DNA from: Liolophura sinensis
Lineage: Eukaryota; Mollusca; Polyplacophora; Chitonida; Chitonidae
Reading direction: 5' to 3'
Assembly: GCF_032854445.1 (NCBI RefSeq)
Contig: NC_088300.1
Span: forward strand, 80,900,101-80,964,100
DNA length: 64,000 nucleotides
The translations under genes and the position numbers were made by a program. Below, in pieces: positions 1-64,000 of the stretch. The notes below the pieces were generated by a model. It was not told where the DNA came from, ran no database searches, and saw only the letters and a program-made list of their open reading frames with translations. How positions within the stretch are numbered: position 1 is the first letter of the stretch; every line of letters starts with the position of its first letter.

Positions 1-100
1 AGCTTTCAAGTGTGAACTTGATCAGGTGAATTGATGTGCGTGGAGTCGAATGAAAGACATAACATACTTACAGAATTTCCTTCAAGTTTGGTAGGTTATG

Positions 101-3100
101 ATGGTGTTACGGGAACGTATCCTGCTGCTGGCAGTTGATATTGCTTGTACAGGATGTTACGCAAATGTATCCTGCTGCTGGAAGTTGATATTGCTTGTAC
201 GGGGTGTTACGCAAATGTATCCTGCTGCTGGCGGTTGATATTGCTTGTACGGGGTGTTACGCGAATGTATCCTGCTGCTGGCGGTTGATATTGCTTGTAC
301 GGGGTGTTACGCGAATGTATCCTGCTGCTGGCGGTTGATATTGCTTGTACGGGATGTTACGCAAATGTATCCTGCTGCTGGCAGTTGATATTGCTTGTAC
401 GGGGTGTTACGCAAATGTATCCTGCTGCTGGCAGTTGATATTGCTTGTACGGGATGTTACGCGAATGTATCCTGCTGCTGGCAGTTGATATTGCTTGTAC
501 GGGGTGTTACGCAAATGTATCCTGCTGCTGGCAGTTGATATTGCTTGTACGGGGTGTTACGCAAATGTATCCTGCTGCTGGCGGTTGATATTGCTTGTAC
601 GGGGTGTTACGCGAATGTATCCTGCTGCTGGCGGTTGATATTGCTTGTACGGGGTGTTACGCAAATGTATCCTGCTGCTGGCGGTTGATATTGCTTGTAC
701 GGGGTGTTACGGGAACGTATCCTGCTGCTGGCGGTTGATATTGCTTGTACGGGGTGTTACGCGAACGTATCCTGCTGCTGGCGGTTGATATTGCTTGTAG
801 GGGGTGTTACGCGAACGTATCCTGCTGCTGGCGGTTGATATTGCTTGTATGGGGTGTTACGCGAACGTATCCTGCTGCTGGCGGTTGATATTGCTTGTAT
901 GGGGTGTTACGCGAATGTATCCTGCTGCTGGCAGTTGATATTGCTTGTATGGGGTGTTACGGGAACGTATCCTGCTGCTGGCGGTTGATATTGCTTGTAC
1001 GGGATGTTACGCGAATGTATCCTGCTGCTGGCAGTTGATATTGCTTGTACAGAGTGTTACGGGAATGTATCCCGCTGCTGGCAGTTGATATTGCTTGTAC
1101 GGGATGTTACGCGAATGTATCCTGCTGCTGGCAGTTGATATTGCTTGTACGGAGTGTTACGCAAATGTATCCTGCTGCTGGCAGTTGATATTGCTTGTAC
1201 GGACTGTTAGGGGAATGTATCCTGCTGCTGGCAGTTGATATTGCTTGTATGCGGTGTTACGGGAATGTATCCTGCTGCTGGCAGTTGATATTGCTTGTAC
1301 AGAGTGTTACGCGAATGTATCCTGCTGCTGGCAGTTGATATTGCTTGTACAGGGTGTTACGCGAATGTATCCTGCTGCTGGTAGTTGATATTGCTTGTAC
1401 GGGGTGTTACGCGAATGTATCCTGCTGCTGGCAGTTGATATTGCTTGTACAGAGTGTTACGGGAATGTATCCCGCTGCTGGCAGTTGATATTGCTTGTAC
1501 GGGGTGTTACGCGAATGTATCCTGCTGCTGGCAGTTGATATTGCTTGTACGGAGTGTTGCTGGAATGTATCTTGCTGCTGGCAGTTGATATTGCTTGTAC
1601 GGAGTGTTACATGAATGTATCCTGTTGCTGGCAGTTGATATTGCTTGTACGGACTGTTAGGGGAATGTATCCTGCTGCTGGTAGTTGATATTGCTTGTAC
1701 GGAGTGTTACAGGAATGTATCCTGCTGCTGGCAGTTGATATTACTTGTACGGGATGTTGCGGGAATGTATCCCGTTGCTGGCAGTTGATATTGCTTGTAC
1801 GGAGTGTTACCGGAATGTATTTGTCTGCTGGCAGTTGATATTGCTTGTACGGAGTGTTATGGGAATGTATCCCAATACTGGCAGTTGGTTTTGCTTGTAC
1901 AGAGTGTTACAGGAATGTATCCCGCTGCTGGCAGTTGATATTGCTTGTACAGGGTGTTACAGGAATGTATCCTGCTGCTGGCAGTTGATATTGCTTGTAC
2001 GGAGTGTTATGGGAATGTATCCCAATACTGGCAGTTGGTTTTGCTTGTACAGAGTGTTACAGGAATGTATCCCGCTGCTGGCAGTTGATATTGCTTGTAC
2101 AGGGTGTTACAGGAATGTATCCTGCTGCTGGCAGTTGATATTGCTTGTATGGGATGTTGCGGGAATGTATCCCGTTGCTGGCAGTTGATATTGCTTGTAC
2201 GGAGTGTTACCGGAATGTATTTGTCTGCTGGCAGTTGATATTGCTTGTACGGAGTGTTATGGGAATGTATCCCAATACTGGCAGTTGGTTTTGCTTGTAC
2301 AGAGTGTTACAGGAATGTATCCTGCTGCTGGCAGTTGATATTGCTTGTACGGGGTGTTACGCGAATGTATCCTGCTGCTGGTAGTTGATATTGCTTGTAC
2401 GGGGTGTTACGCGAATGTATCCTGCTGCTGGCAGTTGATATTGCTTGTACGGGGTGTTACGGGAATGTATCCTGCTGCTGGCAGTTGATATTGCTTGTAC
2501 GGAGTGTTGCTGGAATGTATCCTGCTGCTGGCAGTTGATATTGCTTGTACGGGGTGTTACGCGAATGTATCCTGCTGCTGGCAGTTGATATTGCTTGTAC
2601 GGGGTGTTACGCGAATGTATCCTGCTGCTGGTAGTTGATATTGCTTGTACGGGGTGTTACGCGAATGTATCCTGCTGCTGGCAGTTGATATTGCTTGTAC
2701 GGGGTGTTACGCAAATGTATCCTGCTGCTGGCAGTTGATATTGCTTGTACATGGTGTGAAAGGAATGTATCCTGCTGCTGGCAGTTGATATTGCTTGTAC
2801 GGAGTGTTACGCGAATGTATCCTGCTGCTGGCAGTTGATATTGCTGTTTGGGATATTGCAGGAATGTATCCTGCTGCTGGTAGTTGATATTGCTTGTATG
2901 GAGTGTTACTGAAATGTATCCCAATGCTGGCAGTTGGTTTTGCTTGTACAGAGTGTTACAGGAATGTATCCTGCTGCTGGCAGTTGATATTGCTTGTACG
3001 AGGTGTTACGTGAATGTATCCTGCTGCTGGCGGTTGATATTACTTGTACGGGGTGTTCCGGGAATGTATCCTGCTGCTGGCAGTTGATATTGCTTGTACG

Positions 3101-3302
3101 GAGTGTTATGCGAATGTATCCTGCTGCTGGCAGTTGATATTGCTTGTACGGAGTGTTACGCGAATGTATCCTGCTGCTGGCATTTGATATTGCTTGTACG
3201 GAGTGTTACGGGAATGTATCCTGCTGCTGGCAGTTGATATTGCTTGTACGGGGTGTTGCAGGAATGTATCCCACTGCTCACAGTTGATATTGCTTGTACG
3301 GG
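101..3302. repeat. 50-bp minisatellite, about 64 copies
   Basis: The 50-bp unit contains CCTGCTGCTGGCAGTTGATA followed by TTGCTTGTAC and a variable GGNGTGTTAC part. It lies upstream of the first visible NUP210 exon, so it is probably inside a NUP210 intron. Within it a block of 8 units (400 bp) is duplicated: the variants at about 1745-2140 recur at about 2145-2340, for example the unit with TTGTCTGCTG. Because 50 is not a multiple of 3, the short open frames seen here are by-products of the repeat. Confidence 0.95.
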
Positions 3303-3834
3303 GGCTTGAAAATCTTGAAAAGCCTTGAATTTGAAAGTAATTTCCCCAGGGTGTGAAAAGGCTGGAGAATCAGGAGGTTTTGCAGCTCAACTCAGGGTTG
3401 AAATTGAGTCGTCAAACCCACCTTAACAACTGTCTACTTATACCTATATTTTTGAGAAATTTGTCTTCCAGTTTCTTTGAAATTGCTTAATACAGTGCTT
3501 TGTATGTGAAGACAGAGTTCAGTGAATTAGATAATTTTACATTGCTTTGAGCATGTACATGTATATGTGTGGAATGTGTAATGTAGACTTGAAAATGTGA
3601 ATTTTAAGCCAGGAAAATTCCTGGAAGTTTACTAATCTGTGCTGGTCTGGTTGATAAATCATTTTGTTGGAACGAGGTTTCGTTGATCCTGTTGTTACTG
3701 TTATTTCCATATACCAACATTTTTTCTGAGCACATTATGTCTGGAAGGATTACCCACATTGTCCTGTCTCTGGATATGATTTGATGTTAAATGAAATGAA
3801 AATGAATGATGTTAAAATGTTTTCTCCTCCCCAG
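3303..3834. other. NUP210 intron end, no repeat seen
   Basis: Plain intronic sequence between the 50-bp array and the first visible exon. It is rich in T and ends in a pyrimidine tract and CCCCAG acceptor. I see nothing else in it. Confidence 0.6.
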
Positions 3835-4009
3835 AGATGGAGCTGCCCGCCTGACATACAAGATTAGCCATCAAGACCCGCCAAACCTCAACCTTAAGGT
3901 GGACTCTTCTGGTCACCTGATGTCCAGCACAGTGACTGGGCAGGCCACTGTCCTGGTGACTGCACTGGAGGAGTTTGGTCTGAATCAGACATCTACACTA
4001 CTCATCAAG
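3835..4009 (+). CDS. NUP210: NUP210 visible exon 1
   Basis: Acceptor CCCCAG|A and donor AAG|GTAGTA. It encodes DGAARLTYKISHQDPPNLNL and continues to STLLIK, a lumenal Ig-like segment with the GHLMSSTVTGQATVLVTA block usual for BIG2-type folds. It enters with one base of a split codon and ends in phase 0. Confidence 0.88.
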
Positions 4010-7000
4010 GTAGTAGGGCTTTCAAGGGTACTGTAGATACTGAGATTTAGGGTAAAGTAGTGCTACAGATAATTGCAGTACAGGTGTAAGTATGCTTAAA
4101 AAATGTGCTCATATTATTAGAGCACTCAATCACCTGGCATTTTGGGTGTACGGAGACTTCTCAACATGGGGGGGGTGTATAACCAAAGTCCTTTTTGGGG
4201 GGAGAGGAAGAGGGGGATTACTCCAGATGCCTATCAGCGAAATGGCACTGCCACTGCCAAATTTGGTAAACTTTCTAGTGAGCTCTAACAATTAGTTGTC
4301 TGTGGTGTGCTTTATCCTACGTGGTACATTTTCCTTGCACTGACCGGAAAGGTTTTGTCGCTGGCAAGTTTTCAGCAAAGGGTTGGTCCAGGAGCACAAT
4401 GGCATACCAAAGCAAAATGACTGCATTCTTGAGTGAAAGAAATTAACTCAAAGTCAATGGTAATAGCCATTTTGAATGACATTATCAACAAATATCATTG
4501 TTAGTATATCTTGTTACAAATATCTTGTTCTGTGCTCCCTTTGAAAATAAATTATAACAGTGGCATAGATTGAGTTGTATAAGATGACAGTCATCCAACA
4601 GAAAACCCCACAACGTCTACATGTGGAGGAAAGCATTGGAAGACTTCTTGCAGTAAGGAAATTAAGGGTTACTGAGGAATTTCACAAAGTTTATCTTCCT
4701 TGCCCAGGTTCAGAGAGTGGCGTATGTGATGCTGAACGCGGACACAGTCTTCAGGACCAGTAATGGAAGGTTAGGGAACATCCCTGTGGGGGCCACTATG
4801 TCCTTCACCGTAACGTACCATGACCACGTGGGCGCTGTCTTTCAGGCTACAAACAATCGTATCAACTTTCGCTCCAACAGGTAAGTTCATAATGGTTTCT
4901 TTTGAACAGTTGAAGATACATGTTCAGAAGAACCTGCCGTGGTTCTGTTTGGTGGGTTTTAGTTCACTAGTTTCCTTATCCTGGGGTCTGTTTGGTGTTA
5001 TAGAGTATTGTACATTACTCCTGTTATGAAGTATTTGCCCTTTAAGCAACAACAAAGGGATGTAGATACAGCAATCCTTGTCTTTGTAAACAACACCAAT
5101 CTGATAAATCTGGAATAGCACACTGCCATGACCTGACTGATTCATGTTTCATCCAGAAAGCTACCATGACCTGACTGATTTATGTTTGATCCCGTACACT
5201 ACCATGACCTGACTGATTTATATTTCATCCCGTACACTGCCATGACCTGACTGATTTATATTTCATCCCGTACACTACCATGACCTGACTGATTTATGTT
5301 TCATCCAGTAAGCTACCATGACCTGACTGATTCATGTTTCATCCAGTACACTACCATGACCTGACTGATTCATGTTTCATCCAGTACACTACCATGACCT
5401 GACTGATTCATGTTTCATCCCGTACACTACCATGACCTGACTGATTTATATTTCATCCCGTACACTACCATGACCTGACTGATTTATGTTTGATCCCATA
5501 CACTACCAGGACCTGACTGATTCATATTTCATCCCGTACACTGCCATGACCTGACTGATTTATATTTCATCCCGTACACTACCATGACCTGACTGATTTA
5601 TGTTTGATCCCATACACTACCAGGACCTGACTGATTCATATTTCATCCCGTACACTACCATGACCTGACTGATTTATATTTCATCCCGTACACTACCATG
5701 ACCTGACTGATTTATGTTTCATCCCGTACACTGCCATGACCTGACTGATTTCATCCGGTTACCTGTCTGCTTTAGTATGAAGTTGTTCCTCCTTTGTGAT
5801 AGCATGTTCTGTCTTGTGTACAGGTTTGACCATCTGCAGGTGACCAGTGGCATGGGGAACAACACCTTGTCTGCACGAGCCACGGATGTCGGGGACACCA
5901 TTGTCAAGGTTAGTGGCTCCTCACTACTGTCAGGGATACCACTGTCAAGGTTAGTGGCTCCTCACTGCTGTCAGGGATACCATTGTCAAGGTTACTGGCT
6001 CCTCACTACTGTCAGGGATACCATTGTCAAGGTTACTGGCTCCTCACTACTGTCAGGGATACCATTGTCAAGGTTACTGGCTCCTCACTACTGTCAGGGA
6101 TACCATTGTCAAGGTTAGTAGCTCCTCGCTACTGTCAGGGATACCATTGTCAAGGTTAGTAGCTCCATGTTACATCTGGCTCCTCACAGCTGCTAGGGAT
6201 ACCATTGTCAAGGTTACTGGCTCCTCACTGCTGCTAGGGATACCATTGTCAAGGTTACTGGCTCCTCACTACTGTCAGGGATACCATTGTCAAGGTTACT
6301 GGCTCCTCACCTCTGTCAGGGATACCACTGTCTAGGTTACTGGCTCCTCACTGCTGTCAGGGATACCATTGTCAAGGTTACTGGCTCCTCACTACTGTCA
6401 GGGATACCATTGTCAAGGTTACTGGCTCCTCACTACTGTCAGGGATACCATTGTCAAGGTTACTGGCTCCTCACTACAGTCAGGGATACCATTGTCAAGG
6501 TTACTGGCTCCTCACTACTGTCAGGGATACCATTGTCAAGGTTAGTAGCTCCATGTTACATCTGGCTCCTCACAGCTGCTAGGGATACCATTGTCAAGGT
6601 TATTAGCTCCTTTTTACATTTGACATCCTCACAGTTTTCAGGGATACTAGTGCCAAGGTTAATGGCTCCTCAGTACATCTGTTAACGTTTTGATCTATAC
6701 ATCTGGGCATTAGCCAGGAATTCCTGTTAAGGTCCAAAGGGCCAGGTTTGCCACATGAGGCCCCCAGGATATTAGAGGTCTGGGGGCCTTCAGCCTGTAG
6801 GAATAAGCAGACGACCAGATTGTGAATAGTGTTAAAGAAACTGTGGTGTTATGCTACATACAACCACGCCCAGGTACATGTAAGGCACACCTAGGTACAT
6901 GTAAGGCACACGCTACCAGATCTCAGATATACCCACATGTGTGTGTCACAGGTTTGTACAGAAGATGTCCAGAATTGGAATACATCAGACTTTTTCTCTG

Positions 7001-10000
7001 TTACTTGTAGGTGTGGAGCCAACAAGACCCCAGGATGGTGGATTACATCAATGTACCTGTGAACTACGCCATCTCTCCCCCAGAGGCCTCTCTCACCTTA
7101 GGAGACGTCACCTGCTTCACCAGTCCCCTCCTCTCAGAATGGGGTATATAGGCTTCTTTAAAGATGAACATGTCACTGCATTGATGTAACCAGTAATTTT
7201 GTGTTCATGTTGAATAATTACACCTCAAAGTCAGTCTTCAAATTCTGGATATTTTGTGACACCAATCATTGTTATTGTTTTATTATTGTTGTAGCGGGCA
7301 GCCTCCATCTGTCCATATCCTTTTAACGCTCCAGAACAGTTTAGCCCAAGTTCACCAAACTTACACCACACTTACACCTTGGCATGAGGAAGAACCGTAT
7401 TGATTTTCAGCGACCTTGACTTCAAGGTCATTGGGGTCATTTAGGTTAAATTTTATGAAAGGCTTGCAAACATATGTCCAGACTGGTTCATGCCAAATTT
7501 ACCAAACTTACACTACACATACACTTTGCTGTAAGAAAGAACCCTTTTCTTTTTCATCGACCTTTACCATTTTCTTCAAGGTCATTGGGGTCATTTAAGT
7601 TAAATTTTATAAAAGGCTTGTAAACATGCTATCTTTAGAACGGTTTAGCCTGTTAAGTTGGATCTATTCATTACATGACACATGTGCTAAAGGCTGAGGG
7701 GTTTTCATAAGTCCAAATGAGGTTATGATGTGGTATTTTGTTTCTCAGGCCACGAAGGCAGCTGGTCTGTGACAGGCAAATCTCTGACAGTGGACGGTAA
7801 GACTGGTATAGCTGTGGCCACCAGAATAGGCACGTCAACAGTGAAGTACAGCGTGTCAGATGGAGTGGCCACTCATACAGAGGTAAGTAGGTGTGTTGTG
7901 TACTGGACTGACATTAGGCCAGCCCTACCCTGTCTATGCTTTCTCGTTACACACACTGTTTCTGTTAAGCCTCCAAAATACCATTCTGTAAGTGAAAAAT
8001 TCTTAAAACAATTAGTTCCAATTGTATGTGCAGAAAGCAGGTTCTGTGCTTACAAGAGAATTTTTTATATCTGTAAATAGATGTATTTGTATTTATAAAT
8101 GGTTTGTTTGCTTCAGTTTTCTGTAAACTGCATAAGCCAGTCACTAGGAACGTTCTTCATGTGATTGCAGGCAGGCGTGTCCTCCATCAACAGGGTGATC
8201 GTGAACAGTCCATACTCATTCCTCACTAATTACTATGGTAGTGTGAAGAAGTACCTGGTGATGGTGGGGCTGGGCAAGGAAATCAACCTTAAAGGCAAGT
8301 AGACTTCTCGCTGACAAGCCTGGGTGAGGAGGGGATAAGGGTACAGATGTGTTCTGTTCACCTGGTCTGTGGAGCCTGGGTGAGGAGGGGATAAGGGTAC
8401 AGATGTATGATGTTCACCTGGTCTGTGGAGCCTGGGTGAGGAGGGGGTAAGAGGCTATTGTGACTGTTCACCTGGTCTGTGGGGCATGGGTGAGGAGGGG
8501 GTAGGAGGCTATTGTGACTGTTCACCTGGTCTGTGGGGCATGGGTGAGGAGGGGGTAAGAGGCTATTGTGACTGTTCACCTGGTCTGTGGGGCATGGGTG
8601 AGGAGGGGGTAGGAGGCTATTGTGACTGTTCACACAGTATGCGAGGCCTGGGTGAGGAGGGCGTAAGAGGCTATTGTGACTGTTCACCTGGTCTTTGGGG
8701 CATGGGTGAGGAGGGGGCAAGAGGCTATTGTGACTGTTCACATAGTATGCGAGGTCTGGGTGAGGAGGGCGTAAGAGGCTATTGTGACTGTTCACCTGGT
8801 CTGTGAGGCATGGGTGAGGAGGGGGTAGGGGGCTATTGTGACTGTTCACCTGGTCTGTGGGGCATGGGTGAGGAGGGGGTAGGAGGCTATTGTGACTGTT
8901 CACCTGGTCTGTGAGGCATGGGTGAGGAGGGGGTAGGGGGCTATTGTGACTGTTCACCTGGTCTGTGAGGCATGGGTGAGGAGGGGGTAGGGGGCTATTG
9001 TGACTGTTCACCTGGTCTGTGGGGCATGGGTGAGGAGGGGGTAGGAGGCTATTGTGACTGTTCACCTGGTCTGTGAGGCATGGGTGAGGACGGGGTAGGG
9101 GGCTATTGTGACAGTTCACCTGGTCTGTGAGGAGGGGAGGGGGCTATTGTGACTGTTCACCTGGTCTGTGAGGCCTGGGTGAGGAGGGGGTAGGGGGCTA
9201 TTGTGAATGTTCACCTGGTCTGTGGGGCATGGGTGAGGAGGGGGTAGGAGGCTATTGTGACTGTAAACATAACTATGCAGGTCTGAAATATTAGCCCTGA
9301 TAAGTTTACTGGAAGTTGTCTTTGTATGTGTAGGAGATGGGTGTATGGAGAAGGTGTCCGAGCTAGGCCTGCCTCCTGTGGCTGCTCCTTACCATTGTCT
9401 CCTGGAGATATCCACACTGTTACCTGATCTCACTATCGCAGACCTGTTCCATGCCAAAGCCATGTTTGACACCAAATCAGGTAGGTGCTCCACACCTTAT
9501 TTCTTCAGCAGCCCACTTCTAACAATTGTTTAGACCATCACATACCTTCAGTCTTTGTTAGGGTTAATTTTTTTGTCGCTGATTGTGACTTTGTGTGCTG
9601 ACTTTACCTTTTGAAGCATCTAAAACAAACACTGTTTTTGTATGCATATATGGGAATGTAACATGTGATTGGTGCAGTGTTATGAGCACCCCAGTCACAG
9701 GCTCATTTTCACAAATGTGCATTGATGTAATTTTCCAACCTTTTCGAACGTTTGCAAGGTTTTTATTAAAGCATATTCTGAGGGCATTAGGCTGTGTAGA
9801 TTGATAAAATTATACTTTTTGTGAGGCCCTAAAAATTAACCGCTCCAACCAATGTTGTTTTGCTATGAAGTAGCCCGTTTATATGCAAAAAAAAAAAAAA
9901 GTAAGGAGAAACATGGCTAACAAAGTTGGCAGAGGTCAGTACATGTGTGCCAGATAAATGCTGAGGTATGTTTATAGCCTGAACAACATGTTACCTTCAG

Positions 10001-13000
10001 GTCAGTATGTGTGTGAAGTGGAGAGAGTTCTAAATGACTACCTCGCACAGCAGATCAGCAGAGTTGACACAGACATTATCCTCAAGGTGCGCGTTTCTGG
10101 CCAGAGTCAGCAGCCAGAAGTTACCTCCCCTGAGCTGAGATTTGCGTTCTTCCCTGCATTTTATGTTCACAACACTGAGGTTCACGTCAGCAATCTTTCG
10201 CCGACGTCTACCATCAGGGTGTCTGTGGCTGACAAGCTCATGGATCAGATGAGGGTAAGTCGTACACAGTCAGATCACTTCAGTATTCCATCCTGATCAT
10301 ATGAGGGTAAGTCGTACACAGTCAGATCACTTCAGTGTTCCTTCCTGATCAGATGAGGGTAAGCCGTACACAGTCAGATCACTTCAGTATTCCATCCTGA
10401 TCACATGAGGGTAAGTCGTACACAGATCACTTCAGTGTTCCATCGTGATCAGATGAGACTAAGTCGTACAGTCAGATCACTTCAGTGTTCCATCCTGATC
10501 ATATGAGGGTAAGCCGTACACAGTCAGATCACTTCAGTATTCCATCCTGATCAGATGAGGGTAAGTCATACACAGTCAGATCACTTCAGTGTTCCATCCT
10601 GATCAGATGAGGGTAAGTCGTACACAGTCAGATCACTTCAGTATTCCATCCTGATCATATGAGGGTATGTCGTACAGTCAGATCACTTCAGTTTTCCATC
10701 CTGATCATATGAGGGTATGTCGTACACAGTCAGATCACTTCAGTATTCCATCCTGATCAGGTGAGGGTAAGTCGTACACAGTCAGATCACTTCAGTGTTC
10801 CATCCTGATCAGATGAGGGTAAGCCGTACACAGTCAGATCACTTCAGTATTCCATCCTGATCATATGAGGGTATGTCGTACAGTCAGATCACTTCAGTGT
10901 TCCATCCTGATCATATGAGGGTAAGTCGTACACAGTCAGATCACTTCAGTGTTCCATCCTGATCAGATGAGGGTAAGCCGTACACAGTCAGATCACTTCA
11001 GTATTCCTTCCTGATCAGATGAGGGTATGTCGTACACAGTCAGATCACTTCAGTGTTCCATCCTGATCAGATGAGGGTAAGTCGTACACAGTCAGATCAC
11101 TTCAGTATTCCATCCTGATCATATGAGGGTATGTCATACAGTCAGATCACTTCAGTGTTCCATCCTGATCAGATGAGGGTAAGTCGTACACAGTCAGATC
11201 ACTTCAGTGTTCCATCCTGATCATATGAGGGTAGGCCGTACACAGTCAGATCAATTCAGTGTTCCATCCTGATCAGATGAGGGTAAGTCGTACAGTCAGA
11301 TCACTTCAGTATTCCATCCTGATCAGATGAGGGTATGTCGTACACAGTCAGATCACTTCAGTGTTCCATCCTGATCAGATGAGGGTAAGCCGTACACAGT
11401 CAGATCACTTCAGTATTCCATCCTGATCAGATGAGGGTAAGTCGTACACAGTCAGATCACTTCAGTGTTCCATCCTGATCATATGAGGGTAGGCCGTACA
11501 CAGTCAGATCAATTCAGTGTTCCATCCTGATCAGATGAGGGTAAGTCGTACAGTCAGATCACTTCAGTATTCCATCCTGATCAGATGAGGGTATGTCGTA
11601 CACAGTCAGATCAATTCAGTGTTCCATCCTGATCAGATGAGGGTAAGCCATACACAGTCAGATCACTTCAGTATTCCTTCCTGATCAGATGAGGGTATGC
11701 CGTACACAGTCAGATCACTTCAGTGTTCCATCCTGATCAGATGAGGGTAAGTCGTACACAGTCAGATCACTTCAGTATTCCATCCTGATCAGATGAGGGT
11801 AAGTCGTACAGTCAGATCACTTCAGTATTCCATCCTGATCAGATGAGGGTATGTCGTACACAGTCAGATCACTTCAGTGTTCCATCCTGATCAGATGAGG
11901 GTAAGCCGTACACAGTCAGATCACTTCAGTATTCCTTCCTGATCAGATGAGGGTATGTCGTACACAGTCAGATCACTTCAGTGTTCCATCCTGATCATAT
12001 GAGGGTAAGTCGTACACAGTCAGATCACTTCAGTGTTCCATCCTGATCATATGAGGGTATGTCGTACAGTCAGATCACTTCAGTGTTCCATCCTGATCAG
12101 ATGAGGGTAAGTCGTACACAGTCAGATCACTTCAGTGTTCCATCCTGATCATATGAGGGTAGGCCGTACACAGTCAGATCACTTCAGTATTCCTTCCTGA
12201 TCAGATGAGGGTAAGTCGTACACAGTCAGATCACTTCAGTATTCCATCCTGATCAGATGAGGGTAAGTCGTACACAGTCAGATCACTTCAGTATTCCTTC
12301 CTGATCAGATGAGGGTAAGTCGTACACAGTCAGATCACTTCAGTATTCCATCCTGATCAGATGAGGGTAAGCCGTACACAGTCAGATCACTTCAGTGTTC
12401 CATCCTGATCAGATGAGGGTAAGTCGTACACAGTCAGATCACTTCAGTATTCCATCCTGATCATATGAGGGTATGTCGTACAGTCAGATCACTTCAGTGT
12501 TCCATCCTGATCAGATGAGGGTAAGTCGTACACAGTCAGATCACTTCAGTGTTCCATCCTGATCAGATGAGGGTAAGTCGTACACAGTCAGATCACTTCA
12601 GTGTTCCATCCTGATCAGATGAGGGTAAGTCGTACACAGTCAGATCACTTCAGTATTCCATCCTGATCATATGAGGGTATGTCGTACAGTCAGATCACTT
12701 CAGTGTTCCATCCTGATCAGATGAGGGTAAGCCGTACACAGTCAGATCACTTCAGTATTCCATCCTGATCAGATGAGGGTAAGTCGTACACAGTCAGATC
12801 ACTTCAGTGTTCCATCCTGATCATATGAGGGTATGTCGTACACAGTCAGATCACTTCAGTGTTTCATCCTGATTAGATGAGGGTAAGTCGTGCAGTCTCT
12901 GAATGCCTTGTTACGTTTTACAAAGCTCCTACAGCATGATGAAGTGTCGCCATTTTATTTGCCTCTTACATGTATAATAATTTCAGATTTGAATTACATG

Positions 13001-15733
13001 CAATTCTGCTTTTGTTTGGCCGAAACAAAGACAGCTTATCAAATACAGTAAAAGATCTCTATTTTCCTATTGTTGTTGATTTGTATCTACAGTATATTAA
13101 AAAAGTTTATATATGAATTTGTGCCCTACGAACAAAATGTACAAGTGTACAGGTTATGGACTTCAAAGTTTCTATAACCAAAACCCTGGGGGAAAATCTT
13201 TCCAATATAGCTAGCAGAACAGCCCAGTAATGCCTTGTTCTTATTGGAAACTAGACTCAAGGGTCACACATCTGCTTATTCCAGTCAGTTCCAAATTAAT
13301 GGCTACAACTGGCTTTGGATGGTTTTGGCTCTGTCTGATTAGCAGTTTGCAAAGCTTTCTTGGAAATTACACACAAGTAATTTAACAAGGGTATGACATA
13401 CACCCCTATCCATCACAAACCCGACCTGTTGTTTTACAGATTCTGTCAAGTGATCGAGACATTCTAGAGCTGCTCCCGGCAGAGAGAGATTCCAAAGCTG
13501 GCTCGCTGCTGCAGTTTCCAATCCGGTTGCTGGATGCAGTTTGGGAGAGGGAGAAGACAGATGTAATGGTGGAGCTGATTTGTCAGAGTACAGGTCAGAT
13601 GGAGAAGGTAGTGGTCAGAATCAAACTGTTGGGGCAGCAGCCCGAGTATGGTAAGTGTGTCCATGTGTATTTCCATTTATTTTATTTTTAAGGCTTGTAT
13701 GTGCAAGACTGATTGAAATACAACATTTCCTCTTTTTGGATGAATCTTTTTTTTTTGTACTTCAAAACTTTAAGAAAAATATTCTGGGTTTAGCATAGAC
13801 AAAATCATGAGAAGTGTGAGAAAGTTATGTTTCATCCTCCATCCCAGTTTACATCGCCTCATTACAAGTACAGCACCCCCCCCATATATCTCTTCATTAC
13901 AAGTACAGCCCCCCCATATATCTCTTCATTACAAGTACAGCTCCCCCAGTATATATCTCTTCATTACAAGTACAGCCCCCCCTCCCAGTATATATCTTTT
14001 CATTACAAGAACAGCCCCCAGTATATGTCCTCTTTACAAGTACAGCCCCTGAGTATATATCTCCTCACTGCAAGTAGTCCCCCCTCCCTTGTATATATCT
14101 CTTCATTACAAGTACAGCACCCCCCCCCAGCATATATATGCGCCACTGAATGTTTTTAAGGTTCATGTCATTTAGTTAATTACACATGTATGAGATGTTT
14201 GTTACAATCAATTTTTTTTTACTGATATAATTAAATATTCCACTGTTTATTTGTTTTGTTTTGACAAAGGCTGGATAATTCAAAATTATGTACATGTGGG
14301 TGGATAAATTTGCCTAAATGTTTCAGTTCGAACTAAAGAGGTTGGATGGGGAACAGTATTTCATGTTATAGCGGGGAACTACCAGTCCTCTCTGGTGTTA
14401 CTGTTAGCTGTCGTAGCAACTGTTGCCGTGGTGATCCTTGGTAAGTCCTGTCTGGTGTTGCTATTAGCTGTCATAGCAGCTGTTGCCGTGGTAACCCTAG
14501 GCAAGTCCCCTCTGGTGTTACTGTTGGCTGTCGTAGCAGATATTACCGTGGTAATCCTTGGTAAATTCTCACTGCAGTTACTGTCACCATAGATCTAAAA
14601 TTCTAATGTTACTGTTACCCAAAAGCAAAATGGGCGAGTGAGTTTATGTTTACGTGTTTATTATGTAGGTAGCTTCAGGAAGGAGTTGTCATGACAACAG
14701 TGCGTTGGTAGTGTTGGATGGCATAGGTGATTAAGTTTTATTGTGAAAGACAACAAAATAGTAATGTATGTTGAGAATTCTGAAAATCCAGAACCAATCC
14801 CAGAGATGACATGAAGAGTGTTGGCTTTTACCATTGAAGGGTGTTGTTGCTCCATGACATCGTCCCAACTTCAACACACACATATGTGCAGCTGTTTATT
14901 CCACTCAGCATGCTGTAAGGTGGGGTGGTTAACATTGTTGTTGTTCTTTCTGATTACAGCATACTTTGCCATATTTGGACCGCGCTACAGCGTGAGCTCC
15001 GCCCCAGGCACCTTCTCTCAGCCCAGCTCCCCGAGAGCCCCGGGATCACCCTACTTAGGCTATGGAGACTCTCCAGGACACATCTCGCCTTACAAAGCTG
15101 ACAGTAAGTCAACACATTACAAGTTACCATGTCTGTGGTCTCTCTGTCAGCCTCTGAGTTTGCCTGGTGATGTGGTTGCTCTGGTACCAGCCTTGGTCAA
15201 GTTTAGTAGTAATATAATTCTCTCTTTCTAACATGGTAGGAATGCTGTGTTTTGTACCCTGGGATAATCTGGTCCTTTTGTGATGTATACCCTCACATGT
15301 ACCTTAGCTCAGCCCATTTTTGGATTATCTCACTATCCTAAATTGTCCATAGCATGTTGCAGAAGAAGAACAGATAAGATGGAGCTGTTGATTATTAACC
15401 CCAAATAACACTAGTCTGGTTTTTAATCTGGGTAATGAAATACATTTCCACTTTTTCTAAAATTTCTCCCTGATCTGTGAGATGAGGAAGTCAGTCAGGA
15501 TTTTGAGAGCGTCACAATAAGTTGTTCACAGGGTTGTAGCAACATTGTTGTCAGATAGCCCATGTACTTAATTCTGTGTTTGTGTGTTGTTTTCAGGTAT
15601 GAATTACTCGCCACCCGGCGGCCCTTTTTCCCCTGGAACCCCCTACAGATTGTGGAGCACTGGCTACAGGCCTCAGGAAGCCTCACCAGCCAGGCATCGG
15701 AAGAGTCCAGGCTCTCCCATTGGGGGGCTATAG
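3835..15733 (+). CDS. NUP210: NUP210 (gp210), C-terminal third, 12 exons
   Basis: Nuclear-pore membrane glycoprotein 210 is a type I membrane protein of the pore membrane. It has a very large lumenal part of Ig-like repeats, one membrane span and a short tail facing the pore. Joined in phase, the 12 exons encode about 609 residues; the first two thirds lie outside the window. Recognisable stretches are VWSQQDPRMVDYINVPV, a KTGIAVATRIGT block typical of the BIG2-like domains, and LTIADLFHAK..FDTKSGQYVCEVE. A hydrophobic span lies at about residues 501-522 of the visible part (LVLLLAVVATVAVVIL then AYFAIFG), followed by a tail rich in Ser-Pro (PSSPRAPGSP, KSPGSPIGGL) that ends at TAG 15731-15733. 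Every exon junction keeps phase. Five of its introns carry minisatellites and three of these arrays copy exon edges. The paralogue NUP210L is the only other candidate. Confidence 0.94.
4708..4880 (+). CDS. NUP210: NUP210 visible exon 2
   Basis: Acceptor TTGCCCAG|GTT, donor AACAG|GTAAGT. It encodes VQRVAYVMLNADTVFRTSNG through NNRINFRSN and ends two bases into a codon completed as R by the next exon. Lumenal part. Confidence 0.92.
5119..5752. repeat. 38-bp minisatellite, about 17 copies
   Basis: Unit ACCATGACCTGACTGATTTA followed by TGTTTCATCCCGTACACT. It lies wholly within the intron before visible exon 3 and does not copy exon sequence. Confidence 0.93.
5824..5908 (+). CDS. NUP210: NUP210 visible exon 3
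   Basis: Acceptor TGTACAG|G, donor GTCAAG|GTTAGT. It encodes FDHLQVTSGMGNNTLSARAT then DVGDTIVK and ends in phase 0. Its last 17 bases and its donor are the seed of the tandem array that follows. Confidence 0.92.
5892..6668. repeat. 41-bp array copying the exon 3 donor edge, about 19 copies
   Basis: The unit GGGATACCATTGTCAAGGTT plus ACTGGCTCCTCACTACTGTCA begins with 17 bases matching the exon 3 end, then the donor. In most copies the donor GTTAGT has become GTTACT, losing the consensus +5 G; a few copies keep GTTAGT. Some units carry an inserted CATGTTACATCTGG segment. 41 is not a multiple of 3. Confidence 0.92.
6669..7010. other. intron remainder with a small hairpin
   Basis: Intronic. 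GGCCCCCAG at 6759-6767 is the exact inverted repeat of CTGGGGGCC at 6780-6788, a 9-bp stem with a 12-base loop. CAGGTACATGTAAGGCACAC occurs twice with small changes near 6870-6912. The intron ends at the TTACTTGTAG acceptor. Confidence 0.55.
7011..7143 (+). CDS. NUP210: NUP210 visible exon 4
   Basis: Acceptor CTTGTAG|GTG, donor TGGG|GTATAT. It encodes VWSQQDPRMVDYINVPVNYA, then ISPPEASLTLGDVTCFTSPL, ending LSEW plus one base. This matches the NUP210 block in which VW and a proline-rich linker introduce the next lumenal domain. Confidence 0.93.
7295..7632. repeat. interspersed repeat, diverged head-to-tail dimer
   Basis: Two diverged copies in tandem (about 7310-7470 and 7485-7632) share CCAAACTTACAC.., AGAACC, TTCAAGGTCATTGGGGTCAT and TTAAATTTTATGAAAGGCTTG. 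This looks like a dispersed element rather than a local minisatellite. Each copy has AGGTCA-TTG-GGGTCA (7425-7439 and 7579-7593), a nuclear-receptor DR3-like pair. Confidence 0.7.
7749..7882 (+). CDS. NUP210: NUP210 visible exon 5
   Basis: Acceptor TTTCTCAG|GC, donor ACAGAG|GTAAGT. It encodes GHEGSWSVTGKSLTVDGKTG, then IAVATRIGTSTVKYSVSDGV and ATHTE. The D.KTG.AVA..GT..V.Y pattern is a BIG2-like Ig fold. Ends in phase 0. Confidence 0.93.
8171..8294 (+). CDS. NUP210: NUP210 visible exon 6, GC donor
   Basis: Acceptor GATTGCAG|GCA. It encodes AGVSSINRVIVNSPYSFLTN, then YYGSVKKYLVMVGLGKEINL K plus one base. The only donor that keeps phase with the next exon is AAAG|GCAAGT, so this is a GC-AG intron with otherwise perfect consensus. 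Confidence 0.9.
8313..9262. repeat. 54-bp minisatellite, about 18 copies
   Basis: The unit contains CTGTTCACCTGGTCTGTGGG then GCATGGGTGAGGAGGGGGTA. It starts about 18 bases after the GC donor and does not include exon sequence. Since 54 is a multiple of 3, both strands stay open (for example the HNSLLPPPHPCPTDQVNS frame on the minus strand); these frames are not genes. The plus strand is strongly G-rich. Confidence 0.94.
9334..9480 (+). CDS. NUP210: NUP210 visible exon 7
   Basis: Acceptor TGTGTAG|GA, donor AATCAG|GTAGGT. It encodes GDGCMEKVSELGLPPVAAPY, then HCLLEISTLLPDLTIADLFH and AKAMFDTKS. The DLTI.DLF.AK..FDT..G block is characteristic of NUP210. Confidence 0.94.
9481..10000. other. NUP210 intron 7
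   Basis: T-rich intron with a run of 15 A at 9886-9900 and no tandem array. Acceptor TTACCTTCAG. Confidence 0.6.
10001..10254 (+). CDS. NUP210: NUP210 visible exon 8
   Basis: The longest visible exon, 254 bases. It encodes GQYVCEVERVLNDYLAQQIS, continues through FPAFYVHNTEVHVSNLSPTS, and ends DKLMDQMR in phase 0. Donor AGG|GTAAGT. The last 12 exon bases and the donor seed the array that follows. Confidence 0.94.
10237..12893. repeat. 52-bp array copying the exon 8 donor edge, about 51 copies
   Basis: Unit GATCAGATGAGGGTAAGTCG then TACACAGTCAGATCACTTCA and GTRTTCCATCCT. The first 12 bases equal the end of exon 8 (DQMR) and the next bases are its donor. Copies carry GTAAGT, GTAAGC, GTATGT or GTAGGC at the donor position. 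Some units lack a CA pair or four bases. 52 is not a multiple of 3, so use of most downstream copies would shift the frame. Confidence 0.95.
12894..13439. other. end of NUP210 intron 8
   Basis: Non-repetitive intron after the 52-bp array, A/T-rich, ending GTTTTACAG. I see no gene or element in it. Confidence 0.6.
13440..13650 (+). CDS. NUP210: NUP210 visible exon 9
   Basis: Acceptor TTTTACAG|ATT, donor TATG|GTAAGT. It encodes ILSSDRDILELLPAERDSKA, then GSLLQFPIRLLDAVWEREKT and the last lumenal segment ending LLGQQPEY plus one base. Confidence 0.92.
13850..14140. repeat. about 33-bp degenerate array, about 9 copies
   Basis: TATATCTCTTCATTACAAGT followed by ACAGC and a C run of varying length. 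Intronic, C-rich on the plus strand, copies differ mainly in C-run length. Confidence 0.85.
14327..14440 (+). CDS. NUP210: NUP210 visible exon 10, membrane span
   Basis: Acceptor TTTCAG|TT, donor CTTG|GTAAGT. It encodes VRTKEVGWGTVFHVIAGNYQ then SSLVLLLAVVATVAVVIL plus one base. This is most of the single membrane helix, finished by AYFAIFG in the next exon. The 56 exon bases from 14385 on are repeated downstream, in frame. Confidence 0.94.
14385..14575 (+). repeat. 60-bp triplication of the membrane-span exon end
   Basis: Three units start at 14385, 14445 and 14505, with a short trailing partial. Unit 1 is real exon plus donor. Units 2 and 3 encode CLVLLLAVIAAVAVVTL and PLVLLLAVVADITVVIL joined by GKS in the same frame. 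Their end sites are GC (CTAG|GCAAGT at 14501) and GT (CTTG|GTAAAT at 14561). All three sites are in the same phase, so use of a later donor would add 20 or 40 mainly hydrophobic residues. Confidence 0.93.
14960..15103 (+). CDS. NUP210: NUP210 visible exon 11, tail
   Basis: Acceptor GATTACAG|CA, donor GACA|GTAAGT. It encodes AYFAIFGPRYSVSSAPGTFS, then QPSSPRAPGSPYLGYGDSPG and HISPYKAD. The first residues end the membrane helix; the rest is the pore-facing tail rich in SP motifs, which in this family are cell-cycle kinase sites. Confidence 0.92.
15597..15733 (+). CDS. NUP210: NUP210 last exon and stop
   Basis: Acceptor TTTTCAG|GT. It encodes SMNYSPPGGPFSPGTPYRLW, then STGYRPQEASPARHRKSPGS and PIGGL, with TAG at 15731-15733. 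The LW-S-.Y near the end resembles the vertebrate C-terminus. Confidence 0.9.
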
Positions 15734-16214
15734 CAAGCACAGGACTATTCACTGCAAAAAAATGATGTCGAAAATGATTTTTTTGAGGAGGAGGAAACAA
15801 AGAAGAAATAGAAAAAGATGTCACAAGTTACCCAAAATTATTTGTCAGTGATTACTGAATGTGCTCATCAAAACTTTGTTTTTTCACTCTACATGTGAGG
15901 TGATGTAAACATGCAAGAGGGCTTACTTAATCTGTGAAAGTACTGTTCAGACTGCTACCTGATCAGATAAGGGTAACCTTCAGCTTACCAGACATACCAG
16001 TGACATCAGAATAAGGCTGTTGGATTTAAGCCAGGAGGGCAAGTGGTTCGATGGTATTGGGGGGCCGGGGATAGAGGGAGGGAGTTACACTCGACACTCT
16101 GGCTTCCTCCACCCCATAACCAATGTTAAACACCAATCAAAGAAATAATACAAATAAAGTTGCCAGGAAAGTAAGGGACATACATCTGATCAGTATCTTT
16201 ACACGGGAGATTTT
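15734..16214 (+). other. NUP210 3' UTR region with possible poly(A) signal
   Basis: AATAAA at 16153-16158 is the first canonical signal after the stop codon; another is AATAAA at 19815-19820. Which is used cannot be told here. There is no other gene in this stretch. Confidence 0.4.
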
Positions 16215-16992
16215 GATAGAGAGCTACAACAGCAGCAAACTGTACAGTATTGTGAAATCATGCGAGAGCAATAGATCGATCTCAGCAAACTGTACAGTGT
16301 TGTGAAATCATGCGAGAGCAGTAGATACATCTCAGCAAACTGTACAGTGTTGTGAAATCATGCGAGAGCAGTAGATGCATCTCGGCAAACTGTACAGTAT
16401 TGTGAAATCATGCGAGAGCAGTAGATACATCTCAGCAAACTGTACAGTGTTGTGAAATCATGCGAGAGCAGTAGACCCATCTCGGCAAACTGTACAGTAT
16501 TGTGAAATCATGCGAGAGCAGTAGATACATCTCGGCAAACTGTACAGTGTTGTGAAATCATGCGAGAGCAGTAGATACATCTCGGCAAACTGTACAGTAT
16601 TGTGAAATCATGCGAGAGCAGTAGATACATCTCGGCAAACTGTACAGTGTTGTGAAATCATGCGAGAGCAGTAGATGCATCTCGGCAAACTGTACAGTGT
16701 TGTGAAATCATGCGAGAGCAGTAGATCCATCTGGGCAAACTGTACAGTGTTGTGAAATCATGCGAGAGCAGTAGATACATCTCGGCAAACTGTACAGTAT
16801 TGTGAAATCATGCGAGAGCAGTAGATACATCTCGGCAAACTGTACAGTATTGTGAAATCATGCGAGAGCAGTAGACCCATCTCGGCAAACTGTACAGTGT
16901 TGTGAAATCATGCGAGAGCAGTAGATACATCTCGGCAAACTGTACAGTATTGTGAAATCATGCGAGAGCAGTAGATGCATCTCGGCAAACTG
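16215..16992. repeat. 50-bp minisatellite, about 15.5 copies
   Basis: Unit CTCGGCAAACTGTACAGTGT followed by TGTGAAATCATGCGAGAGCAGTAGATACAT. Copies are very similar (90 per cent or more by eye), so the expansion is recent. It lies just past the first poly(A) candidate and may be in the NUP210 3' UTR. Confidence 0.95.
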
Positions 16993-18782
16993 GAAGGCAG
17001 AAGAAAGAATACATGGGCAGATAAGTGCTGTGGTGTGTGGGGAGTGTGTTTACGTTCACCATACAAACTTCTCACAGGTGTTACATAGTCCTTCTGATAG
17101 TAAAGTGTCCTAACCATCCATCAAAGCTGCCAGGGGAAACTGTGGAAGCTGTGCTTGGATGTCAGTGACCTCCCAGCAGTATCTACATCTTTACTGTTGT
17201 ACATAGATGTATAGATGTATATATGTATGTATAAAATGTGTAAGTTGTGCAAGTCTTGTGTCTGTCTGTCTGTAGCCTAACGACTTCAGCTGGATACATT
17301 TAAGAGCAGGGAATCTCACTGATCCTGTTGTATGTCACATGGAATCTCACTGATCCTGTTGTATGTCACATGGATTGTCTGATTTACATGTTGATCTGTG
17401 AAGGCAGCGAGGTAACATCAGACATCATGCTTGTGTCATTGTGTAGAGCGCTGCTGACACAGTTTGTAATGGAGATTACTGTGAACTTGTCGTAAAGTCA
17501 TGATAAGATAATGATGTACAAATATTATGAATGTCCCATGCCACACGTATAAATCATTGTCATTGAGTATGGCATTAGGTGCCAATCAGATCATCAGGTA
17601 CTGTTAAGCAGTTTGTTCTGCCCAGTTAGTCTAATAGTGCATATGCACTTGTGAGTAAAGAAGCCAGTAAACTTCTCAGGAGAAATTCTAGACAAAGGTT
17701 TTTTTTGTTTTTTTTCAGTTTTTAAATTTTTTCATGCAAAAACTGACGTCAATACATCAAAAGAGGACTTCTGTTGAACTTTACAATGGAAGATGCATAT
17801 AGATGTAGGTACATTGTATGGTGAACCTTGAGGGGTGTTACCTTTATTTCTCAAATAACTGCCAACTCATTAGATGTGCATTACTGGGAAAAAGTTAAAA
17901 TCAAATAGATTTATCATTATATTTGTTATACGGTGCTTTTTCCATCTTGGCTCTTCATGTCACACAATTGTTTGTCCTGATTTTTACAGCTGTTTAATGC
18001 TGACTGATAGATGATGTTTTGTACTTTGTTATGTCTGCATTATACATGTATTAACTTCTGTGCATTTAGATATGTTGGATATTATATCTTTAGATGAGTC
18101 ATGGTTTATTTTGACAATTGCAAACTTGTTGACAGTTCATCACAAGCTATATTCCCATTATTTCAATTCCCAAAGCTGTCAAACCAACAATCTGAAATCA
18201 TGTTTTTATTCAAACAGTATTGTGACAACTGTTTCGTGTCAACTTTCATGGGATGTTTTCAGTCACTTTCCTCATACATACAGATATTATTTGATCATCT
18301 TATGAAAAAGTCTGGCTCTTCCAAGTATGTTCAGATAGGCCATATTCTTATCTCTTAATGCATATAGTATAAACATAGACTTACCTGTCACTCCATGAAC
18401 AACAGCCATAGACAACCAAAGTGGGGTGAGGAGTTTGGTCCTGCTCAGATCAGGCCTAGACTGCAGTATGGAGGCTAGAGGAAAGGCTATCAGTTTGTAT
18501 CCTCAGAACTTGGATAGTGGTACACGTCAGTTGTCTTATCTTCTGCACAATCAAATTTGCCTTTTCAGTAAGCTTTCAGAAGCAGGTCGAAGTCATTGGA
18601 CACAGGCCCTGAGTAGGGAGCTCCCTTACCTTTATGGCAAAAAGTGGATGACAGCATTGAAACAAATCACTGTTATAATTAAAATGAAATGTCACATGGT
18701 GTGTCAAAAGTATTTGGTGGTGTCAGCACCATGGTTTTGCATTGCAGGCATCTGACTGTTAACCAAACTTCCAAGAGTTTCC
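16993..18782. other. gene-poor stretch after NUP210
   Basis: No exon is recognised. It holds a direct duplication of a 33-bp segment (GGAATCTCACTGATCCTGTT.. at 17309 and 17342), T-rich tracts near 17698-17735 and a short frame at 18426-18755 without recognisable similarity. From about 18668 it is duplicated at 24191. Confidence 0.55.
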
Positions 18783-18830
18783 AGTCACTTGATTTCTGCA
18801 TTGAGCACTTGGTTTCTACATTGAGCACTT
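18668..18830. repeat. dispersed duplicate, copy 1
   Basis: CACTGTTATAATTAAAATGA, then ..GTCACAT, ..CACCATGGTTTTGCATTGCA, ACTGTTAACCAA and AGTTTCCAGTCACTTGAT. The same order of words is seen at 24191-24378 with scattered changes, and both copies run into the TGCATTGAKCACTTGG units. Confidence 0.85.
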
Positions 18831-19120
18831 GGTTTGTACATTGAGCACTTGGTTTCTGCATTGTTTCTGCATTGAGCACTTGGTTTCTGTATTGAGCACT
18901 TGGTTTCTGCATTGAGCACTTGGTTTCTGCATTGATCACTTGGTTTTTGTATTGTTTCTGCATTGAGCACTTGGTTTCTGCCTTGAGCACTTGGTTTCTG
19001 CATTGTTTCTGCATTGATCACTTGGTTTCTGCACTGAGCACCTGCTTTCTGCATTGTTTCTGCATTGAGCACTTGGTTTCTGCATTGAGTACTTGGTTTC
19101 TGCATTGAGCACTTGGTTTA
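18783..19120. repeat. 20-bp array, about 16 copies
   Basis: Unit TGCATTGAGCACTTGGTTTC, sometimes with an extra TGCATTGTTTC. A few diverged copies of the same unit recur at 24300-24378 in the duplicated block. Confidence 0.92.
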
Positions 19121-20164
19121 TTAACCAGCTGAGGATTTCTGATAGTGCAGTGGATGTACACAAAAACTTTCATGTGTAAAGTGTGAAGTACTGGAATAGA
19201 TACATGTACATAATAAGAGGATTTGTCTTAGAGCCAGTGTGCATTTGTTTTGGAGACTGTGTGCATTTGTCACCGTAGACAGGGCTTATGTTTATTACAT
19301 GTGTAAAGAGCACCTGTTTGTAATTTGAGTTGGGTTGTATCTTTGCCCTGTTTGTATGTTTCCCTGTTTGTCACGTGACCCCGGCATGCCTGTTTGTAAT
19401 GTGTCCCTGTTTGTCATCTTTCACCTTTCCAGGTCACTAACTATGCAAACCATAAGATGGTGGTGTGAAAACATTGTTCTGCATTCTGATGTATATGTTG
19501 TTTATGTACAGGGTGCTTAAGGACTTCAGACTAGTTTTAAACTTGTCGAAAGTGGAATTTTTCCTGTACGGAACCATTTTCTCCAAAGTCAATCTGCAGG
19601 ATTGTGTGGAAATTCATGAATGGCAAGAATGTGTTCATCAACATTTGTTTTTAAAAAACCTGTGCTGTGAGACATACTGTTGAAGTACACTGTAGGTGCT
19701 TTCTCAGCCACCTGTGTTCTGCCATATTTGTCCACTGTTTGTTTCTAAGTGTAGTCTGTTTGTTGGCCCTCTGATGAAAATATGTGCGTGTCACTATTGC
19801 CAAATTGTAAGAACAATAAAAAAAAATGGTTTTGTATTCACAAGATGTTTGCTTTAACTTTGTCATACTTGTGGAAATAAGTCTGTTGACGGTAATAGAT
19901 GATAGTCCTGAAACATTTGATTACAGACCTGTTTACTTTTACGAATTTGGCGTAATTGACGATTTTTTATCATCCATTACGCCACTACGCCATCGCCCAA
20001 ATAATTACGAATATTGAAGAGTTTATACCACGAATTTTGGGGAATTAGTTCCGTACAATTCCCTGAAAAATATTTCGGTTTACCGCTGAGTACCGACCAA
20101 GGGAAATAACTCTTTAACGACTGGAATACAAACATAAGTGATCTCCCATTAAGACATACAGATG
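19121..20164. other. gene-poor stretch
   Basis: No exon or array recognised. AATAAA at 19815 followed by an A run is a possible distal poly(A) signal for NUP210. Confidence 0.45.
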
Positions 20165-20471
20165 TCATTTAGAAAGTGGATTAAGTAACAGTATTATCGT
20201 TAATAGGGATTTCACTTCCAGAATATAGCACAGATTCTAGTGCTGAAAAGTGGCTGAGACCACTGAGGGTTTCGAAATCCCGCACCAAATCGCCAGCAAC
20301 ACGTCAACCGTCTAGACCACTCGACCAACACGCCTTCCAAAGAGAAAGAAGGTAGTTGACCGGTAGACTTTACAGCGAACATGCAAATTTCAGCACTAGA
20401 ATTTGTGCTATATTCAGAAAGTGTCATCCCTATTAACGATAATACTGTTACTTAATCCACTTTCTAAATGA
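20165..20471 (-). mobile_element. inverted-repeat element with tRNA-like core
   Basis: The ends are near-perfect inverted repeats: TCATTTAGAAAGTGGATTAA.. from 20165 and its complement ending at 20471. They match over about 46 bases, then loosely to about 85 (TCAGCACTAGAAT..TGTGCTATATTC). Between them, on the minus strand, is a tRNA-like stretch with an A box (TGGTCGAGTGGTCTAGACGG) and a B box (GGATTTCGAAACC). It is either a MITE carrying a tRNA-like core or a fold-back SINE. No clear target duplication was found. Confidence 0.75.
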
Positions 20472-20508
20472 CCATTCACCTAAGGCAGTGGTGTCATTTG
20501 TGATCACC

Positions 20509-20716
20509 AGAGGGGTAATGCATGTTCGCTGTAAAGTCAACCGGTCAACTTTTTTATTTTTGTGGAAGGCGTGTTGGTCAAGTGGTCTAGACGGTTGACA
20601 TGTATTGCTGGCGATTTGGTGCGGGATTTCGAAACCCGCAGTGGTCTCAGCCGTTTTTCAGCACTAGAATCTGTGCTATATTCAGGAAGTGTAATCCCGA
20701 TTAACGATATTAACCC
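20509..20716 (+). mobile_element. second copy of the tRNA-like element, opposite orientation
   Basis: Same sequence as the reverse of the previous element, lacking one terminal repeat. It starts near GCATGTTCGCTGTAAAGTCA, has the A box TGGTCAAGTGGTCTAGACGG and B box GGATTTCGAAACCC, and ends near AATCCCGATTAACGAT. With its neighbour it forms a large inverted pair about 40 bases apart. Confidence 0.75.
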
Positions 20717-20841
20717 CTATTTCTCCGCCCAGGTGTGCCAGTATTGAGTAGTACTGAATACAGTACGCCGATGTGCATTGCTCCGCACTGGGGAGGAAAC
20801 TGCCTAGCCGCTTTCGCCGCCAATTCACTTCTAGCAGACAA

Positions 20842-21330
20842 TTGCCTGCCATGTCTAGACGCGCTCCTGTGCCGGATTCTGATATGTCCGGTGATGAGGA
20901 GATACCAACAAAAAGACGCGCAAATCATCCAAGTAGACATTCCGAAGGACAAATATACAAATGTCTGACCATGTCTTGGAGGATCCGCTAAAGCGGACTG
21001 TTATGTTCATTGCCGATTGTGTAGAAAAGATTCTATTTGTGCAAACGGAGGACAAATGACTGCAGAAAACAAATCAACATATCTAGCACCACGACCAATT
21101 ACCTAGCGAGGAGTGAGAAAAACAGCCAAACAAAGCTTCCGCAGCTAGTCGTATAAACTGAAGTGACCATGTGCATTTGCCGCTTTCCTCTGCTAACTCG
21201 CCAACCCAGTGCTTCCAAAGGGTATTTCCCGACGCTGAAATAGCTAAAGGTATGGAATTCTCCTTGGGTTTTACCACCATGTTGTCTTTTGGTCAGCATC
21301 TGGACTATCATTACCGTTGACATAGTGGTG
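20842..21330 (+). pseudogene. N-terminal-like relic of hAT-type transposase
   Basis: Broken frames spell DHVLEDPLKRTVMFIADCVE in one frame, and further on LPLSSANSPTQCFQRVFPDA then AKGMEFSLGFTTML, with stops and frame changes. The style matches the first half of DUF4371/hAT-like transposase proteins, and a downstream relic fits the second half. The match is by eye and weak. Confidence 0.35.
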
Positions 21331-22260
21331 TTATGGACAGTTGGTACCGTAGTGTAATATTTTTTTTTTGTGAAAAAAGCTTTCGATTTTCAGACAGTAA
21401 CCATTTTCTTCTGTGATATATTGATTTTATTTTGTGCATCATCTTATACTTCATTCTCTATTTTCACCAAACAAAAGGGTTAATCTAGACACTCATATTA
21501 AAGATACAACGAAGGAATTGGGTAATATGATTTTGCTTAAATTTTATCTTGTGTGGATACTACTCGCATGTCAGTTGATTTGCAGCTATCATTTATAAAC
21601 CTGTGTTCATTTTGCATGAAAAAATATTTTTATATATGCTGGTTTTGTGGAGGAGGTTTTGTTTTTGTGAAATTAGTAGGAGCATACATTAAACAGAAAT
21701 ATAGACATATTATCAAAAAAGTGGTGTAAAATGAGTTCAACTTTGTGATTCAACTAGTGATTTGAACCCTAATTTCATTGTTATGTATATGTACTCTTAT
21801 ATTTTTAATGACTCATTTGGAAATGTCCAGTGCCAGTTTGAACTTCAGCAACTGCTTATACATGGGTGGTGCCTTGTGTGTAATATCATATTAGTTTGGG
21901 TATTGGTTTATTGCAAGAATGTACTGTTGCAGAAATAAAGCCATGCCTTTTATCAAAGAAGTAGAAAAAAACTAGCTAAGAATCTCTTATTCAGAGAATG
22001 AAATCACAGCCACTCACCATTTCTGCATATGGAAGTAATGGTAGTAGTAGCAGGCAATTCCCAGTTGTGGCTAGGAGCCTGAACTCATAAACCAATGAAG
22101 TCATATCGGAATTGCTAGGTAATAGGTATTAAAAATAAATTTCAGTGAACAGAAAATTTATTGACTGAATTTAAAAAAAAAATACTCCAGTTTTTCAAAA
22201 ACTAAAGGTTACGATACTGTTACTTAGTTAATGATTCGTGATGTAAGAATTCTTTCTTTC
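21331..22260. other. A/T-rich spacer inside the transposon relic
   Basis: No reading frame of note. T and A runs; ends in CTTTCTTTCTTTCAACAG, a splice-acceptor-like tract directly before the second transposase relic. Confidence 0.45.
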
Positions 22261-22270
22261 TTTCAACAGG

Positions 22271-23143
22271 TGAAAATGTATTCAAGTTACTGGGTACAGA
22301 GGTGAAATCTGCTGGATTGAGCTGGACAAATTGTCTTGCTTTAGGCTGTGATCATGTTAAGGTCATAGACCGGAAGCACAAATCAGTCTCTGCATATATT
22401 AAAGAAGAATGTCTGAGCGTGATCCTTGGTCGTTGCACTTTATATGCCATCCACATTGGGGCACGAAAGGCTGCAAATGAGTGTCTGTCCCCCTTTGAAG
22501 AGTCCCTGACTGACATCTACTATTTTTTTCCAGAAGAGTTCTACACGACTTGATAAATTTAAAGGAAAACTGTGGCATCGTACAGAAAAATGTGAAAGCA
22601 TGTGTGTACCAGATGGCTTAGTCTAAGCAGGTAGTTACTCTTTCACATTTCATAATGCATACTGCCAGTGTAAGTGCCATTTGCTAAAAGATGTAGATGA
22701 ATGAGGAACTTTAACATCACCTACCTGTCTGTTTATTGTTTATTACTGGAATTATAATTTGTAATAAGTTGATTGTACCAACAATAAATTGTTTGTAACA
22801 GTGTCTTTGGTAATTTGTTTCAGGTGTCTTGCTCGTATGGTTCAGAATTGGGATGCTGTGAATGTCTTTCTTGAGATTTTTTTCTCCAGGAAAGCAGGAG
22901 CTAGTGAAGGGGTCAAATAAGGATGATCCTTGTGCAGGGAAGAAAATTGAAAGTATACTGACTGTTGTTAGGTCACCAACAAACTGTTATTGGCCCATTT
23001 CCTTCTATTTGTCCATTCTCTGTTTGATTCAGTGCTACTTGTTCTTCAAGCTTCTGGGTGGAAAATTCTCACCCTTGGTAGATGAGGACCATATTCGATT
23101 GTTACTTAAAGTCATCAGCATAGAGAATGAAATCATGACATGA
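22271..23143 (+). pseudogene. C-terminal-like relic of hAT-type transposase
   Basis: The frame at 22302-22553 contains SAGLSWTNCLALGCDHVKVI and GRCTLYAIHIGARKAANECL, typical of the central part of DUF4371/hAT-like transposases (Trp-x-Asn..GCD and HI.A.K.A). After a frameshift in a T run at about 22524, KSSTRLDKFKGKLWHRTEKC follows. After a further gap comes RCLARMVQNWDAVNVFLEIF (about 22823), then FYLSILCLIQCYLFFKLLGG. The order fits one protein, but stops and shifts make it non-functional. Confidence 0.5.
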
Positions 23144-24190
23144 AGTCCATTACATGCAGCCTTGTAATCTGAAAGACAGCCAGAGTATACTCATTTGTCA
23201 TTTTGCAGAAGCTTTTCTGGGCAAGAGAGGGGAAAAATCATCTAAGGAAGGAAGAGAATCAGTGATTTTTACAAATCTGTTAAGAAATATTATCAGACAA
23301 TAACTAAAGTACATTTTGGAGAAATTACCTCTGTCAGATAGCGTACTGAATCATGCTAAGGTGGCTGATCCAGCTGTAAGATGCATAGATGACAAGTCTG
23401 ACAGTACCCTTGAAAGCTTCTGCTTAAATCACTGCCGGTCAGATTTGGCTGCAGAGACTATTTGAACTTTCATCTGAACTAGACTGCATATTACCTTTCT
23501 GTGACCACATAGTGCCATTGACCTGTTGTCTTTTTGATTCAGTGTAAAATTTGGAACGATGTTTACACTCTTGGACAGAAAAACTTTCTGATAGATCAAT
23601 ATATGGTGTTTTATAACTTTGATGAGTTGTTTAGTTCTTGTGCTGTTCACAAGTCAATGTTTGAGTGTGTTAATATAAAAAAGGGCACTTTGTGTGTAAT
23701 GGTTTGTAAGAAAAAAATTGTTCTAGGTCTCCTGAGGGTTTTTTTTTTTAATATTGACATTTCAATAGACCTTGGGAGTATATGGACAACCTAGTTATCT
23801 GATCGTCAACAATAATAACCATAAATAACAATACTACTCATTTTCGTCTTAGATTATTAAGTTTTGTCACTTTGATTCCTCCAGGTAAAATTTTGAGGTA
23901 AACAGGTCTGTGATTAGTTTTCAAACTAAACATTTATTTATGTTTTAAAGGGGGTTTACAGTCTCCGACTGAAAATTAGCTTTGCATTGCAAGGCTGAGA
24001 GGAGAAGACAGTAAATATTGTGTGTAGTGTATCTGTAATTCAGATGACCAGTGCATGCAATTACAAAAATACTAGCCACAAAAATAGTTAGCCAGTGAGA
24101 ACACTATCATACACAATGCAGCGGGCAGGTACTCTTGCGCCGTGCAGGTACTCTTGCGCCGTGCAGGTACTCATGCACCGGACAGGTAGT
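23144..24190. other. gene-poor stretch
   Basis: Probably the tail of the transposon relic followed by unique sequence. It includes three short tandem CGCCGTGCAGGTACTCTTG-type units at about 24120-24187. No exon recognised. Confidence 0.5.
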
Positions 24191-24378
24191 CACTGTTGTA
24201 ATTAAAATGAAATGTCACATTTGGTGGTGCCAACACCATGGTTTGGCATTGCAAACACCTAACTGTTAACCAAGTTTCCGGGAGTTTACCGTCACTTGAT
24301 ATCTGCATTTATCACTTGGTTTCTGCATTGATCACCTGGTTTCTGCATTGATCACTTGATTTCTGCATTGATCACTTG
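24191..24378. repeat. dispersed duplicate, copy 2
   Basis: Second copy of the 18668 block, including AATTAAAATGAAATGTCACA, CACCATGG, ACTGTTAACCAAGTTTCC and four CTGCATTGATCACTTGG units. It directly abuts the 77-bp array. Confidence 0.85.
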
Positions 24379-27300
24379 TATTAGAACTCAGGATGGCTGC
24401 ATGTACCCATCCTCCTTCTACCGCTTCATCATCATTACAGGTGTGTGATGAGTGGTATTAGAAATGAGGATGGCTGCATGTACAAATCCTCCTCCTACCA
24501 CTTCACCATCATTACAGGTGTGTGATAAGTGGTATTAGAACTCAGGATGGCTGCATGTATAAATCCTCCTCCTACCACTTCACCATCATTACAGATGTGT
24601 GATGAGTGGTATTAGAAATGAGGATGGCTGCATGTACAAATCCTCCTCCTACCACTTCACCATCATTACAGGTGTGTGATAAGTGGTATTAGAAATGAGG
24701 ATGGCTGCATGTACAAATCCTCCTCCTACCACTTCACCATCATTACAGGTGTGTGATGAGTGGTATTAGAACTGAGGATGGCTGCATGTACAAATCCTCC
24801 TACCACTTCACCATCATTACAGGTGTGTGATGAGTGGTATTAGAACTGAGGATGGCTGCATGTATAAATCCTCCTCCTACCACTTCACCATCATTACAGA
24901 TGTGTGATGAGTGGTATTAAAACTCAGGATGGCTGCATGTACAAAACCTCCTCCTACCACTTCACCATCATTACAGGTGTGTGATAAGTGGTATTAGAAA
25001 TGAGGATGGCTGCATGTACAAATCCTCCTCCTACCACTTCACCATCATTACAGGTGTGTGATGAGTGGTATTAGAACTCAGGATGGTTGCATGTACAAAT
25101 CCTCCTCCTACCACTTCACCATCATTACAGGTGTGTGATAAGTGGTATTAGAACTCAGGATGGCTGCATGTACAAAACCTCCTCCTACCACTTCACCATC
25201 ATTACAGATGTGTGATTTGCGGTGTTAGAACTCGGGATGGCTCCATGTATAAATCCTCCTCCTACCACTTCACCATCATTACAGGTGTGTGATGAGTGGT
25301 ATTAGAACTGAGGATGGCTGCATGTATAAATCCTCCTCCTACCACTTCACCATCATTACAGATCTGTGATTAGCTGTGTTAGAACTGAGGATGGCTGCAT
25401 GTACAAATCCTCCTCCTACCACTTCACCATCATTACAGGTGTGTGATGAGTGATGTTAGAACTGAGGATGGCTGCATGTACAAAACCTCCTCCTACCACT
25501 TCACCATCATTACAGGTGTGTGATGAGCGGTATTAGAACTCAGGATGGCTGCATGTACAAAACCTCCTCCTACCACTTCACCATCATTACAGGTGTGTGA
25601 TGAGTGGTGTTAGAACTGAGGATGGCTGCATGTATAAATCCTCCTCCTACCACTTCACCATCATTACAGATCTGTGATTAGCGGTGTTAGAACTCGGGCT
25701 GGCTGCATGTACAAAACCTCCTCCTACCACTTCACCATCATTACAGATGTGTGATGAGTGGTATTAGAACTGAGGATGGCTGCATGTACAAATTCTCCTA
25801 CCACTTCACCATCCTTACAGGTGTGTGATGAGTGGTATAAGAACTGAGGATGGCTGCATGTGCAAATCCTCCTCCTACCACTTCACCATCATTACAGATC
25901 TGTGATTAGCGGTGTTAGAACTGAGGATGGCTGCATGTACAAAACCTCCTCCTACCACTTCACCATCATTACAGGTGTGTGATGAGTGGTGTTAGAAATG
26001 AGGATGGCTGCATGTACAAATCGTCCTACCACTTCACCATCATTACAGATGTGTGATGAGTGGTATTAGAACTCAGGATGGCTGCATGTACAAAACCTCC
26101 TCCTACCACTTCACCATCATTACAGGTGTGTGATGAGTGGTATAAGAACTCAGGATGGCTGCATGTGCAAATCCTCCTCCTACCACTTCACCATCATTAC
26201 AGATGTGTGATGAGTGGTATTAGAACTCAGGATGGCTGCATGTACAAAACCTCCTCCTACCACTTCACCATCATTACAGGTGTGTGATGAGTGGTATAAG
26301 AACTGAGGATGGCTGCATGTGCAACTCCTCCTCCTACCACTTCACCATCATTACAGATCTGTGATTAGCGGTGTTAGAACTGAGGATGGCTGCATGTACA
26401 AATCCCCCTCCTACCACTTCACCATCATTACAGGTGTGTGATGAGTGGTGTTAGAACTGAGGATGGCTGCATGTACAAATCCTCCTCCTACCACTTCACC
26501 ATCATTACAGATGTGTGATGAGTGGTATTAGAACTCAGGATGGCTGCATGTACAAAACCTCCTCCTACCACTTCACCATCATTACAGGTGTGTGATGAGT
26601 GGTATTAGAACTGAGGATGGCTGCATGTACAAAACCTCCTCCTACCACTTCATCATTACAGATGTGTGATAGTGGTATTAGAACTCAGGAAGGCTGCATG
26701 TACAAATCCTCCTCCTACCACTTCATCATTACAGATGTGTGATGAGTGGTATTAGAACTGAGGATGGCTGCATGTATAAATCCTCCTCCTACCACTTCAC
26801 CATCATTACAGATGTGTGATGAGTGGTATTAGAACTCAGGATGGCTGCATGTACAAAACCTCCTCCTACCACTTCACAATCATTACAGGTGTGTGATGAG
26901 CGCTGTTAGAACTCAGGATGGCTACATGTACAAATCTTCCTCCTACCACTTCACCATCATTACAGGTGTGTGATGAGTGGTATTAGAACTCAGGATGGCT
27001 GCATGTATAAATCCTCCTCCTACCACTTCACCATCATTACAGATGTGTGATAAGCGCTGTTAGAACTCAGGCTGGCTGCATGTACAAATCTTGATCCTAC
27101 CACTTCACCATCATTACAGGTGTGTGATGAGTGGTGTTAGAACTGAGGATGGCTGCATGTATAAATCCTCCTCCTACCACTTCACCATCATTACAGGTGT
27201 GTGATGAGTGGTATTAGAACTCAGCATTGCTGCATGTACAAATCTTCCTCCTCCCACTTCACCATCATTACAGATGTGTGATGAGCGGTGTTAGAACTGA

Positions 27301-30300
27301 GGATGGCTGCATGTACAAATCCTCCTACCACTTCACCATCATTACAGGTGTGTGATGAGTGGTATTAGAACTGAGGATGGCTGCATGTATAAATCCTCCT
27401 CCTACCACTTCACCATCATTACAGATGTGTGATGAGTGGTATTAAAACTCAGGAGGGCTGCATGTACAAAACCTCCTCCTACCACTTCACCATCATTACA
27501 GATGTGTGATGAGTGGTATTAGAACTCAGGATGGTTGCATGTACAAATCCTCCTCCTACCACTTCACCATCATTACAGGTGTGTGATAAGTGGTATTAGA
27601 ACTCAGGATGGCTGCATGTACAAAACCTCCTCCTACCACTTCACCATCATTACAGATGTGTGATTTGCAGTGTTAGAACTCGGGATGGCTCCATGTATAA
27701 ATCCTCCTCCTACCACTTCACCATCATTACAGGTGTGTGATGAGTGGTATTAGAACTGAGGATGGCTGCATGTATAAATCCTCCTCCTACCACTTCACCA
27801 TCATTATAGATGTGTGATGAGTGATATTAGAACTCAGGATGGCTGCATGTACAAATCCTCCTACCACTTCACCATCCTTACAGGTGTGTGATTAGCTGTG
27901 TTAGAACTGAGGAGGGCTGCATGTACAAATCCTCCTCCTACCACTTCACCATCATTACAGGTGTGTGATGAGTGGTATTAGAACTCAGGATGGCTGCATG
28001 TACAAATCCTCCTCCTACCACTTCACCATCATTACAGATGTGTGATGAGTGGTATTAGAACTCAGGATGGCTGCATGTATAAATCCTCCTCCTACCACTT
28101 CACCATCATTACAGGTGTGTGATGAGCGGTATTAGAACTCAGGATGGCTGCATGTACAAAACCTCCTCCTACCACTTCACCATCATTACAGGTGTGTGAT
28201 GAGTGGTGTTAGAACTGAGGATGGCTGCATGTATAAATCCTCCTCCTACCACTTCACCATCATTACAGATCTGTGATTAGCTGTGTTAGAACTGAGGATG
28301 GCTGCATGTACAAAACCTCCTCCTACCACTTCACCATCATTACAGATGTGTGATGAGTGGTATTAGAACTGAGGATGGCTGCATGTACAAATTCTCCTAC
28401 CACTTCACCATCCTTACAGGTGTGTGATGAGTGGTATAAGAACTGAAGATGGCTGCATGTGCAAATCCTCCTCCTACCACTTCACCATCATTACAGATGT
28501 GTGATTAGCGGTGTTAGAACTGAGGATGGCTGCATGTACAAAACCTCCTCCTACCACTTCACCATCATTACAGGTGTGTGATGAGTGGTGTTAGAAATGA
28601 GGATGGCTGCATGTACAAATCGTCCTCCTACCACTTCACCATCATTACAGATGTGTGATGAGTGGTATTAGAACTCAGGATGGCTGCATGTACAAAACCT
28701 CCTCCTACCACTTCACCATCATTACAGGTGTGTGATGAGTGGTATAAGAACTCAGGATGGCTGCATGTGCAAATCCTCCTCCTACCACTTCACCATCATT
28801 ACAGATGTGTGATGAGTGGTATTAGAACTCAGGATGGCTGCATGTACAAAACCTCCTCCTACCACTTCACCATCATTACAGGTGTGTGATGAGTGGTATA
28901 AGAACTCAGGATGGCTGCATGTGCAAATCCTCCTCCTACCACTTCACCATCATTACAGATCTGTGATTAGCGGTGTTAGAACTGAGGATGGCTGCATGTA
29001 CAAATCCTCCTCCTACCACTTCACCATCATTACAGGTGTGTGATGAGTGGTATTAGAACTCAGGATGGCTGCATGTACAAAACCTCCTCCTACCACTTCA
29101 CCATCATTACAGGTGTGTGATGAGTGGTATTAGAACTGAGGATGGCTGCATGTACAAAACCTCCTCCTACCACTTCATCATTACAGATGTGTGATAGTGG
29201 TATTAGAACTCAGGAAGGCTGCATGTACAAATCCTCCTCCTACCACTTCATCATTACAGATGTGTGATGAGTGGTATTAGAACTGAGGATGGCTGCATGT
29301 ATAAATCCTCCTCCTACCACTTCACCATCATTACAGATGTGTGATGAGTGGTATTAGAACTCAGGATGGCTGCATGTACAAAACCTCCTCCTACCACTTC
29401 ACAATCATTACAGGTGTGTGATGAGCGCTGTTAGAACTCAGGATGGCTACATGTACAAATCTTCCTCCTACCACTTCACCATCATTACAGGTGTGTGATG
29501 AGTGGTATTAGAACTCAGGATGGCTGCATGTATAAATCCTCCTCCTACCACTTCACCATCATTACAGATGTGTGATAAGCGCTGTTAGAACTCAGGCTGG
29601 CTGCATGTACAAATCTTGATCCTACCACTTCACCATCATTACAGGTGTGTGATGAGTGGTGTTAGAACTGAGGATGGCTGCATGTATAAATCCTCCTCCT
29701 ACCACTTCACCATCATTACAGGTGTGTGATGAGTGGTATTAGAACTCAGGATGGCTGCATGAATAAATCCTCCTCCTACCACTTCACCATCATTACAGGT
29801 GTGTGATGAGCGGTATTAGAACTCAGGATTGCTGCATGTACAAATCTTCCTCCTCCCACTTCACCATCATTACAGATGTGTGATGAGCGGTGTTAGAACT
29901 GAGGATGGCTGCATGTACAAATTCTCCTACCACTTCACCATCATTACAGGTGTGTGATGAGTGGTATTAGAACTGAGGATGGCTGCATGTATAAATCCTC
30001 CTCCTACCACTTCACCATCATTACAGGTGTGTGATTAGCTGTGTTAGAACTGAGGAGGACTGCATGTACAAATCCTCCTACCACTTCACCATCATTACAG
30101 GTGTGTGATGAGTGGTATTAGAACTCAGGATGGCTGCATGTACAAATCCTCCTCCTACCACTTCACCATCATTACAGGTGTGTGATGAGTGGTATTAGAA
30201 CTGAGGAGGGCTGCATGTACAAATCCTCCTCCTACCACTTCACCATCATTACAGATCTGTGATTAGCTGTGTTAGAACTGAGGAGGGCTGCATGTACAAA

Positions 30301-30742
30301 TCCTCCTCCTACCACTTCACCATCATTACAGGTGTGTGATGAGTGGTATTAGAACTCAGGATGGCTGCATGTACAAATCCTCCTCCTACCACTTCACCAT
30401 CATTACAGATGTGTGATTAGCTGTGTTAGAACTGAGGAGGGCTGCATGTGCAAATCCTCCTACCACTTCATCATTACAGGTGTGTGATGAGTGGTATTAG
30501 AACTCAGGATGGCTGCATGTACAAATCGTCCTCCTACCACTTCACCATCATTACAGGTGTGTGATGAGTGGTATTAGAACTCAGGAAGGCTGCATGTACA
30601 AATCCTCCTCCTACCACTTCACCATCATTACAGATGTGTGATTAGCGGTGTTAGAACTGAGGAGGGCTGCATGTACAAAACCTCCTCCTACCACTGCACC
30701 ATCATTACAGATCTGTGATTAGCGGTGTTAGAACTCAGGATG
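24377..30742. repeat. 77-bp satellite-like array, about 83 copies
   Basis: Unit TGTGTGATGAGTGGTATTAG, AACTGAGGATGGCTGCATGT, ACAAATCCTCCTCCTACCAC, TTCACCATCATTACAGG. Common variants are ACAAAA or ATAAAT, loss of one CTC triplet, and TCTGTGATTAGCGGTGTTAG. A block of about 2.6 kb is duplicated inside: the frame at 26060-26287 recurs identically at 28662-28889, with the same order of variants on both sides. It is intergenic between NUP210 and ETFRF1. Confidence 0.96.
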
Positions 30743-31670
30743 GGTTCAGGACAGTTAACCTGCAGCACACAGGTTTCATTCACTCCAAAAGCTGGCTCCC
30801 TTAACGTAAGTGAAATGTTCTTGAGTATTATGTCCACAACAATCAACAAACTAAATTTACAAATTCCAAGGAAAAAATAAATTATTTTTTATGCTGTTTT
30901 TCTTTAACGAATTTGATCCTCAATCATTTCTTTTTTAACATTGCTCCCAGAATGTTTTAAAAAGTTGACTGGTACGGTTTTTATTATTGCTGGAGAGGAA
31001 GCCAGCATGAGCCTTTGATCCCAATCCATTCTCTGCATAGGGACAAATGTCTTAGTTCACTTCATCAATAAGTCCATGTCACTTTAATATTTAACAAACA
31101 AAAAAAAACGTTTTAATTTCTGTATAATCAATTATGTATTAGCGTTGGAAGAGCAATCAAACCAGCAAAGTACTCCAATCTGTAAATTAGTTGTATTGAT
31201 CCTGGAGATTATAAAAGTTATAGGACTTGGGAAACCGGTTTTCATGGAATGGAGATCTAGAGATAAATCTCTTTGGTGAACAATCAGGGTTTCTGCGGAC
31301 TTTGTATGATCGAGTCAGAATTCAGCTGATAATACCTCTGTTTATTCCCATAATTTCCTATCTTTATATGCATACCTGTTGTTGAGCTTAGCCTTGAAGG
31401 CAATAACCGATATTAATAAGCCTTCTGAATCAACACTTCATGCGACATCCGTCTGAACATACATGTAGCACCTTACAAATACATACTATCCACATCACAG
31501 GTATATTTCACGCTTAAAAGGCACCCAAGACGTACTCTACTGCCTCCTCAGGATTATTTAACGTGTTTGCATCAATCACAACATGAATTTTCGCGATCGG
31601 TTTTTTGCCCATGCCTGGCACACAAGATGCACACCATTGACTAGGATGAATTATTTAACATGTATCTGTG
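30743..31670. other. intergenic, SINE scraps and ETFRF1 3' flank
   Basis: At 30803-30860 a minus-strand SINE head (GTAAGTGAAATGTTCTTGAG then TATTATGTCCACAACAATCA); at 30986-31016 a plus-strand piece of the same family's body (GGAGAGGAAGCCAGCATGAG). TTTATT at 31341-31346 is a possible ETFRF1 poly(A) signal on the minus strand. Confidence 0.5.
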
Positions 31671-31874
31671 TCAATCGTAATATCGCCGTTTCAATGTCCT
31701 GTATTTCCGTAACATGTACAACGCTTCTAGTTCCTTCACAATATATTCCCCTCTGGCAATCATCATTTCAATGTCCTTTGGATCACTAAGATGCTTGTTT
31801 TTCATGAAGGCACTTTTCAATTTGGGACGAAAGTAATCAAACCCTTTTGGATATTCCTTGCCCAGGTGAAGGAG
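31671..31874 (-). CDS. ETFRF1: ETFRF1 exon 2
   Basis: Read on the minus strand: acceptor TTTACAG|CTC at 31875-31876, then 67 codons and TGA at 31673-31671. It holds most of the three-helix LYR fold. Confidence 0.95.
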
Positions 31875-32721
31875 CTGTAAACAGAAAGATATTTAGAGAT
31901 GATCAGTACACATGCATGTAGTGTTTCACCTAAGATTAGCATTTTTCAAGTTACACATGTTGTACTCTATTTGATTCATCCGAATTACTGGGCCACTTGA
32001 GTGCTTTTGTGAAGTTTGATTACTTCCTTTTCAGAAAAATTAGTGGTAGAATCCACAGTATCATTTAACCACCTTTGCAGTATTTTAACTCATAATTATA
32101 GCAGTGAAAATTAGGAAGTTTGTGCGAGGCCCTTGTCAACTGGCTTGTAATTAATGTGATTTGGGTTCATCCACATCCAATTCACTTTGGCCTAAATGCA
32201 GCTTGAGGTGAAGAGCTTTGTCAGGTACCTGGTTAGTTGAAAACTGCATATTTTGTTGTTATTTAAGAAGTGTTTGGAGTACACATGTATATGTACGACT
32301 ACACAGCCCATGGTTCATGGGTGCATGTTACCTCTATGAATGAAGCACCAGAAGACACCAGATTCATCAATGTACTGAAGTACTGACCTGGTCAGTACTG
32401 CTTGGCACCAAAATGGCACGGCAGTGCATCATCACATATGTGCAGCTATGGTGCATATGTGTACCAACATATTTTTTCTCTTATGAAAATGCGTGTGTTC
32501 ACACGACCATGTCGTCAAGTCGATTTTATTTATTTATTTGAACGATGTTTTACGTGGTACTCAAGAATATTTCACTTATACGACTTATCTGAGCACTGCG
32601 TAACAAACCAATCGAAAAAAAAGTTACATAAGTCTGAAACGGGCGAAAGTCGTAAGAAATTAACTTGAATCCTCACCGTTTTGTACAGCTGTATAACTTG
32701 TGACCTTAGAGGATTTGCCAT
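31671..32721 (-). CDS. ETFRF1: ETFRF1 (LYRM5), LYR-motif mitochondrial protein
   Basis: Two coding exons, 32721-32677 and 31874-31671, join in phase 0 to give an 82-residue protein, close to the roughly 90 of the human protein. It starts [15 protein letters not shown], then [60 protein letters not shown] and LKRRYYD. The LYK at residues 12-14 takes the place of the LYR tripeptide, and the YPKG..YF and KELEALY.LRKYR blocks are diagnostic. The family protein works in the mitochondrial matrix with acyl carrier protein and regulates electron transfer flavoprotein by removing its FAD. The gene sits head-to-head with DNAI7, as in human. Confidence 0.95.
31875..32676 (-). other. ETFRF1 intron with SINE head
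   Basis: An 802-bp intron with GT-AG ends on the minus strand. Its only recognisable content is the plus-strand SINE head at 32521-32586. Confidence 0.85.
32521..32586 (+). mobile_element. SINE head fragment
   Basis: TTTATTTATTTATTTGAACG then ATGTTTTACGTGGTACTCAA and GAATATTTCACTTATACGAC. This is the most intact head of the SINE family seen in this window, one I associate with mollusc genomes. The body is missing. Confidence 0.65.
32677..32721 (-). CDS. ETFRF1: ETFRF1 exon 1
   Basis: Start codon at 32721-32719, 15 codons [15 protein letters not shown], donor ACG|GTGAGG. The longer upstream open frame was rejected because the family begins with MANSLR-like residues exactly here. Confidence 0.94.
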
Positions 32722-33219
32722 ATTTATCTCTGGTGTGCGACCATTAAAATGATTAGCTAACGAAGTGCTGACCAAACTTCCCTGGTTTCTGTGTCTTCAT
32801 TCAACTGGAGATAGATGTCAATACTGAGTCGGTGAACCTGCCCTGATCGCGCCAGTGACAGGTCTGTCGGCTTGGCAAGGTGAAGGTTTGCTTCGGCATA
32901 AACGCGACGTCAAAGAAGTTCGTGAGAAGTGTGTCAGTAGGACCATCGAAATATATCAATTCACTACATGGTGTCGAAACAATCCCAGGCCACTGAACTG
33001 CACTGTTGACACTATGGACTGGGCTTCGAAATGTTTCATTACGCCGAACTTCTTGTACACGATCACTGTTGATGCGATCCTCCTGCCGTAAAGCGAGAAT
33101 GTCGTAATCAGAAAACAAGAAGAACGACTTCCGGTCGTGGTTGCCTGACAACAAGACGCTTGAAGCGTGCTCAAAATTGTTTCCTAGCTTTTGACGTTTT
33201 TGACGTACCTACAGAAACG
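32722..33219. promoter_or_regulatory. ETFRF1-DNAI7 divergent promoter region
   Basis: Only 498 bases separate the two start codons, so both 5' UTRs and a shared or two-way promoter must lie here. CpG dinucleotides (CGCGAC, TTCGTG, GTCGG, TTCCGGTCG) are more frequent than in the surrounding A/T-rich DNA. A 117-codon minus-strand frame (33154-32801) crosses it but resembles no family I know. Confidence 0.7.
33140..33152 (+). promoter_or_regulatory. X-box-like RFX site upstream of DNAI7
   Basis: GTTGCCTGACAAC is an imperfect inverted repeat that fits the RFX consensus GTNRCC-N(0-3)-RGYAAC with one mismatch, about 70 bases before the DNAI7 start codon. RFX factors drive cilia genes, and DNAI7 is one. 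Occurrence by chance cannot be excluded. Confidence 0.45.
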
Positions 33220-33222
33220 ATG
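33220..33222 (+). CDS. DNAI7: DNAI7 exon 1, start codon only
   Basis: ACG ATG|GTGAGT: the coding part of exon 1 is just the ATG, followed at once by the donor. Exon 2 continues PPKPGSGKKKLSKAE in phase 0, as expected for the family's basic N-terminus. The 5' end of the UTR is not defined. Confidence 0.85.
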
Positions 33223-36200
33223 GTGAGTGTTTTGTTTTCACAACACGTCCAGTCACCGGTGCTGTTAGTTTAATAGAATCTTCAAAGTGTCAGGTAGCGA
33301 AGGTGACTTTATACAGTACGTCAGTGGTCTCACCAGCTGGATAGGAATGACAGGTTCCCCTTCTCCGGTAGGCAGTGCACATTGATCAAAAGTCATTCTT
33401 TATTGCACACAGATATAACAGTGGCTACAGGAGAGAGTAATCGAGCGTCCTAAATCGCCACACACCTTTAGAAAATTGTTTTCTTTATTTTCAGGTGCAT
33501 GAGTTTGGATTAATTGTCTATAAAATACCCTAATTCTTCAACTTTTTCAGTCTTCTCCGCAATCAGTATTTTGAACATTCTGTTGTGAAATTTTGGGGTG
33601 TAAAGAAATGAGTTGCACTCTTTTATGAGTTTTGTATCTTTAATGACACAAACAAATCATTGTTAGCATCATTTTCATGAAAATTTTTTGCATAAATTAC
33701 ACTCAAAAAAGTGCTTAGTGCCCTTGTTTAAACAGTGGAAGATTTTACAGTAAGTATTGTGATATACATCACGAGCCTTAGAAAGCTGTTTTTAGCAGGC
33801 TTCTATAAAAAAAAACATTTCTTTAGTTGATGAAAAAAGGTTAATCTTACAATATTTGGTCACTCAAGTATACCAGTACTTTCTATAGCTGATGTTATAG
33901 TAATTTTATTTTAAAGTGTACAGGTACCGGTAAGTGACAGTTCTCTTTCTTTCTAAAACTGATAATCAAATCAGCACTGCTCAAAGCAGAGGAACTGTCT
34001 TTCATCTGAGTAGAGATCAATACTTAAAAATCATTTACTTACATGTATATGTGGCTTTCCACCTAGTTCTGGAGTATAAATAAATTAACTTGCTACTCTT
34101 GTACACAGGTGACATCCATCACTGACAGCATTTTGAAATGAAAAGCCATTACTGTCTCTTTACTGCATGGACTGCAGGTTAACTCGAAGCCGTAATCATT
34201 TAGATATTTGCTTTTTTTTGCCAAGGGTGTATGAAATAAAGAAGCTGTATATGTAGCCCTGGAATTTATAGTTATCCTTGTACAACATCAGGATGTCCAT
34301 GTTTTACTTTTTATTTTATTTACCAGTATTTATTTATTTATTTATTTATTCAGCCTCCTAAGCCAGGAAGTGGCAAGAAGAAATTGTCAAAGGCTGAGAA
34401 GGAAAAGTTGAAAAAGGAAGAAGCTGAAAGGAAAGCTCAAGAAGAAGGTAAGACTATCAAGGATTACTGTATTCTTGAAGATAATTTGAAGTACTAATAT
34501 TATTATAGATGATTCATATATGAACATCTATGTGCCAATATCTTTTTTATTTGATTTCTATAGAGGAGGCAAGACTTTTGGAAGAACAAGAAGAAAAGAA
34601 GAGGAAAAAGAAAGAGAAGGCGCTAGAAGTTGAAAGAAAAAAACTTGAAATTGAAGTAAGCATTTTTTAGTGATCAAGAATCTCATAGATGTGGTACAAC
34701 TGGCGAAACATAGCCTTTCATTAATGAAAACTTTAGGAATTTAAATCTAGATGCCACTAGTAGCCAGGAATGATGGAAATTAAATTGATTTCCTTTCAGC
34801 AGCTTTTATGCGTAGTTGACCCTCTTTGAAATTGTGAAGATAAATAAATAAATAAATCAGAAATACCAATTGCTTTGATGAAGACATTGTACTACTTTGG
34901 TAATTGTCAAAGTGCTGAAAGTCACTGCAGACTACTTCAAGTAAGGGTCTATAGGTTATATGGTTGTCCTCTTGTGGAATTGTTGATGCACTTTCATGGG
35001 GCTAGTGTATTTGTAATTTATCCTGCAGGAGAGGAAACACAGAAAAGTTCAGATTGAAGAATTGAATGATGTGCTGGACAACCACAGAAAGGCATTAGAG
35101 GGAGATAACGAGTTCCGGCGCAAAGAAGCAAAGGTAATCATCAAAGATATTATTAATGGGGTGGCAGTAGAAAAGTTTCAGTTTAGCTTCTTCGTTGAAA
35201 ACAAGTTAAAATTGTCTGTAATTTTCTTTCCTCTGAATAGCAGTTTGTCTGTCATAAACCAAATCACCCTTGCTTGTGACATACTTGGAGATGGAGTGTG
35301 TTTCTATTTGTTTTGCAGTGGAAGCGTTACCTGATGACAGATGGCTCCCCTGATCCAAGCAACCAAGGGGAGATAAATACATACATCAACCTGAAGAGAG
35401 AGAACAACACATCAAGTGACATAGAAACTGTTCTATTGGACAGTCATTTGGACCTGGCTGTGAGTGGTGTGAGAAAATATCAAGATGAAACACTGTTAAA
35501 GAATTTTCAAAATATTTTATTTTGTATAATATAATAATATATATAATAATAATATTTATATTTTTATATTTTATTTTCAAAACATTTACAGTCACATGCT
35601 GTTATTCATTGAGAGACTCATGGTATCTTCCTTCAAGTTAGATTCAGTATTTCTGTGCGGCCAATTTTGTGCCTTCACCATTGTTGCATTACTCTCAATT
35701 CTTGGATTCATGGCAGAGAGTACAGGTACATATTTATATCAGAGATTTTTGTAAGTATGTTTTATGACTAACACCTTTGTAGTTAGCTGTAAATAACTCA
35801 TTCTGCTGTTATCTTGAATGTTAACTTGAAAACTGCTCAGATAATTAGTACCTTTAAATTATCATGTAAAAATGTAAGCTTTCTTATTTTTTGGCAGCTT
35901 ATTGATGAGTTAGAATTTCTACTCCATGACACTCCTAAAGAGGAACTGACTGATGCTGTGGTGGACCACTATAAAACAGTATGTTCTCTCTTAGACTTTA
36001 TAGTGTTAATTATTCGAGGTACTGTATGTAGTCAGTGTATTGTAACTTATCAGTATGATGTGTAGCTTACCATCAGATGTAGAACAGAGTGGTTTGAACG
36101 CCTGTCAGTTTACATGAGACTTTCACTGGGAACCGCATGAGTTTTTGATGTCATTGGTGACACAGTGAGTTAAGATTCATTGGCTGTCCATTGGGTATTC

Positions 36201-39200
36201 TACATTCACTAAAAGGAAATTCCCCTACCCAAGTACATGTACAAACAAAGAAGGCTTTTTCAATCATGTTACATGTATCCAGCAAAAGGAAATTCCCCTA
36301 CCCAAGTACATGTACAAACAAAGAAAGCTTTTTCAGTCATGTAACATGTACCCAGCAAAAGAGAATTCCTCTCGGTCTCCCTGAAGTACAAACAAGGAAA
36401 GGCCTGTGAGGCTTGTTATGTACAGGTACATTCAGCAAAAGAAAATTCCCCTCCCCAAGCATTAACAAGGAAAGGCCTGTCAGCCTTGTTAGGTACATGT
36501 ACATCCAGCAAAAGCAAATTTGTCTCCCCCACAATGAATCTAAACAACTTTGTGACATTTGTTTGTGACATTCATATTCTGCTAAGATAATCAGTCTTTG
36601 AATGTAACCTATTGTATTTAAATAACCACCACAGTAATAATTACGATTAAACTAAATATTGTTAGTTTCTGTTTGCATATTATACAAAGTAAACAATCTG
36701 CTACTTATAGCCATTTTAGTTCATGGTCAATGGTCATTTTACGGTTCTGCTAATGCCAGTTTTATGTTTGAATCCTGTTTTTTGGGTTGCTGTTGACAGA
36801 CTATTCAGGAGTTGCAGGATCTGTTAAAGTTCAAGCTGGATGCTGCCTCACATGAGATATTACTGAGAGCCACAGAGTTACAGGATCCAGAGACACTCAA
36901 TCTACAATTCACAACAAAAAGTGATCAGATCTCTCTCTGTATCTGGGGAAATCTGTGTAAAAACCCTAGGTAAGTACTGACATGAATTTGATATCACAAA
37001 ACCCTAGCTTTACTGAGACTGTTACAGGATTATTTCACATGCTCAGTGTCTGTTTTTGTTAGTTTTATTTATTTGTTCATCTGATATTTATTTATTAGTG
37101 TTTAACACTCTGCTCGAGAGTGATGGAGGTCATGTTTATGTGATTGCAGTCAGGTTTATGTGATGGTGGTAAGGTTTATGTGGCAGAGGTCAGGTTTATG
37201 TGACAGAGGTCAGGTTTATGTGGTGGGTGTCAGGTTTATGTGGTGGATGTCTGGTTTATGTGGTGTTGATCAGGTTTATGTGACAGAGGTTAGGCTTATG
37301 TGGTGGTCAGGCTTATGTGGTGGCAGTCAGGCTTATGTGGTTGTGATCAGGCTTATGTGGTGGTGATCAGGTTAATGTGGTGGCAGTCAGGCTTATGTGG
37401 TGGTCAGGCTTATGTGGTGGTGATCAGGCTTATATGGTGGTGATCAGACTTATGTGGTGGGGGTCAGGTTTACGTGATGAAGGTCAGGGTTATGTGGTGG
37501 CGGTCAGGCTTATGTGGTTGTGATCAGGCTTATGTGGTGGTGACCAGGTTGATGTTTTGGGAGTCAGGCTTATGTGGTGGTGATCAGGTTATGTGGTGAT
37601 GATGAGGTTTATGTGGTGGTGATCAGGTGTATGTGGTGGTGATCAGGTTTATGTGACAGAGGTCAGGCTTATGTGGTGGCAGTCAGGCTTATGTGGTGGC
37701 AGTCAGGCTTATGTGGTGGTGATCAGGTTTATGTGGTGGGGGTCAGGTTTACGTGATGAAGGTCAGGATTATGTTATGGAGGTCAGATTTATGTGGTGGC
37801 GGTCAGGTGTATGTGGTGGTGATCAGGCTTATGTGGTGGTGATCAGGCTTATGCGGTGGTGATCAGGTTTATGTGGTGGTCAGGCTTATGTGGTGGTGGT
37901 CAGGCTTATGTGGTGGTGATCAGGCTTATGCGGTGGTGATCAGGTTTATGTGGTGGTGATGAGGTTAATATGGTGGCAGTCAGGTTTATGTGATGGCAGT
38001 CAGGCTTATGTGACAGGTCAGGTTCATGTGACAGAGGTCAGGTTTATGTGGTTGTTATCAGGTTATGTGTTGGCAATCAGGTGTATGTGGTGGTGATCAG
38101 GTTTATGTGACAGAGGTCAGGCTTATGTGGTGGCAGTCAGGCTTATGTGGTGGCAGTCAGGCTTATGTGGTGGTGATCAGGTTTATGTGGTGGGGGTCAG
38201 GTTTACGTGATGAAGGTCAGGATTATGTGATGGAGGTCAGATTTATGTGGTGGTGGTCAGGTGTAAGTGGTGGTGATCAGGCTTATGTGGTGGTGATCAG
38301 GCTTATGTGGTGATCAGGCTTATGTGGTGGTGATCAGGCTTATGTGGTGGTGATCAGGCTTATGCGGTGGTGATCAGGTTTATGTGGTGGTGATCAGGTT
38401 AATATGGTGGCAGTCAGGTTTATGTGATGGCAGTCAGGTTTATGTGACAGGTCAGGTTCATGTGACAGAGGTCAGGTTTATGTGGTTGTTATCAGGTTAT
38501 GTGGTTGTTATCAGGTTATGTGGTGGCAATCAGGTGTATGTTGTGGTGATCAGGTTTATGTGACAGAGGTCAGGTTTATGTGATGGCGGTCAGGTTTATG
38601 TGGTGGTGATCAGGTTATGTGGTTGATGTCAGGTGTATGTGGTGGTGATGAGGTTTATGTAGTGGCTGATCAGGTGTATGTGGTGGTGATCAGGTTTATG
38701 TAGTGGCTGATCAGGTGTATGTGGTGGCGGCCAGGTTTATGTGGTGGATGTCAGTTTATGTGGTGGCGATCAGGTTTTTGTAGTGGTGATCAGGTATACA
38801 TGGTGGATGTCAGGTTTATGTTTGTCATTCAGGACCTAGTCGTATGAGTTTACAGACACAGGCTTTATGTTTGTTATCCAGGACCTATTTGTATGAGTTT
38901 ACAGACAGAGGCTTTATATTTGTTGTTCAGGACCTAGTTGTATGAGTTTACAGACACAGGCTTTATGTTTGTCATTCAAGACCTAGTCATATGAGTTTAC
39001 AGACACAGGCTTTATGTTTGTCATTCAGGACCTAGTCGTATGAGTTTACAGACACAGGCTTTATGTTTGTCATTCAAGACCTAGTTGCACGAGTTTACAG
39101 ACACAGGCTTTATGTTTGTTATTCAAGACCTAGTCATATGAGTTTACAGACACAGGCTTTATGTTTGTCATTCAAGACCTAGTTGTATGAGTTTACAGAC

Positions 39201-42200
39201 ACAGGCTTTATGTTTGTCAGTCAAGACCTAGTTGTATGAGTTTACAGACACAGGCTTTATGTTTGTCATTCAAGGCCTAGTTGTATGAGTTTACAGACAC
39301 AGGCTTTATGTTTGTTATTCAGGACCTAGTCATATGAGTTTACAGACACAGGCTTTATGTTTGTCATTGAGGACCTAGTTGTATGAGTTTACACACACAC
39401 GCTTTATGTTTGTCATTCAAGACCTAGTCATATGAGTTTACAGACACAGGCTTTATGCTTGTTATTCAGGACCTAGTTGTATGAGTTTACAGACACAGGC
39501 TTTATATTTGTCATTCAGGACCTAGTTGTATGAGTTTACAGACACAGGCTTTATGTTTGTCATTCAGGACCTAGTTGTATGAGTTTACAGACACAGGCTT
39601 TATGTTTGTCATTGAGGACCTAGTCGTATGAGTTTACAGACACAGGCTTTATGTTTGTTATTCAGGACCTAGTCGTATGAGTTTACAGACACAGGCTTTA
39701 TGTTTGTTATTCAGGACCTAGTCGTATCAGTTTACAGACACAGGTTTTATGTTTGTTATTCAAGACCCAGTCGTATGAGTTTACAGACACAGGCTTTATG
39801 TTTGTTATTCAGGACCTAGTCGTATGAGTTTACAGACACAGGTTTTATGTTTGTTATTCAGGACCTAGTCATATGAGTTTACAGACATAGGCTTTATGTT
39901 TGTCATTCAAGACCTAGTCGTATGAGTTTACAGACACAGGCTTTATGTTTGTCATTCAGGACCTAGTCATATGAGTTTACAGACACAGGCTTTATGTTTG
40001 TTATTCAGGATCAAGTCGTATGAGTTTACAGACACAGGCTTTATGTTTGTTATTCAGGACCTAGTCGTATGAGTTTACAGACACAGGCTTTATGTTTGTT
40101 ATTCAGGACCTAGTCATATGAGTTTACAGACACAGGCTTTATGTTTGTTATTCAGGACCTAGTCATATCAGTTTAAAGACACAGGCTCTATATTTGTCAT
40201 TCAGGACCTAGTCATTTCAGTTTACAGACACAGGCTTTATGTTTGTCATTCAGAACCTAGTCATATCAGTTTACAGACACAGGCTTTATGTTTGTCATTC
40301 AGGATCAAGTCGTATGAGTTTACAGACACAGGCTTTATGTTTGTTATTCAGGACCTAGTCATATCAGTTGAAAGACACAGGTTTTATGTTTGTTATTCAG
40401 GATCAAGTCGTATGAGTTTACAGACACAGGCTTTATGTTTGAGATCCCTAAACAACTGACACTGGCAGAATGTGCGTTCCGTGTTCTTTCCACTAAGTAT
40501 GACCACTACTCCATGTACTGTAAGACCTACACTCCCAGATTACGCAAGAAAAAAGGTAAGATTTGCATGTAAATCTGCCTAATGCAAAGCCATTTTCAAT
40601 ACACACGGCTTGTTAATATGGTCTTAAGACATCATTTTCTTAAAAAATATGTGAACACAAAGAACATCATCAATTGTTCCATATTTTGTTCCGAGATTCA
40701 TTGTACTGACACAAAGTTTTGTTTAGTGTCCATATTGTATTAAAGTAAAGCTTCTGTAACAAAGTTTTTGAGCGTTACAACAAGTTTTCTACAATCCCAG
40801 CTGTTTGTAGATCTATGAAGGTATGGAGCTATCTTGTGTCTGTTGTACACAGAGGGACTAGTGGAGGTATAAAACATAACTAAAGCAATCTTTTGTCTGT
40901 TGTGAGCAGAGGGACTTGTGGAGGTATAAAACATAACCAAAGCAATCTTTTGTCTGTTGTGAGCAGAGGAACCTGTAGAGGTATAAAACATAACTAAAGC
41001 AATCTTGTGTCTGTTGTGAGCAGAGGAACCTGTAGAGGTATAAAACATAGCTAAAGCAATCTTTTGTCTGCTGTGAGCAGAGGAACCTGTAGAGGTATAA
41101 AACATAACTAAAGCAATCTTGTGTCTGCTTTGCACAGAGGAACCTGTGGAAGAGGTGTGTGAAAATGAAGAGGAGCGGGGGGAAAAGGAAGCAGAGGACG
41201 AGGGTGAGAAGACTGAAGGAGAGGAAGCTAAGCCTGAAGGGGCGGAACTAGAAAAAGAGGATACCATGGTAACTATATCATGTTGTATCATACCTGAGAG
41301 TGGAGGTACATATACATGTACATGTAACTTGAACTGGTCCACAGGGAAAGGCTGCACCTCAGCCAGACATGGCTCACTACAGAGGAGAATATGTACAGAC
41401 ATCGGATATCATTCACAAATGCGTTTGTGGTTTGAAGTTACAAGTATTCATTATTTCTGAAATTATTCTTTTAGAATATACATGTACATGAATATTTTCT
41501 GTTGAGTTCCCATGATTTAATCTTGAGATGTGATTATGGTATTTTGTCACTGTTTGGCCAGGACTTGATGGCAAGTCTGCGTGAGGCAAACAACGAAGAA
41601 GAGGCAGAAGAGGAGACGGGCAGTCAAGATGGAAAAGGGGAGGAGCCAAAGGAGGAAGAGGAGGAGCCTTGGGAAGATCCTGTCACTCCAGGTAAGCAGT
41701 GGAGATCGCAACCCACCAGCAACCGCTCCTTCCTTGTATTGTCACTTATCTGTTGTACGTGTAATGAGTGAATGTTATCCCATGGACAAACCCCACCTTA
41801 CTTAGTAGTCAGCTCGTCCAACATGACAGTACATATAGTATATATGTTCAGACATATGTAGGCTAGGGTTCTAGTCTGTGGCCTCTGTGTATGATACCCT
41901 AAGTCCGTCCTATGTATGATGCCCTAAATCAGTCCTGTGTATGATGCCCCAAGCAAATGGTGTGTGATACACAATTACATGGCCTGTGTATATGATGCCT
42001 CAAGTCAATGACATATGCATGGTGCCTTAAGCCATTGGCCTGTGTGTGATGCCCTAGGCCCATGACCTGTGTATAATACCCTAAGTTCATGGCCTGTATA
42101 TATGATGTCCTAAGTTCATGGCCCGTGTGTGATGCCATAGGCCCATGACCTGTGCATAATACCCTAAGTTTGTGGCCTGTATATATGATGTCCTAAGTCC

Positions 42201-45200
42201 ATGGCCTGTGTATGATGCCCCAAGTTCATGGCCTGTGTATGATGCCACAAGTTCATGGCCCGTGTATGATGCTCTAAGTTCATGGCCCGTGTATGATGCT
42301 CTAAGTCCATGGCCCGTGTATGATGCCACAAGTTCATGGCCTGTGTATGATGCTCTAAGTTCATGACCTGTGTATGATGCCACAAGTTCATGGCCTGTGT
42401 ATGATGCCCCAAGTTCATGGCCTGTGTATGATGCCACAAGTTCATGGCCTGTGTATGATGCCCCAAGTTCATGGCCTGTGTATGATGCCCCAAGTTCATG
42501 GCCCGTGTATGATGCCACAAGTTCATGGCCCGTGTATGATGCTCTGAGTTCATGGCCCGTGTATGATGCCCCAAGTCCATGGCCTGTATATGATGCCCTA
42601 TGTCTGTGGCCTATGTGTATGATGCCCCAAGTCTATGGCCTGTGTGAATGATGCGCTAAGTCCATGGCCTGTGTATGATGCCCTGTCTGTTTCCTGTGTA
42701 TGATACCTCAAGCCTATGGCCTGTGTGAATGATACGCTAAGTCCATGGCCCGTACATGATGCCCTATCTGTTTCCTGTGTATGATACCTCAAGTCTATGG
42801 CCTGTATGAATGATGCGCTAAGTCCATGGCCTGTGTATGATGCCCTGTCTGTTTCCTGTGTATGATACCTCAAGCCTATGGCCTGTGTGAATGATACGCT
42901 AAGTCCATGGCCCGTACATGATGCCCTATCTGTTTCCTGTGTATGATACCTCAAGTCTATGGCCTATATGAATGATGCGCTAAGTCCTTTTCCTGTACAT
43001 GATGCCCTGTCTGTTTCCTGTGTATGATGCCTCAAGTCTATGGCCTGTGTGAATGATACGCTAAGTCCATGGCCTGTACATGATGTCCTGTCTGTTTCCT
43101 GTGTATGATACCTCAAGTCTATGGCCTGTGTGAATGATACGCTAAGTCCATGGCCCGTACATGATGTCCTGTCTGTTTCCTGTGTATGATACCTCAAGCC
43201 TATGGCCTGTGTGAATGATACGCTAAGTCCATGGCCCGTACATGATGCCCTATCTGTTTCCTGTGCATGATACCTCAAGTCTATGGCCTGTATGAATGAT
43301 GCGCTAAGTCCATGGCTCGTGCATGATGTCCTGTCTGTTTCCTGTGCATGATACCTCAAGTCTATGGCCTGTATGAATGATGCGCTAAGTCCATGGCTTG
43401 TGCATGATGTCCTGTCTGTTTCCTGTGCATGATACCTCAAGTCTATGGCCTGTATGAATGATACGCTAAGTCCATGGCCCGTACATGATGCCCTATCTGT
43501 TTCCTGTGCATGATACCTCAAGTCTATGGCCTGTATGAATGATGCGCTAAGTCCATGGCTCGTGCATGATGTCCTGTCTGTTTCCTGTGTATGATGCCTC
43601 AAGTCTATGGCCTGTGTGAATGATGCCTCAAGTCTATGGCCTGTGTGAATGATGCACTAAGTGCATGGCCTGTACATGATGCCCTGTCTGTTTCCTGTGT
43701 ATGATACCTCAAGTCTATGGCCTGTATGAATGATGCGCTAAGTCCATGGCCTGTGTATGATGCCCTGTCTGTTTCCTGTGTATGATACCTCAAGTCTATG
43801 GCCTGTGTGAATGATACGCTAAGTCCATGGCCTGTACATGATGCCCTGTCTGTTTCCTGTGTATGATACCTCAAGTCTATGGCCTGTATGAATGATGCGC
43901 TAAGTCCATGGCCCGTACATGATGTCCTGTCTGTTTCCTGTGTATGATGCCTCAAGTCTATGGCCTGTGTGAATGATGCCTCAAGTCTATGGCCTGTGTG
44001 AATGATGCACTAAGTGTATGTCCTGTACATGATGCCCTGTCTGTTTTCTGTGTATGATGCCTCAAGTCTATGGCCTGTGTAAGCGATGCGCTAAGTCCAT
44101 AGCCTGTTCATGATGCCCAAGTCCTAATTCTTTGCTGTTGTCCACAGAACCTCCAGAGTGGGAAGACTTTGATGGGGATGATGATGAAGTTGACCTCCGA
44201 GCTTATCATGTCATAGGAGGGGTATTTCACTTCAACCTGCTGCACTTACCCCCTCAACCCAAAACAGTCAACAACTGGACTATGACTCAGTGTGAGTCAT
44301 TCCACATTCTCACACCTTTCTAGTAACCTGAGTGTTTTGTGGTATGACTTTGGCTAAATTATAGAGTGAACATTTTTCCTCGTGTTCATTACTTTACCTG
44401 ACATACATATATTTGACATGGGAGATTCATGGCAGCTTCAGTCAAGCAAAGCCAGCTACTCAGGTATAGTATTCCTTCAGGATAACAGTTTCCAAGGCTC
44501 TAGTGAATGCATAATACTGTGGGAGTCTAATGGCAAATTTACAGTCAGTACTGAACATTATTTTTATTCCATGACTCTCCTCAAAACATTTAATGTGGGT
44601 GATAAGGAGTCAAATCAATACTTTCCCACCCATATGAGGTAGCGTTGGAAGATCACTGTTTTTACTTCAAACGAGTATCAAACTGATCACAAATATGGCT
44701 GTGGGAAATTAATCAGCAGCACTCTTTGGGATGGTGTAACATTTGTCTGTAAACTCCTGGTCTGCACGTTATTTGATTATGACACATTTCTCATGGTTAA
44801 GAGCCACACACTGGTTAGTAATCAGTCTTTCTTTCAATCATTTTCTGTCAATCAATCAGTTGCCTTCACCAGAAATAAAACACAGAGCTGCAAATCATCT
44901 GGCACACACATGTTACATCTGATGTCACAGTAGCTTTTGCTGAAAATGTAATGAAAAGCAACATTGTCACAAGAAGTTGTTGTGGAACACCTGGCAGGTG
45001 ACATCTATTTATTGAGTAATGTCAACAAAGCAGCAAAAGACTTTTCCTGGTTATTTATGTCATCACACAAGCATTTTGAGTCTACCCTGAGATGTATGGT
45101 TTTTGCTTGCCTTGTTTTAAGTACTACCAAAAAAGGTCAAGAGTTATAGAATGATTGGTTTATGTTGTGTGCATGTGGTAGTGGTCAACCCCCCCGTGCT

Positions 45201-48200
45201 GGAGTACATGGACTATGTAGCAGACTTCTCCTCTCCCATCGCCCCCAGCCCCGGCAAGGACCAGAAGGAGCCCAAAGACAACCAGGAAGAGAAGAAGAAA
45301 GAGGAGAAACCCCCCATAGGTGTGAGCATGAGGTGAGATAGATCAGGAGAAACCATCCATACGGGTGAACATGAGGTGAGATAGATCAGGAGAAACCACT
45401 TATAGGGGTGAAGCTGAGGTGAGATAGATCAGGAGAAACCACCCTCAGAGGTGAATCTGACATTTGATAGATTGGAAGAAACCAATTATATTGGTGAACA
45501 TGAGGTCAGATAGATCAGGAGAAACCACCCATAGGGGTGAACACGAGATAGATCAGAGAAAACCACCCACAGGGGTGAACAGGCGGTGAGACAGATCATA
45601 GAAAACCACCCATAGGGTGAGAGGTGAGATAGATCAGAAAAAAACACCCATATTGGTGAACGTGAGGTCAGATAGATCAGGAGAAACCACCCATAGGGGT
45701 GAACACGAGGTGAGATAGATCAGAAAAAAACACCCATATTGGTGAACAGGAGGTGAGATAGATCAGGAGAAAACATCCATACGGGTGAACATGAGGTGAG
45801 ATGGATTGGAGGAAACCACCTATATGGGTGAACATGAGGTGAGATAGATCAGGAGAAACCACCCATATTGGTGAACAGGAGGTGAGATAGATCAAGAGAA
45901 AACATTCATCGGGGTGAACACGAGGTGAGATAGATCAGGAAAAAACACCCGTAGGAGTGAACCTGAGGTGAGATGGATCAGGAGAAACCACACATAGGGA
46001 TGAATCTGAGATGAGTTAGATCAGGAGAAACCACCCATAGGGGTGAACACGAGGTGAGATAGATCAGGAAAAAACACCCGTAGGAGTGAACCTGAGGTGA
46101 GATGGATCAGGAGAAACCACACATAGGGATGAATCTGAAGTGAGTTAGATCAGGAGAAACCACTCATAGGAGTGAACATGAGGTGAGATAGATCAGGAGA
46201 AACCACCCATATGGGTGAACATGAGGTGAGATAGATCAGGAGAAACCACCCATATGGGTGAACATGAGGTGAGATAGATCAGGAGAAACCACTCGTAGGA
46301 GTGAACATGAGGTTAGATAGATCAGGAGAAACCACTCGTAGGAGTGAACATGAGGTGAGATAGATCAGGAGAAAATACCCATAGGGGTGAACAAGAGGTG
46401 AGATAGATCCGGAGAAACCACTTGTAGGAGTGAACATGAGGTGAGATAGATCAGGAGAAACCATCCATACAGGTGAACATGAGGTGAGATGGATTGGAGG
46501 AAACCACCCATATGGGTGAACATGAGGTGAGATGGATTGGAGGAAACCACCCATATGGGTGAACATGAGGTGAGATGGATTGGAGGAAACCACCCATATG
46601 GGTGAACATGAGGTGAGATGGATTGGAGGAAACCACCTATATGGGTGAACACGAGGTGAGGTAGATCAGGAGAAAATACCCATATGGGTGAACATGAGGT
46701 GAGATAGATCAGGAGAAACCACTCGTAGGAGTGAACATGAGGTGAGATAGATCAGGAGAAACCATCCATACAGGTGAACATCAGGTGAGATGGATTGGAG
46801 GAAACCACCCATATGGGTGAACATGACGTGAGATGGATTGGAGGAAACCACCCATATGGGTGAACATGAGGTGAGATGGATTGGAGGAAACCACCCATAT
46901 GGGTGAACATGAGGTGAGATGGATTGGAGGAAACCACCTATATGGGTGAACACGAGGTGAGGTAGATCAGGAGAAAATACCCATATGGGTGAAAATGAGG
47001 TGAGATAGATAAGGAGAAACCATCCATAATAAGGTTACCATAATATGTGCTGGTTTTACCCTAGTCTTAGTTAGTCACGGGTCACCAGATGTGTTGGTTT
47101 TACCCTAGTCTTAATTACTGTCACAGGTCACCAAATGGGCTGTTTTTACCCTAGCCTTAATTACTGTCACAGGTCGCCAGATGTGTTGGTTTTACCCATA
47201 GCCTTTATTACGGTCACAGGTCACCAGATGTGCTGTTTTTACCCTAGTCTTAATTACTGTCACAGGTCACCAGATGTGCTGTTTTTACCCTAGTCTTAAT
47301 TACTGTCACAGGTCACCAAATGGGCTGTTTTTACCCTAGCCTTAATTACTGTCACAGGTCGCCAGATGTGTTGGTTTTACCCATAGCCTTTATTACGGTC
47401 ACAGGTCACCAGATGTGCTGTTTTTACCCTAGTCTTAATTACTGTCACAGGTCACCAAATGGGCTGTTTTTACCCTAGCCTTAATTACTGTCACAGGTCG
47501 CCAGATGTGTTGGTTTTACCCATAGCCTTTATTACGGTCACAGGTCACCAGATGTGCTGTTTTTACCCTAGTCTTAATTACTGTCACAGGTCACCAGATG
47601 TGCTGTTTTTACCCTAGTCTTAATTACTGTCACAGGTCACCAAATGGGCTGTTTTTACCCTAGCCTTAATTACTGTCACAGGTCGCCAGATGTGTTGGTT
47701 TTACCCATAGCCTTTATTACGGTCACAGGTCACCAGATGTGCTGTTTTTACCCTAGTCTTAATTACTGTCACAGGTCACCAGATGTGCTGTTTTTACCCT
47801 AGTCTTAATTACTGTCACAGGTCACCAAATGGGCTGTTTTTACCCTAGCCTTAATTACTGTCACAGGTCGCCAGATGTGTTGGTTTTACCCATAGCCTTT
47901 ATTACGGTCACAGGCCACCAAATGGGCTGTTTTTACCCTAGCCTTAATTACTGTCACAGGTTACCAGAAGATGTACTGTTCATGGAGGAACCTCAAGTGG
48001 CACGCTGGGATAACATTAACATGTGCTGGAAGCTGGACGGCTTCACAGATATCAAATATTTTGAAGGTTAGTATGAACAGTGGTAAACAGTGGTAAATAG
48101 AATTCTCAACATATATGTGAAAAAGTGGAAAATTATGAACTAGTTCATGGCATATATGGAACCCTCACTAACTTAAGGATTCACTGACTGGAACCTTCAC

Positions 48201-51200
48201 AGACTATGGCCTTCACTGACTGGAGCCTTTAGTCTGCTGAAAAGATTTCTATTTGCCCCAGATTTGAATTTTCACTGACTGTTACCATGAACTGTTTTTT
48301 TTTCCCCAGAGGAGCGTAAGCTAAAATTCAAAACCAACAGATTTGACACAATGGCTTTGTTACAAGACTTCCATATCAACATGCCATTCCAGTCCTGGGA
48401 GATCAGGCCCCACTCTGCTAACAGTGCAGTGTTCACCATCATAGCTGCCATTGTTGAACTCGAAATAGAGATCAAAGTAAGTACACCTGCTTCAAACCCC
48501 TCAGTAAAATCTTAGCTGACTATTTTATAACCCCAGTGGGATTTATGCCAAGGTTTTAGACATGTTCATAGTAAGGATATCTCAACAAACATTTTGGTTT
48601 CATTTGTTCCCCCACAGGGTGATACTTGAGTTCTGCCTGGGACTGTGTCAGAATACAAAGCACAAGTATACAATGTACATGTAGCCAGACTCTGAAACAA
48701 ATGTATCAAGCATTGTCGAAAGGACTGACAAATGTCCCAGCAAGTAGTCAGACAAAAGCATAACCAGTTTTGCATTTATATAATACTAAAATACTTTGCT
48801 GCTCACAAGTTTAAGGGAAATGTGTATGAGTGAACCTAGTGAAAAGAGTGCACTGAGGATGATTGAGGAAATATTTGGGTGACATTTTACTTACTGCACA
48901 TACCAGCATGATTTGAGTTTGAGCGTGATGCAGTGTAATGTTCACTCATGTTGTGAGTGAGTGATGACATCCCTGATGTGTTGTGTATTTCAGGATTCCC
49001 TGTGTTGTCTTAGTAAGCCTGGTGACAAGCCAGAGCTTAGTCACTTACTCAACAAATGGATGACCCCTAGGGATTTCATCACAGTAAGAACATTTCCACA
49101 GGCTCTGATGTTAAATAACAATTTACCTTTGACGTTTCTACACAAAGTATACTCTAGGTCATTCTTATGTAAAAATTATGTTAAAAATTGTCAGAAGTTG
49201 CATATAGCAGTTCTATCGCTTAACTTTGACTGGCTGTATCTGTTTTATTTTTAATTTTTGTTTACAGCAAGTTTGATGTTGGTTGTTGAACAATAATGTT
49301 GTCATGTGATCATGTCATTATCTATTTGTTCATCAGGCTCTTCAGAAAGCTGGAGTCAATGTGTTCCCAGCAGAAGATTCTTCTAAGTATGTCAGCATTC
49401 AGGAAAAGGTAAGTGACTCTCCTCACAATCCCTGCCTCTCCTAACAACCCCTGCCTCCCCTCACACTGCCTGCTCTCACAATCTCTGCTCTCACAATCTC
49501 TGCCTCTCCTCACAACCCCTGCCTGTTTTAACAACCCCTGCCTCTCCTCACAACCCCGGCCTCTCCTCACAACCCCCTGCCTGTTTTAACAATCCCTGCC
49601 TCTCATCACAACCCCTGCCTCTCCTCACAACCTCCTACCAGTTTTCACAATCTCTGCCTCCCCTCACAACCTCCTGCCTATTTTCACAATCTCTGCCTCT
49701 CATCACAACCCCTGCCTCTCCTCACAACCTCCTGCCTGTTTTCACAATCCCTGCCTCTCATCACAACCCCTGCCTCTCCTCACAACCCCCTGCCAGTTTT
49801 CACAATCTCTGCCTCTCATCACAACCCCTGCCTTCCCTAACACTGCCTATTTTCACAATCTCTGCCTCTCATCACAACCCCTGCCTCTCCTCACAACCCC
49901 TGCCTCTCCTCACAACCCCCTGCCTGTTTTAACAATCCCTGCCTCTCATCACAACCCCTGCTTTCCCTAACACTGCCTATTTTCACAATCCCTGCCTCTC
50001 CTCACAACCCTTGCCTCCTCTCACACTGCCTGCTCTGACAATCCCTACCTATCCTCACAACCTCTGTCTTCCCTCACTCTGCCTGCTCTCACAATCCTAC
50101 GCATCCCTGCCTTTCCACATCTCATTATCCCTGTCTCTTCTTGCTAACCCTGCCTATCACAATCTCTGTATTTCCTCACAACCCCTGCCCCCTCATAACC
50201 CCTGTCTCCTTTTACAACCCCTGCCTCACCCCACACTATCCCTGCCTCCCCTCACAACCCCTGCCACTCTTCACTATCCGTGCCCCTACTCGCTATCCCT
50301 GCCTCTTCTCACTGTCCCTGCCTCCCCTCACATCCACTGTCACTCCTCACCATCTCTGTCTCTTCTCATTGTCCCTGTTTCTCCTCACAGTCCCTGTTTC
50401 TCCTCAAAGTCCCTGCCTCTCCTCACAACCCCTGCCATTCCTCACTATTCCTGCCTGTTCTCACTATCCCCTCCTCGCCTCATAATCTCTGCCTCCCCTC
50501 ACAACCCCTGCCACTCCTCAGTATCCCTGCCTCTTCTCACTATCCCTGCCTCTTCTCACAGTCCCTGCCTCCCCTCACAATCCCTGCCTCCCCTCATAAC
50601 CCCTGCCACTCCTCACTATCCCTGCCTCTTCTCGCTATCCCTGCCTCTTCTCACAGTCCCTGCCTCCCCTCATAGTCCCTGCCTCTCCTCACAACACCTG
50701 CCACTCCTCACTATCCCTGCCTTCTCCCACAACCCCTGCCACTTCTCACTATCCCTGCCTCTTCTCGCTATCCCTTCCTCTTCTCACTGTCCCTGCCTCC
50801 CCTCACAACCCCTTTCACTCCTCACTATGCCTGCCTCTTCTCACAGTCCCAAGAACAATCAAATCACTTTAAAACTGTTATTTCTGATATAGCAAGGTCA
50901 AAATTATGCTTGGCAACAGAACTTTTGGGTAAGTTATTTGTACAATAAATTTCAGGTCAAATAACAGAAAGGAACACACCAAATTTTACGATTAAAATTT
51001 TGACTCAAATTTAAGAACGCTTCGTGATTTGGGGACCAGGTTTAGTTTCAGGCAGAGTTGCTGTGATGTGAACATCCCTATATAATCAGATCTCCCTGCC
51101 ATGTCTGTTTAATGTGGACACATTTTACATATGACTGTTGTAGAGTCCCATAGTGGAGGATCGACTGTATGAGCAGATGGCCTTAACCTCGGCGGCCATG

Positions 51201-54200
51201 TCGTACTCCTGGTCCAAGTGGAACAGTGAGTGTGCTAACAGAGACTGGATACTGTTCCAGGGAGCTGAGGCTCTTGAGGATGAACCCCTGCTGGAGGTCA
51301 GTTACTGTGCATGGAAAATAGAAATGTTCTAACAAAGCAGCATATAAATGTATTCTCATGATATATTTTATAGTTTTTATGTTACTTTAATTTTATTTAT
51401 TGCATATACATGTATGTCTTGATATACATACCTAACATAATATTTGGCGGTGAACATTTTACGAGTACATGAAAATATTTGTCACTGTCATGACATTAAC
51501 CTACATACTGCATGCTTTGATAGGCTTGGTCCAACTTTTCATAGATTCACACCTCAAACATTAATCTCACCCCGTGTCATAGTTGCTGTCAGGTGATAAG
51601 GGAGGTGGTTCAAAACAGGCCTGTTAAGTACATCTGCTTCAGATTATAGGCAGATTCATTGTAACATTAACCAGCTCACTGGCTGTACATGGGTAGGCCT
51701 GGCAGCAACCTGCAGGTGGTGATAGATTTCACCCTTGGCTCTACCTTGTTTCCTCCCACCATAATACTGGCTGCTGTCGTGTACGTGTAAGTGAAATATT
51801 TTTGAGTACGGCATAAGACACAAATCAAATAATGAACAAATAACCAGTTCACGTGAACAGCTCACTGGAACATGGAGCTTTTCCATTGTAACACATCACG
51901 TCACATGTGTGCCATGTGAGATTGTAATATGAAGTCCACTCATGAGCAGGTCTGATTATCTAAAAAAACCAATGCCCTTGATGTTGATTTATTGATGTTC
52001 ATTCAACAGGCAAAAAAGACAAGGCATAGAATAAAGGAGGTATTCTACTGTTACTTCAGTCTGTAGATTTAGTTTTCTCTTTAAATCTTGTGTGTATTCA
52101 TTTTGAATGGTATACTGTTCCTTTTCTGTTCATTCTGTTTATTCTCGGTAACATTTTAGTCTTGATCAAGTTGACGTTGTCTGTATACACACAGGGAGTG
52201 TGTCATTCTGTGTAGAAGTAGTATAGCCAACCATCTTGCAACTATAAGAGCTAAATTATTAGTCTCCTGCATCGCCCAGGGGGACCTTGTTTGACATGTA
52301 TGAATAGAGTGGTAGATTCAGCATTACAGTCTCCTGCAGCGCCCAAGGGGACCTTGTTTGATATGTATGAATGCAGGGGTAGATTCAGCATTACATTCTC
52401 CACCAGCGCCCAGGGAAACCTTGTTTGACATGTATGAATGGAGAGGTAGATTCAGCATTACAGTCTCCTGCAGCGCCCAGGGGGACCTTGTTTGACATGT
52501 ATGAATGGAGTGGTAGATTCAGCATTACAGTTTCCTGCAGCGCCCAGGGGGACCTTGTTTGACATGTATGAATGGAGAGGTAGATTCAGGATTACAGCCT
52601 CCTGCAACCCCCAGGGGGACCTTGTTTGACATGTATGAATGGAGTGGTAGATTCAGCATTACAGTCTCCTGCAGCGCCCAGGGGGACCTTGTTTGACATG
52701 TATGAATGGAGAGGTAGATTCAGGATTACAGTGTCCTGCAACCCCCAGGGGGACCTTGTTTGACATGTGTGAATGGAGGGGTAGATTCAGCAGTACAGTC
52801 TCCTGCAGTGCCCAGGGGAACCTTGTTTGACATGTATGAATGGAGGGGTAGATTCAGCATTACAGTCTCCTGCAGCGCCAAGGGGGACCTTGTTTGACAT
52901 GTATGAATGGAGTGGTAGATTCAGCATTGCAGTCTCCACCAGCACCCAGGGGGACCTTGTTTGACATGTATGAATGGAGGGGTAGATTCAGCATTACAGT
53001 CTCCTGCAGCACCCAGGGGGACCTTGTTTGACATGTATGAATGGAGTGGTAGATTCAGCATTACTGTCTCCTGCAGCGCCCAGGGGTACCTTGTTTGACA
53101 TGTATGAATGGAGGGGTAGATTCGGCATTACTGTATCCTGCAGTGCCCAGGAGGACCTTGTTTGACATGTATGAATGGAGAGGTAGATTCAGCATTACAG
53201 TCTCCTGCAGCGCCCAGGGGTACCTTGTTTGACATGTATGAATGGAGTGGTAGATTCAGCATTACAGTCTCCACCAGCGCCCAGGGGAACCTTGTTTGAC
53301 ATGTATGAATGGAGTGGTAGATTCAGCAGTACAATCTCACGCAGCCCCCAGGGGAACCTTGTTTGACCTTAATGAATGGAGTGGTAGATTCAGGATTACA
53401 GTCTCCTGCAGCACCCAGGGGGACCTTGTTTGACATGTATGAATGGAGAGGTAGATTCAGGATTACAGTCTCCACCAGTGCCCAGGGGGACCTTGTTTGA
53501 CATGTATGAATGGAGTGGTAGATTCAGCATTACAGTCTCCTGCAGCGCCCAGGGGGACCGTATTTGATATGTATGAATGGAGAGGTAGGTTCAGCATTAC
53601 AGTTTCCAGCAGCGCCCAGGGGGACCTTGTTTGACATGTGGGAATGGAGTGGTAGATTCAGCATTACAGTCTCCTGCAGGACCCAAGGGGACCTTTTTGA
53701 CATGTATGAAGGGATTGGTCGATTCAGCATTACAGTCTCTTGCAGCGCCCAGGGGGACCTTGTTTGACATGTGGGAATGGAGGGGTAGATTCAGCATTAC
53801 AGTCTCCTACAGCACCCAGGGTGACCTTGTTTGACATGTATGAATGGAGAGGTAGATTCAGCATTACAGTCTCTTGCAGCGCCCAGGGGGACCTTGTTTG
53901 ACATGTATGGATGGAGGGGTAGATTCAGCATTACAGTCTCCTGCAGCACCCAGGGGGACCTTGTTTGACATGTATGAATGGAGAGGTAGATTCAGCATTA
54001 CAGTCTCCTGCAGCACCCAGGGGAACCTTGTTTGACATGTATGAATGGAGTGGTAGATTCAGGATTACAGCCTCCTGCAGCACCCAGGGGGACCTTGTTT
54101 GACATGTATGAATGGAGGGGTAGATTCAGCATTACAGTCTCCTGCAGTGCCCATGGGGACCTTGTTTGACATGTATGGATGGAGGGGTAGATTCAGCATT

Positions 54201-57200
54201 ACAGTCTCCTGCAGCACCCAGGGGGACCTTGTTTGACATGTATGAATGGAGTGGTAGATTCAGGATTACAGCCTCCTGCAGCACCCAGGGTGACCTTGTT
54301 TGACATGTATGAATGGAGTGGTAGATTCAGCATTACAGTCTCCTGCAGCGCCCAGGGGGACCTTGTTTGACATGTATGAATGGAGGGGTAGATTCAGGAT
54401 TACAGTCTCCACCAGTGCCTAGGGGGACCTCGTTTGACATGTATGAATGGAGGGGTAGATTCAGTTATTACATTCTCCTGCAGCGCCTAGGGGGACCTTG
54501 TTTGGCATGTTTGAATGGAGGGGTAGATTCAGCATTACAGTCTCCTGCAGCGCCCAGGGGTACCTTGTTTGATATGTATGAATGGAGGGGCAGATTCAGG
54601 ATTACAGTCTCCTGCAGCGCCCAGGGGGACCGTATTTGATATGTATGAATGGAGGGGCAGATTCAGCATTACAGTCTCCACCAGTGCCCATGGGGACCTT
54701 GTTTGACATGTATGGATGGAGTGGTAGATTCAGCATTACAGTCTCCTGCAGCACCCAGGGGGACCTTGTTTGACATGTATGAATGGAGAGGTAGGTTCAG
54801 CATTACAGTCTCCTGCAGCGCCCAGGGGGACCTTGTTTGACATGTATGAATGGAGAGGTAGATTCAGGATTACAGTGTCCTGCAGCACCCAGGGGGACCT
54901 TGTTTGACATGTATGAATGGAGTGGTAGATTCAGGATTACAGCCTCCTGCAGCACCCAGGGTGACCTTGTTTGACATGTATGAATGGAGTGGTAGATTCA
55001 GCATTACAGTCTCCTGCAGCGCCCAGGGGGACCTTGTTTGACATGTATGAATGGAGGGGTAGATTCAGCATTACAGTCTCCTGCAGTGCCCAGGGGAACC
55101 TTGTTTGACATGTATGAATGGAGGGGTAGATTCAGGATTACAGTCTCCACCAGTGCCCAGGGGGACCTCGTTTGACATGTATGAATGGAGAGGTAGATTC
55201 AGTTATTACATTCTCCTGCAGCGCCTAGGGGGACCTTGTTTGGCATGTTTGAATGGAGGGGTAGATTCAGCATTACAGTCTCCTGCAGCGCCCAGGGGTA
55301 CCTTGTTTGATATGTATGAATGGAGGGGCAGATTCAGGATTACAGTCTCCTGCAGCGCCCAGGGGGACCGTATTTGATATGTATGAATGGAGGGGCAGAT
55401 TCAGCATTACAGTCTCCTGCAGGACCCAAGGGGACCTTGTTTGACATGTATGAATGGAGTGGTAGATTCAGCATTACAGTCTCCTGCAGTGCCCAGGAGG
55501 ACCTCGTTTGACATGTATGAATGGAGGGGTAGATTCAGTTATTACATTCTCCTGCAGCGCCTAGGGGGACCTTGTTTGGCATGTTTGAATGGAGGGGTAG
55601 ATTCAGCATTACAGTCTCCTGCAGCACCCAGGGGGACCTTTTTTGACATGTATGAATGGAGAGGTAGATTCAGCATTACAGTTTCCTGCAGCGCCCATGG
55701 GGACCTTGTTTGACATGTATGAATGGAGAGGTAGATTCAGCGTTGGTGCAGATCAGCAGAACTCAGTATGGACATTTTATCATGTACAATGTGTTGTTCA
55801 GTTGAAAATATTATAAAACTATTCAACTATATGATTGAGATTAATACAGATATTTGATTGTCTGAATGAGAAGTAATATTTGATGACACTAATATCTGCT
55901 TATGCTCTGCTCCTCCAACATGCGACTTTTCTGGTTCCATTGTTCCTCATTTTCTTTATGCATCTTTAACTTGTGTTGTTGGCTTCTACTGTTTCAATTT
56001 TTATTGCAATTCATTCTTTTAGTAACCTTTGATCTGAGAAGATAGTGAGTAGATTTAAATCGGTTTTTAGGTTACCATGGAGTCACATCCGGCCTTTTTT
56101 TTATTACGAATTGGGTGTTTTGTCACAGACCTGTCACTCAGCTATCCAATACAGAGGCAGCTTGTGTAGAAAAACATCTGCATTATAGTTGTGCTAATAA
56201 CACCCAGTGCTACCACAAAACGTAATTCAGATGATTCATCCAATTCTTTGCATGACTGGCATTTGATTGACTGACCCTACTTGGCCATCATTGGGCTATG
56301 GTATGCCAGGGGGGATTACTCTGCAGCATTGTCACAACATCACAATTTGAAAATTGTGTATTTAATATTAGGTTACAGATTAGGTGGTGTTAAGTTTTGA
56401 TGATATTTTCTACACTAGTTACAAATGGAATTTACTCTGGTCTACAAATATTATACCTCATAAACAAATCAAAATCCTAAAAAGAGGTGTAGTAAAATAA
56501 ATGAATTAGGATCAGAGTTAACAGGTGGGATTCACTTGGTAATATTTCCGTAGTTAACGGCTGGGATTCACTTGGTAATATTTCCGTAGTTAACGGCTGG
56601 GATTCACTTGGTAATATTTCCGTAGTTAACAGCTGGGATTCACTTGGTAATGTTTTCATAGTTAACGGCTATAATGTATTTGGTAATGTTTTCATAGTTA
56701 AGAGCTAAGATTCACTTGGTAATGTTTCCATAGTTAACAGCTGGAATTTACTTGGTAATATTTTCATAGTTAACGGCTGGGATTCACTTGGTAATGTTTT
56801 CATAGTTAACGGCTGGGATTTACTTGGTAATGTTTTCATAGTTAACATCTGGGATTCACTTGGTAATGTTTCCATAGTGAACAGCTGGGATTCAATTGGT
56901 AATGTTTCTGTAGCTAAGAGCTAAGATTCACTTGGTAATGTTTCCATAGTTAAGAGTTGGGATTCACTTGGTAATATTTCCATATCTAAGAGCTAAGATT
57001 CACTTGGTAATGTTTCCATAGTTAACAGCTGGGATTCACTTGGTAATATTCCCATAGCTAAGAGCTAAGATACACTTGGTAATGTTTCCGTAGCTAAGAG
57101 CTAAGATTCACTTGGTAATGTTTCTATCGTTAACAGCTGGGATTCAATTGGTAATGTTTCCATAGTTAACTGCTGGGATTCATTTGGTAATATCTCCCTA

Positions 57201-60200
57201 GCTAAGAGCTAAGATTCACTTGGTAATGTTTCTATAGTTAACAGCTGGGATTCAATTGGTAATGTTTCCATAGTTAACTGCTGGGATTCATTTGGTAATA
57301 TCTCCATAGCTAAGAGCTAAGATTCACTTGGTAATGTTTCCATAGTTAAGAGCTGGGATTCAATTGGTAATATTTCCTTCATTGATTTCATCATAATAAG
57401 CAACTGGTGCATATTTTGCCATGCAAGAATGTTTTCAAACTGGTTGTATTTTGCTTTTAGGAGGACTGGTCTCTTTTTCTGATAACAAAGAGAAGAGCCA
57501 TGAAACTAAAGATGACTGAATATGATGAGACATTCTCTGACCAGCTCGCTGAGGATACGGAAGTAAGTAAAGTCAAGGAGACTGAGTATGACGAGACATT
57601 CTCTCACCAGCTAGCTGCGGATACAGAAGTAAGTAAACTCAAGATGACTGAGTATGACGAGACATTCTCTGACGAACTCGCTGAGGATACAGAAGTAAGT
57701 AAACTCAAGATGACTGAGTATGACGTGACATTCTCTGACGAGCTCGCTGAGGACACGGAAGTAAATGAACTCAAGATGACTGAGTGTGACGACACATTCT
57801 CTGACCTGCTAGCCGAGGATACGGAAGTAAGTAAACTCAAGATGACTGAGTGTGACAAGACATTCTCTGACGAGCTCGCTGAGGACACGGAAGTAAATGA
57901 ACTCAAGATGACTGAGTGTGACGACACATTATCTGACCTGCTAGCCGAGGATACGGAAGTAAGTAAACTCAAGATGACTGAGTATGACGAGACATTCTCT
58001 GACGAGCTCGCTGAGGATACGGAAGTAAATGAACTCAAGATGACTGAGTGTGACGACACATTCTCTGACCTGCTAGCTGAGGATACGGAAGTAAGTAAAC
58101 TCAAGATGACTGAGTATGACGAGACATTCTCTGACGAGCTCGCTGAGGATACGGAAGTAAATGAACTCAAGATGACTGAGTGTGACGACACATTCTCTGA
58201 CCTGCTAGCCGAGGATACGGAAGTAAGTAAACTCAAGATGACTGAGTATGACGTGACATTCTCTGACGAGCTCGCTGAGGACACGGAAGTAAATGAACTC
58301 AAGATGACTGAGTATGACGAGACATTCTCTGACCAGCTAGCTGAGGATACGGAAGTAAGTAAACTCAAGATGACTGAGTGTGACAAGACATTCTCTTACC
58401 TGTTAGCTGAGGATACGGAAGTAAGTAAACTCAAGATGACTGAGTATGACGAGACATTCTCTGACGAGCTCGCTGAGGATACGGAAGTAAATGAACTCAA
58501 GATGACTGAGTGTGACGACACATTCTCTGACCTGCTAGCCGAGGATACGGAAGTAAGTAAACTCAAGATGACTGAGTATGACGTGACATTCTCTGACGAG
58601 CTCGCTGAGGACACGGAAGTAAATGAACTCAAGATGACTGAGTGTGACGACACATTCTCTGACCTGCTAGCCGAGGATACGGAAGTAAGTAAACTCAAGA
58701 TGACTGAGTGTGACATGACATTCTCTTACCTGTTAGCTGAGGATACGGAAGTAAGTAAACTCAAGATGACTGAGTGTGACAAGACATTCTCTTACCTGTT
58801 AGCTGAGGATACGGAAGTAAGTAAACTCAAGATGACTGAATATGACGAGACATTCTCTGACGAGCTCGCTGAGGATACGGAAGTAAATGAACTCAAGATG
58901 ACTGAGTGTGACGACACATTCTCTGACCTGCTAGCCGAGGATACGGAAGTAAGTAAACTCAAGATGACTGAGTATGACGTGACATTCTCTGACGAGCTCG
59001 CTGAGGACACGGAAGTAAATGAACTCAAGATGACTGAGTGTGACAAGACATTTTCTGACCAGCTCGCTGAGGACACAGAAGTAAGTAAACTCAAGATGAC
59101 TGAGTGTGACAAGACATTCTCTTACCTGTTAGCTGAGGATAGGGAAGTAAGTAAACTCAAGATGACTGAGTATGACGAGACATTCTCTGACGAGCTCACT
59201 GAGGATAGGGAAGTAAGTAAACTCAAGATGACTGAGTGTGACGACACATTCTCTGACCAGCTAGCTGAGGATATGGAAGTAAGTAATCTCAAGATGACTG
59301 AGTATGACGTGACATTCTCTGATGAGCTCGCTGAGGATACGGAAGTAAGTAAACTCAAGATGACTGAGTGTGACAAGACATTCTCTTACCTGTTAGCTGA
59401 GGATACAGAAGTAAGTAATCTCAAGATGACTGAGTATGACGTGACATTCTCTGATCAGCTAGCTGAGGATACGGAAGTAAGTAAACTCAAGATGACTGAG
59501 TATGACGAGACATTCTCTGACCAGCTAGCTGAGGATACGGAAGTAAGTAAACTCAAGATGACTGAGTATGACGTGACATTCTCTGACCTGTTAGCTGAGG
59601 ATACGGAAGTAAGTAAACTCAAGATGACTGAGTGTGACGTGACATTCTCTGATCACCTAGCTGAGGATACGGAAGTAAGTAAACTCAAGATGACTGAGTG
59701 TGACGACACATTCTCTTACCTGCTAGCTGAGGATACAGAAGTAAGTAAACTCAAGATGACCGAGTGTGACAAGACATTCTCTGACCAGCTAACTGAGGAC
59801 ACGGAAGTAAGTAAACTCAAGATGACTGAGTGTGACGACACATTCTCTGACAAGCTCGCTGAGGATACGGAAGTAAATGAACTCAAGATGACTGAGTATG
59901 ACGTGACATTCTCTGACGAGCTGGCTGAGGACACGGAAGTAAATGAACTCAAGATGACTGAGTGTGACAAGACATTTTCTGACCAGCTCGCTGAGGACAC
60001 GGAAGTAAGTAAACTCAAGACGACTGAGTGTGACAAGACATTCTCTTACCTGTTAGCTGAGGATACGGAAGTAAGTTAACTCAAGATGACTGAGTATGAC
60101 GAGAAATTCTCTGACCATCTCACTGAGGATACGGAAGTAAGTAAACTCAAGATGACTGAGTATGACGTGACATTCTCTGACGAGCTCGCTGAGGATACGG

Positions 60201-62398
60201 AAGTAAATAAACTCAAGATGACTGAGTATGACGTGACATTCTCTTACCTGTTAGCTGAGGACACGGAAGTAAGTAAACTCAAGATGACTGAGTATGACGT
60301 GACATTTTCTGACCAGCTAGCTGAGGACACGGAAGTAAGTAAACTCAAGATGACTGAGTATGACGTGACATTCTCTGACCAGCTAGCTGAGGACACGGAA
60401 GTAAGTAAACTCAAGATGACTGAGTGTGACGTGACATTTTCTGACCAGCTAGCTGAGGATACGGAAGTAAATGAACTCAAGATGACTGAGTGTGACGAAA
60501 CATTTTCTGACCAGCTCGCTGAGGACACGGAAGTAAGTAAACTCAAGACGACTGAGTGTGACAAGACATTCTCTTACCTGTTAGCTGAGGATACGGAAGT
60601 AAGTTAACTCAAGATGACTGAGTATGACGAGAAATTCTCTGACCATCTCACTGAGGATACGGAAGTAAGTAAACTCAAGATGACTGAGTATGACGTGACA
60701 TTCTCTGACGAGCTCGCTGAGGATACGGAAGTAAATAAACTCAAGATGACTGAGTATGACGTGACATTCTCTTACCTGTTAGCTGAGGACACGGAAGTAA
60801 GTAAACTCAAGATGACTGAGTATGACGTGACATTTTCTGACCAGCTAGCTGAGGACACGGAAGTAAGTAAACTCAAGATGACTGAGTATGACGTGACATT
60901 CTCTGACCAGCTAGCTGAGGACACGGAAGTAAGTAAACTCAAGATGACTGAGTGTGACGTGACATTTTCTGACCAGCTAGCTGAGGATACGGAAGTAAAT
61001 GAACTCAAGATGACTGAGTGTGACGAAACATTTTCTGACCAGCTCGCGGAGGACACGGAAGTAAGTAAACTCAAGATGACTGAGTATGACGTGACATTCT
61101 CTGATCAGCTAGCTGAGGATACGGAAGTAAGTAAACTCAAGATGACCGAGTGTGACAAGACATTCTCTTACCTGTTAGCTGAGGATACAGAAGTAAGTAA
61201 TCTCAAGATGACTGAGTGTGATGAGACATTCTCTGACCAGCTCGCTGAGGATACGGAAGTAAATGAACTCAAGATGACTGAGTGTGACGACACATTCTCT
61301 GACCTGCTAGCCGAGGATACGGAAGTAAGTAAACTCAAGATGACTGAGTATGACGTGACATTCTCTGACGAGCTCGCTGAGGACACGGAAGTAAATGAAC
61401 TCAAGATGACTGAGTGTGACGACACATTCTCTGACCAGCTAGCCGAGGATACGGAAGTAAGTAAACTCAAGATGACTGAGTGTGACAAGACATTCTCTTA
61501 CCTGTTAGCTGAGGATACAGAAGTAAGTAATCTCAAGATGACTGAGTGTGATGAGACATTCTCTGACCAGCTCGCTGAGGACACGGAAGTAAGTAAACTC
61601 AAGATGACTGAGTATGACGTGACATTCTCTGACCAGCTAGCTGAGGATACGGAAGTAAGTAAACTCAAGATGACTGAGTATGACATTCTCTGACCAGCTA
61701 GCTGAGGACACGGAAGTAAGTAAACTCAAGATGACTGAGTATAACGTGACATTCTCTGACCAGCTAGCTGAGGATACGGAAGTAAGTAAACTCAAGATGA
61801 CTGAGTGTGACAAGACATTCTCTTACCAGTTAGCTGAGGATACGGAAGTAAATAAACTCAAGATGACTGAGTGTGACATGACATTCTCTGACCAGCTAGC
61901 TGAGGATACGGAAGTAAATGAACTCAAGATGACTGAGTGTGACAAGACATTCTCTGACGAGCTCGCTGAGGATACGGAAGTAAATGAACTCAAGATGACT
62001 GAGTATGACGAGACATTCTCTGACCAGCTAGCTGAGGATATGGAATTAATCCTGTTGGGGTCATCTGTTGGGGTTAGTCCATATTTTGTGGTCTTAACAG
62101 TCTGTGCTACTTCTCCGGACAGATTGGATCCTAGTACCCTGAACCAATCAAATAAATAAAAAGTTTTTAAGGAAATGCCACCATTGGCAGCTATAAAACC
62201 CTTTCCTCCCTGAATCAGCTAGGGACGTCAAACACTGAAGCTTTGGTCCATCTGTTCCAGTTCCAGTCCAACCTGTACCACCTTCTGATGAACATAGGCA
62301 GTGAGAAGGCCCAACAGAGGATTGACAATGTCAGCTATCAGTTTGTGCACTGTGTCCATCAGCTACTCTCTGCCACAAAATTCCTTACATATGCCTGA
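33220..62398 (+). CDS. DNAI7: DNAI7 (CASC1/IC97), axonemal inner-arm dynein chain, 19 exons
   Basis: The full coding sequence was assembled from 19 exons, all in phase, giving 755 residues when exon 18 is used once (human about 716). Order: a Lys/Glu-rich coiled start KKKLSKAEKEKLKKEEAERK, W-K-RYLMTDGSPDPSNQGEIN (Casc1 N-terminal region), ISLCIWGNLCKNPR, FEIPKQLTLAECAFRVLSTK, an acidic linker (exons 9-10), YHVIGGVFHFNLLHLPPQPK, DVLFMEEPQVARWD, FHINMPFQSWEIRP, MSYSWSKWN and a C-terminal helix ending in LLSATKFLTYA. Each block lines up with CASC1. The Chlamydomonas homolog IC97 is an intermediate chain of I1/f inner-arm dynein, so a role in ciliary beating is expected. Exons 8, 9, 12, 13, 18 and 19 have edges copied into tandem arrays. 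Confidence 0.96.
33223..34353 (+). other. DNAI7 intron 1
   Basis: A/T-rich intron of 1.1 kb without tandem arrays; ends in a run of TTTATT units and TTCAG. Confidence 0.8.
34354..34447 (+). CDS. DNAI7: DNAI7 exon 2
   Basis: Acceptor TTATTCAG|CCT, donor AAG|GTAAGA. PPKPGSGKKKLSKAEKEKLK then KEEAERKAQEE plus one base; highly charged helix start. Confidence 0.95.
34564..34655 (+). CDS. DNAI7: DNAI7 exon 3
   Basis: Acceptor TCTATAG|AG, donor GAA|GTAAGC. EEARLLEEQEEKKRKKKEKA then LEVERKKLEIE: a continuing charged coiled-coil segment. Confidence 0.95.
35029..35133 (+). CDS. DNAI7: DNAI7 exon 4
   Basis: Acceptor CCTGCAG|GAG, donor AAG|GTAATC. ERKHRKVQIEELNDVLDNHR then KALEGDNEFRRKEAK; 35 whole codons. 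Confidence 0.95.
35319..35459 (+). CDS. DNAI7: DNAI7 exon 5
   Basis: Acceptor TTTTGCAG|TGG, donor GCT|GTGAGT. WKRYLMTDGSPDPSNQGEIN then TYINLKRENN; the W-K-.Y...DGSPDPS motif is diagnostic of CASC1. The following intron has an A/T-only tract at about 35520-35575. Confidence 0.96.
35898..35978 (+). CDS. DNAI7: DNAI7 exon 6
   Basis: Acceptor TTGGCAG|CTT, donor ACA|GTATGT. LIDELEFLLHDTPKEELTDA then VVDHYKT, matching the family's LI.KL.F.L..TP segment. Confidence 0.95.
36205..36525. repeat. about 73-bp degenerate array, 4-5 copies, intron 6
   Basis: Units contain AGCAAAAGGAAATTCCCCTA, CCCAAGTACATGTACAAACA and AAGAAAGGCTTTTTCAGTCATGT. The two left units are close; the right ones are diverged. 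No exon sequence is included. Confidence 0.85.
36800..36969 (+). CDS. DNAI7: DNAI7 exon 7
   Basis: Acceptor GTTGACAG|ACT, donor CCTAG|GTAAGT. TIQELQDLLKFKLDAASHEI, then LLRATELQDPETLNLQFTTK and SDQISLCIWGNLCKNP plus two bases. Confidence 0.96.
37076..37125 (+). mobile_element. SINE head scrap
   Basis: ATTTATTTATTAGTGTTTAA then CACTCTGCTCGAGAG resembles the TTTATT..GGTGTTTTACGCCGTACTC head. Diverged and only about 45 bases long. Confidence 0.35.
37125..38820. repeat. about 20-bp GT-rich array, about 85 copies, intron 7
   Basis: Unit GTGGTGGTGATCAGGTTTAT with many variants (GACAGAGGTC, GGCAGTCAGGCT, GATGAAGGTC). A block at about 37640-37860 recurs at about 38095-38315 in the same variant order, a higher-order duplication of about 450 bp. 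Strong G/T excess on the coding strand. Confidence 0.93.
38822..40400. repeat. 50-bp array copying the exon 8 acceptor edge, about 31 copies
   Basis: Unit TTATTCAGGACCTAGTCGTA, TGAGTTTACAGACACAGGCT, TTATGTTTG. It contains the exon 8 acceptor (TTATTCAG|G) and about 40 bases of exon 8. Copies nearest the real exon carry GATCAAGTCGTATG, as the exon does, while most carry GACCTAGTCGTATG. Nearly every copy keeps a good CAG|G acceptor. 50 is not a multiple of 3. Confidence 0.95.
40401..40555 (+). CDS. DNAI7: DNAI7 exon 8
   Basis: Acceptor TTATTCAG|GATC, donor AAAG|GTAAGA. IKSYEFTDTGFMFEIPKQLT, then LAECAFRVLSTKYDHYSMYC, matching the family's GFEIPR.L...A.R.L.T.YDH block. It is the last of about 32 acceptor-bearing copies in a row, and the only one continuing into full exon. 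Confidence 0.95.
40797..41137. repeat. 57-bp array copying the exon 9 acceptor edge, 6 copies with the exon
   Basis: Exon-like starts follow a (C)AG at 40853, 40910, 40967, 41024, 41081 and the real one at 41138, exactly 57 apart. Each has GAGCAG|AGGRACYTGTRGAGG or a close variant, then TATAAAACATAACTAAAGCA and ATCTTTTGTCTGTTGT. About 17 exon bases are copied. 57 is a multiple of 3, but the unit has in-frame stops (for example TAA in ATAACTAAAG), so upstream starts would truncate the protein. Confidence 0.94.
41138..41268 (+). CDS. DNAI7: DNAI7 exon 9
   Basis: Acceptor TTGCACAG|AG, donor ATG|GTAACT. EEPVEEVCENEEERGEKEAE, then DEGEKTEGEEAKPEGAELEK and EDTM: the acidic linker of the family. 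Confidence 0.92.
41562..41691 (+). CDS. DNAI7: DNAI7 exon 10
   Basis: Acceptor TTGGCCAG|GAC, donor CCAG|GTAAGC. DLMASLREANNEEEAEEETG, then SQDGKGEEPKEEEEEPWEDP and VTP: second half of the acidic linker. Confidence 0.92.
41880..44125. repeat. 27-bp / 81-bp array filling intron 10
   Basis: The left part (to about 42600) is a 27-bp unit TTCATGGCCTGTGTATGATG then CCCCAAG. The right part is a higher-order unit of three such pieces (81 bp): TATGGCCTGTATGAATGATG, CGCTAAGTCCATGGCCCGTA, CATGATGCCCTATCTGTTTC, CTGTGTATGATACCTCAAGTC. 27 and 81 are multiples of 3, so frames stay open on both strands by default. Confidence 0.95.
44148..44291 (+). CDS. DNAI7: DNAI7 exon 11
   Basis: Acceptor TGTCCACAG|AA, donor CAGT|GTGAGT. 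EPPEWEDFDGDDDEVDLRAY, then HVIGGVFHFNLLHLPPQPKT and VNNWTMTQ. The GG.FH...L.LPPQ.K....WT motif is diagnostic. Confidence 0.95.
44292..45181 (+). other. DNAI7 intron 11
   Basis: Unique intron sequence without arrays; several short open frames of no recognisable kind. The acceptor GTGGTAG has a poor pyrimidine tract. Confidence 0.7.
45182..45332 (+). CDS. DNAI7: DNAI7 exon 12
   Basis: Encodes VNPPVLEYMDYVADFSSPIA, a Lys/Glu-rich stretch and then EKPPIGVSMR. Donor ATGAG|GTGAGA was chosen over nearby GT sites because only it gives the phase for exon 13 and restores PPIGVSMRLPEDVLFMEEP, which lines up with PPIEVTLEV.ENVIFFEDP of the vertebrate protein. Confidence 0.88.
45290..47030. repeat. 43-bp array copying the exon 12 donor edge, about 40 copies
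   Basis: Unit GGAGAAACCACCCATATGGG then TGAACATGAGGTGAGATAGATCA. About 30 of 43 bases match the end of exon 12 (GAGAAACCCCCCATAGGTGT then GAGCATGAG), followed by the donor GTGAGA, which is kept in nearly all copies. A 301-bp block (7 units) at about 46365-46652 is repeated at 46666-46953. Confidence 0.95.
47032..47959. repeat. 46-bp array copying the exon 13 acceptor edge, about 20 copies
   Basis: Unit TGTCACAGGTCACCAGATGT then GCTGTTTTTACCCTAGTCTTAATTAC. CACAG|GTYACCAG..ATGTRCTGTT matches the exon 13 start with one 3-base gap. Variant units (GGTTTTACCCATAGCCTTTA) recur every 3-4 units. It begins directly where the 43-bp donor array stops. Confidence 0.94.
47960..48066 (+). CDS. DNAI7: DNAI7 exon 13
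   Basis: Acceptor GTCACAG|G, donor GAAG|GTTAGT. LPEDVLFMEEPQVARWDNIN then MCWKLDGFTDIKYFE; the ..FFEDP..VRWD.....W..DG.....Y motif of CASC1. Confidence 0.94.
48310..48476 (+). CDS. DNAI7: DNAI7 exon 14
   Basis: Acceptor TTTCCCCAG|AG, donor AAA|GTAAGT. EERKLKFKTNRFDTMALLQD, then FHINMPFQSWEIRPHSANSA and an IIAAIVELEIEIK strand. H.NMP.QSWE.RP is diagnostic. Confidence 0.96.
48994..49083 (+). CDS. DNAI7: DNAI7 exon 15
   Basis: Acceptor ATTTCAG|GAT, donor ACA|GTAAGA. DSLCCLSKPGDKPELSHLLN then KWMTPRDFIT; 30 codons. Confidence 0.94.
49337..49408 (+). CDS. DNAI7: DNAI7 exon 16
   Basis: Acceptor TCATCAG|GCT, donor AAAAG|GTAAGT. ALQKAGVNVFPAEDSSKYVS then IQEK, matching AL.EAG.N.FP....... Confidence 0.95.
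49414..50850. repeat. about 19-bp C/T-rich array in intron 16
   Basis: Degenerate CCCCTGCCTCTCCTCACAAC units starting within about 6 bases of the exon 16 donor. The coding strand is nearly free of G. The 293-codon frame here is repetitive (SLPLLTIPASSHSPCLPS) and not a gene. Confidence 0.9.
51144..51296 (+). CDS. DNAI7: DNAI7 exon 17
   Basis: Acceptor TGTTGTAG|AGT, donor GAG|GTCAGT. SPIVEDRLYEQMALTSAAMS, then YSWSKWNSECANRDWILFQG and AEALEDEPLLE. F.WSKWN is diagnostic. Confidence 0.95.
51655..51840 (-). mobile_element. SINE, longest copy, minus strand
   Basis: Read on the minus strand it has the head ATTTGTGTCTTATGCCGTAC then TCAAAAATATTTCACTTACA, followed by a body with CAGCCAGTATTATGGTGGGA, GGAAACAAGG and CACCACCTGCAGGTTGCTGC. 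Same family as the heads at 32521 and 63812. The rest of this intron stretch (51297-52261) is unique. Confidence 0.65.
52262..55742. repeat. 67-bp minisatellite, about 52 copies, intron 17
   Basis: Unit CAGTCTCCTGCAGCGCCCAG, GGGGACCTTGTTTGACATGT, ATGAATGGAGTGGTAGATTC, AGCATTA. The block at about 54367-54639 recurs 738 bases later (55105-55377). No match to a DNAI7 exon was found, and exons 17 and 18 join in phase without any further exon. Confidence 0.95.
55743..56516 (+). other. unique part of DNAI7 intron 17
   Basis: A/T-rich intron between two arrays. I see nothing in it. Confidence 0.6.
56517..57375. repeat. 36-bp minisatellite, about 24 copies, intron 17
   Basis: Unit TTAACAGCTGGGATTCACTT then GGTAATGTTTCCATAG. 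Variants TAAGAGCTAAGATTCAC alternate in the right half. No exon bases included. Confidence 0.94.
57461..57562 (+). CDS. DNAI7: DNAI7 exon 18 (first copy)
   Basis: Acceptor TTGCTTTTAG|GAG, donor GAA|GTAAGT. EDWSLFLITKRRAMKL, then KMTEYDETFSDQLAEDTE. It aligns with the vertebrate segment around W.LL.F...RA..LK......F...L.E.TE. The last 54 bases plus 12 intron bases form the 66-bp unit repeated downstream. Confidence 0.93.
57509..62043 (+). repeat. 66-bp in-frame array copying the exon 18 donor edge, about 69 copies
   Basis: Each unit is 54 exon-derived bases (KMTEYDETFSDQLAEDTE and variants such as KMTECDDTFSDLLAEDTE) plus 12 intron-derived bases read as VSKL or VNEL. In most units GAA|GTAAGT is an intact donor; a large minority have GAA|GTAAAT. 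The frame stays open for 39 units, then TAA at 60077-60079 (GTAAGTTAAC), again at 60605-60607, and a 5-base deletion near 61684. A 528-bp block (8 units) is duplicated, the frame at 60086 recurring at 60614, and the first two stops are copies of one event. The antisense strand is open as well because 66 is a multiple of 3. Confidence 0.97.
62219..62398 (+). CDS. DNAI7: DNAI7 exon 19, C-terminus
   Basis: Acceptor GAATCAG|CTA; LGTSNTEALVHLFQFQSNLY, then HLLMNIGSEKAQQRIDNVSY and QFVHCVHQLLSATKFLTYA, TGA at 62396-62398. It matches the family's ..FH.TLYHM.......E.......CQFV..V..ML..T..L.Y. end. Phase 0 fits any GAA|GT donor of the exon 18 array. Confidence 0.95.
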   Translation, partial: LGTSNTEALVHLFQFQSNLYHLLMNIGSEKAQQRIDNVSYQFVHCVHQLLSATKFLTYA

Positions 62399-62690
62399 GG
62401 TCATATTGGTATCTAGTAACTCTGTAACAGGGGGCCTGATAGAGTAAAGGCCCAACAGAGGATTGACAATGTCAGCTATCAGTTTGTGCACTGTGTCCAT
62501 CAGCTACTCTCTGCCACAAAATTCCTTACATATGCCTGAGGTCATATTGGTATCAAGTAACTCTGTAACAGGGGGCCTGATAGAGTAAAGGCCCAACAAA
62601 GGATTGACAATGTCAGCTATCAGTTTGTGCACTGTGTCCATCAGCTACTCTGCCACAAAATTCCTTACATATGCCTGAGGTCATAGCAGA
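62308..62690. repeat. 141-bp triplication of the last-exon tail
   Basis: GGCCCAACAGAGGATTGACA.. starts at about 62308, 62449 and 62590. Copy 1 is coding. Copies 2 and 3 repeat the last 29 codons, the stop and about 50 bases of 3' UTR. Copy 2 is almost identical; copy 3 has lost two bases (CTCTCT to CTCT) and drifts after CCTGAGGTCATA. Confidence 0.94.
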
Positions 62691-62849
62691 ACCCAGTGAC
62701 TCAGTTACATCTGACGCAGGTCCATCCACACAGGGCCTTAGGAAGTAAAGACAATATGAGGCCAGTGTCTGCCCTGGCCTTGAGAATATCCAGCACAAAT
62801 TACAAGTAAAAACAGGAGACAAAAGTCTGATTTGACATCTTCACAATGT

Positions 62850-62855
62850 AATAAA
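62850..62855 (+). terminator. DNAI7: DNAI7 poly(A) signal candidate
   Basis: AATAAA, about 450 bases after the DNAI7 stop codon and beyond the triplicated tail. It is the first canonical signal after the stop. Confidence 0.6.
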
Positions 62856-63129
62856 ATCTTTCACATCATTCCATGGGTGATAAGTGTATGTTTGTTTTCA
62901 CACCAACTTGTACATAACATGTTTATTTACAAAATTTATTAAATAATTGTATTTGAAGCTGTGTTGTAATTGTGTTTTTTATAAAATGACCAAGCTTACT
63001 CAGAAATTTGGAGGTTCTAATACAGACTCCAACATCTGAACAAAACTGCTGCCTTTTAGGAGTTTGTAGAATAACCAATACGTGCCCAGTTTGGCAGCTT
63101 TTATATAGATACGTACCAGGTTGTGTAGA

Positions 63130-63455
63130 TCTCTGTGAGACAAATGTATGCTGTAATACCCAGACACAGTAGCTGTATGAACAAGAAAAAACAGGAAACC
63201 ACCAAGCTGTGTGTTCTGGCAATTGTATGCTGTAATACCCAGACACAGTAGCTGTATGAACAAGAAAAAACAGGAAACCACCAAGCTGTGTGTTCTGGCA
63301 AATGTATGCTGTAATACCCAGACACAGTAGCTGTATGAACAAGAAAAAACAGGAAACCACCAAGCTGTGTGTTCTGGCAAATGTATGCTGCAATACCCAG
63401 ACACAGTAGCTGTATGAACAGGAAAAAAACAGGAAACCACCAAGCTGTGTGAGGA
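63130..63455. repeat. 79-bp array, about 4 copies
   Basis: Unit TGTATGCTGTAATACCCAGA, CACAGTAGCTGTATGAACAA, GAAAAAACAGGAAACCACCA, AGCTGTGTGTTCTGGCAAA. The minus-strand frames of 160-192 codons here are repeat by-products. Confidence 0.93.
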
Positions 63456-64000
63456 TGTTACAGGATAATAAGGTGATAACAAACATACACATGACTGTCA
63501 TTATTTATTCATTTGTAATAAAACCACACTCAAAGTAAACAACCAACCTTTGTCAAGTCAGAGAAAACCTTTCCCATATAGATTTCTGTATGCCATATTG
63601 GTAGGAGAAACTTATGTAAAACCACCTATTAAAACTTCCAATCAAATGCCTTTTTGCCACAAAGGATTCCCTGTACAAAGGCTGGGATTGAACCAACACC
63701 TCAGGTATTAAAGTATAACCGATTTAACCATTCATCCACAACCAGTCTCACACAGTGTAATGCCCGTTTCTTAAGTAAGGTCATACTGCTCATTTTAAAT
63801 TGGGGTGGTACACCGATTCATTTACTTATTCGATTGGTGTTTTACGCCGTACACAAGGGTGGTACGCAGAATATAGATATATATATCTGAATTATGGGTT
63901 TGGGTGGGTTTGGGTGTAAAATATTGCAAAAATACTGACATTTTAACATTACTGAGTAGTTTATCCCAAGCCACACCAATTAGGGGTCCAGGCTAGTTCC
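63456..64000. other. flank with SINE head at 63812-63870
   Basis: TTCATTTACTTATTCGATTG then GTGTTTTACGCCGTACACAA is a plus-strand SINE head. No exon recognised up to the window end. Confidence 0.5.

Follow-up and report, generated by a model that had tools for sequence, protein, structure and literature searches.

Coding minisatellites appear in proteins as variable-number repeats. Other tandem repeats run across the boundaries between introns and exons. The amphioxus 'mirages', which lie across such boundaries at either end in Adh3, the globin genes BflGb6 and BflGb9, TnC and PGBD5, are of this kind; many of their units carry AG or GT signals, and regular splicing is reportedly not interfered with (PMC3087553, PMC3902484). 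In human IFI6 (6-16), two downstream repeat units of the donor minisatellite of exon 2 (Turri et al., 1995) are used, with three mRNAs, according to a secondary account (PMC4526556). A literature search found no report of junction-straddling arrays in chitons or other molluscs; it did bring up a potato paper on intron gain. Tandem repeats and minisatellites are absent from the main text of PMC12005716.

The window analysed here, a 64-kb stretch of DNA from the chiton Liolophura sinensis, contains the 3' part of a NUP210-like gene, assigned by its match to 7r5j_10 (E 2.3e-25), and a gene whose exons in the window assemble into a protein matching human DNAI7 (PDB chain 8j07_k3, E 1.7e-106); the PDB chains matched by this query are 8j07_k3 and 9fqr_Hn. 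The top homologue among the best 120 of 267 is P0001, a 'dynein axonemal intermediate chain 7-like' protein from L. sinensis itself, on which both PF15927 and PF12366 are found, so that the CASC1 N- and C-terminal domains are present. Judged by full-length homology, the chiton gene is DNAI7 (CASC1/IC97), and the name given to it in the first-pass annotation is borne out by the domains, the placement of P0001 and the match to the human chain. Of the 741 residues of P0001, 739 (residues 2-741 minus 416) were placed exactly, in 18 blocks between 34354 and 62395; residue 1 was left unplaced, and since block edges are codon-aligned, edges at split codons may be 1-2 bases off. This placement also disposes of an amphioxus origin of the DNA, which the likeness to mirages had suggested. 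The number given to exon 18, which is the 17th block placed, fits provided that a separate exon encodes residue 1. The features at the 3' end of the gene are as follows.

57461..57562, + strand: DNAI7 exon 18 (17th coding block placed; P0001 residues 663-696), by exact P0001 match and alignment to 8j07_k3; 3' end in phase 0
57503..62049, + strand: tandem array of 69 units, all but one (61 bp) being 66 bp long, starting within exon 18, by TRF and unit parse
57563..57568, + strand: first donor, GTAAGT, joined in P0001 (residues 696/697)
57569..60076, + strand: units 1-38, with phase-0 donors and no stop in the frame of the exon, a potential in-frame extension
60077..60079, + strand: first in-frame stop (TAA), which recurs at 60605 within a copied block
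61661..61721, + strand: the 61-bp unit (unit 63), by unit parse
62219..62260, + strand: start of the last exon as proposed earlier; would add 14 residues that neither P0001 nor the human chain has
62261..62398, + strand: last DNAI7 coding exon and stop, acceptor TTCCAG/TTC (P0001 residues 697-741)

The array takes up 60 nt at the end of exon 18 and, in the intron that follows, 4,487 of 4,698 bases. TRF reports 69.0 copies with 88% matches, ending at 62049, and the unit parse gives 69 units ending at 62051. Each unit consists of 20 exon codons and 6 intron bases, unit 0 being the true exon end; the division into 18 codons and 12 intron bases proposed earlier is a close permutation of this, and 20 + 6 is the better reading. 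The donor hexamer is GTAAGT in 48 units, GTAAAT in 20 and TTAATC in the last, where TT stands for GT, so that GT is kept in 68 of 69. The GT donors of units 0-62, 63 in number, are in phase 0, and the five later ones (61716-61980) are off phase because unit 63 is 61 bp long. With the first in-frame stop at 60077, the frame could stay intact from 39 donors, those of units 0-38. The first-pass annotation had described about 69 in-frame donors in units of 66 bp, each ending in GAA followed by GTAAGT or GTAAAT in phase 0, with up to 39 copies ahead of the first stop. The last figure is exact, the exon's own copy included; the hexamers hold for 68 units, as does the length of 66 bp, and the phase fails at the five donors beyond the shortened unit. 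Compared with the exon copy, each full-length unit carries 4-11 differences. The nine-base site of the first donor, GAAGTAAGT, is common to the downstream GTAAGT donors. A candidate weak acceptor, TTCTCTGACCAG, can be picked out in each unit by eye only.

Judged by its anatomy, the chiton array fits the mirage kind: it straddles an exon-intron boundary and repeats a splice signal, and the database protein P0001 agrees with undisturbed regular splicing. It departs from the amphioxus cases in its host, in the presence of five such arrays within one gene and in size, as the two BflGb6 haplotypes have 6 and 3 units. Moreover, as 66 bp is divisible by three, the chiton array has a long open frame, unlike the mirages. 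Similarly to IFI6, it offers several consensus donors in tandem; however, downstream donors are used in IFI6 mRNAs, whereas the chiton gene model joins the first donor only. A unit length divisible by three and an open frame are shared with coding minisatellites, but the array lies within an intron of the gene model, and the one sign of translation is the weak synonymous excess described below.

P0001 joins 57562 directly to 62261, with zero extra repeats. The junction reads DTE|FQSNLYHLL, and human DNAI7 reads EETEFHSTLYHM at the same place. The final acceptor had been put at 62219, 42 bases upstream of the position that P0001, human DNAI7 and 115 of 117 aligned rows support. The pyrimidine tract at 62219 looks good by eye, though unscored, and P0001 and the homologues speak against this acceptor. 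Phase 0, claimed for the acceptor, is true of both sites, and the in-frame argument therefore still stands.

With a probability of about 0.8, the array is a junction-anchored intronic minisatellite, in which the exon-proximal donor at 57563 is spliced to 62261 and the rest is removed with the intron. Most likely, a segment spanning the junction of exon 18 and intron 18 was duplicated in tandem, and slippage or unequal exchange then extended the array downstream into the intron. Growth on the intron side would keep the exon-proximal splice site where it was, and splicing, by pairing the nearest sites across the exon and ignoring the remaining copies, would yield the normal DNAI7 C-terminus. The choice of the exon-proximal site may reflect exon definition favouring a short exon, with growth of the array being neutral. 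The open frame would then be a by-product, as the founder was coding and its length divisible by three. As the nine-base site is shared with downstream GTAAGT donors, the site itself cannot explain exclusive use of the first donor. In other systems, activity of the SR protein SRSF1 can favour intron-proximal donors (PMC5585400). The first-pass annotation set the ladder of donors, as the source of a variable-length repeat protein, against an array that is 'just intron'. The anatomy that it described stands; use of the ladder has little positive evidence, and 'just intron' agrees better with P0001, the search for repeat-bearing proteins, the variation among units and the sister ladders.

It is unlikely, but conceivable, that a minority of transcripts leave the exon at unit 1 or one of the few that follow, giving DNAI7 with extra 22-residue copies that have no function. 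The identical nine-base donor in many units, with 38 productive donors besides the first, would allow it, IFI6 provides a precedent, and the amphioxus authors say that repeated signals could be cryptic splice sites (PMC3087553). However, the amphioxus arrays themselves reportedly leave regular splicing alone (PMC3087553, PMC3902484). A query with ten 20-residue copies (one exonic and nine intronic), scored over the repeat region, matched none of 7,994 scored candidates but P0001; scoring was confined to the candidates with most words in common and recovered no other DNAI7, so that sensitivity was limited and a diverged repeat would be missed. P0001 and this query together are no more than moderate evidence against use of the ladder, P0001 being a database protein and 150-base reads being expected to map poorly in the array.

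Homologues bear on the same question. In an alignment of P0001 with 119 homologues (the best 120 of 267), 117 rows have both flanks and three of the 120 were skipped; no residue lies between the ends of the two exons in 115 of the 117, and one residue does in the other two. This count is blind to inserts that the aligner puts elsewhere, and the length of the whole segment was therefore measured too. It is 77-80 residues in 111 of the 120 rows, which leaves no space for a 22-residue copy. Three rows of 7, 16 and 48 residues, shortened or misaligned, could not be judged. Six are longer by 31-133 residues (P0041, P0046, P0047, P0054, P0055 and P0090), which lends some support to minor use of downstream donors. 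They come from Elysia, Pomacea, Biomphalaria, Physella, Bradybaena and one unnamed source, the five named genera being presumably gastropods. By eye, the six inserts are neither repetitive nor similar to the 22-mer; if the gene models are right, this segment of DNAI7 may tolerate extra sequence. No extra 22-residue copy was seen in 116 of the 119 DNAI7/CASC1/IC97 homologues, those that could be judged within this best 120 of 267.

It is highly improbable that the repeat is selected as an acidic helical spacer in DNAI7 whose length is set by donor choice or array length; P0001, which lacks an extra copy, and the judged homologues, in which none was seen, count against it. In its favour are the frame, open over 39 units, and a weak synonymous excess in a variant test. 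For this test, unit 0, the 61-bp unit and the degenerate last unit were excluded, which left 66 units, and changes were randomised on the same base; the 40 distinct variants comprised 25 nonsynonymous, 14 synonymous and 1 stop, against 29.2, 9.5 and 1.3 expected. The excess of synonymous changes in the coding frame has P = 0.033, uncorrected with three frames tried, and the other frames give P of 0.709 and 0.870. A simpler model over all 68 full-length units counts 27 nonsynonymous, 16 synonymous and 1 stop among 44, against 32.5, 10.0 and 1.5. Stops are thus not depleted among the 40 variants of the array units, so that 39 open units are unremarkable, and the proposal that their openness reflects selection was rejected. 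An exon-derived unit is open by origin, and for this reason an open ladder mainly needs a unit length divisible by three. Among the three donor-anchored arrays identified, arrays outside DNAI7 having been examined in part, this is so in one (66 bp, the others being 43 and 52 bp), the chance rate.

Amino-acid variability per codon shows no correlation between array and homologues over 20 codons (rho -0.02, P 0.95). At position 9 of the unit, 103 of 117 homologues have Glu or Asp and 23 of 66 units have Val, and radical changes, which tell against a selected spacer, are common among units (Glu/Val/Lys/Asp, Asp/Tyr, Gln/Leu). The weak coding-like signal of the synonymous excess aside, the units do not vary as a coding segment of DNAI7 would. 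An AlphaFold2 model of exon 18 with six intronic units, built from the single sequence, is nearly one continuous helix (helices 3-141 and 143-165), but with a mean pLDDT of 67.3 and a pTM of 0.21 it is weak and, having no alignment behind it, was given no weight for function. The idea of the 22-mer as a designed amphipathic helix was rejected, the helical moment of the unit not exceeding that of shuffles (P 0.38).

Sister arrays in the window provide a further comparison. DNAI7 introns hold ten arrays, which as delimited by the authors make up 18,719 of the 25,825 bases in the 17 introns between placed blocks. Five of them straddle splice junctions, three at an acceptor (49, 57 and 46 bp) and two at a donor (43 and 66 bp), and in all five the gene model uses the exon-proximal copy. 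The sister arrays at junctions, with anchored units being those fixed by flanks, are these.

10243..12891, + strand: 52-bp unit in the NUP210-like gene, a donor in each anchored unit; GT in 44 of 44; TRF 51.4 copies
38811..40441, + strand: 49-bp unit, acceptor-anchored, reaching 40 nt into the exon block starting at 40402, by TRF and P0001 blocks
40827..41147, + strand: 57-bp unit on the acceptor of the block starting at 41137; AG in all 5 anchored units; 5.6 copies by TRF
45302..47028, + strand: 43-bp unit on the donor of the block ending at about 45333; GT in all but one of 37 anchored units; 40.4 copies by TRF
47045..47968, + strand: 46-bp unit on the acceptor of the block starting at about 47961; AG in all 19 anchored units; 20.0 copies by TRF

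The TRF counts of the 43- and 52-bp arrays exceed the anchored counts. In the 52-bp array, the first unit is probably an exon end, as suggested by its open frame, its GTAAGT and a weak match (score 5.3). Stops fall at 45334, within the first intronic bases of the 43-bp ladder, and at 10294, in the first intronic copy of the 52-bp ladder. These two ladders lack an open frame and keep GT equally well, so that donor retention is a property of such arrays rather than of the open frame. An intact GT in every unit was rejected as a sign of selection on the same ground, and the likeness of sister arrays without an open frame counts against a selected spacer in DNAI7. With author-delimited arrays, a rough founder model predicts 1.7 junction arrays among ten; the five observed (P of five or more 0.018) are a hint, suggestive only, that arrays favour splice junctions.

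Copy number and order could in part be a product of assembly, the published assembly having been made at 14x from HiFi reads with a mean length of 8,347 bp. In support of this, units 38-45, eight units making up 528 bp, have a copy in units 46-53 that differs at a single place (60011-61066); under the preferred reading, this copy is a recent higher-order duplication. Against it, the array of 4.5 kb is shorter than the mean read, and the differences of full-length units from the exon copy help to anchor the assembly. An assembly product is thus extremely improbable.

Very unlikely too is a length series of DNAI7, with transcripts leaving at donors 2 to 39, varied helical C-terminal spacers and array length differing between individuals. 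DNAI7 is linked to dynein f/I1 in the title of PMC11656769, and if the series were true, cilia would carry dynein f/I1 with intermediate chains of differing C-terminal spacer length. Under the preferred reading of an intronic minisatellite, the protein side is probably ordinary. On the splicing side, 68 GT donors, 48 of them with GTAAGT, compete naturally in the array, and the gene model uses one; the locus would offer a test of how the spliceosome picks an exon-proximal site without guidance from the site sequence. The locus further suggests that boundary-straddling minisatellites, known from lancelets, occur in a mollusc, where they and the other arrays make up most of the intron sequence of DNAI7. 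The amphioxus report puts boundary-straddling repeats forward as a possible origin of new introns (PMC3087553).

Other repeats in the window were recorded alongside. The intron at 45334-47960 is nearly all array (2,611 of 2,627 bases), the 43-bp donor array and the 46-bp acceptor array adjoining each other. Two arrays in the intron before exon 18, at 52261-55741 (67 bp) and 56516-57377 (36 bp), are clear of junctions. Between the NUP210-like gene and DNAI7 lies a 6.4-kb array with a 77-bp unit (24378-30743; 83 copies by TRF), and the NUP210-like gene region has a 60-bp repeat at 14384-14584 (3.3 copies by TRF). At 62306-62685, a 141-bp unit that takes in the DNAI7 coding end, the stop and part of the 3' UTR is present in 2.7 copies with 98% matches (TRF); as it spans the coding end into the UTR, extra copies of the last codons lie in the UTR.
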